DNA from: Planctomycetota bacterium
Lineage (GTDB): Bacteria; Planctomycetota; Phycisphaerae; Phycisphaerales; SM1A02
DNA: 64,000 bases
Reading direction: 5' to 3'
Assembly (NCBI GenBank): GCA_009926625.1
Contig: RFON01000008.1
Location: 1-64,000, forward strand
A program made the translations under genes and the position numbers. The notes beneath the pieces were generated by a model. It saw only the letters and a list, made by a program, of their open reading frames with translations, searched no databases and was not told the DNA's origin. Shown piece by piece: positions 1 through 64,000 of this stretch (the stretch's first letter is position 1; each line of letters begins with the position of its first letter).

Positions 1-775
1 GCGGTGGCGTGCGCGCCGTTGCACTCGCCTGCGCACCGAGCAGCGCGAACAACCTCTGCTGCAGCGCCGCGCTCGGCAGGAGATCGCAGCCGCGGATCAC
101 CTCCGTCACCCCTTGCGCGATGTCGTCGGCCACGACCGCCAATTGGTAGCTCGCGGATCCAGCCTTCAGCCACACCAATGGATCACCCCAGATGGCTGCC
201 GGATCGAAGGAACGCGCGCCGAACACCTCGTCGTGAACGCGCTCCTCGCCTGCGTCGAGTGCGAGACGATGATTCACCGTTCGATCGATGAAACGCCAGC
301 GCTCTCGTGGCGGACGCAGCGATGGCGGAAAGCGAAGCACATCATCGCCTTCGTGCGGCGCATCGGATCCATCGGACAGTCCGCTCGTTGGAGCGGCAGG
401 TCCGGCTTGGAGCGCATCGTTCGCATCGGTGCGGAATGCGCGTAGTTCCATGCGCGAGTGCGGTGCCTCGAACACCGTGCCTTGGGACTCGAGCGCGCGC
501 ATGCACTCCACATGCCAGTCGATGCGCTCTGACTGCCGAACGGGTTCACCGTCCCAGTCGATCCCGAGCCACTCGAGCATCCACCGCGCATCCGCTTCTG
601 CCTCACGGTGAGCGCGCTGCGCGTCGAGGTCCTCGAGGCGAAGCACGATGCGCCAGCCGCACTGGCGCGCGACCGCCCACGCGATCAGGAAACTCCACGC
701 ATGCCCCAGATGCATGCGGCCCGTCGGGCTCGGCGCGAGCCGTGTCACGCGCGATTGTCCCTGTTCGACATTCAT
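1..775 (-). CDS. gluQ: glutamyl-Q tRNA(Asp) synthetase, truncated by window edge
   Basis: Class I aminoacyl-tRNA-synthetase-like enzyme that glutamylates queuosine in tRNA-Asp. The start ATG is at 775 and the frame runs off the left edge, so about 258 residues are seen. The N-terminus carries the HIGH-type motif HLGH at residues 22-25, followed by LRLEDLD. The middle part SYQLAVVADD and the sequence VIRGCDLL are the GluQRS signature; discriminating GluRS would show RGDDH. The Cys/Tyr zinc site that enterobacterial GluQRS carries after the first third (YxCxC) is absent: the equivalent stretch reads TVFEAPHSR. It lies 61 nt downstream of tmk on the same strand and is probably co-transcribed. 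Missing C-terminal residues cannot be judged. I see family motifs; the substrate is inferred from the family. Confidence 0.85.
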   Translation of the reverse strand, partial: MNVEQGQSRVTRLAPSPTGRMHLGHAWSFLIAWAVARQCGWRIVLRLEDLDAQRAHREAEADARWMLEWLGIDWDGEPVRQSERIDWHVECMRALESQGTVFEAPHSRMELRAFRTDANDALQAGPAAPTSGLSDGSDAPHEGDDVLRFPPSLRPPRERWRFIDRTVNHRLALDAGEERVHDEVFGARSFDPAAIWGDPLVWLKAGSASYQLAVVADDIAQGVTEVIRGCDLLPSAALQQRLFALLGAQASATARTPP

Positions 776-836
776 GATGGGCTGTGCGATTGGATTCGTG
801 TGTTGCGGCGCGCGACGCGCACTGCACGCACGCCCC

Positions 837-1484
837 TCAGCGCGCGAGGCGCTCCGCAATGCCGCGGCTGACCTGTTCGAAGATCGCCTCAGGCCCTTGG
901 CACGAATCAACAACGAGATACCGCAGCGGCTCGCGTCGCGCCTGATCGAGATAGCCCGCACGAACACGCGCGTGGTACGCCTCGCCCTTGCGTTCCACCC
1001 GATCGAGCGTTGGCTTCATGCGACCCTGCGCCGTCTTCCAGTCGACATCGAAGATCACCACGAGGTCCGGCCAGCGACCGCCGATCGCGATGCCGCCGAC
1101 GGTGCGGATCTGATCTTCCGGCACACCGCCCCCGCTTCCTTGGTAGGCAAGAGTCGATGAGATGAAGCGGTCCGCAAGGACGAAGGCGCCGCGCGCGAGC
1201 GCCGGCAGCACGCGCTCTTCCATCAACTGTGCGCGGCTGGCCATGTAAAGGAGCATCTCGCAGCGACTGACCATTTCGCCGAGCGCGGGGTCGAGCAGCA
1301 CATCGCGGATCCGCTCACCGATCGGCGTGCCCCCCGGCTCTCGCACTTCCACCGTTTCGATGCCGGCAGCCGTCGCCGCATCTGCCATCGCACGGAACTG
1401 CGTGCTCTTCCCGCTGCCGTCGGGGCCGTCAAACACGAGAAATCGACCAGGCAGCAGTGATGCCCAAGCCGCGCGATCGTTCAT
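837..1484 (-). CDS. tmk: thymidylate kinase
   Basis: Phosphorylates dTMP to dTDP with ATP in the cytoplasm. The start is ATG at 1484 (215 residues), which gives the normal family length and places the P-loop GPDGSGKS at residues 20-27. A longer frame back to 1559 exists, but it would overlap yggS and leave a non-homologous tail. The start is supported by TAGACT 8 nt upstream. Other family marks are VREPGGTPIGE, the DRF motif in LADRFISSTLAYQG, and a short Lys/Arg lid region. The neighbour upstream is yggS (stop 1528) and downstream is gluQ. The call is firm. Confidence 0.95.
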   Translation of the reverse strand: MNDRAAWASLLPGRFLVFDGPDGSGKSTQFRAMADAATAAGIETVEVREPGGTPIGERIRDVLLDPALGEMVSRCEMLLYMASRAQLMEERVLPALARGAFVLADRFISSTLAYQGSGGGVPEDQIRTVGGIAIGGRWPDLVVIFDVDWKTAQGRMKPTLDRVERKGEAYHARVRAGYLDQARREPLRYLVVDSCQGPEAIFEQVSRGIAERLAR

Positions 1485-1492
1485 CGCAACCG

Positions 1493-1498
1493 AGTCTA
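1493..1498 (-). promoter_or_regulatory. -10-like TAGACT before tmk
   Basis: TAGACT on the minus strand, 8 nt before ATG 1484, no Shine-Dalgarno between. It fits a leaderless or near-leaderless transcript and supports the shorter tmk start. Confidence 0.55.
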
Positions 1499-1527
1499 GC
1501 CGCGCACGAATCAGCATCGTCCGCTGC

Positions 1528-2379
1528 TCAGCCCGCGCTGGGTTCGGTGCTCGCCTCATCGCAGGCGTCGGCGCTCGACGGCGTGTCGGATGCGCCGCTC
1601 GATGCGCCGATCACGGCAGAACCCACGCGCACGAGATTCGCCCCCGCCTCAATGGCCGCTTCGAAGTCGCCGGACATTCCCATGGAAAGCAGGTCGAAGG
1701 CGTCGCCAGGACCGCCCCCCGCGCCGACGCCTGCGCCGAGCGCGCCGCGCACATCATGGAAGAGTTCGGCGCCGCGGCGGAATGTTTCGCGCGCCGCGTC
1801 GAGTCCGCCCTCCAGCGGTGCCATCACCATCAGTCCGCGCGTTCGGATGTTCACCATCGTGTCCATCTGTTGGACCACATGACGAACCGCGGCGCCCGTG
1901 ATGCCATGCTTCGAGATTTCCCCAGAGACATTCACCTCGATGAGCACATCCATGGGCTGCGGTCGGCGAGCCGCCTGCACATGAATCTCCTCGGCGAGCC
2001 GCAGGCTGTCGACGGAGTGGACAAGCCGCACCAGCTCGACCATCTTTCGGACCTTGTTGCGTTGGACCGATCCGATCATGTGCCAACGGATCTCTGGCGC
2101 GGACCCGCGCAACTCGCGCAGCCGTGCGCAGTGCTCGTCGATCTGTGCCGTGCGCTGCACCAGTTGCTGCACGCGGTTCTCGCCGAAGTCCTGATGGCCG
2201 AGCGCGATCAACTCGCGGATCTGCTCGATCGTTGCAGACTTGGTGACCACCACCAGCTTGACCTGCTCGGGGCGTCGACCACTTCGGCGCGCGGCGTTCG
2301 CCACACGCGCTTGAACGGATTCATATCGCTCGCGGAGTGAACCTTCCATGGTCAGCGCTCGTTCTCCTGCCTCCTGCAT
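1528..2379 (-). CDS. yggS: YggS-type pyridoxal-phosphate homeostasis protein
   Basis: PLP-binding, alanine-racemase-fold protein without enzymatic activity that buffers pyridoxal phosphate. The expected Schiff-base lysine is K47 in VVVTKSAT (numbered from ATG 2379). Family segments HQDFGENRVQQ, RWHMIGSVQRNK (usually HxIGxLQxNK) and MGMSGDFEAAIEAGANLVRVG are all present. The C-terminus carries a roughly 25-residue Ser/Ala/Asp-rich tail beyond the usual end. Start choice is open: ATG 2379 has TACCCT 15 nt upstream, while ATG 2349 would give the more usual N-terminus. Divergent from gpmI. Confidence 0.92.
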   Translation of the reverse strand: MQEAGERALTMEGSLRERYESVQARVANAARRSGRRPEQVKLVVVTKSATIEQIRELIALGHQDFGENRVQQLVQRTAQIDEHCARLRELRGSAPEIRWHMIGSVQRNKVRKMVELVRLVHSVDSLRLAEEIHVQAARRPQPMDVLIEVNVSGEISKHGITGAAVRHVVQQMDTMVNIRTRGLMVMAPLEGGLDAARETFRRGAELFHDVRGALGAGVGAGGGPGDAFDLLSMGMSGDFEAAIEAGANLVRVGSAVIGASSGASDTPSSADACDEASTEPSAG

Positions 2380-2394
2380 GGTCGCGTGGGGTCA

Positions 2395-2400
2395 AGGGTA
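2395..2400 (-). promoter_or_regulatory. -10-like TACCCT before yggS
   Basis: On the minus strand TACCCT ends 15 nt before ATG 2379. The spacing is slightly longer than for the other TANNNT elements in the window, so this is a weaker member of the set. Confidence 0.4.
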
Positions 2401-2455
2401 CCCGAGCCGCACTGCCCAAGCACGGTGTTTCCCATGGGTTTCCCCATGCCGCCGC

Positions 2456-2461
2456 TACGCT
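2456..2461 (+). promoter_or_regulatory. -10-like TACGCT before gpmI
   Basis: TACGCT lies 7 nt before GTG 2469. The GTG is otherwise unremarkable, so this element helps to decide the gpmI start. Confidence 0.5.
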
Positions 2462-2468
2462 CTTGCCC

Positions 2469-4085
2469 GTGGCGACGCCCGTTCGCAATGTGCCCTGCGT
2501 GCTCATCGTCCGCGATGGATGGGGGGAGAATCCGCATCGGAGTCATGATCCCTTCAATGCGATTGTTCAGGCGCATCCCGCTGTCGACGCGCGGCTTCGG
2601 CGCGACTGGCCGTTCACGCTGATCCGCACGAGCGGTGAGGATGTCGGGCTGCCGAACGATGCGCACGGACCCGTCATGGGCAACTCCGAGGTGGGGCATC
2701 AGAACATCGGTGCGGGGCGGATCGTGGATCAGGAACTGATGCGCATCACGCGTGCGATCCACGAGGGACGCTTCGCCACCAATCCCGCGCTGTGCCAAGC
2801 CATCGACCGCGCGCGCGATGCTGGACGATCGCTCCATGTCATGGGATTGGTGAGCGACGGCAAGGTGCACAGCGATCTGTCGCACCTGTGTGCGCTGATC
2901 GATCTCGCGTCTGCGCGCGGGTTGCCACCCGAGCGCCTCTTCATTCATGCGTTCACGGACGGGCGCGACACGCCGCCGCATTCCGCGGCGCGTTTCATCG
3001 CTGAACTCGAGCAGCATCTCGCGGCGCGCGGCGGACGGATCGCCAGCGTGATCGGGCGCTTCTGGTCGATGGACCGAGATCATCGATGGGAACGCGTTGC
3101 GCGCGCCTGGGAGTGCCTGCTTGGGCGAGGCGGCGAACAGTGCGCGTCGGCGCTCGACGCGGTGTCCGCGCATCACGCATCGAGTGGGCGCGAGGGCGGT
3201 GACAGCGACGAGTTCCTTCCGCCGACGCGCATCCGTGCAGTCGATGGCGCGATCCGCGAGGGCGACAGCGTGATCTTCTTCAACTTCCGCGGTGATCGCC
3301 CGCGTGAACTTGTGAAGGCGTTCCTCTTCGATGATGCGGCCTTCGCCCTGCTTCCGCGCGGAGGGTTTCCGCGCGGCGACCGTCCGCGCGACCTCTTCTT
3401 CGTCACGATGGCGGCGTACGAAAGCGGACTGCCCGTGCATGTCGCGTTCGATCGCCCCGACAAGATGCCCGACATCCTCGGCGCATGGATTTCTGCGCAG
3501 GGACTTCGGCAGTTCCGCTGCGCGGAGACGGAGAAGTTCCCCCATGTCACCTACTTCTTCAACGACTATCGGGAGGAGCCGTTCGCGGGAGAGGTGCGCA
3601 CGATCATCCCGAGCCCTCGCGATGTCGCGACATACGACCTGAAGCCGGAGATGAGTGCTGCGGGCGTTCGCGATGCCGTGCTCGCCCGAATCGCCGCGCC
3701 TGACTGCGAGGACCTGCTCATCGTCAACTTCGCCAACTGCGACATGGTCGGTCACACGGGCAGCCTGCCCGCCGCGATCAAGGCGGTGGAGGTAACCGAT
3801 GCGTGCGTCGGCGCAATCGTGGACGCGGTCCTCGCGCGCGGGGGATCGCTGATCGTCACTGCAGATCACGGCAATGTCGAACAGATGCGCGATCCGACGA
3901 CTGGCGCTCCGCACACCGCCCACACGAACTACACCGTGCCGCTGCTGGTGGTCGGGCGCGCATTCGCCGGACGCAGACTGCGCGAGGACGGACGGCTCGC
4001 GGACATCGCACCGACGCTTCTGGACATGATGGGACTTCCGCAGCCACCCGCGATGACGGGGCGCACCCTGCTGCTGCCTTCGTAG
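2469..4085 (+). CDS. gpmI: 2,3-bisphosphoglycerate-independent phosphoglycerate mutase
   Basis: Interconverts 3- and 2-phosphoglycerate in glycolysis using two divalent metals and a phosphoserine intermediate. Motifs in order: VRDGWGEN at the N-terminus, GNSEVGHQNIGAG containing the catalytic Ser, DGRDTPP, RFWSMDRDHRWER, FFNFRGDRPREL, NFANCDMVGHTG and VTADHGNVEQM. An ATG at 2337 opens the same frame, but it lies over the 5' end of yggS and adds 44 unconserved residues. GTG 2469, preceded by TACGCT, yields 538 residues and puts the first motif at residue 12, as in the family. The stop codon TAG (4083-4085) is embedded in the -10-like element of the next gene. Confidence 0.93.
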   Translation: MATPVRNVPCVLIVRDGWGENPHRSHDPFNAIVQAHPAVDARLRRDWPFTLIRTSGEDVGLPNDAHGPVMGNSEVGHQNIGAGRIVDQELMRITRAIHEGRFATNPALCQAIDRARDAGRSLHVMGLVSDGKVHSDLSHLCALIDLASARGLPPERLFIHAFTDGRDTPPHSAARFIAELEQHLAARGGRIASVIGRFWSMDRDHRWERVARAWECLLGRGGEQCASALDAVSAHHASSGREGGDSDEFLPPTRIRAVDGAIREGDSVIFFNFRGDRPRELVKAFLFDDAAFALLPRGGFPRGDRPRDLFFVTMAAYESGLPVHVAFDRPDKMPDILGAWISAQGLRQFRCAETEKFPHVTYFFNDYREEPFAGEVRTIIPSPRDVATYDLKPEMSAAGVRDAVLARIAAPDCEDLLIVNFANCDMVGHTGSLPAAIKAVEVTDACVGAIVDAVLARGGSLIVTADHGNVEQMRDPTTGAPHTAHTNYTVPLLVVGRAFAGRRLREDGRLADIAPTLLDMMGLPQPPAMTGRTLLLPS

Positions 4086-4088
4086 CAT
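4083..4088 (+). promoter_or_regulatory. -10-like TAGCAT overlapping the gpmI stop
   Basis: TAGCAT sits exactly 6 nt before ATG 4095. Its first three bases are the gpmI stop codon, so the next gene may have its own leaderless promoter at the end of gpmI. Confidence 0.45.
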
Positions 4089-4094
4089 CCCTCC

Positions 4095-4682
4095 ATGGCG
4101 AAAACGCCTGGTGTCTTCTGCCTCGAGGCGGACTGGTTTGGGCTCGTGCGGCCGATGTCGATGAAGCCCGCGCTCGACCTCTTGCATGGGAGCGATGCCA
4201 AGATCCCCTATGTGCTCCGCGATGTGGCAACGCGCTCCGAAGTCGAGATCTACCTGCGCCGTTCACTGCAAGCGCGCTATCGGGCCTTCAAGCTCCTCTG
4301 GTTTGCCATCCACTCTCGCCCCGGCGAACTGCTGCCCGGCGACATGCGGGTCCCGCATGAACGCGTCACGATCGACGCCCTCGAACACTTGCTTGACGGG
4401 AAGTGCGGAGACCGCGTCGTGCACTTCTCTGGCTGTCAGTTCCTGCGCCTGCCTCGGCGCCGCATCGACCAGTTCATGCGTCGCACCCGCGCCCTGTGCG
4501 TCAGCGGATTCACCGAGGAAGTCCCTTGGTTGGAGGCAACGGTCTTCGAGTTGTACTGGATCACACAACTGCACTACGAGGCACGAACGAAGTCGGGTGT
4601 GCGCAGTGCCATTCGGCTGATGCGGCGCGAGCAGGGTGCGCTGTGCAGGAAGTTCGGCTTCACCATGCGTGTTCGCGCGTGA
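4095..4682 (+). CDS. conserved-looking hypothetical protein
   Basis: 195 residues, soluble, no signal peptide or membrane segment. I do not recognise it with certainty. It begins MAKTPGVFCLEADWFG, carries several aromatic and Cys residues (FCLE, FSGCQFL), and ends in a basic tail. The N-terminal GVFCLE pattern recalls a small family of unknown function (possibly DUF6642), but this is memory, not a search. Codon use matches the neighbours. It starts 9 nt after gpmI and ends 46 nt before der. The element TAGCAT 6 nt upstream suggests independent transcription. Confidence 0.7.
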   Translation: MAKTPGVFCLEADWFGLVRPMSMKPALDLLHGSDAKIPYVLRDVATRSEVEIYLRRSLQARYRAFKLLWFAIHSRPGELLPGDMRVPHERVTIDALEHLLDGKCGDRVVHFSGCQFLRLPRRRIDQFMRRTRALCVSGFTEEVPWLEATVFELYWITQLHYEARTKSGVRSAIRLMRREQGALCRKFGFTMRVRA

Positions 4683-4710
4683 TCCACGCGGGCGCACGCG
4701 CCCGCGGCGA

Positions 4711-4716
4711 TATCCT
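4711..4716 (+). promoter_or_regulatory. -10-like TATCCT before der
   Basis: TATCCT ends 12 nt before ATG 4729. There is no Shine-Dalgarno in the interval. The short leader would be about 5 nt. Confidence 0.5.
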
Positions 4717-4728
4717 CCAGCGAAGCCA

Positions 4729-6189
4729 ATGCTGCCATTGATCGCCATTGTCGGACGGCCGAATGTCGGCAAGTCCAGCCTCTTCAACCGTCTCGTCGGT
4801 GAACGCATTTCCATCGTCGATCCGACGCCGGGGGTCACACGCGATCGCATCAGCGCGGTGGTCACTTTCGGTCCGCCATCGGATGCCGACGACGAATCGC
4901 TGCCGCGCGCTGCGGAGGTCTGCGACACGGGCGGGTACGGCATCTACATGGCGGAGGGGGCGCGCTTCGATGACGCGGGCAAGGACCTCGCCGCGCTCGC
5001 GCCGGACATCGAGGGGCAGATACTCGGCGCGATCTCCAGCGCGGCGATCGTGCTCTTCACCATCGATGCCCAGGATGGCATCACCGCGCTTGATGAGCGG
5101 ATCGCATCGCTCATTCGTAAGGGCGGCAACACGGCGCGCGTGATGACGGTCGCCAACAAGGTGGACGGGCCGTCGTGGGAAGCGCACGCGCTCGAAGCCG
5201 CTGCGCTCGGGTTCGGTGAGGTCATTCCCGTGTCGACGAAGGCTGGGTCTGGACTGCGGCTCCTGCGCGAGGCGCTGTGGCGTCGACTCGAGGGGCGCCA
5301 CGACGACCAACCGCAGTCCGAGGAAATGAAGGTGGCGATCGTGGGTCGGCGCAATGCCGGCAAGAGCAGCTTCGTGAATGCGCTCGCGGGCGAGCCACGC
5401 GTCATCGTCAGCGAGATCGCGGGCACCACGCGCGATTCGGTGGATGTGCGATTCGAACAGGACGGGCGCGTGTTCGTGGCGATTGACACGGCGGGTATCC
5501 GAAAGCGCAAGAGTTGGGCGGATGATGTCGAGTACTACTCGAACCACCGCACGCAGGAAGCGATCCGCCGCGCGGATGTCGCACTGCTGCTGCTCGATGC
5601 AACGGAGCCGATTTCGCAGGTTGAGAAGCACCTCGCGGGCGAGCTCGCTGCTGCGTTCAAGCCGACGGTGCTCGTGATCAACAAGTGGGACCTCGTGGAG
5701 CGCGCGCGCGTTCCAAAGGACTACCTCGAGTACATCACGCAGGAACTGCCGATGTTCGACTTTGCGCCGATGGTGTTCACCAGCGCACGCGAGGGCAAGG
5801 GCGCCAACGATGCCATTGCGATGGCGTTCAACCTGCTCACGCAGGCACGCCATCGCGAGACGACCGGCAAGTTGAACGCACTGGTGCAGCGCATCCTGAC
5901 GGAACGCGGTCCATCATCGAAGCTGGGCACGGTGGCGAAGGTCTTCTACATCGCGCAGGTCGAGACGAATCCGCCGACCATTGCGATGGTGGTCAACAAG
6001 CCAACGCTGTTCGAGGGCAGCTATGAACGGTTCCTCCTGAATCGCATGCGCGACGAGGTGCCGTTCTCCGAGGTCCCCATCAAGTTGCTGTTCAGCGCCC
6101 GCAAGCGCGACCCTGCCGCGGCACCGCAGAGGCGGAGCAGTTCGCGCGGCAAGCCGGCTGCGCGCAAGAAGCCTGCGCCGCGCGGTTGA
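4729..6189 (+). CDS. der: ribosome biogenesis GTPase Der (EngA)
   Basis: Double-GTPase needed for 50S subunit maturation. Two G domains are visible: first P-loop GRPNVGKSS at residues 9-17 with DPTPGVTRDR as switch I, second P-loop GRRNAGKSS near residues 205-213 with IAGTTRDSVD and NKWDL. A C-terminal KH-like domain follows (FSEVPIKLLF). The protein ends in a basic Arg/Ser/Lys/Pro tail of about 25 residues. The first G3 region has a short insertion around SDADDES. ATG 4729 (486 residues) is chosen over an in-frame ATG at 4636 because homology begins directly at LPLIAIVGRPN and TATCCT lies upstream. Confidence 0.96.
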   Translation: MLPLIAIVGRPNVGKSSLFNRLVGERISIVDPTPGVTRDRISAVVTFGPPSDADDESLPRAAEVCDTGGYGIYMAEGARFDDAGKDLAALAPDIEGQILGAISSAAIVLFTIDAQDGITALDERIASLIRKGGNTARVMTVANKVDGPSWEAHALEAAALGFGEVIPVSTKAGSGLRLLREALWRRLEGRHDDQPQSEEMKVAIVGRRNAGKSSFVNALAGEPRVIVSEIAGTTRDSVDVRFEQDGRVFVAIDTAGIRKRKSWADDVEYYSNHRTQEAIRRADVALLLLDATEPISQVEKHLAGELAAAFKPTVLVINKWDLVERARVPKDYLEYITQELPMFDFAPMVFTSAREGKGANDAIAMAFNLLTQARHRETTGKLNALVQRILTERGPSSKLGTVAKVFYIAQVETNPPTIAMVVNKPTLFEGSYERFLLNRMRDEVPFSEVPIKLLFSARKRDPAAAPQRRSSSRGKPAARKKPAPRG

Positions 6190-6196
6190 CCGAGCC

Positions 6197-7201
6197 ATGT
6201 CGATCCATCCATTGCCGATCTTCGAGCGCGATGCGGACCCATCGTTCCGCGACGCGGCCGATGATGCCGCCGCATACGCGCGACTGAAGCCGCCTTCGTC
6301 GATCGTGGTGCGCGCGGGCGTGATGCGATGGATCGCCGAGTACCCCTACGACGGCGATGCGAAGCCGGGGTGCGGCAGCAGGCTGGTCGCTCGCACGCAC
6401 CGCGGCACTGAACTGGTGGAAATGCTCACGACGACCTGCTCGAATTCAGGGTGCGCCAAGAGCGTCTCGCGCCAAGAGATGCTTGCCTACATCGAACAAT
6501 CGGGCGGCAAGGAGTTCCCGTTCCACCACGAGGGGCAGATCCTCCGTGTTGCAACGCCCGAGGATCTTTCGCAGTGGACGGCCGTGCAGGCTGAAGCGGC
6601 GACGGTTGCACCCACGGCGAAGCGCCTGCTCGCCGAGAGCGGATTGCCGATGAAGTTCGTGCAGGCGGAGATGATCCTCGGACGCGAGGTGCTCACGATC
6701 TACTTCCTGAGCGAGGACCGCGTCGACTTCCGTGAACTGCTCAAGACCCTTGCCGCGAACTTCGCCACCCGAATCGAACTGCGGCAGATCGGCGCGCGCG
6801 ACGAGGCGCGGCTGGTGGCGGACTACGAAAAGTGCGGCCAGCATTGCTGCTGCCGCAACTTCCTGAAGGTGCTGAAACCCATCTCGATGAAACAGGCGAA
6901 ACTGCAGAAGGCGACGCTTGACCCGATGAAGATCAGCGGCAGGTGCGGACGATTGATGTGCTGCCTGCGCTACGAGGACGAAACCTACGAGACACTCAGT
7001 CGGCGGATGCCGAAGGTGAAGGCTCGCGTGCAGACGCCAGATGGTGTCGGCACCGTACTCGAGTCGCGGACGCTCGTTCAGCTTGCGCTCGTGCGACTCG
7101 ATCACGGACAGGAGCATGCGTATCCAGTCGAAGACCTGCAGGTGATCCCCACGAGTGGTCCAAGTCCTGGCGCGAACCCAGGGACCAAGCCGACAGGCTG
7201 A
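6197..7201 (+). CDS. PSP1 domain protein, RicT/YaaT-like
   Basis: 334 residues. The C-terminal half is a PSP1 domain with the family's cysteine clusters: CGQHCCC near residues 213-219 and CGRLMCCL near residues 250-257, which in Bacillus RicT help to bind Fe-S clusters in the Y-complex acting with RNase Y. The segments DYEKCGQ and PISMKQAKLQ are typical. The N-terminal 90 residues are an extra region with no recognised fold. It begins 7 nt after der and is probably translated from the same mRNA. A role in RNA processing or polar protein localisation is inferred from the family only. Confidence 0.85.
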   Translation: MSIHPLPIFERDADPSFRDAADDAAAYARLKPPSSIVVRAGVMRWIAEYPYDGDAKPGCGSRLVARTHRGTELVEMLTTTCSNSGCAKSVSRQEMLAYIEQSGGKEFPFHHEGQILRVATPEDLSQWTAVQAEAATVAPTAKRLLAESGLPMKFVQAEMILGREVLTIYFLSEDRVDFRELLKTLAANFATRIELRQIGARDEARLVADYEKCGQHCCCRNFLKVLKPISMKQAKLQKATLDPMKISGRCGRLMCCLRYEDETYETLSRRMPKVKARVQTPDGVGTVLESRTLVQLALVRLDHGQEHAYPVEDLQVIPTSGPSPGANPGTKPTG

Positions 7202-7211
7202 TGCGCATCGG

Positions 7212-7217
7212 TAGACT
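7212..7217 (+). promoter_or_regulatory. -10-like TAGACT before lepB
   Basis: TAGACT ends 8 nt before ATG 7226, inside the 24-nt gap after the PSP1 gene. Confidence 0.5.
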
Positions 7218-7225
7218 CGCGCGCG

Positions 7226-8836
7226 ATGAGTGCCCGTGAAGCAACGCCCGCTCCGGCCGCGCCGACGAGCATGATCGATACGGTGCAGTCACTCATCGTG
7301 TCCTTCGTGTTCGCGATGATCTTCCGTGGATTCATCGTCGAGGGATATGTCATCCCAACGGGGTCGATGGCTCCCACACTCATGGGATCGCATGTGCGTT
7401 TGCGCAGCCCTGCGACGGGATACGAGTTTGCCGCGGACAACCAGGAAGTGGTGATGACGGCCATGGCCGGCATGCGCGGCGAACGCCCGATCCTCGATCC
7501 GATGATCAGCCATCAGCAGCCCATCGCAACGGCACCCAACGATGTCTTGGCGCGCGAGGGGCGGCTCGGTGATCGTGTGATGGTGGTGAAGTACCTCACG
7601 CCATTCACCGCGCCTCAGCGCTGGGATGTCGCGGTCTTCAAGAACCCGACCGATCCCGTCGGCGATTCGGTGTACTACATCAAGCGGGTCGTCGGACTGC
7701 CCGATGAGTCATTCGCGGTCGTCGATGGCGATATCTACACGGGCCCGACCAACGCCGATCCCGAACAGCTGCGCATCGAACGCAAGCCCGAGCATGTCCA
7801 GCGCGCAGTGTGGCAGCCCGTGCACGACAGCGACTTCGAGCCCGTCGATGTGCCGCGGCTCGAGTCGGCGATGAAGCGTCCGTGGCAGGGAGTGCCGTGG
7901 ACAGCAAGCGCGGGCTGGGACATTCGGGCGAAGCGCGCATGGCAGTGGGATTCCACCGCGCCTGCGAGCCTGACATGGTCGAACCAGGTCATCGCGATTG
8001 ATGATTGGAACGCATACAACTGCTACCGCCGCGAGATGCCGTTGTTTCCCATGGGCGATGTGTGCATCGCCGCCGCCCTCGAAGCTGCCGACGGCGCTTC
8101 ATTTCAGTCGCGCCTGGTCATCCGTACCCGCGGACTCGAGATCGCGTTTGCGCTCGCGCGCGGTGAAGTCGTGCTGACGGTCACGGAGACCGAGTCGCGG
8201 CGCGAGTTGGCGCGCACGGTTGCCCGCTGTCCACTCGCGTCGAACCGCACGCACTGGGCGGAGATGTGGCATGTGGACGAGCAACTGACCTTCTGGCTCG
8301 ATGGTGCCGCAGTCGCCGTTCTTCCATACACCATTGGCGGTCCACGCGCGCGAACCGAGGCTTCGCACTTCGGGCGGACAGCCGAGCAGGTGATCGCGAA
8401 TCCCGTTGCGCAGCGCCCGCCGCCAACACAGCTGGAGTGGATGTTCGAGGGCTCGCCGTTTCGGCTGCGCCGCGTCCAGGTGAAACGCGATCTCTACTAC
8501 CGCCCCGACTTCCTCAGCGCCGCCAATCAATTCCCGACGAATGGCGAACCGCTCGCGGGACTCTCATTCGGCGCAAACCCACTGAAGCCCGCGCAGACTG
8601 GCAGCGACACCTATGTCATGTTCGGCGACAACAGTGCCGCGAGCAAGGATTCGCGCGTGTGGGGCTTGCCGCATCCGCTCGTGACCGAGGAACTTGGTGT
8701 CTCCAGCCCCTTCGTCGTGCCGCGCGAGATGGTGATCGGCAAGGCGTGGTCCGTCTACTTCCCCGCGCCAATCTCGCTGTCACCCGGCGGGCGATCGATC
8801 ATCCCCGACTTCGGTCGAGTTCGTTTCATCCGCTGA
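7226..8836 (+). CDS. lepB: signal peptidase I with a large inserted domain
   Basis: Membrane serine protease that removes signal peptides from exported proteins. One N-terminal membrane segment (about residues 18-38) precedes PTGSMAPT with catalytic Ser47. The general base lysine is K153 in YYIKRVVGLP, and the last conserved box is GDNSAASKDSRVWG. At 536 residues it is far longer than the usual 250-330. The extra sequence lies between the Lys box and the last box (about residues 170-440). Its part around WAEMWHVDEQLTFWLDGAAV looks like a LamG/concanavalin-type beta sandwich, which is a weak fold guess. It precedes the EamA gene by 15 nt. Confidence 0.93.
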   Translation: MSAREATPAPAAPTSMIDTVQSLIVSFVFAMIFRGFIVEGYVIPTGSMAPTLMGSHVRLRSPATGYEFAADNQEVVMTAMAGMRGERPILDPMISHQQPIATAPNDVLAREGRLGDRVMVVKYLTPFTAPQRWDVAVFKNPTDPVGDSVYYIKRVVGLPDESFAVVDGDIYTGPTNADPEQLRIERKPEHVQRAVWQPVHDSDFEPVDVPRLESAMKRPWQGVPWTASAGWDIRAKRAWQWDSTAPASLTWSNQVIAIDDWNAYNCYRREMPLFPMGDVCIAAALEAADGASFQSRLVIRTRGLEIAFALARGEVVLTVTETESRRELARTVARCPLASNRTHWAEMWHVDEQLTFWLDGAAVAVLPYTIGGPRARTEASHFGRTAEQVIANPVAQRPPPTQLEWMFEGSPFRLRRVQVKRDLYYRPDFLSAANQFPTNGEPLAGLSFGANPLKPAQTGSDTYVMFGDNSAASKDSRVWGLPHPLVTEELGVSSPFVVPREMVIGKAWSVYFPAPISLSPGGRSIIPDFGRVRFIR

Positions 8837-8851
8837 CCAACGCGTGCCCCG

Positions 8852-9769
8852 ATGGCGTTGAAGTTGCCAGTGTGGACGGCGAACGGGGCACTCCTCCTGT
8901 GTGCGATCTTCTGGGGAACGGGATTCGTTGCGCAGCGTCTCGCTGCGCAGCAGATGGGTGATACGCCGTTCACCTTCAATGCCGCTCGCTTCCTGATCGG
9001 CGCGCTGTTGCTGCTGCCGTTCGTCGTCACGCGCCCTGCGCTGCGCCGATGGTCCACATGGCGCGGCGGTGCGATTGCCGGCCTGGTCATGGTCATCGCT
9101 GCATCGTTGCAACAGAAGGCGATGGCCACCGTCGCGCCCGGCACCGCGGGCTTCATCACGGGGACCTATGTGGTGTGGACACCGCTGCTCGGGCTGTTGT
9201 GGGGTCTGCGCGTGTCGGCGCGATTCTGGATCGGTGCCCTGCTGTGCGTGACGGGACTCTGGGTGATGAGCATTCGCGGACAGCCGGAGATTGCGACGGG
9301 CGATCTCTACCTGATCGGTTGTGCGTGCATGTGGGCGGTCCATGTCCATGTCATCGGTTGGTGTGCGTCGCGCGAGGATGGGCTTGGCATCTCGCTCGTG
9401 CAGCTCCTCGTGACAGGCGCCCTGTCCGCGATGATTGCCGGCGCGAGCGAACCCGTCTCGGGGGAAATGCTCAGCGCGGGCACGGGACCGATCCTCTTCT
9501 CCGCGGTCTTCTCGATCGCGCTGGCGTTCACGCTGCAAGTGGTTGCGCAGTCCTCCGCGCCCGCGGCGCACGCGGCCGTGCTGCTGTCACTCGAGTCGGT
9601 GTTCGCTGAACTCTCCGGCGCGCTGTGGCTTCACGAGTCGTTCGATGGGCGGAAGTGGATCGGCGCATCGCTGATGCTCATCGGCGCGCTGGTCGCCACG
9701 GTCACTGCACCCCGCGGTACGGACCCTCCTCGCCAATCGTCTGGCCCGTCGCCACCGGGATCGGGTTGA
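8852..9769 (+). CDS. EamA/DMT-superfamily transporter
   Basis: 305 residues, about ten hydrophobic segments in two repeated halves. The N-terminal AIFWGTGFVAQ and the mid-protein Gly-rich GTAGFITGTYVVWTPLLG are typical EamA features, as is SLESVFAELSGALWL in the second half. The substrate cannot be told from sequence; the family exports amino acids, nucleotides or other metabolites. It starts 15 nt after lepB with no promoter-like element, so it is probably co-transcribed. Its last 68 nt overlap the convergent gene ending at 9702. Confidence 0.88.
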   Translation: MALKLPVWTANGALLLCAIFWGTGFVAQRLAAQQMGDTPFTFNAARFLIGALLLLPFVVTRPALRRWSTWRGGAIAGLVMVIAASLQQKAMATVAPGTAGFITGTYVVWTPLLGLLWGLRVSARFWIGALLCVTGLWVMSIRGQPEIATGDLYLIGCACMWAVHVHVIGWCASREDGLGISLVQLLVTGALSAMIAGASEPVSGEMLSAGTGPILFSAVFSIALAFTLQVVAQSSAPAAHAAVLLSLESVFAELSGALWLHESFDGRKWIGASLMLIGALVATVTAPRGTDPPRQSSGPSPPGSG

Positions 9770-10550
9770 ACGCGAATCGACCTCCAATCAACTCGGGCTC
9801 GAGCAACTTGTACGCGCCGAACCCGCTCGGCCACACCGCGATCTCCACGCGCACCTTTGTCGGATCCTTCCCCGCCAGGAAGCGAAGCATCGCTTCCTTC
9901 GCCTGCGCCGCATTGTTCACCAGTTCGCCTTGTCCCTTGGGTTCGCTGATGCGCTGCAGTCGATCCGTGAAGTTGGCGCTGCACAATCGCCCATCGGCAC
10001 ACAGCAGTTGAACGGTCTGCGGCCGCACATCGGGTCGGAGCTTGGCGAGCCGGATGAACTGCCGTGGCTCCGTCCGCCGCGCGCGCGCGAATTCCAGTTC
10101 CTTGATCTCCTGCTGCGTCGATGTCATCGTGCGTCGCACTTCCGCCAGCGCTGCCATGCTCGCGGACAGTTCCTTCCGCTGCGCGGCAAGCGCATCCCCC
10201 GCACCGCGAAGTTGCTCGGCCGTCCTCGCCAACTGCGCTTGTCCGACCCGCCACTGCTCGAGCAACCGCGGATCCCCGCGCGGCGGGAGCGCTGCGATCG
10301 CCTGGAGCACTTCCTGCAACTGCGCCTCCGACGCGCGCGCCTGCGCATCCGCCGATTCGATCGCCTCCTCCATCGACTTCGCGTCCATGACTGCATCCGA
10401 TGTCCCCGCCGATTGGGTGAAGATGACGATCATCAGCATGATGAACATCACGACACCGAGGGCGTTGCAGAGCGCATCGAGGAAGAGATCGAACGAATCC
10501 GATGATGCAGTCGTGCCGCGGCGGGAACTTCGGCGGCGGCGGCGTCTCAC
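9702..10550 (-). CDS. ExbD/TolR-like membrane protein (second of pair)
   Basis: 282 residues, last gene of the GTPase operon. The start is GTG 10550, which overlaps the TGA of the preceding gene as GTGA; the in-frame ATG at 10703 would lie far inside that gene. The N-terminus is a run of six arginines, then one membrane segment (about residues 24-46) with Asp25 in the sequence FLDALCNALGVV, the position of the proton-carrying Asp of ExbD/TolR. Coiled coil follows (about 55-140), then a C-terminal globular part with two Cys (CADGRLC). It should act with the ExbB-like channel two genes upstream. The 3' end overlaps the EamA gene. Confidence 0.75.
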   Translation of the reverse strand: MRRRRRRSSRRGTTASSDSFDLFLDALCNALGVVMFIMLMIVIFTQSAGTSDAVMDAKSMEEAIESADAQARASEAQLQEVLQAIAALPPRGDPRLLEQWRVGQAQLARTAEQLRGAGDALAAQRKELSASMAALAEVRRTMTSTQQEIKELEFARARRTEPRQFIRLAKLRPDVRPQTVQLLCADGRLCSANFTDRLQRISEPKGQGELVNNAAQAKEAMLRFLAGKDPTKVRVEIAVWPSGFGAYKLLEPELIGGRFAFNPIPVATGQTIGEEGPYRGVQ

Positions 10551-11392
10551 TTGCGACCCCAGAAATCGGTTGGCTCGAAGAACCCACCCTCCGACGCATC
10601 CCAAAGCTGGCACCCAGCTTCCCATGATGCGGAATGCAGGTTGGAGTACATGCTCAGTCCGTCCGGCACCGCATCGCTGCGGATGATGAACAGTCCGTAC
10701 CAACCATCGCTCCGCCCATCCTTCGCCGGCGGATGGTCGTCGAGCAACTGGTTCATGAGTGAAGCCCAGATGGCCGGCGCGTTGATCGACAGCGCATTCG
10801 GAACAACCATCTTGAGTGAGGGCGTTCCCCTTTCATCAAGCGTGCCCACGGCGATGCCGTCGGGCTGCACCTCGATGACCAGAGGTTGGAGCGGTTCCTG
10901 CGGGCCTGCCTGCCGCTTCACGCGCGACTGCATGTCGAGTTCGACGACTTCCTTCCGAAGTCCCTTGGCTCGCTCCGCTGCGAGTTGCAGTTCTTGTGTG
11001 ACCAGTTGCACCTCACTGCGCGCCTTCTGCAGCTTCGCGGCACCAGTCTCGAGTTGATGCTTGGCTGCGTTCAGCTTCGTCTCCTCCGACTGCTGCAGCT
11101 GCCGCAGATTCTCGAGTTGACGCCCCGTCACTCGTTCATCCGCGCTCGACTGCTGCAGCAGTTCCCGTGCCTTGGCGAGGTCCTCGGAGGCGCCCCCTGC
11201 ACGCTGCTGGGCAGCGCGCAGGCGTTCCACGAGATCGCTCGGCGGCGACGGCGTCGGACTGATCATGGGAGCGTTGCTCAGCGGATCGAGCGCGAGGATC
11301 AGGGTGATCAGGATCATGATCCCAGTGACGCAGGCCATGATGTCCTGGAACGAGAAGAACGACATGGGCGATGAGTCTTGCTTGCGTCCCAT
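10547..11392 (-). CDS. ExbD/TolR-like membrane protein (first of pair)
   Basis: 281 residues. One N-terminal membrane segment (about 15-36) with Asp17 in FSFQDIMACVTGIM, matching the ExbD/TolR/MotB-type transmembrane Asp. A long coiled coil covers roughly 50-165, followed by a mixed domain (190-281) unlike OmpA or TonB. GGAG lies 6 nt before ATG 11392. It starts 16 nt after the ExbB-like gene and overlaps the next gene by GTGA. Together the two proteins look like different stator or rod subunits around one channel. Homology is inferred from the membrane motif only. Confidence 0.78.
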   Translation of the reverse strand: MGRKQDSSPMSFFSFQDIMACVTGIMILITLILALDPLSNAPMISPTPSPPSDLVERLRAAQQRAGGASEDLAKARELLQQSSADERVTGRQLENLRQLQQSEETKLNAAKHQLETGAAKLQKARSEVQLVTQELQLAAERAKGLRKEVVELDMQSRVKRQAGPQEPLQPLVIEVQPDGIAVGTLDERGTPSLKMVVPNALSINAPAIWASLMNQLLDDHPPAKDGRSDGWYGLFIIRSDAVPDGLSMYSNLHSASWEAGCQLWDASEGGFFEPTDFWGRK

Positions 11393-11408
11393 GGCGTGCT
11401 CCGCGCGT

Positions 11409-12275
11409 CTACCAGTCCGTCAGTTTCAGCCGGCTCGTGATGTGATCCGTGCAGTACTTCGAACAGTCGTCGAGCAGATCCTCTTCAAGCTTGTAGACAT
11501 AGGTGCTGAAGAGTTGGATCCCAACCGCCGCGACCAGTGCGACAAGCGTGGTGTTGAACGCCGTGGCAAGGCCGCCGACGACGGGAGACAACTTCTCGCG
11601 GATGTTGCCCGCAGCCTCGGTGCCCCCGCCTGATGCAATGACATCCGTGAAACTTCCAATCGCAGTGCCCAAGCCGATCACCGTCCCGATGAACCCGAGG
11701 ACTGGGATGGTCCAAATGAGCGCGCGAAGGGCGGTGTAGGACGAATCGATCGTGCTGGCATCGTTGTCGGCCTGTGAATCCAGCACTGCGCCGACATCGC
11801 GCACCTCCCCGATGTTCCCGAGATTTGAGAGCGCCATCCAGACGCGATTGAAGAGGAGGAACTCACGCGGGCGCGCCACGCGCTGGGTGATCCGTTCGAG
11901 GATCCCTTCGGAAGTCCCTGGCGACAACACGAAGTCGCCCCGCGTCGGGAAGATGCCCGACAACTCGAGTGCCCGCCGCTGCACGCGCACCTTCTGCAGC
12001 TTCGTCAGCAGGATGCAGAGGCACCACCATGTGAAGAGGATGCAGAACCAGTTGGTCTGCCAGCCGCTCTCGATGATGACGCCAAAGTATGTCCCGCGGA
12101 ACGGAATGAGCGCCAGCCACGACAGCACCGTCAGCACCAGCGCGACGGCGAACCAGAATGTCCCGTGCGCACGCGTGTATCGGCCTGACGAAAATCCAAG
12201 TGCGCATTCGAGATCGCCATCTGCCGAGTCCAGCAAGGGAGTCGCCTTGGACGCATTGCTCTGGGTCGTTGTCAT
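11409..12275 (-). CDS. MotA/TolQ/ExbB-type proton channel protein
   Basis: 288 residues with four hydrophobic segments at about 40-59, 76-92, 185-209 and 233-260. The third reads VLGFIGTVIGLGTAIGSF and the fourth GLATAFNTTLVALVAA, which is the MotA/TolQ/ExbB proton-channel signature with its conserved Thr residues. The start ATG 12275 overlaps the upstream TGA as ATGA and has AAAGGAG 4 nt before it. An in-frame start at 12575 would read through the 3' end of the preceding gene. It probably forms an ion-driven motor or energy-transducing complex with the two ExbD-like proteins encoded next. Confidence 0.88.
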   Translation of the reverse strand: MTTTQSNASKATPLLDSADGDLECALGFSSGRYTRAHGTFWFAVALVLTVLSWLALIPFRGTYFGVIIESGWQTNWFCILFTWWCLCILLTKLQKVRVQRRALELSGIFPTRGDFVLSPGTSEGILERITQRVARPREFLLFNRVWMALSNLGNIGEVRDVGAVLDSQADNDASTIDSSYTALRALIWTIPVLGFIGTVIGLGTAIGSFTDVIASGGGTEAAGNIREKLSPVVGGLATAFNTTLVALVAAVGIQLFSTYVYKLEEDLLDDCSKYCTDHITSRLKLTDW

Positions 12276-15200
12276 TTTGCTCCTTTGGATGGACGGGGGA
12301 TTCGATCGGCACCGGCAAACACCAGCGATCCGGAAGGTTGCGTTCGCGGCAGTCCATCGAGCACGGGAGCGCCGTTCGCCCCGACCTTCCCGATCTGCAG
12401 CAGCGAGGCGGAAGCGTTCACCGTGAACAGTCCTTCGCCCGGCTGCAATCGAGCGCCAACGGCAAGACGCAGTGGACGGTTGGGATCGACGGTGTCGACG
12501 ATCCCAACCGGACGCAACTTGCCCTTGAGCCAGTCTCGCACCGCGTCCATCGCCAACTTCCGATCGGCGATCCACGATTCCACCGGCACATCGAGGCGCA
12601 ATGCATCGACCGCCTTGCCATGTTCCCTGCGGCTCTCAGGAACGCACGGACTCATCCAGTCCACCGCTGACAGATTGAGTTGCCCGAGAAGTTCGAGGCT
12701 GCGATCGATCTGCTGCTTCAAGGTCGGGAGCGCCACCAGCACATGCGGAAGCAGTCCCTCGATCAAGGTGGCGCGAGCGATCGGATCGACCTTGGCGTCA
12801 TCACGGATCGCCTGCACGATTTGCAGTGCGGCCATGCCATCGGTTCGCGCTGCGCGGCCGCCGATGATCTTCTCGATGCGCTCGCGAAGCGCGAACTGCG
12901 GACTCGCGCCATCGCTGGAAATCTCCTTCAGCGAAATCACCTGCGACTGTTTGTCCCCCGCCTTCCAGTTCTTCCACACCATGTAGATCGATGATTCCGT
13001 CCCTCGCGTGATCGGACGATCCTTCATGTCATAAAAGTATCGCGCGCCCGACTTCAGTGTCACTTGATTGGTCTCAAGCGGTGTCCAGGTGCGCAGCGTG
13101 TTCAGCAACCACTGCGTCCAAGCGCTGCTGTCGGCGAGCAGATCCTCGTATCGGCGGACCGCTTCCCCCACGGGGCTTGACGGGTTTGCGGCACGGTAGC
13201 GCTGCAGGATGCCGCGGATGCGCGTGCGCTCCGCCTCGGCAGCGGGAAATGGATCGGACGAGATCTGCGCGGCGGTCTCATTCCAACGAACAAGGGCGCT
13301 GGTCGGACCGCACTGCCCTGCGACTTCGGCGAACTGCGCCGCATACGGCGACTGTGGGAAGCGCGCCGCGAACTCCCCGAGGAGACGACACAAGCGATCG
13401 GGATCGTTGACCGCACCCTCGAGTGCCGCGATCTGCGCCGCCTCGTCGCGGCGCTCCTGATCCGCACGAACCATTGAATCGGCATCGGTGCGCATCGTGC
13501 CGACTCGCTTGCGCTGCGCCGTGAATGCACTGCTTGCATCGGCAGACACCCCGCTCACCGATCCAAGCCTGCCAAGCGCACCCTCGACATCCTCGAGTGC
13601 CTTGCGCGCCTGCGGAGTCGCGAGATCTTGCCGCTCGAGTTCATCGATGCGCGACGACAGGGCGCGCAGCTCCGCGATGAACGCCGCCGTCTTGCGTTCC
13701 TGCTCGCGCGACTCTGCGCCCAACTGCACCTGCCGCCAACGCGCAACACGCTCGCGCTGTTCGTCGGTACGCGCGAGTGATGCTGCTGTCTCCACCGCGG
13801 TCCGCGACACGCTCGCGTTCTCTGGGTCACCCGCAGACGCCAAGGCCTCCTCGAACTGCGCATCGCGCACGGACTCCTCATCGGATAACTGCTTGTGAAG
13901 TGCCAGCGCGGCAACGGCGCGCTCGTGTGCCATGAAACCGCGGCGCAGCGCATCGGCATCTGCGCTGAGGCGCTCGACCTCCTGTGCATCACGGCGCTCG
14001 ATTGCTCCCTCCAGTTGCGCCAAGTGCTCGTTCCGCTGCTTCTGCTCCACGAGCGCAAGCGCGCCCCACACGCCCGCGGCAAGCACGGCAGTCGCTGTTG
14101 CGCCGATGAGCGCGACCTTGAGCCGCCGCCAGTTTCGCTGCTGCAGCGAGTGGGCACGCAGTCGACTCTGCACGACATCGCGGAGCGTGGGCGGCACATC
14201 ACACCCAACGGCTTCCGCTGCGATGAGCGCATCGTTCAGTTGTGACGGAGAACAAGATGAATCCACCGCGAGCCGTTCCAGCGACTCGCGCGCCGCCCGC
14301 CGCTCCCGCTGCAACTGCTCTTCATCCTGACGGCGCCGCAGCCAATCCAGGATCGGTGCGACCGTGGCAGCGGGTCCCTCAGGGACCTGCATGCCCACTC
14401 GCTGAAGGCGTTCACACAGGCGCGACCACTGCCGCGACTGTGACTCGACCTGCTCGACCGCCTCCGCCATGTAGTGCGCGTACATCGCATCGGCTGTCGC
14501 CTTCGCATGCTGCGATGCGAAGTGACCCCACGCCTGATTCAGGCGCGCCTCCGATTCCACGACAACGCGGCGTGCAGCGTGCGGGTCGCGCCACTCCGTG
14601 CCTTGCAGATGATCAAGGATTTCATCTGCATCTGCCAACTTCCCAGCCGAAAGGGCGGCATCGAGGTCTCGCCTCAACTCGTCGATCCGCGCTGCCTCAA
14701 GTCGCTGCAATTCCTCTCCCCAGATTGCGTTTCCCTTGTCGCGCCGAGTGATGAGCCGCAGCGTTTCCATTCGGGACTCCAGCGAGGCCAAGCCGAGACA
14801 CTGCCTGCGGTAGTGGCGATGCAGCAGTTCGAAGCGCGGCTTTGATGCGCGGCGAAGCGCGCCGCGCACCTCATCCACCAGCGAGGTTGCAATCTCTGGA
14901 GCCACCTCAAGCCCGTTGCCGCGGCAGAAGGTGCGCCACTGTTCGGCGAAGAGGCTTGGCGGCCTCGCCGCCGCCGCAAGGACCGAGTTGATCTTGCTTG
15001 CAGGAGTCTGGTCTTCGAGATCTGCGCCACCGCCAAACTGAGCCCCCAACTGTGTGGTGTCGAAGTCATCGGGGGTCATCGCCGCCGAGAGTTGATCCTC
15101 CTCAGCCTGCAGATCGACTTCGGGTGAGTCAGTCGATCCGCCGCCAACGGGAAGTGCCGAGACATCCGTCTCGAACTGCAGCACATCCACCGCTTGGAGG

Positions 15201-15403
15201 AGTGGCGGCTGTGCATCAACCACGCTTCGGAGTTCCATCCAAAGCCCCCGCCGCGCCAACTCCAGTGCGTGACTCAACCGCATGCTCACCGCTCGCACTT
15301 CCTCGGCGTACTGGATCGCCACCTGTTCGTGCGCTGCCCCATCGCGACTCGTGCCCGCCAGCACCTCGCGCACTTGACCAGTGACCTGCTGCAATCGTCT
15401 CAT
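12272..15403 (-). CDS. large single-pass coiled-coil protein, function unknown
   Basis: 1043 residues, the longest gene of the GTPase operon. There is no signal peptide. About 430 helical, Arg/Glu/Gln-rich residues come first, including a low-complexity acidic linker near 90-130. A membrane segment at about 432-456 (VALIGATATAVLAAGVWGALAL) follows, then about 590 residues on the other side of the membrane. The beginning of that part is coiled coil and the end is globular (YFYDMKDRPITRGTESS near the start of the last third). Position suggests it links cytoplasmic partners (GTPase, GAP1-like) to the channel complex. It starts 3 nt after the previous stop and ends in an ATGA overlap. I do not recognise a named family. 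Confidence 0.78.
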   Translation of the reverse strand: MRRLQQVTGQVREVLAGTSRDGAAHEQVAIQYAEEVRAVSMRLSHALELARRGLWMELRSVVDAQPPLLQAVDVLQFETDVSALPVGGGSTDSPEVDLQAEEDQLSAAMTPDDFDTTQLGAQFGGGADLEDQTPASKINSVLAAAARPPSLFAEQWRTFCRGNGLEVAPEIATSLVDEVRGALRRASKPRFELLHRHYRRQCLGLASLESRMETLRLITRRDKGNAIWGEELQRLEAARIDELRRDLDAALSAGKLADADEILDHLQGTEWRDPHAARRVVVESEARLNQAWGHFASQHAKATADAMYAHYMAEAVEQVESQSRQWSRLCERLQRVGMQVPEGPAATVAPILDWLRRRQDEEQLQRERRAARESLERLAVDSSCSPSQLNDALIAAEAVGCDVPPTLRDVVQSRLRAHSLQQRNWRRLKVALIGATATAVLAAGVWGALALVEQKQRNEHLAQLEGAIERRDAQEVERLSADADALRRGFMAHERAVAALALHKQLSDEESVRDAQFEEALASAGDPENASVSRTAVETAASLARTDEQRERVARWRQVQLGAESREQERKTAAFIAELRALSSRIDELERQDLATPQARKALEDVEGALGRLGSVSGVSADASSAFTAQRKRVGTMRTDADSMVRADQERRDEAAQIAALEGAVNDPDRLCRLLGEFAARFPQSPYAAQFAEVAGQCGPTSALVRWNETAAQISSDPFPAAEAERTRIRGILQRYRAANPSSPVGEAVRRYEDLLADSSAWTQWLLNTLRTWTPLETNQVTLKSGARYFYDMKDRPITRGTESSIYMVWKNWKAGDKQSQVISLKEISSDGASPQFALRERIEKIIGGRAARTDGMAALQIVQAIRDDAKVDPIARATLIEGLLPHVLVALPTLKQQIDRSLELLGQLNLSAVDWMSPCVPESRREHGKAVDALRLDVPVESWIADRKLAMDAVRDWLKGKLRPVGIVDTVDPNRPLRLAVGARLQPGEGLFTVNASASLLQIGKVGANGAPVLDGLPRTQPSGSLVFAGADRIPRPSKGAK

Positions 15404-15406
15404 CGC

Positions 15407-16354
15407 TCAGACCTTCCCACCGCGAATGACCGCCGATGCGTAGAGCTGACCGCTGATCCGATTCTTGATCAAGAGCAACCAGCTGCCGCTGATCCCGCCG
15501 CCATGGGCAGCCGCGACCTTCGCCTCCAAAGCCTGCACCAGCTGCTCTTGCGGGTTCACTTGGAGGTCGTAGATCTTCCGCTGCGCGGCATTGAGGAATG
15601 GTTCGAGGGACTTCATCTGTCGGAGCCTCTCGCGCTGCTCCTTGAGTTCCTCGAATGGGGCATCGGCCTGCTGCAGTCGGCACACGCCTGACTCGACTGC
15701 AATGGACATCTCCACTCCACCAAGCATTCCTTCGACCTCGCCCGCTGCGCTCGCGGTCTCCACCCAAGTCGACGCTGCCTGCGGCAAGACGACGATCTCC
15801 GTGTCCGCGGGCTCGCAAGGCTTTGTCTGGATCACCACGGCAGCGCCGCCAGCCTTTCCAACACCGAGCGTCACACTTTCGAACGGTACCGGCGGCGTCA
15901 GTCGCACATTCTCGCCGCCCTTCGTTGTGTACTCGAACACGCCGCGCTTGAGCCACTCGCGGAATTCCACCAGCGCCCCTTCCACATCCTTCCTTGGAAC
16001 GGTCAGCGACGCGCAGAACACTTCCAACTCCTTCGCCTCGATGCGGAAGAACGCAATCGGCTTTCCAAGTTGTGCGGAAAACCCGCGCACTTCGATCCAA
16101 TCGCCACCCGAGTGGAACTGCAGTGCCTGCGATGACCCAGAATCAGGCAACGCTCGAATCGAGTGGATCGTCTCGGTGAGCGTGCACACACGCTCACGGC
16201 GCCCTTGAAGCTGTTCGAAGGCATCAACCGTCAGTTCAAGGCATGCCTCTGGAAGGAAGCGATATCCGAGGCGTTGCACTTCCGCCGATTGCGCCGCGCA
16301 CAGCGAGGCAACAACGCACCATCCGACCATCCCAGTCAGCACGAATGACTTCAC
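15407..16354 (-). CDS. secreted protein of the GTPase operon
   Basis: 315 residues, start GTG 16354 overlapping the preceding stop as GTGA. The N-terminus is a signal peptide (MKSFVLTGMVGWCVVASLCAA, cut before QSAE). The mature part is soluble, mixed alpha/beta, with several Cys, a short Glu/Arg coiled coil near 225-245 and a C-terminal KNRISGQLYASAVI strand region. It probably sits in the periplasm next to the large domain of the following 1043-residue protein. No family recognised. Confidence 0.75.
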   Translation of the reverse strand: MKSFVLTGMVGWCVVASLCAAQSAEVQRLGYRFLPEACLELTVDAFEQLQGRRERVCTLTETIHSIRALPDSGSSQALQFHSGGDWIEVRGFSAQLGKPIAFFRIEAKELEVFCASLTVPRKDVEGALVEFREWLKRGVFEYTTKGGENVRLTPPVPFESVTLGVGKAGGAAVVIQTKPCEPADTEIVVLPQAASTWVETASAAGEVEGMLGGVEMSIAVESGVCRLQQADAPFEELKEQRERLRQMKSLEPFLNAAQRKIYDLQVNPQEQLVQALEAKVAAAHGGGISGSWLLLIKNRISGQLYASAVIRGGKV

Positions 16355-18741
16355 TTGCGTCCCTCCCTGGTTGTCTTGAGGCGCACCACCAGTTCAAGCA
16401 CAGGGACCTCATCCTTCGGTCCGAACAAGAATGTCTTCCCCTGAACGCAATTCGCGATCTCGTCCCGTTGCTGTTCAATCCACTGCCGAACACTCTCTTG
16501 TGCATCGAGACGTTTCTGAGCCGCCGCAATCTCCTTGCTGAGCGCATTCGCTCGCTTCTTCGTGTCGGGATCCGTTGGGGTCCCAAGCATCTTCAGTGCT
16601 TGCTCGTTACTGGTGATCTCGCCCTTCACCTCCAGGATTGCTTCCTTGACTCTCGCGAGTTCGTCATCGGACAGGTTGGCTGGCCAATCGAACAACACCT
16701 CCCAGAAACGGTTGTTCGCACTGCCGCGGCTTGATTCACGAACAATGATCCCTCCTCCCTGCGCACATTTCGGAACACTGACCGACATGCCTGATGACAT
16801 GCTCGAAGAAAGGTCCGTCCATGCCCCGCCGGCAGCAGCGCACTGCCACACCCCTTGCATCGGAACCTCCCTGATGCTTTCCCCGTCGACGGTAACGCTT
16901 GTCACCTTGGAAAACCGAATCCACTTTGCCTCGCGAGCAGCAGTCTGCCCTGTCGGCCCTGTCGGCCCTGTCGGCCATGTCGCGAGGCCCATGTGCTCGA
17001 TCTCCTTCTTCAACCGTTCGAACCACCCGCCGTTCGATGCATCAATAGTGCTGGTCACTACCCAGGTCAGCTTCAGCGATCCATTCACACACTCCATCTT
17101 TGCGATGCGATCTGGGGCAGCGCCAGGGCGTGTCGAGCGCAGCGTGATCCCCTCTGCGTCGAAGCCGAATCCGCCGCGCTCCGCAGGGCCGACCCATTTC
17201 CAACTCGCGCCCTCGGGACACTCGATGAGATTGTCGAAGCCATGCCAGTGACCGAACGAGTCCTTCTGCGCAGCCGGCACGGACTTCACAATCCACCCAC
17301 CCGAGTCAGTCGGCATGCGAGGCATGCCATCCTGCATCGCGGCCTTCGGTGCTGCGGCAGACAGCATTGGCTTCAAGCGCTCGCGGCTGTTTGGCTGCGT
17401 CGGAGAGACTTGCTGCGGACTTGGCGATGGCAGCGCGGACGCCGAATCGGCCGCCGCCTGCTGCGCAGCAAGCTGATCGCGGCTTGCCCTTGCGTCCGCC
17501 AAGTCACGCTCAAGTTCGCTGATTCGATCCTTCGCAGCAAGGAGTTCGCTGCGCACTTCCGCCTCCACTTGCGTGACCCCTGGCTGGGCAACAACCTGGA
17601 TCGGCGCGGTGGTCGAATCAGGGATCTTGGCTGGGACCGCGGGCGCAGTGCTCATCGGCGCTGGGGACGCATTGCCCGCTGTCTCCCGCTGCATCATCAG
17701 CAGCAACAGCACGACACTCAGCAGGGCGAAGAATGCAGCGCACGCAGCGAGAAGCACAGGGACCTTGCGCTGATGCTCCGAACCCGACGCAGTCTCGTTG
17801 AAGGCCACACGCTGCGGCGAGCCTCGCTCGAGCGAGCGTCCGAGCACGGCATCGAGATCCGCGGGCTTGTCGGGGGACAATTCGATGCAGGCACCCGTGC
17901 CGCCTTCCGCACCAACACTCGGCTCCGCGGCTGGCACCCGCGTCGTCGGCATCGTTCCAGTCCTCGCGAAATCGATGAAACGACCCGTGCGCGTGCAGGG
18001 CGCGCCGTTGCAGAGGTCGATGCAAGTGCCACCGCCCGCCCTCGCTGCCTGCGCTGCGGGCGTTCCATCCAAACAGAATCGCCACGAACAGCGCACGCCC
18101 GCAATGGGCTCCATGAAGTACGAAGTGAAGGTCACACGCCAACGAAGTTCTGCGGGCAGCAGCAGCAGCGCCTCCGCGATCAAGGCGAGCGCATTCGTGC
18201 GCGGAGCGACGATCACCGAACAAGCCTTCGTCGGGTCCAGCATGGCGGCGTTCGCCAGCACGCCAGCCCAACCCGCATCGCCGCTTGCACGCTGCCATGC
18301 CGTGCACACTCCAGCCATCACGCGCCCCGCGCTTGGCATTCGCTTCTCATGCGGCAACTCGCGCGGCTCGCCGGTCCATGAATCAACGACGACCCCCTCC
18401 TGCTGCAGCAACCATGCGGGTCCCGCCGCACCACACTCCTCTTCGCGCAGCAAGAGATGATGTGCGAACTTGTTGCTGCGTCCCGTGTGGTCGGGCGGTG
18501 CCAAGCGAACCGCGGACAGCACATGCCTGGTGACGCCTCCACCCTCGACGATCCAATGTGAATACGCCACTGGGCATGCAGCGGGATCCGCCGCATCGTT
18601 TGGCTTTCGGTAGCCCGAGAGTGCTTCGATGCGCGGAATGAACGGCGCAGGAAACCCTTGCGTCAGGCCGACGGTGCAGATGCCGCTCGTCTGCGGACGA
18701 AGTCCACGCGGTGCCGATGTGTAAAACAGTTCGTACGCCAT
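16351..18741 (-). CDS. GAP1-like (GTPase-associated) membrane protein
   Basis: 796 residues from ATG 18741, 4 nt after the GTPase stop; an in-frame start at 18786 would lie inside the GTPase gene. The N-terminal 300 residues begin MAYELFYTSAPRGLRPQTSG and contain NKFAHHLLL and LPAELRWRVTFTSYF. This resembles the GAP1-N2 domain of GTPase-associated protein 1, a partner of TRAFAC/DO-GTPases in predicted conflict systems. A membrane segment follows at about 325-345 (LLAACAAFFALLSVVLLLLM), then coiled coil (385-424), a domain with three Gly-Pro-Thr-like triplets, and a C-terminal coiled coil (687-753). The family link is from memory of sequence style and should be confirmed by profile search. Confidence 0.75.
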   Translation of the reverse strand: MAYELFYTSAPRGLRPQTSGICTVGLTQGFPAPFIPRIEALSGYRKPNDAADPAACPVAYSHWIVEGGGVTRHVLSAVRLAPPDHTGRSNKFAHHLLLREEECGAAGPAWLLQQEGVVVDSWTGEPRELPHEKRMPSAGRVMAGVCTAWQRASGDAGWAGVLANAAMLDPTKACSVIVAPRTNALALIAEALLLLPAELRWRVTFTSYFMEPIAGVRCSWRFCLDGTPAAQAARAGGGTCIDLCNGAPCTRTGRFIDFARTGTMPTTRVPAAEPSVGAEGGTGACIELSPDKPADLDAVLGRSLERGSPQRVAFNETASGSEHQRKVPVLLAACAAFFALLSVVLLLLMMQRETAGNASPAPMSTAPAVPAKIPDSTTAPIQVVAQPGVTQVEAEVRSELLAAKDRISELERDLADARASRDQLAAQQAAADSASALPSPSPQQVSPTQPNSRERLKPMLSAAAPKAAMQDGMPRMPTDSGGWIVKSVPAAQKDSFGHWHGFDNLIECPEGASWKWVGPAERGGFGFDAEGITLRSTRPGAAPDRIAKMECVNGSLKLTWVVTSTIDASNGGWFERLKKEIEHMGLATWPTGPTGPTGQTAAREAKWIRFSKVTSVTVDGESIREVPMQGVWQCAAAGGAWTDLSSSMSSGMSVSVPKCAQGGGIIVRESSRGSANNRFWEVLFDWPANLSDDELARVKEAILEVKGEITSNEQALKMLGTPTDPDTKKRANALSKEIAAAQKRLDAQESVRQWIEQQRDEIANCVQGKTFLFGPKDEVPVLELVVRLKTTREGRK
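16950..16976. repeat. three tandem 9-bp units
   Basis: CTGTCGGCC occurs three times head to tail inside the GAP1-like gene and encodes a short collagen-like Gly-Pro-Thr run on the minus strand. Perfect copies suggest recent slippage. Confidence 0.85.
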
Positions 18742-18745
18742 GCTG

Positions 18746-20017
18746 TCAGCCCGTCGGTGCGCCGCTTGCCCGCCGCACGCCAACAATCGTGCCGAGCCTT
18801 GCGAGATCCAAGAGGAACGGCACCGTCACCCACCATGGATTGACCTTTGATGCGCGGACCCGAAGCAGCCCATTGCTCAACACTGGTGAACATCCAGTGG
18901 CGCTCACTGGCACGAACATCACTTCGCTCACCAGTCCGCGGACAGCGGAGACGAATTCCGGCACGGACTTGCGGAGCAATGCCTCGACCTCATCGCTGAC
19001 CCGCGAGATACGCTCCATATCGAGGCCGCCGAGTTTGAGCCCGCCTGGTCGGCTGTCCAGCACATACGGGTCCGACTCGATGTCCATGCCAGGCACAAGC
19101 GAACGCCACACATCGCTCTTGGTGACAACGACGACGAGTGGCTGCTGCAGCCGATCGCTCGACGACAGACTCGTCATGCGTCGGATTCGCGCAGCCATCT
19201 CCTGCACAACCGTGTCCTGCCGAAATGGACGCGACGCTTGCGTCAATTGCGGGTCACTGCTCAGCCCCTCCAACAGGCGGCGAAAACGCACATCCTGCGT
19301 TGGATCAAAGAGGAAGTACAGCATCTTTGCGCGAGCAAGGTGCTGGGTGGTCGGTGATGTCGCGAGGTCGCCCCCGGGCAGGAAGTGCTCACCCGCGTTG
19401 TCGTACAAGCACAGCACCTCGGTCCGCTCCTGCGCTTCGGCTGCGAACACGTGCGCCGCAGTCGGACGCACCGAAAAGAGATAGGGCTCGGGAAGGGTGG
19501 TGGTCTGCCCGGGTTCGATCTGCACGGTGCTGTACTGATCGCCTTCCAACTGCGTCTTGTCGAGTGCGACCAAGCCGTCTGGGTTGTCTGGGAGAAAGAG
19601 CAACTGCTCATTTCGCGTCAGCGCCTGATTCGACTGCGGATCTGCGTCCGCCAGCGTGAGTGCGAAGCACTCCTCAAGACGCTGCCGAAGCATCCAAGCG
19701 GCGGCAGTCAGGAAGAATGTCTTGCCGCTGCTCGGCGTTCCGACGATCGACAAGATCCGTGCACGATGCTCGAGCATCACCGATGGGATCTGCAAGTGGC
19801 AACGCGGACATGCCAGCCGACGACAGGTTGACCCCATGGCATCGATCCCCTCCCCAGCCGCTGTGTAACGCGATGGCACAAAGCGCAACTGGGCATCAGC
19901 CGCGAGCACCGGATCGTTGCGAAGGTCTGGGTGGCTCGAGACCCAACAGATGTCTTCTGCGGGAAACTGATGCCAACAGTGCGGGCAGCGGATCTTTCGG
20001 AGGAGTGCGCGTCGCAT
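18746..20017 (-). CDS. zinc-ribbon TRAFAC-type (DO-GTPase-like) GTPase
   Basis: 423 residues, first gene of the seven-gene operon. An N-terminal zinc ribbon (C11, C14, C70, C73 in CPHC and CPRC pairs, interrupted by about 55 residues) precedes a P-loop GTPase domain: GTPSSGKT at 93-100, G3 DNAGE at 206-210 and G4-like TKSD at 299-302. The DNAGEHF form of G3, the VTKSD and the fused zinc ribbon resemble the TRAFAC-clade GTPases of predicted NTP-dependent conflict systems (DO-GTPase2 type). No membrane segment is seen. It is directly followed by a GAP1-like gene, the usual partner of such GTPases. Biochemical activity is inferred. Confidence 0.82.
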   Translation of the reverse strand: MRRALLRKIRCPHCWHQFPAEDICWVSSHPDLRNDPVLAADAQLRFVPSRYTAAGEGIDAMGSTCRRLACPRCHLQIPSVMLEHRARILSIVGTPSSGKTFFLTAAAWMLRQRLEECFALTLADADPQSNQALTRNEQLLFLPDNPDGLVALDKTQLEGDQYSTVQIEPGQTTTLPEPYLFSVRPTAAHVFAAEAQERTEVLCLYDNAGEHFLPGGDLATSPTTQHLARAKMLYFLFDPTQDVRFRRLLEGLSSDPQLTQASRPFRQDTVVQEMAARIRRMTSLSSSDRLQQPLVVVVTKSDVWRSLVPGMDIESDPYVLDSRPGGLKLGGLDMERISRVSDEVEALLRKSVPEFVSAVRGLVSEVMFVPVSATGCSPVLSNGLLRVRASKVNPWWVTVPFLLDLARLGTIVGVRRASGAPTG

Positions 20018-20087
20018 GCGTCCCGAGGAGTCCCTTGAAGTGAAACGAACTGCTCTGTTTCACCAACGGGGCCCGACCAACGAAGTG

Positions 20088-20093
20088 TAAGGT
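20088..20093 (+). promoter_or_regulatory. possible -10 TAAGGT for the membrane protein
   Basis: TAAGGT ends 19 nt before ATG 20113. In the 95 nt between the divergent starts the minus strand also shows TACACT about 70 nt before the GTPase ATG, so both promoters may lie back to back here. Weak. Confidence 0.3.
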
Positions 20094-20112
20094 GTGCGAG
20101 GCGACTCTCACG

Positions 20113-20958
20113 ATGGAACTCTCGCTTGCCCAGACCGTCCTTCTGCCCGCGATCGTTGCCGTCGCGCTGCTGCTGCTGCCACGCGGCCCATGGTGCATCG
20201 AGCGCGCTCCCGCGCAGGTCGCTCCATGGACAGCGGGGTTCGCTCTTCCATCTGCGATCCTGATTGCCGTCTACTTGATCGAGGGTGCGCCCGCACTTGC
20301 CTTGACGCAGCGCTGGCACGCTGTCTGGCTCGCAGCACTGGTCTTTGCGGTGACTGCAACTCCCGCCGCGTTTCCTCTTCACATGCCGCGCAACCAACCC
20401 TTCCTGCTTGGGTTGTCCGCCGCGCTGGCGCTGTTGATGCTCCGCCTTCCGAACCTTGATTCATGGACTGTGCGCATCCTGCTGGCTGTCGTCGGCGCAC
20501 TCTTCGCGGGACGCGTTGCGGTGGTTGCCGAGCAGTTGCCGCGGACGAGCACTCTCGTCATTGCCACGAGCATGAAGGCCATCACCGTGATGCTGCTTGC
20601 AGCGGGCTCATTGAAGGCTGGGCTGATTGCCGCATCCATCGCCTGTGCCAGCGGAGCTGCGCTGTTCGTGACGCTGCGGGTGCCAACCCTGTTGCCAGGC
20701 GGTGCCTTCGCCGCTTCCGCCATGGTGGTGCTGTTTTCGCTCGCGTGGTACGGCGCGGCGTACCACGGAAGCCCTGCGATACGGTGGGTGAACTGGGCCG
20801 CGATTGCAGGCAGTGGCGTGTTCATTTGCTTGGTGCCACTGAACCGTTCGGGTCCTTCACCTCAAGCGCGCCCTCGCCGCATCGTCATCGCCGCGACCAC
20901 TGCTTCGTGCGTCATCGCCGTTGCAACAGCCTTCCACACCGTTCTCGTGACCGCGTGA
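20113..20958 (+). CDS. polytopic membrane protein of unknown function
   Basis: 281 residues from ATG 20113, nearly all in hydrophobic helices (about nine), for example LAQTVLLPAIVAVALLLLP at the N-terminus. A GTG 21 nt upstream is also in frame but lies inside the -10-like element. No transporter or enzyme motif is visible. It is divergent from the GTPase operon and convergent with the von Willebrand gene, so it stands alone. It could be functionally linked to either neighbour, but nothing in the sequence proves it. Confidence 0.72.
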   Translation: MELSLAQTVLLPAIVAVALLLLPRGPWCIERAPAQVAPWTAGFALPSAILIAVYLIEGAPALALTQRWHAVWLAALVFAVTATPAAFPLHMPRNQPFLLGLSAALALLMLRLPNLDSWTVRILLAVVGALFAGRVAVVAEQLPRTSTLVIATSMKAITVMLLAAGSLKAGLIAASIACASGAALFVTLRVPTLLPGGAFAASAMVVLFSLAWYGAAYHGSPAIRWVNWAAIAGSGVFICLVPLNRSGPSPQARPRRIVIAATTASCVIAVATAFHTVLVTA

Positions 20959-20974
20959 TATTCCCGCAGCAAGG

Positions 20975-23929
20975 TCAAGGAACAATGTCGGGAACGAATT
21001 GGTACTGCCCGCCAGACACCATGGCGAATTGGCGCAGGTAGGACTCCGACAGGAGCCCCCCAAAGTTGATCACATGAATCGTCTCGCCATTCGTGCCGAG
21101 CATCTGCCCGAGTGCTCTGAGGTTTTGCGTCATGTTCGGCACATCGCCTGCGGTCAGCAAGTAGATGGTGTTGGGCTTGAAGGTTTGCAGCGAATACCGA
21201 AGCGCGTCGAACAGGATTGGCGCACCCGCCACAAGCGCCGCATCGCCTTGTCGATCGGCCCAAGCGAACATCTGCCGCTTGTTGGCGTCATTCGCCTTGA
21301 CCGCTTGCTTGCCCGGCGGTGACTCCACCTTCGCGTCAAAGAAGACGATGGCAAACTCAAGACTCGGGTCCATGTGGTGAATCGCCTTCTTGACTTCGAG
21401 CAGCGCATGATCCATTCGACGCAGTTGCGGACCCGCAGTGCTTTTCATGCTCGCCCCAGCTTCGATCACGAAGAGGATCTTCTGGGCATCATCGGGAGCT
21501 GGAATTCCGCTGCAGTTGCACGAACCGCCTCCGCATGAACCGCTGCCACTACCGCCGCCGCCACTGCTGCTCCCACTACTGCTGCCACTACCGCCTCCAC
21601 CGCCGCCACTGCCACCGCCGCTCGCACCTGAGGACTGCTGCGCACCACCAGACTGCGCTGCGCCGCTTGGACTGCCACTTGGGCTGCCACTTGGACTGCC
21701 GCTTGGCGATCCAGTTGCACTGCCCGACTGCGACGCCCCGCCAGCCGACTGGTTTCCGCTCGATGTGCCTTGGGCTGCAGACTGCCCGCTGCCCTTCGCT
21801 CCACCTTGACTCGCGGCGCTTCCGCTCGACGCCGCGCCCTGAGTCGGTGCTTGTCCACTGCCTTGACCAGCACTTTGACCAGTCCCTTGTCCCTTCTGCC
21901 CTGCTCCCGCAGCCGCTTTCGCGCCGACTTGCGGAATCGCTCCTCCAGACCCCGGCGGCCCTCCCGTTCCCGTCGGCGAGTAGCCAGCGTTCACCAACTG
22001 CTGCGCCGCCTTGGCGATTCCTTCGATGTCGAGAAGCACTTCGACCTTTCCGCCAAACTCGCTGTCGGGTGGGAACTTCAAGCCGAAGTCGGGTGGGTTC
22101 ACCTCGAATCGCACCTCGAACCCAGCGCAATTGCCGAGCGCGGTGCGCGACTGCCCCGTTCGTGTTGCTCGCACCTTGATGGGGCGTGTCTTGCCAGCGA
22201 TCGTCAACTCCCCGTCGAGCCCAAACGAGTCCGCTGATGCCGTCGATTCAGAAAGGGATGTTGTTGTCAGCACGAACTCTGGGTTCTTGCTGGTGTTCAA
22301 GAATGCAGATCCCATGTGAACGCGGGCAAAGTCCTCGCCGTCGCAGTCCAGCGATTTCGCGCCCACGCGTACTGTCAGTTGCGGCCAGTTTCCCTGCGTC
22401 AGGACGAAGGAACCTGAAACATCGTGAAACGCCGCCCAGTACTGGCCCGCCTTCGCATGGTGCACGCCAACGAATGCAGCGCTGTACATGTCATCGATGT
22501 CGAAGTGTTGCAGTCCACTCGGCGGCGGCACATAGCGATAGCTCCCGTTGTTGTCGGCTGCGATCTGCTTGCAGATTTGCTCCCCGATCTGGTCATGGAA
22601 GCAAATCGTGTTGATCTCGACTTTCTTGGTTGGATTGCCTGCCGCAATGACCGCGCCAGAGGTCGCAGGATCGAACACTCCATCCGTCATCAGGAAGATG
22701 GCCTCCGGCTTCAACCGCCGCAGCGCAATGTCCAGCGCACCACTTGGATCCGTGCCGCCACGAGAGTTTGGTCCAAACGCGGTGCGCAGCACCCAGTCGC
22801 ATGCCTCCTTCTTCGCCCGCGGGGTGGCCTTGATCATGGAACTCCCGTTCATCGGAAAGGGCCCCGAGCTGAAGAAGATGACGAAGAACTTCGCATCATC
22901 ATCGAGCGCCTGAATGCTCATGCGCACTTCCGCAATCAACTGCGCCATCTTGTCTGGGCTCATGCTTCCCGAGAAGTCCAGCAAATAGACGATCGAGTTC
23001 GCCTTTGTCTTCACGCCGAGAAATTCTGCGCCTCCGACACTCGTCTTCTCCTTCTTTCGAGGACCGCGTGAACTCGTCAGCGCCGGTCGATCGGTCGGCT
23101 CGGGCGGAATCTCCCCTGGCGGCGTCAACCCCAGACGAGGGCGCGTGGCGCGACTGACCTGATTCGGATCGCCGGAGCGCCTCTCGCCAGCCACGACTTC
23201 CTTGGGCACCCTTCCCTCCACCGCAAGAACGATCCGCATGACACCTGTTCCCGCTGCATCACCGAGATCGGCAGCGAGCCCCGCAGTGGTGAGATCGACT
23301 TCGACTTCGCCCACCAGCCCGACGCGCGCGTTCTCCTCGCCCATGAATCGGATGGTCATCGGCACCGAGATCTGCTTGCCGCCGATGGAGAGCGTCGTCG
23401 ACTTGACCAAGAATGACCCATCCTTCGCGGCTGCCTCCGACTTCCCCTCGATGCGGATGAACGGGAATGCCGCCGCATTCAGCGAGCTCGCATCGAGCAG
23501 CGCCTCCTCGAGTTCCTTGTTGTTGCAGTCGATGGTCTTGACGCGGATGGATGCGTCGATGGTGACGCCGAGTTTCTCATCAAACTCGAATGCGCCTTCC
23601 ACGCTGTGAAAGGTCCCCCAGAACTGCGAACACGATGAACGATCCGCGCGGAACAGCGCCATCGAGTATCGATCATCGATCAGGAATGCGCCCGCCGCAG
23701 TTGCCGATGGAGTGGGCTCCGCTCGGATCTGCTCGGCTGTTGTCTGCATCGCGGCAGGCTGTGCCGGAGCCTTTGAGTTCTGCGCATCCTGGGCATTCTG
23801 TGCATCCTGTGCGGTGCAGACAACGCACAGCGCCGCACAAGGCAACCAAGCTGCCAAGAGTCCCCGCACTATGCGCCGAGGGCTTCGACTTCCAGTTGAC
23901 TGCTCGATGTTCGATGACACATCGAACAT
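20975..23929 (-). CDS. secreted YceI-VWA-YceI-VWA multidomain protein
   Basis: 984 residues from ATG 23929. Signal peptide (LLAAWLPCAALCVVCTA, cut before QDAQ). Domain order: YceI-like barrel (about 80-245), von Willebrand A with intact MIDAS DFSGS near 314-318 and a TDG-type loop (LMTDGVF), second YceI-like barrel (about 493-646), low-complexity Gly/Ser/Gln/Pro linker (650-815) ending in CGGGSCNC, and a second VWA whose MIDAS is degenerate (EAGAS). YceI domains bind long isoprenoids or amphiphiles; VWA domains bind proteins through a metal. Start is uncertain: ATG 23929 lies inside a strong hairpin, and GTG 23869 would give a compact signal peptide. Downstream of a single-domain YceI gene. 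Confidence 0.85.
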   Translation of the reverse strand: MFDVSSNIEQSTGSRSPRRIVRGLLAAWLPCAALCVVCTAQDAQNAQDAQNSKAPAQPAAMQTTAEQIRAEPTPSATAAGAFLIDDRYSMALFRADRSSCSQFWGTFHSVEGAFEFDEKLGVTIDASIRVKTIDCNNKELEEALLDASSLNAAAFPFIRIEGKSEAAAKDGSFLVKSTTLSIGGKQISVPMTIRFMGEENARVGLVGEVEVDLTTAGLAADLGDAAGTGVMRIVLAVEGRVPKEVVAGERRSGDPNQVSRATRPRLGLTPPGEIPPEPTDRPALTSSRGPRKKEKTSVGGAEFLGVKTKANSIVYLLDFSGSMSPDKMAQLIAEVRMSIQALDDDAKFFVIFFSSGPFPMNGSSMIKATPRAKKEACDWVLRTAFGPNSRGGTDPSGALDIALRRLKPEAIFLMTDGVFDPATSGAVIAAGNPTKKVEINTICFHDQIGEQICKQIAADNNGSYRYVPPPSGLQHFDIDDMYSAAFVGVHHAKAGQYWAAFHDVSGSFVLTQGNWPQLTVRVGAKSLDCDGEDFARVHMGSAFLNTSKNPEFVLTTTSLSESTASADSFGLDGELTIAGKTRPIKVRATRTGQSRTALGNCAGFEVRFEVNPPDFGLKFPPDSEFGGKVEVLLDIEGIAKAAQQLVNAGYSPTGTGGPPGSGGAIPQVGAKAAAGAGQKGQGTGQSAGQGSGQAPTQGAASSGSAASQGGAKGSGQSAAQGTSSGNQSAGGASQSGSATGSPSGSPSGSPSGSPSGAAQSGGAQQSSGASGGGSGGGGGGSGSSSGSSSGGGGSGSGSCGGGSCNCSGIPAPDDAQKILFVIEAGASMKSTAGPQLRRMDHALLEVKKAIHHMDPSLEFAIVFFDAKVESPPGKQAVKANDANKRQMFAWADRQGDAALVAGAPILFDALRYSLQTFKPNTIYLLTAGDVPNMTQNLRALGQMLGTNGETIHVINFGGLLSESYLRQFAMVSGGQYQFVPDIVP
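21666..21713. repeat. 12-bp tandem repeat in VWA-protein linker
   Basis: Four near-identical 12-bp units (CTTGGACTGCCA type) encode repeated Gly-Ser-Pro-Ser on the minus strand in the linker of the YceI/VWA protein. Confidence 0.8.
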
Positions 23930-23939
23930 CGAACAGTCA
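23897..23939. repeat. 20-bp inverted repeat, 3-nt loop
   Basis: Arms 23897-23916 and 23920-23939 are complementary at 19 of 20 positions around ACA. The repeat begins 6 nt past the stop of the YceI gene and contains the ATG at 23929. There is no T-run on either side, so it is not a standard intrinsic terminator. It may separate or tune expression of the two genes. Confidence 0.9.
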
Positions 23940-23945
23940 CCGCAC

Positions 23946-24584
23946 TCAGTTGGATGCAGCAATCGCTTCAACTGCGATGATGATCCTCACCTGATCGCCG
24001 ATCGATCCTTGCTCGACTCCGTATGTCATGCCGTAGTCCGATCGCTTGATGTCGAAGGTGCCTTCAAATCCAGCGCGCGTCTTGCCTCCCATCGTCGCGA
24101 TCTTCGACGCATCAATCGTGACGGTGACCTCCTTCGTGACTCCGTGAATGGAAAGTTTGCCGCCGACCTCGAATCGCCCACCACCGATCGACTTGGCATT
24201 TGTCGACTTGAACGACATCTTCGGAAACTCGACTGCATTGAAGAAGTCAGGACTCTTGAGATGCGCGTTCAACTTGTCGTTGCCACTGTCGACGGTACCC
24301 ACATCAACCGACACATCGAAGGAAAGCATCTTGCCTTCCTCGTACTTCACTTCGCCAGAGACATCGTTGAACCGTCCCCAAAACTGCCCCGCACCCATGT
24401 GCTGCACGCGAAACAGTGCCATCGAGTGCACATCATCGATAACGAAGACCGATGCCGCGGCAGACGCGGACGACTTCGGCTCGGCTGCCTTCTGTGGGGC
24501 ATTGAGAGCAAGTGCTGCCGCGAGTCCGATGACCGCGAAGAGCGGAAGTGCGAAGCGTGAAAGGCGGCACAGTGGGCAGGACAT
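23946..24584 (-). CDS. YceI family protein
   Basis: 212 residues from ATG 24584, which has AAGAGGAG 7 nt upstream; a longer frame to 24623 has no such site. Signal peptide or N-terminal anchor (FALPLFAVIGLAAALAL) followed by a YceI lipocalin-like barrel: VDVGTVDSGNDKLNAHLKSPDFF and SDYGMTYGV-type segments are classic. YceI proteins bind polyprenyl lipids in the periplasm. It is followed by the multidomain YceI/VWA gene, separated by the long hairpin. Confidence 0.9.
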   Translation of the reverse strand: MSCPLCRLSRFALPLFAVIGLAAALALNAPQKAAEPKSSASAAASVFVIDDVHSMALFRVQHMGAGQFWGRFNDVSGEVKYEEGKMLSFDVSVDVGTVDSGNDKLNAHLKSPDFFNAVEFPKMSFKSTNAKSIGGGRFEVGGKLSIHGVTKEVTVTIDASKIATMGGKTRAGFEGTFDIKRSDYGMTYGVEQGSIGDQVRIIIAVEAIAASN

Positions 24585-24710
24585 GAAGGCTCTCCTCTTT
24601 GTGGTGCTTGGTTGATGACACAACTCGATCTACGCGCACCCTATCAGTAGGCGCGCAGGATTTCGCAATCCGCAGTGGAAGGCGACGGCGGATAGAATGT
24701 CCTATAACTG

Positions 24711-25877
24711 TTAGTCTGATAAACTATTCGGATCAAAGCCCAACCGATTGAGAAGTCCGTCAAACTGATCGAGCGAGAAGAACTGGATGGTCATTGATCC
24801 GCTTCCAGATTTTCGACCCTTTCGGATGGCAACCTTGGTTCCCAAAAACACCCCGAGTCTGCGCTCAAGATCGGAGATAGGAACCGAGGCCTTTCGAGTC
24901 GTTGACGGAGCCGAACTGATCGGGGCACCCGCGGCGCTCTTGGCTCGCTGCACTTCTCGTTCGAGTTGCCGAACAGACCACTCGTCATGAAGCGCGCGTT
25001 CCGCCAAGGATCGGCGAAGTTGCGGCGTGTCAATCGACAACAGGGCCTTGGCGTGTCCCTGGGTGAGCCTGCCGTCGCGAACACATGCCGATGTGAATTG
25101 ATCTAGCTCATTGAGGCGCAGGAGGTTGGCAATGGTTGCCCTGTCGAGCCCGACTCGCTCACCAGCTTGTTGTTGTGTCCAACCAAACTCGCCGATCAAC
25201 CTCTCAAGCCCCTTGGCGCGTTCCATTGGATTGAGATCTTCTCGCTGGATGTTCTCGATCAATGCTAGGGTGGCGCTCTGAGAGTCGTCGGCAATTCGCC
25301 CGATAGCCGGGATAGCTGTGCGCTGCAAGGACTCGAATGCGCGAAGTCGCCGCTCACCCGCAATGAGTTCAAAGGTCTTCCCTCCTCGGGGAGTCGAGAG
25401 CCGTCGAACCGTGATTGGCTGAAGCAGACCGTGCAACCTGATCGAATCGGCGAGCTGCGCAATTGCGCGCTCATCAAATCGCTCTCGAGGCTGGCGGCTG
25501 TTTCGAGCAATCAGCGAAATCGGAATCTCAACCACAGCCGCCCCATCGCCAAGATCAGCCGTGGCAGTGTTCCCCGTGGAACGCTCCACACGAGGCTCCA
25601 AAGGGCGCTCCATCTGAACGACGCGAGCAGTGCCTCTTGTTTCGGCAGGGATGTCGAGCTTCGTCAAAGCGGTCACTCCATCAGTCCCCGTTGCACCATT
25701 ATCGCCGCCTGCGCCCTTGCCACTCCCACTGCGTTGCTGCGGCGGGGGCTGAGTCACAGGCGCAGCCGGAATAAGCGCTCCCAATCCTCGCCCTAGCCGA
25801 GACACCACACTCGACCTCTGCTGACTCGCTTTCGCATCTGTTGACGAGCCACTTCCTGCCTTAGTGCGTTCAGCCAT
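24711..25877 (-). CDS. parB: ParB/Spo0J chromosome-partitioning protein
   Basis: 388 residues. The N-terminus has the ParA-contact motif LGRGLGALI (28-36), then about 70 residues of linker. The ParB/sulfiredoxin CTPase core shows IAGERRLRAFESL and ENIQREDLNPMERA, followed by the helix-turn-helix QQAGERVGLDRATIANLL and a C-terminal dimerisation domain. AAGGA lies 8 nt before the ATG. No parA is adjacent, in contrast to most parAB operons. Two identical parS-like palindromes lie inside the gene and just upstream, which suggests local spreading and possible autoregulation. Confidence 0.95.
   Translation of the reverse strand: MAERTKAGSGSSTDAKASQQRSSVVSRLGRGLGALIPAAPVTQPPPQQRSGSGKGAGGDNGATGTDGVTALTKLDIPAETRGTARVVQMERPLEPRVERSTGNTATADLGDGAAVVEIPISLIARNSRQPRERFDERAIAQLADSIRLHGLLQPITVRRLSTPRGGKTFELIAGERRLRAFESLQRTAIPAIGRIADDSQSATLALIENIQREDLNPMERAKGLERLIGEFGWTQQQAGERVGLDRATIANLLRLNELDQFTSACVRDGRLTQGHAKALLSIDTPQLRRSLAERALHDEWSVRQLEREVQRAKSAAGAPISSAPSTTRKASVPISDLERRLGVFLGTKVAIRKGRKSGSGSMTIQFFSLDQFDGLLNRLGFDPNSLSD
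25568..25583. promoter_or_regulatory. parS-like site inside parB
   Basis: TGTTCCCCGTGGAACG differs from the palindrome TGTTCCACGTGGAACA at two positions. It is identical to the copy at 25910. Confidence 0.7.
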
Positions 25878-25909
25878 TTTCTGAGTCCTTTCAGATAGAT
25901 TTGAATGAT

Positions 25910-25925
25910 TGTTCCCCGTGGAACG
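25910..25925. promoter_or_regulatory. parS-like site upstream of parB
   Basis: Second identical copy of TGTTCCCCGTGGAACG, 32 nt before the parB start. ParB bound here would lie over the parB leader or promoter. Confidence 0.75.
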
Positions 25926-26014
25926 CCGGCGAGTTTACCAGTCATCGATTGGAACACGAGAGATACGACCGAACATTATCAGCTTTGTTGGTTATAGGAC
26001 TATAAAACACAGCC

Positions 26015-26020
26015 TAGACT
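26015..26020 (+). promoter_or_regulatory. -10-like TAGACT before the STAS gene
   Basis: TAGACT ends 7 nt before GTG 26028. The surrounding AT-rich stretch contains the palindromic TATAGGACTATA at 25993-26004. Confidence 0.55.
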
Positions 26021-26027
26021 TCGCCGT

Positions 26028-26357
26028 GTGGCTGACTCGCCGATCATCTCTGTAGTCCAGCAGGGCACCACAGCAGTGATTTCCATTGCGCAGACTGTCA
26101 TTACTGCGGACCAGGCAGAGCTGCTCGGCGATGGATTCGATCGAGCCATCGCTGCGCTCCCGCCGTCCATCACCACAGTTCACCTCGATGTCGCAGAAGT
26201 GCTCGGCATGAGCAGCGGGGGATTCGAGGCGCTACTCGCACTTCGGCGCGCGTGCGAATCACGCAAGATGAAACTCACCGTGTCGCAACTTCAGCCGACC
26301 TTCCATCGACTGCTTGCCCGCATGGGATTCCTTCGGCTGCTCGGCATCAGCGAGTGA
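26028..26357 (+). CDS. STAS-domain protein, anti-sigma-factor-antagonist-like
   Basis: 109 residues, GTG start placed by TAGACT 7 nt upstream. A single STAS domain fills the protein: VVQQGTTAVISI, then LDVAEVLGMSSGGFEALLAL, where one of the Ser residues matches the site phosphorylated in SpoIIAA-like proteins, and ARMGFLRLLGI at the end. No kinase or sigma gene lies next to it. It may work with a partner-switching system elsewhere. Divergent from parB. Confidence 0.82.
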   Translation: MADSPIISVVQQGTTAVISIAQTVITADQAELLGDGFDRAIAALPPSITTVHLDVAEVLGMSSGGFEALLALRRACESRKMKLTVSQLQPTFHRLLARMGFLRLLGISE

Positions 26358-26373
26358 CCTGCCGCAAGCTGAT

Positions 26374-26393
26374 GGCGCGCGCGTGAGCGCGCC
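26374..26393. terminator. hairpin between convergent genes
   Basis: Stem GGCGCGC/GCGCGCC (7 bp, 6-nt loop) between the STAS gene and the nuclease gene. There is no T-tract, so termination is only suggested by position. Confidence 0.45.
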
Positions 26394-26409
26394 TAGCGGT
26401 CCCAGGCTC

Positions 26410-27873
26410 TCAGATCACTTCGATCTGCTGCCCAATGCCGGGCAACAGCACATTCGCGACGCCGAGACTGCGGACATCTGCAGCAATCGCTGCGCGCCCT
26501 TGCTCGGCGCCATGATTGAGCACAACCGTCTTTGGCAGCGCAGGCATTCGACGAAGCCACTCAAGCAAATCGTCGGCATCAGCGTGCCCCGACACGCCTT
26601 CGATGCGGTCCACTCGCGCCTTCACATCGAGCGCCGCACCATTGATCTCGACTCGAGTTGCGCCATGCAACAATCCATGACCCAACAAACCATCAAGTTG
26701 ATGCCCCGTCAGCAACACGCGCGCATCGGGCTGGTCAATGGACAAGCGAAGGTGCCGCAAGATCGGCCCCGCATCACAGAAGCCCGAACCAGCCAGCACA
26801 ACGCATCCGCTGCGCACTTGGTCAATCGCCTCCGACTCGCGGCGCGACAGCAGCGAATGCAGTTCGGGGAAGTGAAGCGGATTCACGCCGCGCATGCAGT
26901 CTGCATGAGCGCTCTCCGCAAGCTCCGTGGGACTTCGCGCATACAACTCGGTCGCACGAACAGCCATTGCCGAGTCGAGATAGACCGGCATTCCATCAAG
27001 GACGCCCGCACGCGATGCACTTGCGAGCAGTTGCAGGAGCGTCTGTGCACGGCCAAGCGCGAAGGTGGGCACGAGCACACGCTGCTGCCCGCGGCGCGCC
27101 TGCGCCATGATGTCGAAGAACGCTTCCGTTCGATCAGCGGCACTGAAACGACGCGCTCCATTTGTCGACTCCATCACAACGAGATCGGGCGCATCATCCG
27201 GCCATTGGTGCGGCGCGAGAAGCGGGTTCACGATTGGACCCAAATCGCCTGAAAACAGCAGGTGCGCGGGTCGCGCGCGGCCAGGGATCTGCACGCGAAC
27301 TTCAACACTTGCAGCGCCGATCACATGCGATGCAAAGTGAAAGCGACAGTCCACCCCATCGGCAATGCGTTCCCAAGACTGATACGGCACGGCTCGCAGC
27401 AGACGCACCACCGCTTCCGCATGGCGGTGAGTGAACAGCACGATCGGCGGCGCACTGCGAATCGGGATGGAAGTCACGAGGTGCTCTGGTGCGAGAATGC
27501 GCGATGTCGGCGCGGTGCCATCGCGGTGCTCATGAACGCGCGTCTGCTGCAGCGTCGCTGAGGAGAGCATCACACGCGGCAGCAACGCTGCAGTCGGCTC
27601 GGTGCAGAGCACTGGACCGTGGAACCCGAGCTTCGCAAGCATGCCAAGCCGCCCACAGTGATCGACATGCGCGTGTGTCACGACCACGGCATTGAGCGAC
27701 GCAAAGTCCAGCGGCGGCAATATGGTGTTGCGCGGTTCCTGCTCGGGTCCGCCCTGGAACATCCCGAAATCAATCAACAGCCGAGCACTCGGCGTGATGA
27801 TCTCCGTGCACGAACCCGTCACCTCGCCGGCTGCACCATGAATGACGACTCGCACGGCAGCAGGGGATGACAT
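26410..27873 (-). CDS. metallo-beta-lactamase/beta-CASP RNA-processing nuclease
   Basis: 487 residues from ATG 27873, where homology begins (VRVVIHGAAGEVTGSC); a further upstream frame overlaps the divergent gene. The MBL zinc motif is HAHVDHCGRL, with LIDFGMFQGG before it and a later LFSGDLGP. The beta-CASP and C-terminal part shows VLVPTFALGRAQTLLQLL, SGFCDAG and SGHADADDLLEWL, as in CPSF73-like exo/endonucleases. Predicted role is RNA processing in the cytoplasm. The two starts of the divergent pair are only 26 nt apart. Confidence 0.92.
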   Translation of the reverse strand: MSSPAAVRVVIHGAAGEVTGSCTEIITPSARLLIDFGMFQGGPEQEPRNTILPPLDFASLNAVVVTHAHVDHCGRLGMLAKLGFHGPVLCTEPTAALLPRVMLSSATLQQTRVHEHRDGTAPTSRILAPEHLVTSIPIRSAPPIVLFTHRHAEAVVRLLRAVPYQSWERIADGVDCRFHFASHVIGAASVEVRVQIPGRARPAHLLFSGDLGPIVNPLLAPHQWPDDAPDLVVMESTNGARRFSAADRTEAFFDIMAQARRGQQRVLVPTFALGRAQTLLQLLASASRAGVLDGMPVYLDSAMAVRATELYARSPTELAESAHADCMRGVNPLHFPELHSLLSRRESEAIDQVRSGCVVLAGSGFCDAGPILRHLRLSIDQPDARVLLTGHQLDGLLGHGLLHGATRVEINGAALDVKARVDRIEGVSGHADADDLLEWLRRMPALPKTVVLNHGAEQGRAAIAADVRSLGVANVLLPGIGQQIEVI

Positions 27874-27884
27874 GCGGGCGTGTG

Positions 27885-27890
27885 TACCAT
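27885..27890 (+). promoter_or_regulatory. -10-like TACCAT before the cupredoxin gene
   Basis: TACCAT ends 9 nt before ATG 27900, inside the 26-nt divergent gap. Confidence 0.5.
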
Positions 27891-27899
27891 CGAGTGACG

Positions 27900-28709
27900 A
27901 TGTTCGCACCGCTCCTGGTTGCGTTCTTGATGAGCACCCATCAAGCTGCAGGGGCGGGGGACTGCGGCGCGCTTGACATCCCAACGAGCAGCCGCGAGGA
28001 ACGATTGACGGCGCTGCGTGCATGCGCAGCGGCAGCCGCGGAATCGCCGCTCGATCACCTCATCAATCGCACGGGAAAACTCATGGCGGTGGACCAGCGC
28101 GCCGAGGGCTACGGAGATCTCCTTGCGTCGTGGGATCAAGCTGAACTCGCCAAGCCAGAGGTTGCGCAAAGACTCGTCAAGTTGATGCAGTCTGCGGAGA
28201 CCGCAGCGAGCGCACGAACTGTTGCGCTCCGCGCGCTCGCCGCGATCCCCGCCGATCGGCGCCCCGACGGCACCCCGCCCATTCGCCTGCTCGAGGTCGA
28301 GATCGCCGCCGTTCCAAGTGGCATGGCCTACGACAAGAAGGAGTTCACCGTCGCGGCGGGGACCCTCGTACACCTGACACTGAAGAATCCCGATGCGCTC
28401 GAACACAACCTGCTGATCTGCTCCCCGGGTTCGCTCGCCGAAATGGGTACAGCAGGCGACCGCATGGGGCAGACTCCAGACGGCAAACTGAAGGAGTTCG
28501 TGCCCGATTCACCCAAGGTCTTGGTGGTTATGGGCCTTGTCGCACCTGGAAAGAGCAAGTCGATGTGGTTCATCGCACCCGAAAAGCCAGGCACCTACCC
28601 ATATGTGTGCACCTATCCGAGCCACTGGCGCACCATGAACGGCAAGATGAAGGTGACCGCGCCCACAAGCGCAACAAGCGGTTCAGACACGGCAACCTCA
28701 CAGAAGTAA
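27900..28709 (+). CDS. secreted azurin/plastocyanin-like cupredoxin
   Basis: 269 residues from ATG 27900 (an in-frame GTG at 27867 lacks support). Signal peptide in the first 20 residues. A roughly 100-residue helical N-terminal part comes first. It is followed by a type-1 copper domain starting near VPSGMAYDKKEFTVAAG, with ligand candidates His in LEHNLL, Cys in YVCTYPSHW, His in the same segment and Met in NGKMKV. It could shuttle electrons in the periplasm. The downstream dehydrogenase is on the same strand after 78 nt but is not obviously related. Confidence 0.87.
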   Translation: MFAPLLVAFLMSTHQAAGAGDCGALDIPTSSREERLTALRACAAAAAESPLDHLINRTGKLMAVDQRAEGYGDLLASWDQAELAKPEVAQRLVKLMQSAETAASARTVALRALAAIPADRRPDGTPPIRLLEVEIAAVPSGMAYDKKEFTVAAGTLVHLTLKNPDALEHNLLICSPGSLAEMGTAGDRMGQTPDGKLKEFVPDSPKVLVVMGLVAPGKSKSMWFIAPEKPGTYPYVCTYPSHWRTMNGKMKVTAPTSATSGSDTATSQK

Positions 28710-28787
28710 CGCAAGATCTGCGGGAGGGCGGTGGTAGCCTCCACTCCCCACTTCTGACCCCATTACCCCTCTCAAGCGAGCAATGCA

Positions 28788-30158
28788 ATGCCAACAGCGC
28801 AACCAACGACGCCGCCAAAGCACACCATGAGTGCAACCGCCCGCGAGCTGATGACCAAGATCGAAGCCAAGACGGCGGTCATCGGCATCGTTGGACTTGG
28901 GTATGTGGGACTGCCGCTCGTGAAGGCGATCCGCGATGGCGGCTTCCCAGTCATCGGCTTCGATGTCGACCAGCGGAAGATCGACGCGCTGAAGACTGGC
29001 ACCCGCTACATCCTTCACCTCGGCTATGACTTCTTCACCAACCTGAAGGCGGACAAGCAGTTCACGCCGACCGCTCATCCAGCAGACCTCTCAAAGGCAG
29101 ACCTCGTGATTCTCTGTGTGCCAACGCCCCTCGGTCGCCATCACGAGCCAGACCTGACTTATGTGCTCGAAAGCACCAAGACTGTTGCACAGACGCTCCG
29201 CAAGGGTCAACTCGTTGTCCTTGAGTCGACGACCTATCCAGGCACCACGCGCGATGAGATGCAGCCGATCCTCGATGCACGCGGACTCAAGTGTGGCGAC
29301 GAGTACTTCCTTGCCTACAGCCCAGAGCGCGAGGACCCTGGCAGCATCGGCCGCAGCGCGCAGCACATTCCAAAACTCGTCGGCGGCGTCGATCCCGTTG
29401 CCACGGACCTCGCCATGGCGTTCTACTCCCAAGTGGTGAAGGAAGCGCACCGCGTGTCTTCCGCGGAAGTCGCGGAGAGCGCGAAGCTGCTCGAGAACAT
29501 CTACCGTGCGGTCAACATCGCGCTCGTGAATGAGATGAAGATCGTTCTCACCGACATGAACATCGATGTGTGGGAAGTGATCGCAGCAGCGAGCACCAAG
29601 CCCTTCGGATTCCAGCCGTTCTACCCAGGACCGGGGCTTGGCGGTCACTGCATCCCGATCGATCCCTTCTACCTCACTTGGAAGGCGCGCGAGGTGGGGC
29701 GCACCACGCGCTTCATCGAACTCGCAGGGGAAATCAACACCTCGATGCCGCACTATGTGATCGAGCGAACACAGCACGCGCTGAACGAACACTCGAAGTC
29801 ACTGAAGGGCGCGACCGTGCTGGCGCTGGGCATCGCATACAAGAAGAACATCGACGATCCTCGCGAAAGCCCCTCCGCCGAGATCATCGAACTGCTGCGC
29901 GACCGCGGCGCCGAAGTCAGCTATCACGACCCTCACCTGCCGGTCTTCCCGTCGATGCGCAAGCACCGCATCGACCTGAAGTCGGTCGCACTCACTCCAG
30001 CCACGCTTGCCGCCGCGGACTGTGTGCTGATCCTGACCGATCACGATGCGGTTGACTACACGGCAATCGCCCAGCACGCCAAACTGGTGGTCGATACACG
30101 AAACGCCATGACGCGCGTCCCAAGCAACCAGATGCGCTGCGAGGTCATCAAGGCTTGA
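28788..30158 (+). CDS. UDP-sugar dehydrogenase (WbpA/TviB-like)
   Basis: 456 residues. NAD-dependent oxidation of a UDP-hexose or UDP-N-acetylhexosamine to the uronic acid for polysaccharide synthesis. The N-terminal Rossmann motif is GIVGLGYVGLPLVKA (near 33-47), the catalytic Cys is near residue 288 in GPGLGGHCIPIDPFYL, and the C-terminal Rossmann-like domain has ALGIAYKKNIDDPRESPS. The pattern NTSMPHYV fits the N-acetyl-sugar branch, but substrate is inference. Its stop overlaps the next start as TTGA. Confidence 0.92.
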   Translation: MPTAQPTTPPKHTMSATARELMTKIEAKTAVIGIVGLGYVGLPLVKAIRDGGFPVIGFDVDQRKIDALKTGTRYILHLGYDFFTNLKADKQFTPTAHPADLSKADLVILCVPTPLGRHHEPDLTYVLESTKTVAQTLRKGQLVVLESTTYPGTTRDEMQPILDARGLKCGDEYFLAYSPEREDPGSIGRSAQHIPKLVGGVDPVATDLAMAFYSQVVKEAHRVSSAEVAESAKLLENIYRAVNIALVNEMKIVLTDMNIDVWEVIAAASTKPFGFQPFYPGPGLGGHCIPIDPFYLTWKAREVGRTTRFIELAGEINTSMPHYVIERTQHALNEHSKSLKGATVLALGIAYKKNIDDPRESPSAEIIELLRDRGAEVSYHDPHLPVFPSMRKHRIDLKSVALTPATLAAADCVLILTDHDAVDYTAIAQHAKLVVDTRNAMTRVPSNQMRCEVIKA

Positions 30159-30382
30159 ACGCGCTTCTGCCCACGATTCGCCGATGGTGGCCCGCGCTCC
30201 TTGCGATCGCGATCATCGCTTGGCCTTGCATCGCACAGGACTCCAACCCGAATGCCCCGCGGCAGCCCACAGGGAGGAACATCACCTCCGCGTGGGTCGG
30301 GTATGTCGCCATGTTCTTTGTCACGGCCGTCATCGTGCTCGTGAGCCTGATGGGTTCGAAGCGTTCACAGGAAAAGGACTGA
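30155..30382 (+). CDS. small membrane protein with signal-like N-terminus
   Basis: 75 residues, start TTG 30155 overlapping the dehydrogenase stop. An N-terminal hydrophobic segment (WWPALLAIAIIAWPCIA, cut before QDSN) is followed by a second membrane helix (VAMFFVTAVIVLVSLMG) and a short basic cytoplasmic tail (SKRSQEKD). No family recognised. The coupling suggests expression with the dehydrogenase. Confidence 0.62.
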   Translation: MNALLPTIRRWWPALLAIAIIAWPCIAQDSNPNAPRQPTGRNITSAWVGYVAMFFVTAVIVLVSLMGSKRSQEKD

Positions 30383-30395
30383 TCGCTCACTCCCC

Positions 30396-30728
30396 ATGAC
30401 GCTCTGCATGACGACCCCGAAGCCGATTCGCTCCCGTCGATTGCAGGCGCTGATCGCTGCCAACCTGCTGATGGCGTTGGCAATTGCTGCGGTGCCGTTT
30501 GCCCGACCCGCCACCGCGCAGGAGGGTGGCGCAGTCCGCAGCGTGTCGACCTATTCGATGGCGGGCGGCAACATCGGTGGCGTCGATGCGGGGGTGCTCT
30601 TCATCGTCGATGAAACACACGAAGAGATGATCAGCGTCATGTGGAATGAGAAGTCACGCCTGATCGTTCCCATCGGCTACCGCAACTTGAACGCCGATGC
30701 CGCAGGAGGCGCGAGACCACGACCATGA
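30396..30728 (+). CDS. small secreted hypothetical protein
   Basis: 110 residues; an internal ATG at 30408 is an alternative start. Signal peptide (LLMALAIAAVPFARPATA, cut before QEGG). The mature part is short, with the phrase YSMAGGNIGGVDAGVLFIVD suggesting a beta-rich domain. The stop overlaps the next ATG (ATGA). No family recognised. Confidence 0.65.
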   Translation: MTLCMTTPKPIRSRRLQALIAANLLMALAIAAVPFARPATAQEGGAVRSVSTYSMAGGNIGGVDAGVLFIVDETHEEMISVMWNEKSRLIVPIGYRNLNADAAGGARPRP

Positions 30729-31066
30729 GCATCACCAGCCGCATGCGACTGCGAATGGAATGGGGATTGGCTACGAGCGCCTGCGTGCTTGCCACCATTC
30801 TTGTGATGCTCTGCGTGCAGCCAACAACCGAGCCCGCCGCATACGCCGGCGATTCCGTGCAGCCGCCGCTCGGCGGCATCAGCGTGATGACGCTGTCAAC
30901 TGGACAAGGGCCCGACGCTCGACCATCCGAGTGCGCATATGTGCTTGACACGCGCGGCGCGCGGCTCTTCGTGTACGCCGTCGAGACCGTGGGCGCGACG
31001 CGCACGATGCAACTGCGAACGGTGGAGAGCATCCCCGCGCTGTTCCGCGCCGCTCGCCCGCGCTGA
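30725..31066 (+). CDS. small secreted or anchored hypothetical protein
   Basis: 113 residues, ATGA-coupled to the previous gene. The N-terminal hydrophobic segment is TSACVLATILVMLCVQP, and the rest is a short domain with ECAYVLDTRGARLFVYAVE. It ends 2 nt before deoC. The pair 30396-31066 looks like two subunits or two related secreted products (the motif VLFIVD/RLFVYAV is similar in both). Unknown function. Confidence 0.65.
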   Translation: MSITSRMRLRMEWGLATSACVLATILVMLCVQPTTEPAAYAGDSVQPPLGGISVMTLSTGQGPDARPSECAYVLDTRGARLFVYAVETVGATRTMQLRTVESIPALFRAARPR

Positions 31067-31068
31067 CC

Positions 31069-32049
31069 ATGCGAATCCGTCCCGTGGATGCGGTCATGGT
31101 GAACGCGCGCGCGGCGCGCTTCACCAAGCGATCGATCAAGGCTTCGTCCAAGCGTCAGGCGCTGCGCATGGCGATCTCCATGGTCGACCTCACCACTCTT
31201 GAGGGGCGCGATTCCCCCGAGAAGGTCCGCGCGCTCTGTCAGAAGGCGATCCGCCCGAGCGATCTGCCGTTTGATCCGCCGCTGCCATCCGCTGCGGCGA
31301 TTTGCGTTTATCCAACGCTCGTGCCCGTGGCCCGCGACAGCCTTGCCGGCAGTGGCGTCAAGATCGCAGCCGTTGCGACAGGGTTCCCCAGCGGTCAGTT
31401 CCCCCTTGCCGTGCGTCTCGATGACTGCAAGCGCGCGGTCGAAATGGGCGCCGACGAAATCGACATGGTCATTTCGCGTGGGCTGCTGCTTGCCGGACGC
31501 AGTGATGAAGTCCGCCACGAAATCCGCGAAGTTCGTTCAGTGTGCGCGAGCGCCGCAGCGGCATGTGGACGCGCGAGCGACAGCGTTCACCTGAAGATCA
31601 TTCTGGAGACGGGCGAACTTGGATCGCTTGGGCAGGTGCGCTGGGCAAGTGATCTCGCGATGGATGCTGCTGCGAGTGTTCCCGGCTTGCCGGCGCCGAA
31701 GGATGGCGATGTGTTCATCAAGACATCCACCGGCAAAGTGCAACCAGCAGCGACAATGCCCACGACGCTCGTGATGCTTGAGGCGATCCGCGATCACCAC
31801 CGCGCCACCGGCGTGCGCATCGGCATGAAGCCTGCAGGCGGGATCCGCGCGGCGAAGTCGGCGATCGCATACCTCATCATGGTGAATGAGACGCTTGGCG
31901 AGGCTTGGTTGGACCCGCACCTGTTTCGCTTCGGTGCTTCAACCCTGATGAACGACCTTGTGCGGCAATTGATCCGCATGGAAATGCCTGCATATGCAGC
32001 GCTGCCTGGCGTCGCGCGCTATGCCGCCGGTTACGACCTGTCGGAGTGA
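31069..32049 (+). CDS. deoC: deoxyribose-phosphate aldolase
   Basis: Cleaves deoxyribose-5-phosphate to acetaldehyde and glyceraldehyde-3-phosphate in nucleoside salvage. 326 residues, longer than the usual 220-260 because of an N-terminal extension of about 60 residues. The Schiff-base lysine is K218 in VFIKTSTGK; the second active-site Lys is in GMKPAGGIR, and EIDMVIS is typical. It starts 2 nt after the preceding gene, so it belongs to the plus-strand run beginning at the dehydrogenase. The two aldehyde dehydrogenases at 43096-45460 could in principle use its acetaldehyde, but they are distant. Confidence 0.94.
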   Translation: MRIRPVDAVMVNARAARFTKRSIKASSKRQALRMAISMVDLTTLEGRDSPEKVRALCQKAIRPSDLPFDPPLPSAAAICVYPTLVPVARDSLAGSGVKIAAVATGFPSGQFPLAVRLDDCKRAVEMGADEIDMVISRGLLLAGRSDEVRHEIREVRSVCASAAAACGRASDSVHLKIILETGELGSLGQVRWASDLAMDAAASVPGLPAPKDGDVFIKTSTGKVQPAATMPTTLVMLEAIRDHHRATGVRIGMKPAGGIRAAKSAIAYLIMVNETLGEAWLDPHLFRFGASTLMNDLVRQLIRMEMPAYAALPGVARYAAGYDLSE

Positions 32050-32050
32050 T

Positions 32051-32068
32051 CCGCGCAGTCTCGCGCGG
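32051..32068. terminator. hairpin between deoC and the metzincin
   Basis: Stem CCGCGC/GCGCGG with a 6-nt loop in the 22-nt gap between two convergent stops. There is no T-tract; bidirectional use is inferred from position. Confidence 0.45.
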
Positions 32069-32071
32069 CGC

Positions 32072-34720
32072 TCATCCCCAGTTGGCGAGCACGACTGTGA
32101 GATCCGTTCCGTCGACGGTGCCGTCACGATTGCAATCTTGTGACTCGGCAGCGCTGGCCCACGCGGCGAGAACGCCAGCGAGATCGATGCCGTCGACAAA
32201 ACCATCGAGGTTCGTATCTCCTGCGGCGCGTTCGCAGCGATCCGCCAGCCCGTCGAAATCGTCGTCGGACAAACGGAACTCCAACCGCGCATCGCCGCAT
32301 GCCACGCCGTTGATGACTTCACGGTAGGCACCGATCGCAGCAACTTCGCCGCGGAGATCCACGGCGAATCCGTCCCGCACCAGCCCGACCGCTTGCCATG
32401 TGCCGCCCGACCGCGTGAAGTACTCATGCTGACCATTGCTGTCCGTGATCCCCCAAGAACCCACGAGCAGCCGATCGCCGTCCACCGCGATGCGCGAACC
32501 AAACTTCGGTCCATTCACCGACGAAGAAGCCTCGATGAGTTGCTCTGGCACCCAACTGGTGCCCACGCGTTCCATCACATGAACGCCCGACTGCGAGGAC
32601 CCAGCCTGCGGGCCCACGCCTGGTGCACCGACAAACACGCGGTTTCCATTCGTGGCAACGGCGGTGCCTGCGCCCAAGCGCGTCGACGGAAGTTGGTCAA
32701 GTCGCGCAGCGGACTGCCACACGCCGCCGATGCGTCGAGACACATAAGCGGCTCCGATTTCCAGCCCGTCGGCATCCGTGACAAAGGGCGCGCCAATCAC
32801 GATCGTGTCGCCAGCGATGTCGACCGAGAGTCCGAAGTTGCCCTGATTCGTCGCATCGAGTGGATCGAGGGTCTTCACCAAGGTCCAACTGTTCCCGCTT
32901 CGCTGGTAGATGTACGCGCGTCCCCGCTGTGGCGGTCCGCTGCTCACCGCCATCTGCGGCGAGCCCACCACGAGCACATCGCGCTCGAGCGCAACGGCTG
33001 CACCGAATCGTGCGGCCGAAGTCGGCGTGGGCGGCACCACTGTTGCTTGAACCTGCCACGGGGCGCCCGTTGCAGACTTCTTGAAGATCGTGACATCACC
33101 CACCGCGGTCAGTCCCGTCACATCACGCGATTCGGCGGAGACCGCGATCGTGTCTCCGTCGACTGCCAACGCACGACCGAAAAGGTCATAGGTGGTTGGT
33201 CCAGCATGACGAAGCGTTGCGACGAGTTGCGCGTTCACTCCGCTGATGGAATACACCGCAGCACTGCCCGCGAATGAGCCGCCAACATCGTCGCCGTAAC
33301 TGCCGACGACAAGCGTCTTGCCATCCGTGGCGACCGCGTACCCAAAGAAGTTGTCCGCGGCAACCGTTTGAGGGGACGCGTTGGCGATCACTCCGCCGCT
33401 GCACACGAAGCGAGATGGCGACGCACACAGCGTCGTGCTGGCAAGGTCGCAGCGGTCGAGAGCGCCATTGCCATCACAGTCGCTTCCGGCGCCGCCCGCC
33501 AGTTGCAAGATGTCGACCCGTCCGTCCTGATCGCAGTCTCCGAACAGTTCCCCAGACGCTGCGCAGCGGAATCCGCGCACCGCGTCGAAGGTCGTGGCGA
33601 GTGTTCCTGCGTTGTCACGCCCCGCATCGCCCTCCGACGCAGCGATTCCCGTCGGCGTTCCCGCGTAGTTCACGAGCGGATTCGAGAAATGATCGATGCG
33701 GGTGCCGGGCGCATACGCCATCACCGTGCGATAGGTGGTTCCGTTGGAGCCCGTGAAGCGATGGCCAACCGACTGGGGAAAGATGCCCCCCGTTGTGCAG
33801 CCGCCGCCGTCGTTCGGCGCGTGGCAACAACCCATGTTGTGCCCCAACTCATGGGCAAAGGTCTGCGATGCAAGACAACTCCACGCGGTCACGCTGAATC
33901 CATTGCCCGACGAAGTCGGATCATTCGATGGCAGCAGATACGCGATGCCGCAATACTCGCCGGAGGTACGGATCATCGCCACGAGATCGGCACCCGCTGC
34001 ATCGCGAACCTGATGGATGAAATCCAGCGTGCCATCCGTTGGGCTCGCGAGCGCCGACAAGTCGGTGCCGAACAACTGCTCGGTGTACGACACGGGCAGG
34101 TCAAAGATCACTCGGATGCGCATCGATGTCTGGCTGTTGACATACGCGGCATTCGCACTGGTCTCGGCAAGGTCGACCAGTGCCCCCAGTTGTGCTGCGC
34201 CACCCGCCTGTGCTTCGGCACCAGGAGTCGTCAGCACGAGCACATCCACCGTCGCTGCATCGCTGCACCCGCCTGCGATGCCACCTTCGACCTGTGCATT
34301 GTGGGTCGCAAGCAGCAGGGGGTCAGGTGCCGTGACCGCGCCACCACACTCCCGCATCGCTTCGGCTGGCAGCGGCTCGAAACCGAGCGCCTCGCCAACG
34401 GCACCGCGAGCCCAGAAACGAGAACCATTTCCGTCGACGAGTGTTGCCGCAATCTGTCCGTCCCGCTGTGCCACCACGATGTTCACGGGACCGCGGTCGT
34501 CGTTCCCCCAGATCACGCAGGATCGGCGCTGCGGTGAGCGCTCGAACACCTGCGCCTTCGTGACGCGAACGGTCGCTGGAAGCAGACGCGCCAACTCGGG
34601 CCACTCGCGGAGCGCCGCGATGTCGGCCGAACCTTTGGTGGTCGGAGGATCAACTGCCTCAACGGCGCGAGGCGACAGTGCCGCACACGCACAGAGAGCC
34701 GAAAGCAAGAGGGATTTCAC
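32072..34720 (-). CDS. secreted metzincin protease with beta-propeller repeats and dockerin-like tail
   Basis: 882 residues, GTG start 34720 supported by TAGACT 6 nt upstream. Signal peptide (LLLSALCACAALSPRAVEA). A propeptide-like region precedes a metzincin domain with HELGHNMGCCH near 289-299 and a Met-turn (TVMAYAPG). A short Asp-rich, dockerin-like segment (GDCDQDGRVDI) follows. Then come about six FG-GAP-type repeats (phrases like DGDTIAVSA, ERDVLVVGSP, NRVFVGAPG). The C-terminus carries two dockerin-type loops (GDTNLDGFVDGIDL and CNRDGTVDGTDL) and ends VVLANWG, a common tail of Phycisphaerae exoproteins and probably a sorting or anchoring signal (inference). Confidence 0.88.
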   Translation of the reverse strand: MKSLLLSALCACAALSPRAVEAVDPPTTKGSADIAALREWPELARLLPATVRVTKAQVFERSPQRRSCVIWGNDDRGPVNIVVAQRDGQIAATLVDGNGSRFWARGAVGEALGFEPLPAEAMRECGGAVTAPDPLLLATHNAQVEGGIAGGCSDAATVDVLVLTTPGAEAQAGGAAQLGALVDLAETSANAAYVNSQTSMRIRVIFDLPVSYTEQLFGTDLSALASPTDGTLDFIHQVRDAAGADLVAMIRTSGEYCGIAYLLPSNDPTSSGNGFSVTAWSCLASQTFAHELGHNMGCCHAPNDGGGCTTGGIFPQSVGHRFTGSNGTTYRTVMAYAPGTRIDHFSNPLVNYAGTPTGIAASEGDAGRDNAGTLATTFDAVRGFRCAASGELFGDCDQDGRVDILQLAGGAGSDCDGNGALDRCDLASTTLCASPSRFVCSGGVIANASPQTVAADNFFGYAVATDGKTLVVGSYGDDVGGSFAGSAAVYSISGVNAQLVATLRHAGPTTYDLFGRALAVDGDTIAVSAESRDVTGLTAVGDVTIFKKSATGAPWQVQATVVPPTPTSAARFGAAVALERDVLVVGSPQMAVSSGPPQRGRAYIYQRSGNSWTLVKTLDPLDATNQGNFGLSVDIAGDTIVIGAPFVTDADGLEIGAAYVSRRIGGVWQSAARLDQLPSTRLGAGTAVATNGNRVFVGAPGVGPQAGSSQSGVHVMERVGTSWVPEQLIEASSSVNGPKFGSRIAVDGDRLLVGSWGITDSNGQHEYFTRSGGTWQAVGLVRDGFAVDLRGEVAAIGAYREVINGVACGDARLEFRLSDDDFDGLADRCERAAGDTNLDGFVDGIDLAGVLAAWASAAESQDCNRDGTVDGTDLTVVLANWG

Positions 34721-35160
34721 TTTTGCAGTCTAGGACGGAATCCACGCGGGGCAAAAGGTTTCGGCGGGAACTTCAAGGTCTCCACGACCAAGCAGAGTCG
34801 TTCCACGTCCGCAAGTGCACTACGAAGGCGCGACCAAGGTCCGAACATTGCTTCTCGGTCCAACTCTTTTGCGTGTTCGAGCGCGACGGATGACGGCACG
34901 CGGAGCGACTCTCGACGGAGCGAGTTGGTCGCGGTCTCCAAAGCGCGAAGGGCTCGCTCGAGATCCGCTCGCGCCGCCGCAATCCGCACGGATGATGCGC
35001 GCGGAGAGTTCGGCGCCGAGGAACGCTTGTAGCTCTCGCGGCGCGACCCGCCGCCCCGACCACCTCCACCAAATCGTTTCGCGCCGCCGCTGCGGTCGCC
35101 CGAATCAGAAGGACGGTCCGGCCTGCGGAATTCACGGCGAGGGGAACCAGAGGTACTCAC
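34717..35160 (-). CDS. small basic RGG-like hypothetical protein
   Basis: 147 residues, GTG start 35160 with TAGGAT 6 nt upstream. The first 50 residues are disordered and rich in Arg, Gly and Ser, including GGGGRGGGSRR. A helical middle part (LERALRALETATNSL) follows, and the end is Pro/Arg/Lys-rich. RGG-like tracts often bind RNA, but nothing proves that here. The promoter-like element, the GTGA coupling to the protease gene and normal codon use support it as real. No family recognised. Confidence 0.6.
   Translation of the reverse strand: MSTSGSPRREFRRPDRPSDSGDRSGGAKRFGGGGRGGGSRRESYKRSSAPNSPRASSVRIAAARADLERALRALETATNSLRRESLRVPSSVALEHAKELDREAMFGPWSRLRSALADVERLCLVVETLKFPPKPFAPRGFRPRLQK
34727..34732 (-). 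promoter_or_regulatory. -10-like TAGACT before the metzincin
   Basis: TAGACT lies 6 nt before GTG 34720 on the minus strand. The same GTG also overlaps the stop of the upstream small gene as GTGA, so the protease could be expressed both alone and by coupling. Confidence 0.5.
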
Positions 35161-35166
35161 GCACGC

Positions 35167-35172
35167 ATCCTA
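35167..35172 (-). promoter_or_regulatory. -10-like TAGGAT before the RGG-like gene
   Basis: TAGGAT on the minus strand, 6 nt before GTG 35160. It faces TACGAT on the other strand within a 45-nt divergent gap. Confidence 0.5.
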
Positions 35173-35192
35173 GAGGCGCGACCATCGGCTCG

Positions 35193-35198
35193 TACGAT
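35193..35198 (+). promoter_or_regulatory. -10-like TACGAT before the CDF gene
   Basis: TACGAT ends 7 nt before GTG 35206. Confidence 0.5.
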
Positions 35199-35205
35199 TG
35201 TTCGC

Positions 35206-36123
35206 GTGACGACACCGAAGTCGCTGGCCACGATCGCGTCCGCTGCGTCGGTTGTCGTGCTTGGCATCAAGTTGGCTGCGTGGTGGTGGACCAAGTCTGA
35301 CGCGGTGCTCTCGGACGCATTGGAGTCGATCGTGAATGTGGCTGCGAGCCTGATGACGCTCTGGGCCGTGCGAATGTCGGCGATCCCCGCGGACGAGGAT
35401 CATCCCTACGGGCACGGGCGCGTCGAGTTCATCAGCGCAGCGATCGAAGGCGGCATGCTCGTGGCGGCGGGTGCGTTCGTGCTGATGCACGCGATCCGCT
35501 CGATGCTCGAACGACAAGAAGCCATCTCGAACACGGGATGGGGCATTGCGCTCATGCTCGGGAGCGGCCTGATCAACCTTGCGCTGGCTTGGCTCCTCAT
35601 CCGCGCAGGGCGGCGCAGTCAATCTTCTGCCCTTGCCGCCGATGGCATGCACCTGCTGTCGGACTCGATCACGACGGCGGCTGTCATCGGCAGTCTCATC
35701 GCGGTGCGGCTGCTTGAGGTGTGGTGGATCGATCCAGCGGTGGCGATCTGCCTTGCGATCATCCTCATCGTCATGGGTGGACGAATTGCAGTTCGCTCGG
35801 TGGATCTGCTGATCGACCGACAGGACGAGCGTGACATCGCCGCGCTGCGCGAGGTGTTGACGGCGCACTTGCCGACGGGCAGCGCCACACCGACGATCTG
35901 TTCCTTCCACAAGGTTCGCTGTCGCCATGATGGACGCGACCACTGGATCGACATGCACATTCGCCTGCCTCGCGGCATGAGTGTCGAGGAAAGCCACGAC
36001 ATCGCTTCATGCATCGAGGCGCGCGCGTTGAACGCCCTCGGCGGCGTGGGTGATGCGACGGCTCACTGCGAACCGTGCCGCGAAGTTGACTGCGCCTGCA
36101 CCCGTCGCAGCAGCAGTTCGTAA
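35206..36123 (+). CDS. cation diffusion facilitator transporter
   Basis: 305 residues, GTG start. Inner-membrane exporter of divalent metals in exchange for protons. Six membrane helices, the family loop DEDHPYGHGRVE after helix 2, helix 5 ADGMHLLSDS with a His/Asp site, and a C-terminal cytoplasmic metallochaperone-like domain. In helix 2 the usual D-x-x-H-x-x-x-D pattern reads DALESIVN, so the His is Glu40 and the last Asp is Asn44, which may change metal choice. The protein ends with extra Cys residues (EPCREVDCAC). The last 61 nt overlap the convergent membrane gene. Confidence 0.92.
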   Translation: MTTPKSLATIASAASVVVLGIKLAAWWWTKSDAVLSDALESIVNVAASLMTLWAVRMSAIPADEDHPYGHGRVEFISAAIEGGMLVAAGAFVLMHAIRSMLERQEAISNTGWGIALMLGSGLINLALAWLLIRAGRRSQSSALAADGMHLLSDSITTAAVIGSLIAVRLLEVWWIDPAVAICLAIILIVMGGRIAVRSVDLLIDRQDERDIAALREVLTAHLPTGSATPTICSFHKVRCRHDGRDHWIDMHIRLPRGMSVEESHDIASCIEARALNALGGVGDATAHCEPCREVDCACTRRSSSS

Positions 36124-36929
36124 CTCGCGCAGAAGAGCGCCACGAACTCGGGCAAGCCTCGCGTCACGATGCCGAGCCCGAAGTCGCGGAACAGGCTCGC
36201 GCCGACGGCAACGAGCGCGTCCCATGCAACCCACGAAAGGGGCAGATTCTGGCCGCGAGTCAGACGCCAGGACAGCACCGTTGACGCCCACCCTCCGAGG
36301 CGTCCGCAGGAAGGATCGATCGCTGCGATGCCCCCGAACACGAGGCGGAACTGGAAGTAGATGCTGATGAAGATGAAGGGGACGCCGACGAGCATCACCG
36401 TCCACAGCATCGGCAGCATCATGTCGGCTGGATCGGGCGTGGTGCCGAAGAGCGCAAGCGTCACCACCACGCCCACTGCGACGGCTGCGACGATCCATGC
36501 GATCAGCGGAATCAACCCCGATGCGATGAGCAGCAGTCCAAAGCCACCGAACGCGATCGGTCGCCGAAACGGCAGCAAGAGATCCGCAGCGCGGGTGCGT
36601 TCATCCCGAACCGCACGGACGCCGATGTACGCGGCTCCGTAGGAAAGCGGCAACGCAAGTAGCAACAGAAACCCGATGCTGCCGAGCGCACGCAGGCCCG
36701 CTGAAGCAAGCACTCCGCCGAGCGCTTGCAAAGCCTCTTCCGACTCCAACTGCGTGGCAGGCAGCGGGACCGCACCTGGTCCAAGCGCCGCAACTGCCCC
36801 GATGATCAGTGGCACGACGGTCGTGAGCGCAGTCAGTATCCCCGCCCACACGAGCGCCGGTCGATGATGCTCCAGTGCCTTCGCCGCGAGCTCGCGCGCG
36901 TCACTGCGCAGGAGTTGCCGAGGCATCAC
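36063..36929 (-). CDS. polytopic membrane protein, DUF975-like (second paralogue)
   Basis: 288 residues, about six hydrophobic helices. Internal segment GGWASTVLSWRLTRGQ resembles GAWASINRSWQITRGS in the neighbouring gene, so the two are paralogues. This half-motif occurs in membrane domains of DUF975/glycerophosphoryl-diester-phosphodiesterase-type proteins, with unknown function. The start overlaps the end of the upstream gene by 29 nt; an ATG at 36926 is equally possible. The 3' end overlaps the CDF gene. Confidence 0.75.
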   Translation of the reverse strand: MMPRQLLRSDARELAAKALEHHRPALVWAGILTALTTVVPLIIGAVAALGPGAVPLPATQLESEEALQALGGVLASAGLRALGSIGFLLLLALPLSYGAAYIGVRAVRDERTRAADLLLPFRRPIAFGGFGLLLIASGLIPLIAWIVAAVAVGVVVTLALFGTTPDPADMMLPMLWTVMLVGVPFIFISIYFQFRLVFGGIAAIDPSCGRLGGWASTVLSWRLTRGQNLPLSWVAWDALVAVGASLFRDFGLGIVTRGLPEFVALFCASYELLLRRVQAQSTSRHGSQ

Positions 36930-37830
36930 GAGCCGTTTCCTGCTGACTCAGCATGGCGTACGCCAGCCCATACAGCGTGATGTACAGCGGAAGTCCAACC
37001 AAGAGGTAGGGTGCGCAGCACAGGACGAGCGTGAACATCGTCATCAGTCCTGCGGTGAGCAGCAGTCCAAACAGTGACAGAGCGGACCCCCTCGTGATCT
37101 GCCAAGATCGATTGATGCTCGCCCACGCTCCACAGCGAGGACCTGCATCGTCGACCACAACAGGCAACCACATCATGAGCCGAAGACCGATCCAATAGAT
37201 GACCACCACGCACACAGCAACCCACACCGCCGCGATGATGAGTGCCGCGACGAACCCACCGTCCCACGACTCAGGGTCGTTCGTCAACTGGCTCAGTTGA
37301 TCCAGATTCCAACCACTCTGCGACAACAGCAGGGGTAAAGCCACGCCGATTGCCAGCAGATAGGGCACGAGAAAAATGATCACGGAGTAGAAGACACCTC
37401 CGAGCACCGTTGGAAAGCGGCGGTATCCCTGAAGGATGCTGCCGACAGATGGGACAGTTCCACGCGCCGCCTGTACGCCCATCCACACAAATCCGCCAAG
37501 GATCGGTAGCGACACGAAGATGGACCACAGCAAGGCAAAGCATCCGAAGACGCCAGCGAGTCCCGATGCCCAGACCGATGCCTGCTTCAAGTTCTGCGCA
37601 GCCTCGGCTGACTGAGATGCCTTCGCACCCATGATGGCTGTGGGGATGTTCACCAGGTTGGGCAGTTGCAGCGGCACATACACGGCGACAACGATCAGTG
37701 TTCCAAGGAACAGCGGAAGGAACGACGCCCGCCACCTCGACCAACCCAGCCCCCACACATTCGTGAATGAGTAGGGTGGCAATGGGTGCGAGACTGCGAC
37801 CTGCACATGTGGCGAAAACGAGTCTTGCAT
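36901..37830 (-). CDS. polytopic membrane protein, DUF975-like (first paralogue)
   Basis: 309 residues with about six membrane helices and the segment GAWASINRSWQITRGS. AAGGAG lies 6 nt before ATG 37830, a clear ribosome site. It is followed by its paralogue in an overlapping arrangement, so the two may form a heteromer. It lies 61 nt after the ThuA-like gene in the same direction and could be part of that operon. Confidence 0.78.
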   Translation of the reverse strand: MQDSFSPHVQVAVSHPLPPYSFTNVWGLGWSRWRASFLPLFLGTLIVVAVYVPLQLPNLVNIPTAIMGAKASQSAEAAQNLKQASVWASGLAGVFGCFALLWSIFVSLPILGGFVWMGVQAARGTVPSVGSILQGYRRFPTVLGGVFYSVIIFLVPYLLAIGVALPLLLSQSGWNLDQLSQLTNDPESWDGGFVAALIIAAVWVAVCVVVIYWIGLRLMMWLPVVVDDAGPRCGAWASINRSWQITRGSALSLFGLLLTAGLMTMFTLVLCCAPYLLVGLPLYITLYGLAYAMLSQQETARDASATPAQ

Positions 37831-37891
37831 CGAGTTCTCCTTCTCTGGCTTCGCTTGTCCTCAACAACTTTGTGCCGAACAGGGCGGGATG

Positions 37892-38674
37892 CTACGGGCG
37901 CGGCGATGGACCCGCGCCCACGCCGCACGCCCACAGAATGCCGCCGCGCAAGTGATCTCGAAACAGAGGCTCTCGAAACGACTCCTCGGTGTGCCCACCC
38001 GCGGTGTACCAGCAGCGCCCATCACCCATCAGCCGCCACCATGCACAGGGATGATCGCCATCCATCCCGCCACCTTCGTAGGTCGACTCATCGAGATTCG
38101 CAAGCACATGGATTCCCGCAACCGAGCGCGGGTTTCGATGAAAGCGGTACCACTCATCCGTTCGTGACCAGCGCGCTGGCAGCATGCGCGTCGACTCGTG
38201 CGTGCGATCTTCCACGACGACGGTCGCGGACTGCACAGGTGGATGACCGATGAACCGCGCACCGATCATGTCCGTGAACCAAGGCCAATCATGCTCCGTG
38301 TCGCTTGCCGCATGGATGCCAGCGAATCCGCCGCCTCCCTCGATGAACCGTTGGAACGCGGCCTGTTGAGTTGGCTCGAGCACATCGCCGGTGGTCGACA
38401 GAAAGACCACGCAAGTGAACCGTGCGAGTTCCGCGTCATTGAAGCGCGATGAGTCCTCGGTCGCTTCGACCTCGATGGTGCCCAAGAGAACTTCACGCAC
38501 ACATTCGATGCCGACTGGAATGGATGTGTGGCGAAACCCTGCGGTCTTGGAAAAGACCAGCACGCGGAGCGGGCACTGATCCTTGTTCAGTTCATTGGGT
38601 GTCGTGTTCGGCGCACAACTCGTCAGCAGCGCTGCACAGACGACGCCACACGCGGCCTGGATGGGGCGGACCAT
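37892..38674 (-). CDS. ThuA-like lipoprotein
   Basis: 260 residues. A lipobox LLTSC with Cys20 suggests a membrane-anchored lipoprotein. The rest is the ThuA fold (glutamine-amidotransferase-like, no catalytic Cys needed): VLVFSKTAGFRHTSI, GGGGFAGIHAASDTEHDWPWF, GDGRCWYTAGGHTEESF. Family members are associated with sugar metabolism. The start shares one base with the HlyD stop (TGATG), so translation is coupled. Confidence 0.9.
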   Translation of the reverse strand: MVRPIQAACGVVCAALLTSCAPNTTPNELNKDQCPLRVLVFSKTAGFRHTSIPVGIECVREVLLGTIEVEATEDSSRFNDAELARFTCVVFLSTTGDVLEPTQQAAFQRFIEGGGGFAGIHAASDTEHDWPWFTDMIGARFIGHPPVQSATVVVEDRTHESTRMLPARWSRTDEWYRFHRNPRSVAGIHVLANLDESTYEGGGMDGDHPCAWWRLMGDGRCWYTAGGHTEESFREPLFRDHLRGGILWACGVGAGPSPRP

Positions 38675-40383
38675 CAGGAGCCGCTGCTCGGCTGCGCCGT
38701 GGACGCAGGCGGAGCAGGACTTGTGGGCGTTTCACCCGTGGTCGGCAGCCGCGCGCCGCGCTGACGAGCAGGCTGCTCTTCCTTCGGATTCACCACTTCA
38801 GGCGGCAGCCGAACCATGATCTCTTCAGCCGCTGGTTCGCGCAGCAGAACTTCATCTCCCTCGCCAAGACCTTCCACCACTTCCACCTGCAATTCGCTCG
38901 AGCGGCCGAGGCGCACCTGCCGCTGGCTGAATCCCTTGCCATCCGGCACATACACATAGCTCGCGATCCCTTCGCGAAACACCGCCTGCACGGGAATGCT
39001 CAGCACATCTTCCGCGCGTCCAAGGAGGATGGATGCCTTGCAGCGCATGCTTGGCTTCAGGTCAAGCCCATGCGAATCATCAAGCAGCACCCGCACCTTG
39101 TAGTCGCGGCGGTTTGGATCGCGCCACCCACCGCTCTCCGCGAGCACGCTCACATTCAGCACAGTGCCGACGACCGGCACATTCGGGTTTGCATCACTGA
39201 AGACGGTGACTTCCTGATCAGGCTTGATGCGCCCAGACAGTGCCTCACTGACCTTCAGCGATGCGACCATCTGCGATGTATCGGGGATGATCATGATCAA
39301 CTCGTTCGGCTTCACCTCCGTGCCGGCAGTGGGCGGTGAACTTTCGCCACCGCCGCGGCCCCATCCGCCTGACTCCAGGCTGCTCGCGTACACCACCAGT
39401 CCGTCCGTTGGAGAGCGAATGGTGGTGTTCTCGATCTGCCGCTGACCCTGCTCGAGCCGCTCCTGCGCTGTCTTGGCGCGGAACTGCGCGCTTTCGAGAT
39501 CCGAGGTCGCCTTCACGATTTCGGAGTCCTTGCGCTGCTCGGTGCGACTGAGTTCCGCCGTCGCCTGATCCAAGTCTGACTTCCGCTTCGCCTCGTCCTG
39601 CGGACGCTGGAACTTCTCGTAGACATCGATGTCCAGTTCCGACTGCTTCTTCTTGGCATCCGCCTGGATCATCGCGATGCGGTCGCGCTCAAACTCGTCG
39701 CGACTGATGAAGCCCTTTGCCACGAGCGTCTCCGACTCCGCAAATCGCTTCTGCAACCGCTGCGCATCGATCGTGGCAGCCTCAAGCGCGGTCGCCAACT
39801 GTTGGCGCTTTGAGACCTGGTCGCCACTGCGCCAGCCCTCGAGGGCCAATTCCGCGAGCTGCACCTGCAAGCGAGCCTTGTCCATCTCGCTCGCCTTCTC
39901 GTTTCGCTTGATCGCCAGCGCCTGCTCCGCGGAGACCGCCTCTGTCTGTGCAGTCTTCAGCTTGTCCTGCAAATCCTTGTTGCGATCGGCTGTCTCTTCG
40001 CTCGCAAACCGAACGAGGACTTCGCCCTTCGCGACGCGCTTGCCCTCGGCCACGATGTCAGTGATGACCGCGCGCCCTTCAAGGAGGTTGCGGACCTCAA
40101 CCTGCCTCAGCGCGGAGAGTTCGCCTGAAACAGGGATCACCATGTCGAAGTCGCCTCGCTCGACGACGATCAACGCGGGTCCATCGAATCGCTCGGTGGA
40201 ACTGACGATCGGTGTTCGCCTCGTCGCGGTTGGCCAAGCCATTGCCGCGCCAACCGAAACAATCAGCGCGCCGGCCCCGATCAACAGCAACTTCCGCCCC
40301 GTGATCCGCTTGGTGAAGCGCCGACTCTGCGCGAGCGGCTGCTCCAGTGGTGCGTCGGTATCGGAGGGGCGATCACTGTCCAT
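38674..40383 (-). CDS. HlyD/MacA-like efflux periplasmic adaptor
   Basis: 569 residues. Short cytoplasmic N-terminus, one membrane helix (about 29-48), a lipoyl-like half (MVIPVSGEL), a long coiled-coil hairpin (about 110-290), the second lipoyl part (TIRSPTDGLVVYASSLESGG) and a beta-barrel (GTVLNVSVLAE). Pro/Thr-rich C-terminal tail. It links an inner-membrane pump to a TolC-like channel. The TolC-like gene lies 18 nt upstream; no ABC or RND pump gene is present nearby. TACGCT lies 9 nt before the ATG. Confidence 0.9.
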   Translation of the reverse strand: MDSDRPSDTDAPLEQPLAQSRRFTKRITGRKLLLIGAGALIVSVGAAMAWPTATRRTPIVSSTERFDGPALIVVERGDFDMVIPVSGELSALRQVEVRNLLEGRAVITDIVAEGKRVAKGEVLVRFASEETADRNKDLQDKLKTAQTEAVSAEQALAIKRNEKASEMDKARLQVQLAELALEGWRSGDQVSKRQQLATALEAATIDAQRLQKRFAESETLVAKGFISRDEFERDRIAMIQADAKKKQSELDIDVYEKFQRPQDEAKRKSDLDQATAELSRTEQRKDSEIVKATSDLESAQFRAKTAQERLEQGQRQIENTTIRSPTDGLVVYASSLESGGWGRGGGESSPPTAGTEVKPNELIMIIPDTSQMVASLKVSEALSGRIKPDQEVTVFSDANPNVPVVGTVLNVSVLAESGGWRDPNRRDYKVRVLLDDSHGLDLKPSMRCKASILLGRAEDVLSIPVQAVFREGIASYVYVPDGKGFSQRQVRLGRSSELQVEVVEGLGEGDEVLLREPAAEEIMVRLPPEVVNPKEEQPARQRGARLPTTGETPTSPAPPASTAQPSSGS

Positions 40384-40392
40384 GCATGGAGA

Positions 40393-40398
40393 AGCGTA
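40393..40398 (-). promoter_or_regulatory. possible -10 TACGCT before the HlyD gene
   Basis: TACGCT on the minus strand, 9 nt before ATG 40383, within the 18-nt gap after the TolC-like gene. It may be fortuitous inside an operon. Confidence 0.3.
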
Positions 40399-40401
40399 GC
40401 C

Positions 40402-42207
40402 TCAGGCGGGTGGAATCCCAGCGGGTTGCTCGAGAAGTCCGGCTCCTCGGCGGTATCGGACCTGCAAGCCCGGCGGGGCAATGATCTCACCGTCATCCGA
40501 AACCCGCAGTTGTCCAGTCTGCCTGAGATACTCGAGCACCGCGATTTGCACTTCACGGAGAGCGCGCGCCTTCTCGTTTTCCGCTCGGTTCAATTCATCC
40601 ACGGCTTCGGTGCGATCTCGGGGACTCGCCCGATCAGGCGCCGCATCGATGCTTGCCTGCCGATTTCGCGCAATGTCGATGTTCTTGTCCTGCAAGGCAA
40701 GCGTGTAGAGCGCACGGTCAATCCGACGCGCCGCCTGACGAACTTCCACTGCAGCCGTGTTCTGCGCGAACACGAACTGGCGGTCCACTTGCTCGAGCAG
40801 CACCTGCGCCTTTCGCACATTCACCTCTTCGATGGTGCGATCGATCGGCAGATCCACGGCCATCCCGACTGCCCAGTTGTTGAATGTGTCATCCAACTGC
40901 ACGCCGTTGAAGAAGTCAGGGTTGCTCAAGAGCGAAGCGGTCGCAAAGAAGTCGGCGCCTGCAAGCACCGCGTTGCGCGCATTGTCCACCTTGCGCCGCG
41001 AGTCCACCACGCGATCGCGCGCTGTCTGCAAATCAAGGCGCCATTCGAACGCAGAAGCAATCGACTGCCCAGGATCGATCGTGGGCGCGTCAAGGTCGAG
41101 CATCTCCGGTTCAATCACGATTGCCTTGTCCGTCTCGTAACCGATCCGCAGCTTGAACCGATCGACCGCCAGCTTGTAGATCTCCTCAAGCGTCGCCAGA
41201 TTGTTGATCACGAACAGGGCACGCTGCTTCGCCAAATCAGCCTGGAACGCAACCTGCCGTCCACTTTCGACAAGCGCGTCCTCGCGTTCGACGATGCTGC
41301 GCAGGCGTTCCACCTGCGCTCGCGTGTTCGCGATCACCTGCTGCTGCACAACCAAGTCGTGGTAATCGCTGAAGACTGCAATGTAAAAGCGTCGGCGAAA
41401 GTCCTCGAACGCCCGCGCGCCGTACACCATGTTGCGCTTGGACTGGATCAGATCCTCCTGCGCCACCAGTCCCGCGCCGCGCAGCAGGGGAATGTTGAGA
41501 TTGAGCGCCACATCAATCGAGTTCGTCTGTCCGGTGATGACCGCTTCCTGCAGTTCGTTCGACGCCTGCGCAAGGATCGACGCACTGATCTCGCCGCCGT
41601 AGGGAAGCTTCTGGCGCGCCGAAAACTCGTTCACCAGCTGCAGTGCTGTTGACTGCGCGCTGTCGACGGTTACGCCCTGCACTTGCGGCGTGATGGTGTC
41701 GAAGATGCGTGGACTCCAGATGTGCTGCTGAATCAGCAAGTCGAGTGCGATCAGCAGATAGGTCTCTTCCGCTACGCGGTACTCGATGCTCTTGCGGATC
41801 GCGTACTGAAAGCTCTTGGAGAGGTTGAAGCGTTCGGCGTCGGCGGGGGGCGGCGAGGTGGAAGTGACCTCGCGGATGACTCGGTCCGCATCGAGCTTCT
41901 GCTTCAGACGCGCTTGGTAGTCCAACTCTTCCGCCGTCGGATTGACCGTCGGTGGCTGATTCAGCCCTGGGCTGTCGGCCGTGAACGGCGTTCCCTGATA
42001 CTTCGACTCGGTCTGGTTCAGCAGAGGAACGCTTGCGGGTTCGCGGATCGAGTCGCTCGCCTCGCGAAGGCGCCGCTCCGCGTCTGCGTCGATGGCGACG
42101 AGACTTTCATCGCGGCACGACTGGAGGGTCAGGGCGACGACCAACACGAGCAGTAGTCGCTGCCGCGAACACTCAGGGTCACAAGTATTGGTGAATGGGG
42201 CTTGCAC
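40402..42207 (-). CDS. TolC-family outer-membrane lipoprotein
   Basis: 601 residues from GTG 42207. Hydrophobic start with lipobox LTLQSC (Cys31). After a Pro/Thr/Asn-rich linker, two TolC-type helical repeats follow with phrases such as LNIPLLRGAG (about the middle) and VGMAVDLPIDRT, plus long coiled-coil helices. It forms the outer-membrane exit for the HlyD adaptor encoded next. GTG start rests on the lipobox spacing and TAGATT 12 nt upstream; no ATG is available in that stretch. Heads the five-gene minus-strand group. Confidence 0.88.
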   Translation of the reverse strand: MQAPFTNTCDPECSRQRLLLVLVVALTLQSCRDESLVAIDADAERRLREASDSIREPASVPLLNQTESKYQGTPFTADSPGLNQPPTVNPTAEELDYQARLKQKLDADRVIREVTSTSPPPADAERFNLSKSFQYAIRKSIEYRVAEETYLLIALDLLIQQHIWSPRIFDTITPQVQGVTVDSAQSTALQLVNEFSARQKLPYGGEISASILAQASNELQEAVITGQTNSIDVALNLNIPLLRGAGLVAQEDLIQSKRNMVYGARAFEDFRRRFYIAVFSDYHDLVVQQQVIANTRAQVERLRSIVEREDALVESGRQVAFQADLAKQRALFVINNLATLEEIYKLAVDRFKLRIGYETDKAIVIEPEMLDLDAPTIDPGQSIASAFEWRLDLQTARDRVVDSRRKVDNARNAVLAGADFFATASLLSNPDFFNGVQLDDTFNNWAVGMAVDLPIDRTIEEVNVRKAQVLLEQVDRQFVFAQNTAAVEVRQAARRIDRALYTLALQDKNIDIARNRQASIDAAPDRASPRDRTEAVDELNRAENEKARALREVQIAVLEYLRQTGQLRVSDDGEIIAPPGLQVRYRRGAGLLEQPAGIPPA

Positions 42208-42219
42208 AGCGAGATAGGC

Positions 42220-42225
42220 AATCTA
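42220..42225 (-). promoter_or_regulatory. -10-like TAGATT before the TolC-like gene
   Basis: TAGATT lies 12 nt before GTG 42207 on the minus strand. Confidence 0.45.
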
Positions 42226-42503
42226 TCGACGCAGTTTGATCGTCCGATGCGGATTGTGAGGTCCATTGTGAAACGCAGACTCGCCAGCGACCACTACCCG
42301 AGCGAACTGGCAAGGATCGGCTTGGCAGAAGGAAAGCCGACTTTGCGATAGATTTAGGCGACAATCACATCCATATAGCCGAACTTCGTCGAAAGCGTGG
42401 ACATTTTCACCAATATGGCGATTCGATCCGTCATCAATCGATGCATTTAACCGAAGTTCGCCGTTTAGATGGACTAAAAACGGCAAAAGCGTCGATCATC
42501 GCC

Positions 42504-42536
42504 AAAAAAGCGCAAGGCCTAGCTGTCGCTAGGCCT
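42504..42536 (-). terminator. intrinsic-terminator-like hairpin on minus strand
   Basis: Perfect stem AGGCCTAGC/GCTAGGCCT (42515-42536), followed on the minus strand by TGCGC and then TTTTTT (42509-42504). It could end a transcript coming from the dehydrogenase operon or from an RNA gene in the gap. Confidence 0.6.
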
Positions 42537-42622
42537 CGGCCAGATCCCCAATGTTCATGCGCGGTCCATCCCAGCCGCGCGTTGTTCCTTCCCATCCATC
42601 CCTTGCGGGATTCCCTATCCGC

Positions 42623-42726
42623 TTTCCTACCCTCCTCGGTCCCCCTTCCCTCCCTCCGAGGTCCTCATCTTCCTCCGCTCCGCCCAATTCGTCCTTTTCC
42701 TACCCTCCTCTTTTCCTACCCTCCTG
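42623..42726. repeat. three TTTCCTACCCTCCT units
   Basis: Copies at 42623-42636, 42695-42709 and 42711-42725; the last two are immediately tandem (16-bp period). On the minus strand they read as purine-only except for one T per unit. Confidence 0.85.
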
Positions 42727-42741
42727 ACTCGTTCAAATGGT

Positions 42742-42814
42742 CCTGAGAGGGCTCCGAGATACTCGCCCAACCCCATCAGGACCTGAGAACCGCACTCCGA
42801 GACACCTCGCCCAG
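42742..42814. repeat. imperfect tandem duplication, about 41-44 bp period
   Basis: CCTGAGA followed by CTCCGAGATACTCGCCCA is echoed downstream by CCTGAGA and CTCCGAGACACCTCGCCCA. Confidence 0.65.
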
Positions 42815-43095
42815 TCGGTTCCCACCACGAAACTTCCGCGTCGGACGCTCGTTGAGGGTTTCCCCGCTCATTCGTGCTCTTCGAAAGGTGGCAAACTTCG
42901 GCGCACATCTCGCGTGCTGAGCGGGGCGCCTCTTGGATTGCCAGACACCAACATTGTTGGATTCCACGGGAGCTCGCGCAAACCAAAGGACCAAGATTTT
43001 GTGAATAGCCGTTTTCAATCAGAAAAAGATGATTGATACTGCGGCTGCATAACGCGCGGCGCGTTGAACAGCCGAACTGCCCGTGTCCGAGCTCG

Positions 43096-43977
43096 TTAAA
43101 GCCCCACCGGATGCCAGGTCGTCTTGACTTCGATCACCGACCCGAAGGCTCGCGGATCAGTCCATGCGCCTTCATCCATGAACGCTGCGTTCGGATCAAT
43201 CAGCCGAACGCGCTTCATGTTTTCCGCAACCCCCAACTGCAGTGTCTTCGCCACCTCTGGTGGCACCGCGGCGACGACTGCGTCGATGTCGCGGTGCGCA
43301 GCCACAACGGGCGCCAACTCCTCGGTCGTACCAGTCAGCAGATTGAGCACTCCAGGCGGGATATCCGAACTTGGCGCCGCCTCCGACACGATCAGCGCGG
43401 GAACGGGCTCGGTTGGGCTCGCAATGGCAACCACCGTGCAACCACACGCGAGTGCGGGCAGCACCAACGACAGAAAGCCAAGCAGTGGGTGCTCCTGCGG
43501 TGCAAAGACCGCAACGACGCCGACCGCTTCGACCTGCGAAAGGCAGTGGTACGGCCCAGCGACGGGATTTCGTCCGCCGACCACGCTCTCCAACTTGTCG
43601 CACCAACCCGCAAACGACACGATGCGATCAAGGCTCAGGTCGACTTCAAGCCGCGCCTTGCCGCGACCAAGCGTGCCGCCCAGCCGCACCGCCTCCACCA
43701 GTTCCGCGCGCCGACCATGGAGGATCTCGGCCAAGCGATAGAGGATCTGACCGCGGAGCATCCCGCTCGATGCAGCCCATCGATCCTGCGCTGCTCGCGC
43801 GGCTTCGACTGCATCACGCAAATCCTTTCGCGATGCATGCGCCGCATAAGCGATGGCGCGACCGCCCGAGCGGTCGTTCACATCGTGCACGGGCAGGACG
43901 CGCCCCGACTCGCTGCGTGGATACGCCCCGTTGATGAAGAGTTTCCATGTCTTCGTGACTTCAGCGCGGTCGGTCAT
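43096..43977 (-). CDS. truncated aldehyde dehydrogenase-like protein (ALDH16 C-terminal-like)
   Basis: 293 residues from ATG 43977, which has GAGGAG 6 nt upstream; a longer frame to 44094 would overlap the full dehydrogenase. The sequence follows the ALDH N-terminal and cofactor regions (KLFINGAYPRSESGR, FAPQEHPLLGFLSLVLPALACG) but stops before the catalytic Cys/Glu part. It lacks a usable nucleophile and has lost the FTGS motif. This is the pattern of the second, inactive half of ALDH16, there fused to a full ALDH. The 31-nt gap after the full-length gene supports a functional pair rather than a decayed gene. Confidence 0.85.
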   Translation of the reverse strand: MTDRAEVTKTWKLFINGAYPRSESGRVLPVHDVNDRSGGRAIAYAAHASRKDLRDAVEAARAAQDRWAASSGMLRGQILYRLAEILHGRRAELVEAVRLGGTLGRGKARLEVDLSLDRIVSFAGWCDKLESVVGGRNPVAGPYHCLSQVEAVGVVAVFAPQEHPLLGFLSLVLPALACGCTVVAIASPTEPVPALIVSEAAPSSDIPPGVLNLLTGTTEELAPVVAAHRDIDAVVAAVPPEVAKTLQLGVAENMKRVRLIDPNAAFMDEGAWTDPRAFGSVIEVKTTWHPVGL

Positions 43978-44008
43978 GGATTGCTCCTCGGAGTCGTCAT
44001 TGGAGTGA

Positions 44009-45460
44009 TCATGCGAGATACGCAGCGAGGCCCGCGCGACCACCTTCGCGACCGAAGCCCGATTCGCGATACCCACCGAACGGTGCCGCCGCATCGAACT
44101 GGTTGAAGGTGTTGCACCAGATGACGCCCGCCTTGATCTGCCGCGCGATTTCGTACGCCTTCGATCCCGAACTTGTCCAGATGCCGGCGCTCAGCCCGTA
44201 CATCGTGTTGTTCGCGCGCACGACCGCTTCCTCGGGCGTTCGAAATGTCATGACTGCAAGCACGGGTCCGAAGATCTCTTCGCGTGCGATCGTGTGCGAT
44301 GGCTGCACGCCAGTGAAGAAGCAGGGACGGCACCAGAAGCCGCGCGATGGCAGTGTTGCACCAGAGACCTCGTGATGCGACGCACCTTCCGACACACCAG
44401 CACGGATGAACCCCTCGATTCGTTCGAGTTGTGCGCGACTGTTGATCGCACCGACATCCGTGTTCTTGTCGAGCGGGTTGCCGACGCGAAGGCTTTGCAT
44501 GCGGTGGCGAAGCTTGTCGATCACTTCGTCCACGATGCACTCCTCCACCAACAAGCGGCTGCCCGCACAGCAGACCTGCCCTTGATTGACCCAAATCGCC
44601 GACACAATGCCCTCGACGGCCTGATCGATCGGCGCGTCGGCGAAAATGATGTTCGGGCTCTTGCCGCCGAGTTCGAGCGTCAGCCGCTTCGAAGTGCCTG
44701 CGACTGCCGTGGCGATTGCGCGGCCGACATCCGTCGACCCCGTGAACGCCACCTTGTCGACATCCGCATGCTGAACGAGGTCGCGACCAGTCGCACCCGC
44801 GCCCGTCACGATGTTGACGACACCTCGGGGCAAGTCAACTTCCTGCAGGATTTCGGCGAGCCGCAGTGCCGTCAGCGGCGTTGTCTCCGCTGGCTTGAGG
44901 ACCACTGTGTTGCCGCAGGCGAGTGCCGGCGCGATTTTCCATGCAGCCATGAGCAGTGGAAAGTTCCAGGGGATCACCTGAGCGCACACGCCAATCGGCT
45001 GCGGATCCGCACCCGTCGAGGTTGGCAGTGCATAGCGAAGCTTGTCGCACCATCCTGCATGATGGAAAAAGTGCGCGGCGGCGAGCGGCACATCCTCGTC
45101 CCGCGTCTCGCGAATCGGCTTGCCATTGTCCATGGTTTCGAGCACGGCGAGTTCCCGAGCCCGCTCCTGGATCCGCCGCGCGATTCGATACAAGTACTTC
45201 GCGCGCTCGAGCGCCGGCAACTTCCGCCAGCCCTTGAGCGCCTTGCGCGCGGCGACCACGGCATCGTTCACATCCGCAGCGTCGGCTTCGGCGACCTCGG
45301 ACAGGGGTTCTTCCGTCGCAGGATTGATGGTCGCAAACATGCGCCCCGACCGCGCAACGCGAAATGCACCATCGATGAAGAGTCCGTGCTCGGGCGCAAT
45401 GTCGACCTTCATCGACTCGGGCGCGGGCGCGTAATCCCACGGTGGTTTCGAGAGAGTCAT
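44009..45460 (-). CDS. aldehyde dehydrogenase, full length
   Basis: 483 residues. NAD(P)-dependent oxidation of aldehydes. Motifs: VIPWNFPLLMAAWKIAPALACGN region, FTGSTDVG, LELGGKSPNII (Glu general base), GQVCCAGSR (catalytic Cys) and EEIFGPVL. All active-site residues are present. The upstream minus-strand sequence has GATACT 6 nt before ATG 45460, a near fit to the -10 pattern of this genome. It is followed by the truncated paralogue, so the pair may form an ALDH16-like complex. Confidence 0.94.
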   Translation of the reverse strand: MTLSKPPWDYAPAPESMKVDIAPEHGLFIDGAFRVARSGRMFATINPATEEPLSEVAEADAADVNDAVVAARKALKGWRKLPALERAKYLYRIARRIQERARELAVLETMDNGKPIRETRDEDVPLAAAHFFHHAGWCDKLRYALPTSTGADPQPIGVCAQVIPWNFPLLMAAWKIAPALACGNTVVLKPAETTPLTALRLAEILQEVDLPRGVVNIVTGAGATGRDLVQHADVDKVAFTGSTDVGRAIATAVAGTSKRLTLELGGKSPNIIFADAPIDQAVEGIVSAIWVNQGQVCCAGSRLLVEECIVDEVIDKLRHRMQSLRVGNPLDKNTDVGAINSRAQLERIEGFIRAGVSEGASHHEVSGATLPSRGFWCRPCFFTGVQPSHTIAREEIFGPVLAVMTFRTPEEAVVRANNTMYGLSAGIWTSSGSKAYEIARQIKAGVIWCNTFNQFDAAAPFGGYRESGFGREGGRAGLAAYLA

Positions 45461-45474
45461 CGACCTAGTATCGC

Positions 45475-45507
45475 ATGAACATCACTCCCGCGAGAAACCG
45501 CCCATGA
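45475..45507 (+). other. possible 10-codon leader frame before the SOUL gene
   Basis: ATG 45475, 3 nt after TAGTAT, runs ten codons to a TGA that overlaps the SOUL start as ATGA. It could be a translated leader, or the promoter-like element may simply be fortuitous. Confidence 0.25.
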
Positions 45508-46232
45508 TCATGCCCATGCCGACCACTGCCGCCGCGATCCTGCTTGTTGTCCTGCAAAGCGCTCCTGCAGACCGCTCCTTACTGCTCCCTGCACCAGGGG
45601 AAGTCCTGCGCGTCGGCACATACGGCAGCGGACCCTCCGCCGAACCGCAGCGCGACGGCGACTTCTGGCAGTGCGGTCGGTGCCAGATCGAAGCGCCGCT
45701 GCCGGTGGGGTATCCAGCGCCCACGCCGCCGGGCGCGATTGAGATCAAGTCGTATCCCTCCGTGCGCCGCGCGGAGTTCTCGTCATCAGGCAACTCAGGT
45801 GCGGGCTCGTTCGGTGCGTTCTGGCCACTGTTCAACCACATCAAGGAACGCGAGATCGCGATGACCAGTCCCGTCGAGATGGACTACCGAGAAATGACGC
45901 GCGACACCGACGGACTGCTCGATGACCGAAAGGGAAACTGGACGATGTCATTCCTGTACCGCGAGGCGGACCTCGGTCCAGTGGGAAAGGACGGCCAGAT
46001 TGCGGTGGTCGACACGAAACCGGTGACGGTGCTGAGCATCGGGCTCAAGGGCGCTTACAGCATGAAGCGAACGAACGAGGGACTCCGCATGCTGCGTGAG
46101 TGGCTCGATGCGCATCCAGGTTGGACCGCCGTGGGCGATCCTCGGCAGTTTTCCTACAACGGTCCTGCCATCCGAAACGCAGACAAGTGGAGTGAAGTGC
46201 ACCTTCCAGTAGCGCTGACCGCAGTGAAGTGA
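45504..46232 (+). CDS. SOUL heme-binding family protein, secreted
   Basis: 242 residues. The N-terminus MIMPMPTTAAAILLVVLQSAPA is a signal peptide. The SOUL domain is visible in IEIKSYPSVRRAEF, FGAFWPLFNHIKEREIAMTSPVEM, MSFLYREADLGP and FSYNGPAIRNADKWSEV. SOUL/HBP proteins bind heme or related tetrapyrroles; no enzymatic role is established. Three closely spaced Met codons leave the exact start open (45504, 45510 or 45516). The gene is divergent from the aldehyde dehydrogenase. Confidence 0.88.
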   Translation: MIMPMPTTAAAILLVVLQSAPADRSLLLPAPGEVLRVGTYGSGPSAEPQRDGDFWQCGRCQIEAPLPVGYPAPTPPGAIEIKSYPSVRRAEFSSSGNSGAGSFGAFWPLFNHIKEREIAMTSPVEMDYREMTRDTDGLLDDRKGNWTMSFLYREADLGPVGKDGQIAVVDTKPVTVLSIGLKGAYSMKRTNEGLRMLREWLDAHPGWTAVGDPRQFSYNGPAIRNADKWSEVHLPVALTAVK

Positions 46233-46235
46233 CCA

Positions 46236-46258
46236 CGCGGCGCGTTCCCCGCGCCGCG
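46236..46258 (+). terminator. GC hairpin after the SOUL gene
   Basis: Stem CGCGGCGC/GCGCCGCG (8 bp, 7-nt loop), 4 nt after the SOUL stop. There is no T-tract. Confidence 0.45.
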
Positions 46259-46280
46259 CGGAAGTGCGCCGAGTTGTCGA

Positions 46281-46286
46281 TACCCT
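46281..46286 (+). promoter_or_regulatory. -10-like TACCCT before the ROK gene
   Basis: TACCCT ends 6 nt before ATG 46293, the tightest leaderless geometry in the window. Confidence 0.55.
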
Positions 46287-46292
46287 GCAGGC

Positions 46293-46982
46293 ATGACGAC
46301 GAAGGTGCTTGCGATCGACATCGGTGGCACGAATGTGAAGGTTCGCGTCGAGTCCGATCCGCAGAAGCGGGCGTTCCCATCCGGGCCGACGCTGACACCG
46401 CAGCAGATGCTCGATGGTGTGAAGGAACTCGCGAAGGATTGGGAGTATGACGCCGTGTCGATCGGCCTTCCAGCACCCATCGTGAAGAACCAACCCGCGC
46501 GCGATCCCGTGAATCTTGGTGCGGGGTGGAAGGACTTTGACTACGACAGCGGCTTTGCCAAGCCGGTCAAGTTGATCAACGATGCGGCCATGCAAGCGGT
46601 CGGTTCCTATGAAGGCGGTCGCATGCTGTTCCTTGGGCTCGGCACAGGGCTTGGGTCGTGCCTCATCGCGCAGCATGTGATCATCCCGACCGAACTCGCC
46701 CACATGCCATACAAGAAGGGGGGATCCTTCGAGGACTATGTCGGCAAGAAGGCGCTCAAGAAGAATGGACGAAAGCGCTGGGAGAAGAATGTCCACAAGG
46801 TCGCGGAGATTCTCTCGGCGGCGCTGCTGCCTGACTATGTCGTGATCGGTGGCGGCAATGCAGCGAACTTGAAGGAGATCCCCGCCAACTGCAGGCTCGG
46901 CGACAACGCGAATGCGTTCCTCGGCGGCTTCAGGCTCTGGCAGCAGGAGTGGGCGAACTCGGTGCCTGTGTACGACCGCTGA
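46293..46982 (+). CDS. ROK-family kinase, polyphosphate-glucokinase-like
   Basis: 229 residues. Phosphate-1 motif AIDIGGTNVK (7-16), INDAAMQA and GLGTGLGS define an actin-fold sugar kinase. The ROK zinc Cys motif is absent, and the segments PTELAHMPY, GRKRWEKNV and DYVVIGGGNA follow polyphosphate glucokinase more than ATP hexokinases. It may phosphorylate glucose using polyphosphate or ATP; the donor is inference. The last 53 nt overlap the convergent lgt gene. Confidence 0.82.
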   Translation: MTTKVLAIDIGGTNVKVRVESDPQKRAFPSGPTLTPQQMLDGVKELAKDWEYDAVSIGLPAPIVKNQPARDPVNLGAGWKDFDYDSGFAKPVKLINDAAMQAVGSYEGGRMLFLGLGTGLGSCLIAQHVIIPTELAHMPYKKGGSFEDYVGKKALKKNGRKRWEKNVHKVAEILSAALLPDYVVIGGGNAANLKEIPANCRLGDNANAFLGGFRLWQQEWANSVPVYDR

Positions 46983-47937
46983 GCGGCAGGATGCCACCAA
47001 CGGGCGGCGCAGACGAACAGTGGCTGCGCCACAACACGAATGCACCGAGCAGCATCATGGCGATCGAGAGCAGCATCGGCAGCGTGAGAAAGCCGATCAT
47101 GAAGACGCCGTCATCTGCCTGTCGCAACTGCTCGCTGAAGAGTCGCGCTGCGCCGTAGGTGACGAGGAACGCCCCTGCGATCACGCCGGGGCGGCGCGGT
47201 CGCAACCACACGATCGACAGGACTGCAAGCAGCAATGGACCATCGGTCGCCGCTTGGATGAAGTTGTTGGGCCAATAGGCAGTCAGGAGCGGCTCGAGCC
47301 GCGCAACGACATCGGCGCGGTGTTTGTACGCGGCATCCACGATGGCGTTCGGCAGCGGCTGCGATGGATCCACGAGTGGTGCCAGCGACTGCAACGACTG
47401 CACGGGAAAGTTCGGCTCCAACACTTCCTGCGGATACTTGACGGACCACCAAGGCGGGGACGCTTGCATCGATGCGGGAAGTGCCTTCCCCCACAGCTCG
47501 CCGTTCACCCAGTTGGCAAGCCGACCGAAGCAGAGCCCCGGCGGCGACGCGAAAGCCAAGCAGTCAATCACATGCGGCACCGAGATGTGGTGCCGCCGCG
47601 CGAACAACACGGCAGCGATCACGGTGCCGATGATGCCGCCGTGGCTCGCCATGCCTCCCTTATGAATGTCAAGCAGTCCCCACCACGGGACTCCATCATG
47701 GAATGTGATCAGGAGTCGAGGCTCATAGAAAATGACATGCCCGAGTCGTCCACCCGCGACGACACCGATGATGACATAGGTCATCAGGTCGGCTACTTGC
47801 GTTGTGGAAAGCAGGATGCGACCGCGCTGCGCAAGCGTTCGCAGCAGCAGCCAACAACAGAGGAAGCCGAGCATGTACGAGAGTCCGTACCACCGCACGC
47901 CGATCCCCGGAGAGATCTCGATAGCCATGGGACTCAT
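46930..47937 (-). CDS. lgt: prolipoprotein diacylglyceryl transferase
   Basis: Transfers a diacylglyceryl group to the lipobox Cys of preprolipoproteins in the inner membrane. 335 residues from ATG 47937 (GTG 47961 and ATG 47928 are alternatives). Family marks: IGVRWYGLSYMLGF, SHGGIIG and FGRLANWVNGELWG. It is longer than the usual 260-300 because of an insert around FPVQSLQSLAPLVDP, and the widely conserved HPSQLYE segment is changed to WPNNFIQAA. Substrates exist in the window (ThuA-like and TolC-like lipoproteins). Confidence 0.9.
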   Translation of the reverse strand: MSPMAIEISPGIGVRWYGLSYMLGFLCCWLLLRTLAQRGRILLSTTQVADLMTYVIIGVVAGGRLGHVIFYEPRLLITFHDGVPWWGLLDIHKGGMASHGGIIGTVIAAVLFARRHHISVPHVIDCLAFASPPGLCFGRLANWVNGELWGKALPASMQASPPWWSVKYPQEVLEPNFPVQSLQSLAPLVDPSQPLPNAIVDAAYKHRADVVARLEPLLTAYWPNNFIQAATDGPLLLAVLSIVWLRPRRPGVIAGAFLVTYGAARLFSEQLRQADDGVFMIGFLTLPMLLSIAMMLLGAFVLWRSHCSSAPPVGGILPLSGRTQAPSSPTPAARA

Positions 47938-47966
47938 CTGATGCACGATGGATGCCAGCACCCCCG

Positions 47967-47972
47967 TAGCAT
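47967..47972 (+). promoter_or_regulatory. -10-like TAGCAT before trpD
   Basis: TAGCAT ends 12 nt before ATG 47985. Confidence 0.45.
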
Positions 47973-47984
47973 CTCCACTTCCGC

Positions 47985-49070
47985 ATGGGAACGCCAGTCA
48001 CGCCAAACCACCCAAGCGAATTTGCACGCCCTGAACGCGAAGGCGATCTCACGCCGTGCCTGCGGCTGCTCATCGCTGGGCACACGCTGACGACGGAACA
48101 ATCGCGCGCGGCATTCGGTGAACTCATGGGCGGTCAATCGCACCCCGCGGAGGTTGGCGCGCTGCTCGCCCTGCTTGCGCGCCGCCTGCCGACGGTCGAG
48201 GAGCTGACCGGCGCTGTGCTGGTGATGCGTTCGTTCGTGACCGCACTCGACACATCAATCGATCCCCGCAGCATCCTCGATACCGCTGGAACTGGCGGCG
48301 CGCCGAAGGCGTTCAACGCCAGCACGCTAGCGGCGGTGATCGCCGCATCGCAGGGCGTGCATGTTGCCAAGAGTGGGAATCGCTCGCGGACGGGGCGTGG
48401 ATCTGCGGAGGTGCTTGAAGCGCTTGGTTTCCCGCTCGACCTTGGTGTCGACGGGCAGCGCCGATGCCTCGAGCAAGCGCATTTCGCCTTCTGTTTCGCG
48501 CCGAATCACCACCCCGCTGCGCGACATGCCATGCCGGTACGCAAGGCGCTTGGGTTCCCGACCATCTTCAACCTCCTCGGCCCCCTCACGAGTCCCGCCG
48601 GCGCTCGAAGGCAAGCAGTGGGGGTGTACGACCGCGCTTTCGTTCCGCTCATTGCGGAAGTCCTGTGCGAACTCGGGTCGGAACACGCGCTCGTCTCCCA
48701 TGGACTCGATGGACTCGACGAACTCACGACGGGTGCACCCACGCTTGTTGCGGAAGTGACGCGCACCGCGCACGGCGGATCTGTTCGACTGCGTGAAGTC
48801 ACGCCAGAGTCGGTCGGTGTGCGGCAAGGCAATCCGCTGTCGATTGCGCCGACCAGCCTGGCGGATGCTGCGCAGCTGTTCCGCGATGTGCTCGCGGGCC
48901 GCGCTGCACAGACCGCCATGGAGATGAGCGTGTTGAACGCTGGCGCGGCGCTCGTGGCTGGTGGTCGCGCAGAGGACCTTGCTGCTGGCGTTGACCTTGC
49001 ACGGAAGTCCATCGCATCGGGCTCGGCCGAAGCCGCGTTTGATCGCCTGTTGACCGTTGCGCGAAGCTGA
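47985..49070 (+). CDS. trpD: anthranilate phosphoribosyltransferase
   Basis: Joins anthranilate and PRPP in tryptophan synthesis. 361 residues. Family segments DTAGTGGAPKAFNAST (usually GTGGD), VAKSGNRSRTGRGSAEVLEALG (usually KHGNR), HHPAARHAMPVRKALGFPTIFNLLGPLTSPAG and SHGLDGLDELT are in order. The Asp-to-Ala in GTGG and His-to-Ser in KHGNR are slight deviations. No other trp gene is nearby; it is expressed alone. Confidence 0.93.
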   Translation: MGTPVTPNHPSEFARPEREGDLTPCLRLLIAGHTLTTEQSRAAFGELMGGQSHPAEVGALLALLARRLPTVEELTGAVLVMRSFVTALDTSIDPRSILDTAGTGGAPKAFNASTLAAVIAASQGVHVAKSGNRSRTGRGSAEVLEALGFPLDLGVDGQRRCLEQAHFAFCFAPNHHPAARHAMPVRKALGFPTIFNLLGPLTSPAGARRQAVGVYDRAFVPLIAEVLCELGSEHALVSHGLDGLDELTTGAPTLVAEVTRTAHGGSVRLREVTPESVGVRQGNPLSIAPTSLADAAQLFRDVLAGRAAQTAMEMSVLNAGAALVAGGRAEDLAAGVDLARKSIASGSAEAAFDRLLTVARS

Positions 49071-49087
49071 CGAGGCCCGCTGCCTTC

Positions 49088-49093
49088 TATCCT
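49088..49093 (+). promoter_or_regulatory. -10-like TATCCT before mscS
   Basis: TATCCT ends 9 nt before ATG 49103, in the 32-nt gap after trpD. Confidence 0.5.
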
Positions 49094-49102
49094 GCCGCTC
49101 GA

Positions 49103-49930
49103 ATGCAAGACCATTCACCTGCAGCAACGAGCAGCGAATCGGCCGTCGCTCGTGAAGCGATTGCCCTCGTGCAGCAGTACGCAGCGCCGCTGATCGTGTC
49201 GTGTCTCATCTTGGTGTTCGCGTACTTCCTCTCGGCATGGGGTCGACGCATCGTGCTCCGTGCATGCGAGCGCGCCGAACTGGATACGACCCTTGCGCGC
49301 TTCTTCGCCAAGCTGACCCGATGGCTGATCCTGATCGTCGCGATCACCTTTGTGCTGAATCGCTTCGGCTTCGAGACGGCCAGTTTCTCCGTGTTGCTCG
49401 GTGCTGTCGGGCTTGCAGTCAGCCTTGCGTTTCAAGGCACGCTGTCGAACTTCGCTGCGGGCGTGATGCTCATGGTGTTCCGACCCTACAAGATCGGCGA
49501 CACGATCGTTGCTGCGGGACAGGTGGGGACGGTCGATGAGATTGATCTCTTTTCGACAACGATGGACACCGTCGACAATCGACGGATATTCGTGCCCAAC
49601 AGCATGATCTTCGGCGCCGTGATCACCAACAACAGCGCTCATCCGCTTCGGCGGGTCGAGGTGCAGGTGGTGCTGCAGCATGATGTCGACTCGGGTGCTG
49701 CGCACGCTGCGCTCGTGCGCGCCGCGCAGCGGGTCCCCGGGCGATCGAATGAAGCGCCCGACGCGTTCATCCAGGACATCACTGCGCTCGGCGTGGTGTG
49801 GTTGGTGTTCGTGTGGGGACCATCGGCTGATGTGGTGAAGTTGCGCCGCGATCTGCTGCGCGAGGTTCACCAAGGCGTGCGCGCAGCCAACCTGCCGTTT
49901 GCCGTTTCCAACAACCAGCCTGGGAACTGA
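49103..49930 (+). CDS. mscS: MscS-family small-conductance mechanosensitive channel
   Basis: 275 residues. Three N-terminal membrane helices, the pore helix LGAVGLAVSLAFQGTLSNFAAG, then the beta domain with FRPYKIGDTIVAAGQVGTVDEI and VPNSMIFGAVITNNSAHPLRR. Length and layout match E. coli MscS. It releases ions under osmotic downshock. TATCCT precedes the ATG. Confidence 0.93.
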   Translation: MQDHSPAATSSESAVAREAIALVQQYAAPLIVSCLILVFAYFLSAWGRRIVLRACERAELDTTLARFFAKLTRWLILIVAITFVLNRFGFETASFSVLLGAVGLAVSLAFQGTLSNFAAGVMLMVFRPYKIGDTIVAAGQVGTVDEIDLFSTTMDTVDNRRIFVPNSMIFGAVITNNSAHPLRRVEVQVVLQHDVDSGAAHAALVRAAQRVPGRSNEAPDAFIQDITALGVVWLVFVWGPSADVVKLRRDLLREVHQGVRAANLPFAVSNNQPGN

Positions 49931-49969
49931 AGTTCGGGTTGATCGCGACTTGAGCGCGCCGCGCGGGAT

Positions 49970-49975
49970 TACCGT
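49970..49975 (+). promoter_or_regulatory. -10-like TACCGT before comEC
   Basis: TACCGT ends 6 nt before ATG 49982. Confidence 0.5.
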
Positions 49976-49981
49976 CGGGGC

Positions 49982-52810
49982 ATGCCGGGTCGCAGGGGGG
50001 ATGGGCGTGTTCGCCGAGTGGCGCTGTTTCCAATCGCCGCATCGGCGATCTTCTGTGGCTGCTGGGGCGGCGTGCTCGCTTCGACCGACCCTGCCCTGAT
50101 CGCGTCCATCGCGCTTGCTGCGGCCATCGTCGTGCTCGCATGCGCGGCAGTCTCGCGCCGCCTGATCGGCCTCTCGGCACTGGTCCTGCTCTGCATGCTT
50201 GGTGGTTGGCTCGCAGTCCTTCAAGACGATGCTGCCTGGGAGCGGGTGCTAATTCGATGTGGAACGAGCGACCACACGCAGCGGCGCCTCGTGTTCCTCG
50301 AGGGAATCGTGGCTTCCGTGCCGCGGACAGACGAACGCGCGTTCCGCGATGCGTTGTCGAGATGCGGCGCGCTCGATGAGGATGTCTTGGCTCGCTTCGT
50401 TCCAAGCGAGGCATCGACACGCTTCCTGCTTCAGGTCGAGCAGTCGATCGGCGAAGGGACATCGTCGCCGGTCGATGCCCTCGTGCAAGTCGTCGTGTCG
50501 GCGGATGCCGTTCCATGCACTGCAGGGGAACGCATCCGCGTTCACGGGTGGCTGCGTGGATTCGGTCCATCACGGAATCCTGGCGGATTCGACATGGTTG
50601 GTTGGGCTCGCGATCGGCGCATCGCTGGATCGGTGCATGTTGAACGCGCTGACTTGATCCGCGTGGCGGGGCATCCGAACACCATGGGAGCACTGGTGGC
50701 TCGCTGGCGCGGGGCCGTTGATGCATCGCTGCAGCGTGTGATTGCGAGTGAACATCTTGATGCCTCCGCACTGGTGGCGGCGTCGACCACGGGCGCTGCG
50801 CTGCCAGGCCTTCGTCATGTCGCGCGCACCTTTGCCGCATGCGGCATCCAGCACCTTGTGGCGATCTCAGGATTCAACTTCGCCGTGCTCTCAGGCGCGT
50901 TGTTGGGCTGCCTTGGAATCCTTCGCCCTTCATCGCGGTTGATGGGTGCTGCGCTGCTCGGGCTCGCCGCGCTGTTCGTGTTGTCGATCGAACCTGAGGT
51001 CTCGTCGCTTCGCGCCGCATGGATGGGTGGATCGGTTGCGCTCACCCATGTCGCAGGGCGGCGCGTGCCATTTTCCGTCGTGCTGTCGATCAGTCTGGCG
51101 ATGCTGCTGCTGGCTGATCCGCGCTCCGCACACGATCCTGGGCTGCAACTCAGCTTTGCCGCGATCCTTGGACTGCGCAGCGGCGCATCCCTCTTGCAGC
51201 AATGGGTCGATTCACTTCTGCATGGGCCGCACGTCGCGATGGTGCTGCTTCGCCGCTCGCTGCAACCGCTGTGCGCTGCCGTCGGCGCCTGGTTCGCGAC
51301 ACTTCCAGTGATCTGGATGCACTTCGGGTCGGTGCCGCTGCTGTGCATCCCATGCACGCTGCTGCTGTCGCCAGCCTTTGCGTTGATGGTGATCCTCGCG
51401 AACGCGGCTGTCGCGCTCGATCCGATCTGGCGGTGGGGCGGAGGCGCCATGGGGCAACTTGCAATCCTGGATGCACGACTTGTGATGCTGGTCGCTCGCG
51501 AAACCGCGCAGTGGCCAGGCGCACTTCCGTCGCCTGCACGCGGCTGGGCCATCGAGGATGAAGTCGCCTGGCACTTTCGGATCGACATGCTGGATGTCGG
51601 GAACGGTTCATGCCACCTGATCCGATGTGGCGACTCCTGCGTTCTGTACGACTGTGGAAGTCTCGGCGCATCGTCTGTGGGTTCGCGCACCGTGCTCCCT
51701 GCGCTCTTTGCCCTTGGTGTCGAGCGCATCGACTGTGTGGTCATCTCGCACCCAAACCTCGATCACTTCGGAGCACTCCCCGAGGTCGTGAACGCCATCG
51801 ATGTGAAGGAGGTCATCGTGACCAATGCCTTCCTGCGATGGGCGGAGCGCGATGATGGACCTGTCGCTGCCGCCGTGGAGGCCGTCGGGCGTTCGAACAC
51901 CTTGGTTCGAAGCATGCGAGCGGGCGATGTCCTGTCGCTTGGTGGGCTCACGCTCTCCGCAGTGCATCCATCATCCGATGATCCTGCGCTCGATGCGAAT
52001 GATGGCAGTTTGGTTGTGCGTATTGATGCGGCCGCGCTGTCGCTGCTGATGACAGGCGACCTTGCCCGAAGAGGCTGCCCGCTCGTGCTCTCTTCGGGGA
52101 AGGCGATGCTCGAAGGGATCCATGTGCTTGAGCTCCCGCATCATGGCAGCTTCCAGCCAGCCGCAGCAGCGCTGGTCGAGCACATTGACGCGCCGATCAT
52201 CCTTCAATCCACTGGGCAGCAGCGTTGGCTGAACGACCGCTGGGAACAGTTGCTCAGCAGGGCGCAGCGGATGGTGACGGCTCGCGACAGCGCATGCGCA
52301 GTGCTGCTCGACCACTCGGGTGCGGTGCACACAGGTCAATGGAACGGCACTCGGTATGAGTGGCGTTCAACCAGCCTGCGCCTGCCGAGCGTGGATTGTT
52401 CAACCCGTCTTGATGAGCAGGGGGCGCGCGAGGATGACCGTGTCTCCGACTGGTCCGTGAGCGCCCTCTTCGATTTCGATTTCGAGCACACCTTGGACGA
52501 CTGGCAGGGCGATCGCGCAAGTCGGATTGCGCGCGGACATCGGCTGCCGAAGCAATTCCCGTTCGCCTTGACGGAGAACCAGTACGACATCGCCCCATCG
52601 CCGCATGGCCTGCGGAATCTCTGCGGTGGCCGAGAGTGTGGTGAACCCCTCGGGGACTTCGTAGATGAGCCGTATCGGCCCCCGAAGCGTGATCGCTGCC
52701 GCGGAAAGTGGTGCAGCCCTTGCATCTCCCACGGTTGGTGGCTCACGGTGCACGCGTGGCAGCGCGGCGGCGGTGGACGCCTCCACGCGCGGCGACTGCA
52801 CGGCAAGTGA
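49982..52810 (+). CDS. comEC: ComEC/Rec2 DNA-uptake channel with antisense-overlapping tail
   Basis: 942 residues. N-terminal membrane helices and a DUF4131-like soluble part, competence domain near ISGFNFAVLSG (about residue 297), about ten further helices, then a metallo-beta-lactamase domain from MLDVGNGSCHLI with SHPNLDHFG (near 590), LMTGDLA and LPHHGS. The usual ComEC ends near SVDCSTRLD (about residue 805). The remaining 137 residues are exactly the antisense of the next minus-strand gene and show no family likeness, so either a stop was lost or the tail is tolerated. Confidence 0.9.
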   Translation: MPGRRGDGRVRRVALFPIAASAIFCGCWGGVLASTDPALIASIALAAAIVVLACAAVSRRLIGLSALVLLCMLGGWLAVLQDDAAWERVLIRCGTSDHTQRRLVFLEGIVASVPRTDERAFRDALSRCGALDEDVLARFVPSEASTRFLLQVEQSIGEGTSSPVDALVQVVVSADAVPCTAGERIRVHGWLRGFGPSRNPGGFDMVGWARDRRIAGSVHVERADLIRVAGHPNTMGALVARWRGAVDASLQRVIASEHLDASALVAASTTGAALPGLRHVARTFAACGIQHLVAISGFNFAVLSGALLGCLGILRPSSRLMGAALLGLAALFVLSIEPEVSSLRAAWMGGSVALTHVAGRRVPFSVVLSISLAMLLLADPRSAHDPGLQLSFAAILGLRSGASLLQQWVDSLLHGPHVAMVLLRRSLQPLCAAVGAWFATLPVIWMHFGSVPLLCIPCTLLLSPAFALMVILANAAVALDPIWRWGGGAMGQLAILDARLVMLVARETAQWPGALPSPARGWAIEDEVAWHFRIDMLDVGNGSCHLIRCGDSCVLYDCGSLGASSVGSRTVLPALFALGVERIDCVVISHPNLDHFGALPEVVNAIDVKEVIVTNAFLRWAERDDGPVAAAVEAVGRSNTLVRSMRAGDVLSLGGLTLSAVHPSSDDPALDANDGSLVVRIDAAALSLLMTGDLARRGCPLVLSSGKAMLEGIHVLELPHHGSFQPAAAALVEHIDAPIILQSTGQQRWLNDRWEQLLSRAQRMVTARDSACAVLLDHSGAVHTGQWNGTRYEWRSTSLRLPSVDCSTRLDEQGAREDDRVSDWSVSALFDFDFEHTLDDWQGDRASRIARGHRLPKQFPFALTENQYDIAPSPHGLRNLCGGRECGEPLGDFVDEPYRPPKRDRCRGKWCSPCISHGWWLTVHAWQRGGGGRLHARRLHGK

Positions 52811-53551
52811 TCGGAGGCTCGATGGCTTGAGGGCAACGCCAGCGATGTCATCGGGCATCAACGGGAGGTTTGACTTGCCAGCGACGAGCGTCAGTCCGCG
52901 CAGGGCAAAGCCGCCTGCAAAACCGCCATCAATCCGCGCGGCATCGAGGACCGAGCCATCATCCAGCCACACCCGAATGGGTCCGCCATTCTGTGCGGCA
53001 TGCACAAGCGCGATGCCAGCGATGCGTTCGACGGGAATCGGCTGGGAAGTCCCTTCGACTTCCATCTCCACCTCGGCGCCCACCGACTTCACGAAGCCGC
53101 CAAGCCGATCGCCGTTTCGCAGCAGGAGGACATCCGATTCGGCAGCTTGAAGATTGCTCGCCTGCGGCTCGAACTGGATCAGTGCCGTCTGATCCAGTGG
53201 AACCGTGACCATCCCAAGCCCAGCGTGTTTCCACCGCGAGGCACTGCCGCTCTCGTTTGCTACAAACCCGCCGAAGGACCCGACCAAGATCTGGCCGTCA
53301 GCCACATGCACGAGCGCGAATGGGCGCCGCTGCTGCGCGGCTCGATCACGCTTGGGAATCCAGCCGAGCGCGCCCGAAAGCAAATCCGTCCCATCTGCTC
53401 CTCGCACTGCACCCGATGCCTCCAGGAATCCTGTTCGCCAGGCACCATCTGCGACGAGCACCTCTATCTCGGGGATTGCTTCGGGCGCAGCCGGCTTCGA
53501 CTGCTTCGGCTGCGTGACGAGCAGGAGTGATGCGACGAGTTCGGCAAGCAT
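52400..53551 (-). CDS. secreted hypothetical protein, end of the Bat operon
   Basis: 383 residues. Signal-like start (MLAELVASLLLVTQ). Two beta-rich parts: about 30-210 with LVADGAWRTGFLEAS and LRNGDRLGGFVKSVGAEV (an LSm/SH3-like feel), and a C-terminal domain with LSAAAITLRGPIRLIYEV. It starts 3 nt after the squalene-repeat gene stop and ends the operon, overlapping the comEC tail by 411 nt. No family recognised. Confidence 0.78.
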   Translation of the reverse strand: MLAELVASLLLVTQPKQSKPAAPEAIPEIEVLVADGAWRTGFLEASGAVRGADGTDLLSGALGWIPKRDRAAQQRRPFALVHVADGQILVGSFGGFVANESGSASRWKHAGLGMVTVPLDQTALIQFEPQASNLQAAESDVLLLRNGDRLGGFVKSVGAEVEMEVEGTSQPIPVERIAGIALVHAAQNGGPIRVWLDDGSVLDAARIDGGFAGGFALRGLTLVAGKSNLPLMPDDIAGVALKPSSLRSLAVQSPRVEASTAAALPRVHREPPTVGDARAAPLSAAAITLRGPIRLIYEVPEGFTTLSATAEIPQAMRRWGDVVLVLRQGERELLRQPMSARNPTCAIALPVVQGVLEIEIEEGAHGPVGDTVILARPLLIKTG

Positions 53552-53554
53552 GAC

Positions 53555-54694
53555 TTAGCGCTGGAAGATCGGAAGGTATCGCCCAGGCATCTGGAGCACG
53601 ATGAGTGCCATCGCGGTGGCGTAGGACTCGCCTGCTTGGTGATCAACCCACGATCCATCGGCACCCTGTTCTTCCACCAGTTCTGCGCGCGCACGGCGCC
53701 ACCAGTTTTGCCAGCGCTCGCCGCCCGCGAGGTACATCGCCTGTGTCGTGTAGTACTGACCGTAGTAGTAGTGCGCCTGCGACTGCGGTCCACCGACTGC
53801 GCCAACGCCCGCATTGCCATCGAGATAGTCCAGCCCGCGCTCGATCGAATCATCCTCATAGATGCCCGCATAGAACAGGCTTGCCACCCCAGCAGCCGTG
53901 CGCGGCCATGCGCTGGTACCTGGTTGCCGCATGTAACGAAACCCTCCATCTGGATTCTGGCAATCGCGCACATACCGCACTGCGCGGTCAATCGCTTCGC
54001 GCGGCACCTTGATGCCGGCATTGCGCGCACTTCGAAGCGCCATCACTTCACAGATCGTCACCGAAACATCCGCGTCATACGGCACTGGGTTGTACCGCCA
54101 ACCACCTTCATCGTTCTGGCTGTTGATGATCAGGTCAATGGCTCGGACGAGCGCATCGCGCACTCGACCATCGCTTGGATTCATGCCGTAGATCTCGCCG
54201 AGAAACAGCGTGGCAAAACCGTGACCGTACATCGGCCCCGTCGTTCCATCCGTTGCAAGCAGACCACTTTCGGCCGTGTTGCGAAGCACGAACTCCAAAG
54301 CCTTCGACACCTGCTCACCGTATCGACCGCGACCAGGCACATTGCCGTCAGCCATGAACGCGAGCCCGCCGAGCGCAGCAACAGCGATGTGACGACCATA
54401 CCGACCGCGCCCGAACGAACCATCTTCGTTCTGCACCTCTGCCAAGTAGGCGAGTCCGCGCTCGATCGCCTTCTGCTGCGCTGGGTTGATCTCATCCTCG
54501 GCTGGCTTGTTTTCAGCGCCCGAGCTGGGCGCGCGCGCCGACGCTGGTGCATCCGCTTGCTTTGGCGGCTTCGCTTCGCGCTGAACGCCGTCCTTGGAAT
54601 CCTGCGCTGCACTGGGCATCACCGCCGCGATGCATGCACACACAACTGCAAGCAACATCACCCATCGCGCCGCGCGTGGCAACGGAGTGCTCAT
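53555..54694 (-). CDS. squalene/prenyltransferase-repeat secreted protein
   Basis: 379 residues from ATG 54694, overlapping the preceding stop as ATGA. Signal peptide (MLLAVVCACIAAVMPSAA, cut before QDSK), linker, then alpha-alpha-barrel repeats of the prenyltransferase/squalene-oxidase type (GLAYLAEVQNEDGSFG, NDEGGWRYNP, NPDGGFRYM, GADGSWVDH). No cyclase DxDD motif is seen. Such repeat proteins recur in planctomycete Bat-type operons; role unknown. Confidence 0.88.
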   Translation of the reverse strand: MSTPLPRAARWVMLLAVVCACIAAVMPSAAQDSKDGVQREAKPPKQADAPASARAPSSGAENKPAEDEINPAQQKAIERGLAYLAEVQNEDGSFGRGRYGRHIAVAALGGLAFMADGNVPGRGRYGEQVSKALEFVLRNTAESGLLATDGTTGPMYGHGFATLFLGEIYGMNPSDGRVRDALVRAIDLIINSQNDEGGWRYNPVPYDADVSVTICEVMALRSARNAGIKVPREAIDRAVRYVRDCQNPDGGFRYMRQPGTSAWPRTAAGVASLFYAGIYEDDSIERGLDYLDGNAGVGAVGGPQSQAHYYYGQYYTTQAMYLAGGERWQNWWRRARAELVEEQGADGSWVDHQAGESYATAMALIVLQMPGRYLPIFQR

Positions 54695-55497
54695 CGCTTC
54701 GCCTCCTCTGCGATGCGACGGTAGTACGCCTCCGTCCAGCGTCGATACACCGACGACATCTTCTCGCGGACACCCTGTTGCACCATGTCGCGTGTGCGCG
54801 GCGGCAGATTGCCCCACTCCGCATCCGCCTCCGAGAGCGCGCCGCCTTCGATGGGATCGACCTGTTCCGGCATCTCGCCTGGATTGTTGCCGTCGCCGCC
54901 GCGTCCACCTTGTTCGCTCTTTTCCTGTCCCTGTTTGCCCTGCTTCGACTCTTTCGCCGCTCGCCGCTGCGCTTCTTCGCGCCGCCGCCGCTCGGCAGCC
55001 TGTTCGGCCGTTTCGCCTGCCTTGCGATCCTTCCCACCTTGCTGACCTTGCTGCTGCTGCTGCTCCGAAGAGGAACTGCTCGAACTGGACTGCTGTTGTT
55101 GCTGCTGCTGCTGTTGCTGCTCTGCGGTGTTGATCAGCGCATCAAGCCGCGCGAGCACATCTTCCTGCACGCGCTGGACCGCCGTCCCAAGATCGCGCTG
55201 GCTCAGCAGCGCACCACTGCGCCGCATGCCCTCGACCGCAGCTTCCAAGGTGTTCTTCGCCTCTTGCTCGGTCAGGACCCTCTTGAGATTGCTCGATCGA
55301 TCGCGCGCGCTCTCCTGCGCTGACTTTGCCCCATCACCATCGCCGATGCCGAGGAGTTCATCGAGTGAACGCTCACCGTCGGGCGGAGGCGCCTTGGGGT
55401 CCTTGGAATCCTGCGCTTGAACGCCGCGTGCCGCCACGCACAGGATCACCGCTGCACACCAACGCGACATCGCCTTCGAGGCGCGTGGGCTGTTCAT
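54691..55497 (-). CDS. secreted polyglutamine/serine-rich protein
   Basis: 268 residues, ATGA overlaps at both ends. Signal peptide (SRWCAAVILCVAARGVQA, cut before QDSK). Mature chain: helical part (EAKNTLEAAVEGMRRSG), then runs of Gln and Ser near residues 126-156, Gly/Lys/Glu/Arg-rich coil, and a last helix (REKMSSVYRRWTEAYYRRIAEEAKR). The repeats are encoded by CTG/CAG-like triplets that can slip. Position between a DUF4175-like and a repeat protein suggests a structural role. Confidence 0.78.
   Translation of the reverse strand: MNSPRASKAMSRWCAAVILCVAARGVQAQDSKDPKAPPPDGERSLDELLGIGDGDGAKSAQESARDRSSNLKRVLTEQEAKNTLEAAVEGMRRSGALLSQRDLGTAVQRVQEDVLARLDALINTAEQQQQQQQQQQSSSSSSSSEQQQQQGQQGGKDRKAGETAEQAAERRRREEAQRRAAKESKQGKQGQEKSEQGGRGGDGNNPGEMPEQVDPIEGGALSEADAEWGNLPPRTRDMVQQGVREKMSSVYRRWTEAYYRRIAEEAKR
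55050..55125. repeat. CTG/CAG-type triplet runs
   Basis: Interrupted triplet runs encode the polyglutamine and polyserine stretches of the secreted protein; likely to vary by slippage. Confidence 0.75.
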
Positions 55498-58400
55498 GGT
55501 GCGTCTCCTTCTTGCTTCTGCGGCGGTTCGCCAGCATCGCCTTGCGGTGGAACGATCGTGGCACCGCGTTCCTTCATCTGCCGCTCGACTTCTCGGCGCA
55601 GTTCGTCCGCGAGCGCAGCGACCGACTCCTGCCGCCGCATCAACTGCGCGGCTTGATCGGCAAACTCGGGCTTTCCCGCGGCGCTCTTGGTGCGGTCATA
55701 GATTCGCTGCTGCAGGGACCGAATGACCTTCAGCTCGGCGAGCGGAGGGATCGCGGGCTTGTCGCCACCACCACCACCGCCGCCGCCACTTCCGCCGGCT
55801 TGGCTTCCCTCATCCGCAAAGGGGTCCTTCTTCTTCCGCCCTGACTGCCCGAGCGCATCGGCTATCTCGCGCACCGTCTGAAGCACCTCGCGCTGGGCTT
55901 GTGTTGTTGCCTCCACTGGCAAGCCCTTCCGCAGCTCCTCGGAAGCGGTGGAGGAACTTTCCCGCGCCACATCGAGTGCCTCCACGATTGCGGCGGACTT
56001 TCGCACATCCTCAGACGCATCGACGACTTCACGAATCGCTTGGCCAATGCGCTCCTGATCAACACTCAGCCGACGCGCTTCGACGAGTGCACGGCGATCA
56101 CCCGTCACTCCCACGAGCGCACTCGTCGCGTTCCACAGACCTTCCTGGCGGTCCGCGATGTCCGTGAACTTCTTCGCAAGTTCCTGCGCCCGCTGCTGAC
56201 GCTCCTGCTCCTCCGTTCGCCGCTCCTGTTGGCGGACCGCATCAAGCGCTTCGCGAAACAGCGTCGTCGCACGCGATGTCTGCTCTTGACCGATTCCAAC
56301 ATCGATCGGCGAAGCGGCCAATGCCTCGGCCGCGCGGAGTTCGGCCTCCGACCCGCGCTCGACAAGCCGCACAATCCGTTGCATGCTCGATCCACCCGCG
56401 CGAGCCTGGTCAGCGACGGCGGCAGCGTTCACTGCCACATCCGATGCCTCTCGAGCCGCCGCCGGCGATCCCGCCGCCACATCATCCGAACTCGCTGCGA
56501 CCAAGCCACCCACAAGTTCTTGGGCACTTTCCGCCTCGCGCACGATTTGCTCAAGCGCTTGAGCGACTGTGGCCAGCCGTCGCTTGAGCGACTGCGCACG
56601 ACTCGCCTCGCTCTCCTCAAGATCCTGCATCATGCGCTGCACTGTCTGCATGGCGCTTGCAGAAGCCTGCTGCGCGGCATCCATCTTGTTGGCTCGAGTC
56701 GAACGCTCCGCCTGCTCCATTCGAGACTGCAGCGACTCGCTCTGTCCTCGCTGAACTGCCTGACGCAGGGATTGCGCCCGTTCCGGGTCATCGCTTGCAA
56801 CCCTGTCGGCGCGTTGTCGGAGGTCCTCCATCGCCTCGCGCGCCGCTTGCGCCGCATCTCGCGTTGCCTGTGCTGCGCGCTCGAGCCCCGCGAGTTCCTC
56901 TGCACCCAGCTCCGACTCGTTCCGCCCGATCGTCCGAGCCGCCGCGCGCGAGCGTTCCGCATCGGCCTTGGCAATTGCCTCAGCCACTCCCTGCAAGCGC
57001 TGTGATGCAGCGAATGACTCGCGATCGCGGTCGAGCAACTCCGAGAGATCGCTGAGCTCTGAATCCACTTCCTGCTGAGCCGCCTTCGCCTGCTCCATCA
57101 GGCCCGCAACCTCGTTCGAATCCCGCGGGTCGACCACTCCCTTGCTTGCCTCCTGCAGCGCATTCCGCGCGCGGTCACTCTGATCCTGCGCAACATCGGC
57201 GATATCGCCTGCTGCATCGAGGAGGCTCTCGGTCGCATCATCGCGCGCGCCGTTCTGTGCAAGCCTGGTTCGGAGCGAGGCGAGCATCCGCGTCAGTGAA
57301 GTGATGCGCTCACCAACTTCCGCCTGCGGCCTCACTTCGGCCGCAGCATCGTCGTCGCGCTCGATCAGGCTGCGTTGGCGTTCACCTGCCCGCTGTGCAG
57401 CTTGCCGAATCGCTGCAAGCACGCTCCTGGTCTCCTCAGAGAACTGTTCTTCGCTGATGATCTTCAGGCGCCGCGGACTCGATTGAACCGGCGGTCGGCG
57501 AAGACCGTCCGTCTCAAGGGTGTCCACGGCGACGGCAACAACTTCGATGATGTCGCCAGCCTTGCCGCCCGATGAGGAGACATCGAGCACCGTGGTCGTT
57601 TCGACTTCCCGTTGGCCGTCACCCATCGTCGTCGACAAGCGCTGCTGCCACACTGACCCGAGCGATGCATCGATGCTCAATTCGAAGATGCCCACATCAT
57701 CGCGCGTCACTCCCTTCAGTGGAATCGACGCAGTGGCGAGCACCGTTTCATCCGCTTCGGGCAGCGTCATCAGCGGCTCGGGCGGCTGATCATTCCGCAC
57801 ATCCACCGTTGCCTCGATGGATGTGACATTCGAAACCTGATGTTCGTCCCGCAGCATCCAGTCGAGGACGATGCTCTCGCGCGCAGTCCACCGCACGGAC
57901 CATGATTGGTCTGCGCGGGAAAGGATCAGGTCTGCTGGGAACTGTGCCGCGCCCCCATCCGGCCGAGTGCACTCAACGGACGACTTCAGCCATGCTTCAC
58001 GAGCTTCGTCGCTGTCCTCAGGCACGACCGCCGACGCGGTCAAGCGAATCGTCAGTTCACACATCGATCCAGCGAGAATCGGCTCCAACAACCGCCCTTG
58101 CCGCCCCGTGCAGTCACCGAGCGATTGACGGATGATCGGCAATGTGGAGGCATACGCGGGTGGAGTCACCACGATGGATGCTTCGGCGATCCCTGGCGCA
58201 TCACGAAGATCGATTCGCTGCAGTGGCGTTTCCACTTCCGCCGTCAGGAACTGGAACTCCAAGGCATCCACGCCCGCCTCCACCATTCGTTCGAATCGAC
58301 GCTGGCCCTGATGAACCATGGCGATTCGCTCCCACGGGCCAACGGTGTCGCCGCGAAGCCGCCGAAGGCGAACCCAGACCAAGTCGGACTCGACATCACC

Positions 58401-59045
58401 TCGCACGAGTTCGACCGCGAGTGGCAGGGCAACCTCACGCGGATGATGCGTTGCGACCACCGCTGATCGCAGTTCGGTTCTCGCGGGCCAGTCCATCGCC
58501 ACCCACGGCGCAAGGAGTCGCACGACCCCTGTCGTGGCGAGTTGCGGCACAAGCACCGCCGCGCTCGTCCATGCTGCGATCAACAGCGCCAACAATTGAA
58601 GCTCTCGCTTCAGCCGCTTGGTGCGCACCAGTGATTGCACCGCGTCGACCGGCACTTGGTCCGCTGCCGACCCAGCGACCGACAATGCGAATGGGCTCTG
58701 CTGCCACATGGGGTCGGTGGACAACTCGACCCCAGACGCAATGATGCCCTTCGATGCAGGCAACTGTCGTTCCAGTTCGAGCGCAAGTTGGACACGCCGA
58801 GGTGGCGGCAACAGGGAGGGGCGGACCTTGTTCCGAAAGCGCCACAGACCGAAGGCGACTAGGGCACCAAGCAACAACCAGCGCATGCCAGGTGGAAAGC
58901 GAAACGCTGCGTCAAGAATGACACACCCCGATGCAACCGCAATCACTGCCCGCGCCATCGCTGCGAGCGCGGCGCCCACGCGGACGCGGCGAATTCGCCG
59001 AGCCGTTGCGTCAAGACTGCGGATCAGGGCGGTGATTTCGGACAT
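55494..59045 (-). CDS. large membrane coiled-coil protein, DUF4175-like
   Basis: 1183 residues. N-terminal helices (about residues 25-75 and near 150) embed it in the membrane, an Ig-like/VWA-associated region follows, and residues about 500-1100 are almost continuous Arg/Glu/Ala/Gln coiled coil. A Gly-rich linker precedes a C-terminal helix (LAELKVIRSLQQRIYDRTKS). DUF4175-type proteins accompany Bat operons in planctomycetes and related groups. It overlaps the next gene by ATGA. Confidence 0.82.
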   Translation of the reverse strand: MSEITALIRSLDATARRIRRVRVGAALAAMARAVIAVASGCVILDAAFRFPPGMRWLLLGALVAFGLWRFRNKVRPSLLPPPRRVQLALELERQLPASKGIIASGVELSTDPMWQQSPFALSVAGSAADQVPVDAVQSLVRTKRLKRELQLLALLIAAWTSAAVLVPQLATTGVVRLLAPWVAMDWPARTELRSAVVATHHPREVALPLAVELVRGDVESDLVWVRLRRLRGDTVGPWERIAMVHQGQRRFERMVEAGVDALEFQFLTAEVETPLQRIDLRDAPGIAEASIVVTPPAYASTLPIIRQSLGDCTGRQGRLLEPILAGSMCELTIRLTASAVVPEDSDEAREAWLKSSVECTRPDGGAAQFPADLILSRADQSWSVRWTARESIVLDWMLRDEHQVSNVTSIEATVDVRNDQPPEPLMTLPEADETVLATASIPLKGVTRDDVGIFELSIDASLGSVWQQRLSTTMGDGQREVETTTVLDVSSSGGKAGDIIEVVAVAVDTLETDGLRRPPVQSSPRRLKIISEEQFSEETRSVLAAIRQAAQRAGERQRSLIERDDDAAAEVRPQAEVGERITSLTRMLASLRTRLAQNGARDDATESLLDAAGDIADVAQDQSDRARNALQEASKGVVDPRDSNEVAGLMEQAKAAQQEVDSELSDLSELLDRDRESFAASQRLQGVAEAIAKADAERSRAAARTIGRNESELGAEELAGLERAAQATRDAAQAAREAMEDLRQRADRVASDDPERAQSLRQAVQRGQSESLQSRMEQAERSTRANKMDAAQQASASAMQTVQRMMQDLEESEASRAQSLKRRLATVAQALEQIVREAESAQELVGGLVAASSDDVAAGSPAAAREASDVAVNAAAVADQARAGGSSMQRIVRLVERGSEAELRAAEALAASPIDVGIGQEQTSRATTLFREALDAVRQQERRTEEQERQQRAQELAKKFTDIADRQEGLWNATSALVGVTGDRRALVEARRLSVDQERIGQAIREVVDASEDVRKSAAIVEALDVARESSSTASEELRKGLPVEATTQAQREVLQTVREIADALGQSGRKKKDPFADEGSQAGGSGGGGGGGGDKPAIPPLAELKVIRSLQQRIYDRTKSAAGKPEFADQAAQLMRRQESVAALADELRREVERQMKERGATIVPPQGDAGEPPQKQEGDAP

Positions 59046-59063
59046 GTTGAAGTATCGAAAATC

Positions 59064-61349
59064 CTACGCAAGGCGCAAAAGACGACGCCCCACAAGTTCG
59101 GCAAAGATCAGTGCAAAAACGATGAGAATCGCAGCAGGGCTGTTCCAAAGTGGATCCACGATGGCACGCTCCGACACGGATGAACGCTTGGGAAGAACCC
59201 GCTTCAGCTTCGCCAGATCGTTGGGCTGGATCATGACGCCACCAGTCCGCGCTGCGAGATCCGAGAGCAGCGTGTGGTCGGCCTGCGGCTGCCCGAGCTC
59301 CATGTCCCGCCGCGTCACATCAACGATGAGCTCGCGCGATCCGATCCGCGCTGAATCAACGCGAACGCGGCATCGACCCGCGGCGCTCGGCGTCCAGTTG
59401 CCGATCCAACCGTTCCCCTCGCGAATGAGCGGAATGACTGCACGCGATCCACGCCGCGGCCCTTCCATTTCCTCGATCTGCGCCTCGAGTGGACCATCGC
59501 CCACCGTTTCTGCCTCCACTGCTTCGCGCGCATCAAGGCGAACGATCGCCGACAGTCCCGTCTCCGGCCGCCGCGGTTCCACCGAAAGCCTGAACGCATC
59601 ACCCGACTCAGGCGCACTCCCTCGTGACAACATTCGGATCAACTGAATCCAGAATCGCTCCTGGAATGACTCGCCCACGCCATGCCGCCAACGCCATGTC
59701 TCATCCGTTCCCACATAGACGACTTGTCCAGCTCCATATCGCATCGATATCACGAGCGGCCATGTTGCGCCCGAAGCGCCGCGCGCAAGGCCAAGCACCT
59801 CGGCTGACGGCTTGAGCGTGCTCATGTCGATTCGCTGCGCCCACTCCAAATGTCCACGCGTTCCGTCTGGTGAGAGGGCCGCCGGCCATGGACTCCTCGC
59901 CTCTTCACCGAGCCGAAGCACGCCAGCCCGACTCGCTGCTGGTGTCGGTTGCATGTGAACGCGCTCATCATGGCGCTCGGGGTTTGACCGCATCGGCAGC
60001 AGATCGTCGAGCGGCGTTGCTCGCCATGACATCGGCGTCGATCGCTCGCCAGCGATCCACAGCAGCCCCGCGCCATGATCACCGACGGCGTATCGGATCT
60101 CTTCTGCCTGTAAATCGGAGATGCTGCCGCTTGGCACATCGCCAATGACGAAGAGGTCGAAGTCTGCAAACTCCTCGCGTGTGCGTGGAAGCCGCTCGAG
60201 CGGTGCATTGCCTTCCTGCGCGAAGTCGCGGTCGGCGGAGAGGAGCATCACGGAACTCTCAAGCAACTCCTCGCGCACCAGCAGGTTCTTGAGGTAGCGA
60301 TACTCCCATCGCGGATAGCCCTCGATGTACAGCGCTCGCAGCGGACGATCCACGAAGTCCACGGTGACCGTCGCTTCATTGTTCATCGCCACAAGATCGC
60401 TGCCTGTCCCAGTCACACGGATGCGCCATGTGTTCGGTCCCGCTCGCTCGCCGGCGGCGGTCAGCACTGTCTCGCACCGACCCTCCCTGAAATCAGCTTC
60501 CGTGAGTTCCACTTGGTCCACAACCTTGCCCGTCGTCTCGTTCAGCAACTCGACCCGCACAGGTCCGCGCACGGAACCACCCGTGGAACGAATCACCGCC
60601 GTGAAGGGCAACTGATCCCTGACGAACGCACTTGCGGGCGCTGCCGCCTCCGCCACGGCGAGATCGACCACGGGCTCCGATGCCCCGAGAGGGATGGGGA
60701 AGAGAGGGATTGCACGCGCCTGCAGTTGACGAAACACGCTTTGATCAAGCGGGCGCGTTGCGCGTCCGTCACTGATCAACACTATTCCGCTTGCGGGTCT
60801 CCCCGCAAGCCGACTCAGCGCAGCCTCGATCGGAAGATTGAGATCCGTGTCCCACCCATCGGCAGGACCTGGTTCACGCCGCTCCACTTCACGAGTTGTG
60901 CCATCGAAACCAATCCACACGACCACACGGCCATCGCTGACTTCATCCCATGTTTGATCCGCAAGGATCTCGAGCGCCTGCGATTCGCGTGATTGGCGGG
61001 TTCCGACCGCGGATGGCGCGTCCTCGATGCTGAGGCTTCGACTGCGGTCCACGAGCACCGCGACCCAGTCAGGCTTGCTTTCGAGGATCGGCAGTCGGAG
61101 CAGTGGACCTGCCAAGAGCGCAACCAAGAACACGATGGTCAGTGCGCGAAGTGCTCCGAGCCAGACTCGTAGTCGCTTGCTGCCGGCCAGCCCCTGATAC
61201 GAAAACACTGCGACCGACAACCCAACGGTCACCACCAATAACCAGATCCAAGGCTCAAGTGGGCGTTGCCAGGCGAACTCGAGTCCAGTCGCGTCGCTTG
61301 GAATGATGTCGACGCCGAGCAGCCAGCGCAGCATGCTGCTCGCGGTCAT
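59064..61349 (-). CDS. membrane-anchored VWA/glutamine-amidotransferase-like protein
   Basis: 761 residues from ATG 61349, overlapping the BatA stop as ATGA. Two N-terminal helices, then a VWA-like segment VAVLVDRSRSLSIEDA whose DRSRS resembles a MIDAS. Immunoglobulin-like strands follow. A class-I-amidotransferase-like domain begins near LYIEGYPRWEYRYLKNLL. One C-terminal helix (AAILIVFALIFAELVG) closes it. This layout is common for the third gene of planctomycete Bat operons. Confidence 0.85.
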   Translation of the reverse strand: MTASSMLRWLLGVDIIPSDATGLEFAWQRPLEPWIWLLVVTVGLSVAVFSYQGLAGSKRLRVWLGALRALTIVFLVALLAGPLLRLPILESKPDWVAVLVDRSRSLSIEDAPSAVGTRQSRESQALEILADQTWDEVSDGRVVVWIGFDGTTREVERREPGPADGWDTDLNLPIEAALSRLAGRPASGIVLISDGRATRPLDQSVFRQLQARAIPLFPIPLGASEPVVDLAVAEAAAPASAFVRDQLPFTAVIRSTGGSVRGPVRVELLNETTGKVVDQVELTEADFREGRCETVLTAAGERAGPNTWRIRVTGTGSDLVAMNNEATVTVDFVDRPLRALYIEGYPRWEYRYLKNLLVREELLESSVMLLSADRDFAQEGNAPLERLPRTREEFADFDLFVIGDVPSGSISDLQAEEIRYAVGDHGAGLLWIAGERSTPMSWRATPLDDLLPMRSNPERHDERVHMQPTPAASRAGVLRLGEEARSPWPAALSPDGTRGHLEWAQRIDMSTLKPSAEVLGLARGASGATWPLVISMRYGAGQVVYVGTDETWRWRHGVGESFQERFWIQLIRMLSRGSAPESGDAFRLSVEPRRPETGLSAIVRLDAREAVEAETVGDGPLEAQIEEMEGPRRGSRAVIPLIREGNGWIGNWTPSAAGRCRVRVDSARIGSRELIVDVTRRDMELGQPQADHTLLSDLAARTGGVMIQPNDLAKLKRVLPKRSSVSERAIVDPLWNSPAAILIVFALIFAELVGRRLLRLA

Positions 61350-63556
61350 GGCTCCACTCCTCGAAGCGCACTTGAAGTTGCACCCGCCGATGCCCTTCGA
61401 GCCAGCGCCGACTCGGCAAGGAGAGCGAGGATCGCTGCCGCAAAGAGCCATGGCGCAAGCGATACGCCATCGAGTGCCGCTGCAACCGGCAACTCCGTCT
61501 CGCCGCCTCGTTCAACGGGCACTCCAGGTGCAGCGGCGATTGCACGCTCAACGGTCGGCGGATCAGGAATGATGGCATCCACACGATCGAACAGCGTGAC
61601 GACTTCACCGCTCGATGTCGGTCGAACCGATGCCGAGCGCAAGTCAACATTGGCCACGAGCCAGGCAATCCGTCGGCCGCGCGCATCGACCGCTCGGTAG
61701 ACGCCGGGGACCTGCAGTGGTTGCGCTGCCTTCCCATCCGCATCAAGCGGAATGACCTTGGCTTCCGGCAGGCCGCTTGCAGACAGGGACAGCGTTGGTT
61801 CGAGCGCGATCGCTCCCGGCATGTTCACGGTGCTGCCGATCCGTTCGACGGTCGCCCGTTCAACGCGAGCAAGCGACTGTCGCAGGACTTCCTGAACGAG
61901 CGGCACCATGAGCGGCTTCGTCGGCAGTGATGTCCAGTCCGTCACCATGGCCGTCGACATCAGTAGGACACAACCACGGCAGTCTGTTGGTTGAGCGTGG
62001 ACCAACAGTGGCGATCCATCACTCAGTGAAAGCACCACTTCGCCTGTGTTGGCGGGAACGCGCACGGAAAGGGACTCGCTGACCACCACGGGCTGGAGCA
62101 GCGTGTCGAGTTCAGCGCCGAGCTGTGAAAGCAGGGGGCTCGGTGTTTGCCCAGCTTCGATCCTGCGGTCCGAAGGATCATCGGCTGCAGCGCGCCCTGG
62201 TTTCGGCCGGGCTCGATCAATCACCCACCCAAGCGCGAATGCTCGTTGGAAGTCTGCGCTCCAGGTGATCGACCTGTTCGCTGGTGCAAACACCCAGACC
62301 ACGAGCCCTTCGCGGACAGCTTGAGCCAACACATTCCATCCTGCGGCATCCATGCTGTCTGGACGCAACAACATCACCGCCCGCACACCGCGAAGGCGCG
62401 CTGCATCGAGTGCCGCAGGATCTGTCGCGTCGACGGTGATGTCCGTCCCCTCCACGGGCGTCAGTGCCCGCATCATCCATGTTGCTGCAGTGTCTTCTTG
62501 TTTGTCGGATTGTTCGGGAAGCGCACGATCGACCAACAGCACACGAATCGATCCAGCACCAGAGACAACGCCGTAGACAGCATTGTCTGCTGGTTGCCCG
62601 TCGCTCTCCATGATCTTCGCCTCGACGGCGAGATCTGTTTGTTGTGCACCCATCGATGCCGTGATCGTTCCATCGACTTGTGCGAGCATCTGTCCCGCAT
62701 CCCAGTCGAGCCGCAGCGTGCTCGGTGGTCCTCCATCCGTTCGCACCTCAATCGTTGATGTCGACCGCGGCAGGCTCGTGCCATCCCTTTGCAGCCTCAC
62801 CCGAAGTGGGTGGAGATCTCGACTCGGTAGTGGTCCCGATGAACGCGTCTCGACGGCGAGCGCCTGCACATTCAACGGTTGGTCCGATTGCGGCTCATAG
62901 AGCACGGCTGCGGCGCGCCTTCCAGTTGTCGGAGCCGACTCCTTCGATCGGTCAGAACCGATGGATCCGGCGCGAAAATCGCTGAGGATGATCACATCGC
63001 GCCCACCTTCGCTTGCGCTGCGTGCCGCCGCCACGACATCAGAGCCTTCGAGCGATGCTTCTGCAAGCATCAACTCCGACCGCACCGCATCGAGATCACC
63101 CGATGGAGGCCAAACCATCGCGCGCGATCCAACACCTCGAAGGATTCCCACACGATCCCCCGGCGCGCATCGGTCGATGACTCCGATTGCCCGCTTCCGA
63201 GCGTCCTCCCATGCGGTGGTTCCTCCGCGCACGACTTGCTGGGCAACGCCGTCATCAAGGACGATCGCGCGTTCACGAACCTGCGACTGCACGGCGAACT
63301 CCTGCTCCGATGACTTCCGAAGGAGTGGACCCGCAATGGCAAGCCCAGCCGCGAGGACCAGGATGCAGCGCACCACAAGCAGGATCCACTGATCGAAGCG
63401 GCGTGTCCGCGCCGTTCGTTCAAGGGCACGCTTGAGAAGTGCCATCGCCGCCCATTCGACCGGTTGATGCTTGCGTCGCAGGAAGAAGTGGATCAGGATC
63501 GGTGCTGCGACGCCCGCAACGGCAGCAACGGCAAGCCCAAGCGATGCGAAAGTCAT
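61346..63556 (-). CDS. BatA-like membrane VWA protein
   Basis: 736 residues. N-terminal BatA domain: membrane helix, then PILIHFFLRRKHQPVEWAAMALLKRAL, a second helix (ILLVVRCILVLAAGLAIAGPLL), then a VWA-like domain whose MIDAS is degenerate (VLDDGVAQQ). A C-terminal helix (APWLFAAAILALLAE) anchors it. Bat proteins belong to the MoxR-DUF58-BatA stress systems. Overlaps both neighbours by ATGA. Confidence 0.88.
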   Translation of the reverse strand: MTFASLGLAVAAVAGVAAPILIHFFLRRKHQPVEWAAMALLKRALERTARTRRFDQWILLVVRCILVLAAGLAIAGPLLRKSSEQEFAVQSQVRERAIVLDDGVAQQVVRGGTTAWEDARKRAIGVIDRCAPGDRVGILRGVGSRAMVWPPSGDLDAVRSELMLAEASLEGSDVVAAARSASEGGRDVIILSDFRAGSIGSDRSKESAPTTGRRAAAVLYEPQSDQPLNVQALAVETRSSGPLPSRDLHPLRVRLQRDGTSLPRSTSTIEVRTDGGPPSTLRLDWDAGQMLAQVDGTITASMGAQQTDLAVEAKIMESDGQPADNAVYGVVSGAGSIRVLLVDRALPEQSDKQEDTAATWMMRALTPVEGTDITVDATDPAALDAARLRGVRAVMLLRPDSMDAAGWNVLAQAVREGLVVWVFAPANRSITWSADFQRAFALGWVIDRARPKPGRAAADDPSDRRIEAGQTPSPLLSQLGAELDTLLQPVVVSESLSVRVPANTGEVVLSLSDGSPLLVHAQPTDCRGCVLLMSTAMVTDWTSLPTKPLMVPLVQEVLRQSLARVERATVERIGSTVNMPGAIALEPTLSLSASGLPEAKVIPLDADGKAAQPLQVPGVYRAVDARGRRIAWLVANVDLRSASVRPTSSGEVVTLFDRVDAIIPDPPTVERAIAAAPGVPVERGGETELPVAAALDGVSLAPWLFAAAILALLAESALARRASAGATSSALRGVEP

Positions 63557-64000
63557 CCCCGAATCCTCCGCCGCAGGATTGCCTCGCGGCGCGCCAACAG
63601 TGACGAGAGGATCGGTCCAACGGATTCATGCGAATCGAACACCTCCAGATCGAAGCGGAAACTCCGCGCGATGCGGTCCATGTCGTTGAGGTGCTTCTCC
63701 AGTTCTGCGAGGTACGCGGCTCGGATCTTCCGCGTCTCCACCTCCAGTTGCGGTTCCCCCTCCAATCCAACGAACGCAGCATCCACATCCATGTTGAATG
63801 TTCGTTCGGCGTGATCGAGCACTGTGACGAGAATCACATCGTGCCCACGATGACCGAGGCGCGAGAGCGCCGATTGGATGACTGCGGGAGGCGCCAAGAA
63901 GTCGGAGATGATGATGAAGAGCGTGTGGTGCGGATTCTGGCTGACCGCCTGATCAGCCACGCGTTCCCAAGCCACCGCGGATTCGACTGGATCAGCCGCG
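63553..64000 (-). CDS. DUF58 domain protein, truncated by window edge
   Basis: The frame is open to the right edge; 149 residues of the C-terminus are seen. VWA-like core strands HTLFIIISDFLAPP and GHDVILVTVLDHAER, then a C-terminal helix pair (RKIRAAYLAELEKHLNDMDR, RSFRFDLEVFDSHE) typical of DUF58. It is the usual partner of MoxR AAA ATPases, which should lie just outside the window. Stop overlaps the BatA start (ATGA). Confidence 0.88.
   Translation of the reverse strand, partial: AADPVESAVAWERVADQAVSQNPHHTLFIIISDFLAPPAVIQSALSRLGHRGHDVILVTVLDHAERTFNMDVDAAFVGLEGEPQLEVETRKIRAAYLAELEKHLNDMDRIARSFRFDLEVFDSHESVGPILSSLLARREAILRRRIRG

What the first reader, a model, noticed from the sequence alone, without database searches (positions are those of the whole stretch)
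9702..20017. Seven-gene operon coupling a TRAFAC-type GTPase and a GAP1-like protein to an ExbB/ExbD-type ion motor
Seen: seven minus-strand genes with gaps of 16 nt or less and four ATGA/GTGA overlaps encode a zinc-ribbon GTPase, a GAP1-N2-like membrane protein, a secreted protein, a 1043-residue single-pass protein, a MotA/TolQ/ExbB-like channel and two ExbD/TolR-like proteins. Known: DO-GTPase and GAP1 pairs occur in predicted NTP-dependent conflict systems, and ion-driven MotAB-like motors act in the Zorya antiphage system. Inference: a GTPase switch here may gate a proton-driven envelope complex, perhaps for defence or envelope surveillance. I know of no described system with this full set.
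Basis: partly seen in the sequence, partly recalled or inferred. Interest (0 to 1): 0.85.

Follow-up and report, generated by a model that had tools for sequence, protein, structure and literature searches.

The report
GTPase-coupled ion-driven envelope motor operon
A conserved set of bacterial genes joins a molecular on/off switch (a GTPase with its partner protein) to what looks like an ion-driven motor in the cell membrane, a pairing that I found in many planctomycete and verrucomicrobial genomes but in no paper that I could search.

Summary
The window carries a seven-gene minus-strand operon: DO-GTPase2 with zinc ribbons, GAP1-N2/GAP1-M membrane protein, secreted protein, 1043-aa single-pass protein ("long"), MotA/TolQ/ExbB channel, two ExbD/TolR-like axle proteins. 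The six-gene core recurs in the same order in Planctomycetota, Verrucomicrobiota/Lentisphaerota and Desulfamplus: of 45 named channel loci with at least 8.5 kb upstream, 43 have the GTPase, 43 GAP1, 42 long. These channels form one supported group; a sister motor lacks the switch.

The paper that defined DO-GTPase/GAP1 systems does not contain MotA, ExbB or TolQ in its main text. I read this as a new variant of that kind whose output is an ion-driven envelope motor with two different axle subunits. Both axle types keep the membrane aspartate (80/80, 73/73); one axle of the sister motor mostly has serine.

Defence is not shown: few flanking proteins match defence models, and the locus is syntenic in close relatives. 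But two cyanobacterial plasmid relatives of the sister motor lie beside type III-B CRISPR and nucleotidyltransferase/SLATT genes. Gating, its direction and the function are inference.

The parts
18746..20017 (-). DO-GTPase2 with N-terminal CPxC zinc-ribbon pairs, 423 aa; P-loop GTPSSGKT, G3 DNAGE, G4 TKSD
   Evidence: PF19993 33.6 bits. In 56 near-full-length rows incl. the window: GxxxxGK[ST]-type P-loop 56, D[NT][AS]GE 56, KxDx[WF] 54
16351..18741 (-). GAP1: GAP1-N2 and GAP1-M domains, one likely TM helix at 329-347, then an extracytoplasmic part without a known domain, 796 aa
   Evidence: PF20013 84.5 bits, PF20014 59.1 bits; of 29 rows 23 have one hydrophobic segment and 6 (window included) two, 28 of the 29 with one between residues 320 and 370, the other at 300
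15407..16354 (-). probably secreted protein (signal-peptide-like N-terminus, by eye), 315 aa, seen only in the near clade
   Evidence: no Pfam match; 8 loci incl. the window
12272..15403 (-). 'long' protein, 1043 aa: helical cytoplasmic N-terminal part, one TM (430-448), helical then alpha/beta extracytoplasmic part
   Evidence: no credible Pfam match; one hydrophobic segment in 56 of 58 rows; AlphaFold model mean pLDDT 83.5, no clear PDB relative
11409..12275 (-). MotA/TolQ/ExbB-family channel, 288 aa
   Evidence: PF01618 34.6 bits; T198 and T243 in 85 of 85 rows; 4 hydrophobic segments in 58 of 85 rows, 3 in 24 (the window itself: 3)
10547..11392 (-). axle protein 1 (ExbD/TolR-like), 281 aa: TM helix with Asp17, coiled-coil-like middle, C-terminal domain
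   Evidence: D17 80/80; homologous to axle 2, hhalign 99.5%; no ExbD Pfam match
9702..10550 (-). axle protein 2 (ExbD/TolR-like), 282 aa: TM helix with Asp25, long helices, C-terminal alpha/beta domain
   Evidence: D25, N29, G32 73/73; AlphaFold model mean pLDDT 84.7; best VIA-align row is the ExbD periplasmic domain, Z 6.6, rmsd 3.2, 86 aligned, tied with unrelated rows down to Z 5.6
20975..23971 (-). vWA-YceI protein upstream, separated from the GTPase by a plus-strand ORF (possible accessory only; some relatives have a vWA gene after axle 2)
   Evidence: PF13768, PF04264; vWA genes in relatives

Best explanation
A trans-envelope machine in which a DO-GTPase/GAP1 switch is coupled to an ion-driven MotA/ExbB-type motor. 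Shown: six proteins encoded together in a fixed order, inherited together, with GTPase motifs kept and a TM aspartate in both axle types. Inferred: the channel forms a pentamer around an axle made of one copy each of axle 1 and axle 2; ion flow past the two Asp residues turns or rocks the axle and moves its helical stalks and C-terminal domains in the periplasm. GAP1 and long, each with a cytoplasmic part, one TM and a large extracytoplasmic part, tie the motor to the envelope and to the GTPase. GTP binding, sensed through GAP1, engages or releases the motor, so that force is applied to the envelope only on demand, for envelope maintenance, surface movement or extrusion of surface material. 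vWA, GYF and secreted proteins would be lineage-specific load or target adaptors.
For: Fixed-order core: GTPase 43, GAP1 43, long 42 of 45 named loci with enough upstream sequence; axle 1 59 and axle 2 59 of 62 with enough downstream; complete 34 of 38. Draws not chosen by the GTPase: phylum of Victivallis, class-1 channel in 15 of 240 genomes, 12 complete, 2 contig-cut, 1 reordered but with GTPase; window's phylum, 12 of 294, 9 complete, 1 split between contigs, 2 without GTPase/GAP1. Distances of the five families tested (not GAP1) correlate over 37 loci, r 0.70-0.86, permutation maximum 0.23. Class-1 channels and the two GTPase-less ones lie on one side of a branch with SH-aLRT 100 or 99; the two GTPase-less ones nest inside, behind a branch with 96. 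GTPase motifs, axle Asp and channel Thr, TM pattern. 17 of 19 genomes of the genus, own included, keep the channel. Clusters that match the window's downstream neighbours (EamA, S26, PSP1, Der) recur in 11-13 loci, window included.
Against: No contact between switch and motor is shown and no complex could be modelled. The axle proteins miss PF02472 and hhalign to ExbD gives 7% and 0.6%. Of 12 evaluable GAP1 loci outside the window in its phylum, 4 have GTPase-GAP1-long but no motor in 3-9 kb (L027, L032, L036, L037) and no class-1 channel elsewhere in the genome (some of these genomes are incomplete), so the switch can exist without this motor. Two class-1 motors lack GTPase and GAP1 (L179, L180), as do L108 and L116 among the named loci. 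In five sister loci of one genus only an axle 1 with Ser was found and no axle 2 (L182, L183, L184, L186, L188), which does not fit a fixed heterodimer in the sister motor. The role (envelope work) is inferred from anatomy and stable inheritance.
Confidence: 0.48

Rival explanations
1. An anti-phage or other conflict system: the motor senses or acts on the envelope after attack and the GTPase/GAP1 switch sets a threshold, as in Zorya or as proposed for DO-GTPase systems.
For: DO-GTPase/GAP1 systems are predicted conflict systems (passages of PMC7159879). Two cyanobacterial plasmid relatives of the sister motor lie beside a type III-B CRISPR operon with a CARF-HEPN protein (viperin a few kb on), and beside nucleotidyltransferase, SLATT, helicase and N6-methylase genes; their channels group with the sister clade, SH-aLRT 92. 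Sparse in the phylum: 12 of 294 genomes.
Against: The window's seven proteins match no PADLOC model well; the channel matches ZorA2 at E 0.07 and the axles have only weak coiled-coil matches (LmuB, LeoBC, JetC). Of 102 flanking proteins of complete loci, the listed PADLOC families have one or two members each at 1e-10 (RT-Protease XI 2, MkoA 2, PD-T4-6, mad6, mad3 and C3a189 1; 25 of 41 families shown; no background rate measured). Stable position in close relatives and 17 of 19 genomes of the genus. GTPase not found in phage or plasmid collections at E 1e-5. No nuclease or other known effector domain in the operon.
Confidence: 0.28
2. Reverse coupling: the motor is the sensor of envelope state and the GTPase/GAP1 pair is the output, switching a cytoplasmic response.
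For: In Zorya the motor is proposed to sense envelope damage and signal inward (passages of PMC11890865). GAP1 and long cross the membrane with large parts on either side. GTPases of some relatives carry a kinase domain, a GYF domain or an FHA-like stretch below cut-off.
Against: No dedicated cytoplasmic effector was recognised in the operon. The switch without an adjacent motor also exists.
Confidence: 0.25
3. A TonB-like energiser for uptake or export across the outer membrane, with vWA or GYF proteins as substrate adaptors.
For: ExbB/ExbD-type parts; one GTPase-less relative lies near histidine kinase, YfiR-like and TonB-receptor genes (L180).
Against: The genome has four stronger PF01618 places and six PF02472 matches elsewhere. 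No TonB or TonB receptor in the operon or among the 25 of 115 most frequent Pfam families of the flanks.
Confidence: 0.1
4. Two unrelated modules that happen to share an operon here.
For: Each half also exists alone.
Against: 34 of 38 complete core sets across several phyla, one clade, correlated distances.
Confidence: 0.03

Closest known systems
DO-GTPase/GAP1-N2 systems (Kaur et al. 2020, PMC7159879; passages seen)
   Same: DO-GTPase with zinc ribbons and the conserved Glu (DNAGE); GAP1-N2 plus GAP1-M next to it; TM after GAP1; GYF proteins in planctomycete relatives; vWA proteins in some loci
   Different: The themes described are tubulin, HSP70, kinase, and in planctomycetes FGS or GYF; MotA, ExbB, TolQ and 'proton channel' do not occur in the main text. 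No FNIII repeat protein recognised here
AglRQS gliding motor with MglA, Myxococcus (PMC3169522; passages seen)
   Same: One TolQ-like channel plus two different TolR-like proteins; a small GTPase (MglA) is placed in the same machinery
   Different: AglQ and AglS match PF02472, these axles do not; the M1 cluster is given as aglRQS alone, without the GTPase; MglA belongs to another GTPase family (recalled)
Zorya ZorAB (PMC11890865; passages seen)
   Same: MotA-family channel with single-TM partner; sister channels match ZorA profiles (best E 1e-12; 1.7e-8)
   Different: No peptidoglycan-binding domain found in the axles, a channel of only 288 aa without a long tail, no ZorC/D/E-type gene; two axle types
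Tol-Pal and Ton motors (TolQR, ExbBD)
   Same: Channel family PF01618; single-TM partner with Asp; TolQ is the only PDB sequence match of the channel profile at E 0.1 or better, E 0.004
   Different: Axles far diverged, with long helical stalks; a GTPase switch in the operon

Membership tests
DO-GTPase/GAP1-N2 system | GTPase of the DO-GTPase family with conserved Glu in Walker B and zinc ribbons | tested here: met
   PF19993 33.6 bits, over the cut-off; DNAGE and CPxC pairs. In a whole-genome search the same place scores 21.9 bits, under the cut-off
DO-GTPase/GAP1-N2 system | GAP1-N2 and GAP1-M protein beside the GTPase | tested here: met
   PF20013, PF20014 over cut-off; gene order in relatives
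DO-GTPase/GAP1-N2 system | FNIII-repeat component | tested here: inconclusive
   No FNIII match among the operon proteins; the repeats are described as rapidly evolving and could be missed
MotA/TolQ/ExbB channel | PF01618 domain | tested here: met
   34.6 bits, cut-off 22.9
MotA/TolQ/ExbB channel | 5:2 assembly and ion conduction | not testable with these tools
   No complex modelling or experiment
ExbD/TolR | PF02472 match | tested here: not met
   None for either axle at E 1; none on the window's contig in a whole-genome search at E 0.001
ExbD/TolR | Asp at the start of the single TM helix | tested here: met
   80/80 and 73/73
ExbD/TolR | Periplasmic ExbD/TolR fold | tested here: inconclusive
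   8pek Z 6.6, unrelated rows within 1 of it; no Foldseek match below E 0.001
Zorya | ZorA and ZorB family proteins | tested here: not met
   ZorA2 only at E 0.07 (PADLOC) and 0.15 (NCBIfam); no ZorB match
Zorya | Helicase/nuclease effector (ZorC/D/E) | tested here: not met
   No such match in the seven proteins
AglRQS-MglA gliding machinery | Glt envelope genes and surface motility | not tested
   No Glt search made; motility not testable

The most novel reading that the evidence does not exclude
A nucleotide-switched ion motor: a MotA-type stator with a built-in GTPase clutch and a heterodimeric axle. It shares ancestry with a motor without the switch, defence-linked in the two cyanobacterial cases, whose axle 1 mostly has Ser in place of Asp; the GTPase-coupled branch has an acid in both axle subunits, so the switch and a two-acid axle go together.
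Probability: 0.27. Interest if true: 0.9.

Novelty: new variant of a known kind. Interest (0 to 1): 0.72.

Why it matters
What DO-GTPase/GAP1 switches act on is an open question; here the likely output is an ion motor whose activity can be measured. It would be a dedicated GTP control on a MotA/ExbB-type motor, in bacteria (Planctomycetota, Verrucomicrobiota) with unusual envelopes. The natural set of axle types, with Asp in both or Ser in one, offers a direct test of how many acids such a motor needs.

Tried and rejected
Chance operon: rejected. Zorya membership: rejected on PADLOC, NCBIfam and gene content. Defence island: PADLOC batch scan of 102 flanking proteins, taken from 146 picked at 47 complete loci in locus order up to a residue cap, near-copies dropped by hand: three models with two members, the other families listed with one, 25 of 41 families shown. 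A second batch of 59 of 85 genes around 12 sister loci, motor genes included: ZorA-type matches, which I take to be the channels themselves, and one RtcR-like protein. No control rate was measured for either. Profiles of axle 2, long and GAP1 against PDB sequences gave what looks like coiled-coil and low-complexity noise. Foldseek and VIA-align of long gave helical matches without a specific relative; this excludes no family. PF19993 finds few of these GTPases in whole genomes, so my own profiles were used for neighbourhoods. Six PMC searches gave no paper that, by its listing, describes the full set; supplements and subscription journals were not seen.

Known weaknesses: rows kept as near full length, of rows found: GTPase 56 of 62, GAP1 29 of 65, long 58 of 67, channel 85 of 86, axle 1 80 of 81, axle 2 73 of 80. 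The channel motif [VIL]W[ATL][IL]PVLGF is biased by the search pattern, which kept the best 80 of 233. Four seeds of the long profile (L026, L028, L031, L035) were chosen by position; a profile without them still finds all four (166-500 bits) and long in 57 of 80 named loci. Alignment A2 wrongly held a GYF/vWA protein (L026:18831-19901) and was not used for conclusions; the axles of that genome lie further down. Near-copies such as L077/L080 and L091/L117 were not removed from the counts. Gene starts in relatives come from my own simple gene finder. Trees are quick searches with some long branches. The window's phylum is inferred from its named relatives.
Full report
What is there. The minus-strand genes at 9702-20017 form a tight operon with three 4-nt overlaps and gaps of at most 16 nt. 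Order of transcription: GTPase, GAP1, secreted protein, long, channel, axle 1, axle 2. Pfam supports DO-GTPase2 (33.6 bits, cut-off 27), GAP1-N2 (84.5), GAP1-M (59.1) and MotA_ExbB (34.6, cut-off 22.9); the secreted protein, long and both axles match nothing credible. In a whole-genome search PF19993 scores only 21.9 bits at this place, below its cut-off, so the GTPase is a divergent member. Its motifs are kept: P-loop and D[NT][AS]GE in 56 of 56 near-full-length rows, KxDx[WF] in 54 of 56.

Recurrence. GAP1-M occurs in 16 of 294 genomes of the phylum. I fetched 15 GAP1 loci of 14 other genomes (the below-cut-off G011 was left out): 8 have the channel beside GTPase-GAP1-long (L024, L025, L026, L028, L029, L031, L034, L035), 4 have no motor in view (L027, L032, L036, L037) and 3 are cut by contig ends (L030, L033, L038). 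A channel-based scan of the named-genome collection gave 233 relatives, of which the best 80 were kept: mostly Planctomycetota and Verrucomicrobiota/Lentisphaerota, including Victivallis vadensis DSM 14823, plus two Desulfamplus MAGs and one MAG labelled Syntrophus. With profiles of the six proteins, 45 loci with at least 8.5 kb upstream have GTPase in 43, GAP1 in 43 and long in 42; 62 loci with at least 3 kb downstream have axle 1 in 59 and axle 2 in 59 on the same strand (in L062 both axles are present but inverted; L061 and L107 show none); 38 loci with both flanks are complete in 34.

Draws independent of the GTPase. In the phylum of V. vadensis 15 of 240 genomes carry a channel of this class (281 bits or more; next 216); L058 and 11 of 14 fetched loci are complete, 2 are cut by contig ends, 1 has the GTPase behind axle 2 and no GAP1 or long in view. 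In the window's phylum 12 of 294 genomes carry it (348 bits or more; next 240): 9 complete, G102 split between contigs, G171 and G056 without GTPase or GAP1 (G181's axles). In the phylum of Desulfamplus only the seed of 148 genomes has it. In the window's genus 17 of 19 genomes, own included, keep the channel.

Sister motor. Channels of about 110-250 bits, many about 500 aa, come with axle-1-like and axle-2-like proteins, or only one of them, and without GTPase or GAP1 in the stretches fetched. In a tree of 93 rows all 18 such rows fall on the other side of a branch with SH-aLRT 100 from the 73 class-1 rows and the 2 GTPase-less ones; without three very long rows and with two cyanobacterial channels added, that branch has 99, the GTPase-less rows nest inside the class-1 rows behind a branch with 96, the cyanobacterial ones join 13 sister rows (92), and L192 and L195 lie between. 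Many class-1 rows have cut flanks, so not each of them was tested for the GTPase. I read this as one coupling event with a later loss. Distances among 37 loci correlate between the five families tested (r 0.70-0.86; permutation maximum 0.23); shared descent of the organisms contributes to this.

The axle. The two axle families are homologous to each other (hhalign 99.5%) but not demonstrably to ExbD (7% and 0.6%). In coupled motors Asp17 of axle 1 (80/80) and Asp25 of axle 2 (73/73) are invariant, as are Thr198 and Thr243 of the channel (85/85). At 18 sister loci the motif search found Ser in axle 1 (FPF[LMI]S) at 14, Asp at 2 (L195, L198, whose proteins score alike to both axle profiles), no motif at L192 (Asp by eye) and no axle match at L196; both cyanobacterial copies have Ser. 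Five of the 14 come from one genus and show no axle 2 nearby. Where axle 2 was read out with its start it has Asp (L181, L189, L191, L193; Anabaena; Microcystis). This asymmetry suggests, but does not show, a heterodimeric axle, and the five loci with axle 1 alone speak against a fixed one in the sister motor. The AlphaFold model of axle 2 (mean pLDDT 84.7) has a TM helix, long helices and an alpha/beta domain whose best VIA-align row is the ExbD periplasmic domain (Z 6.6, rmsd 3.2, 86 aligned), tied with unrelated rows (5.9 and below); Foldseek alone gave nothing at E 0.001.

Transducers. GAP1 has a hydrophobic segment near residue 340 and long one near residue 350 (430 in the window), with large parts on either side. 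The long model (mean pLDDT 83.5) is helical up to about residue 775 and alpha/beta at the end; no specific relative was found. A cluster found in 47 of 96 sets examined (95 loci and the window, many of them cut) contains GYF-type proteins, mostly between long and channel; Pfam confirms GYF_2 in L053 and L024 and is below cut-off in L044. Genes after axle 2 include vWA proteins in several loci; 9 of 102 flanking proteins match VWA_3. The window itself has neither between its core genes. Kaur et al. mention GYF proteins for planctomycete systems, so this set may be the uncharted remainder of something they touched; MotA, ExbB, TolQ and 'proton channel' do not occur in their main text (figures and supplements not seen).

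Function. Against a mobile defence role: mostly housekeeping neighbours (iPGM, Der-like, PSP1, signal peptidase, ParB, RNase J-like), neighbours shared by 11-13 loci, few PADLOC matches among flanks, and no GTPase relative in phage or plasmid collections. For a defence link at the level of the motor type: the Anabaena and Microcystis plasmid copies (E 2.5e-48 and 3.5e-47 to the channel profile) lie in defence neighbourhoods, n = 2; among genes around 12 planctomycete sister loci no such neighbourhood showed. I therefore favour an on-demand envelope motor, with defence as the chief rival.

Literature (passages only). AglRQS, with one TolQ-like and two TolR-like proteins, and MglA in the same gliding machinery: PMC3169522, PMC13104615. 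Zorya: PMC11890865. MotAB and its non-flagellar relatives: PMC12505986, where the word GTPase does not occur. A DO-GTPase beside psp operons: PMC11237479.

Noticed in passing
L224:5929-8508 (Anabaena cylindrica pANACY.03) and L226:6923-9523 (Microcystis p1): Three-gene sister-type motor directly after a type III-B CRISPR operon with a CARF-HEPN protein (viperin downstream), and between nucleotidyltransferase/SLATT/helicase and DUF559 genes. Axle 1 lacks the TM Asp.
   Followed up: partly
L181-L191, L193, L194, L197: Channel-axle units without the GTPase in planctomycetes in which axle 1 has Ser for the TM Asp; five of one genus show no axle 2 nearby.
   Followed up: partly
L035:9513-16676 (same family as the window): Two GTPase-GAP1 pairs with a trypsin-like gene between them, before long and the motor.
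   Followed up: no
L038:1312-3825, L107:2906-4774, L058:1359-3260: GTPase joined to a protein kinase domain (L038), to GYF and a below-cut-off FHA match (L107), or to GYF (L058).
   Followed up: no
L180:7403-15765 (G056): Class-1 motor without GTPase, near histidine kinase, YfiR-like and TonB-receptor genes.
   Followed up: no
window 20975-24623: vWA protein with a YceI domain inside the same chain, next to a separate YceI gene.
   Followed up: no
window 20113-20958: Plus-strand 281-aa ORF of no Pfam family, with relatives beside the operon in L039 and L043.
   Followed up: no
L057:10868-12709, L098:4873-6711: GYF domain fused to a squalene-cyclase-like region, encoded between channel and axles.
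   Followed up: no
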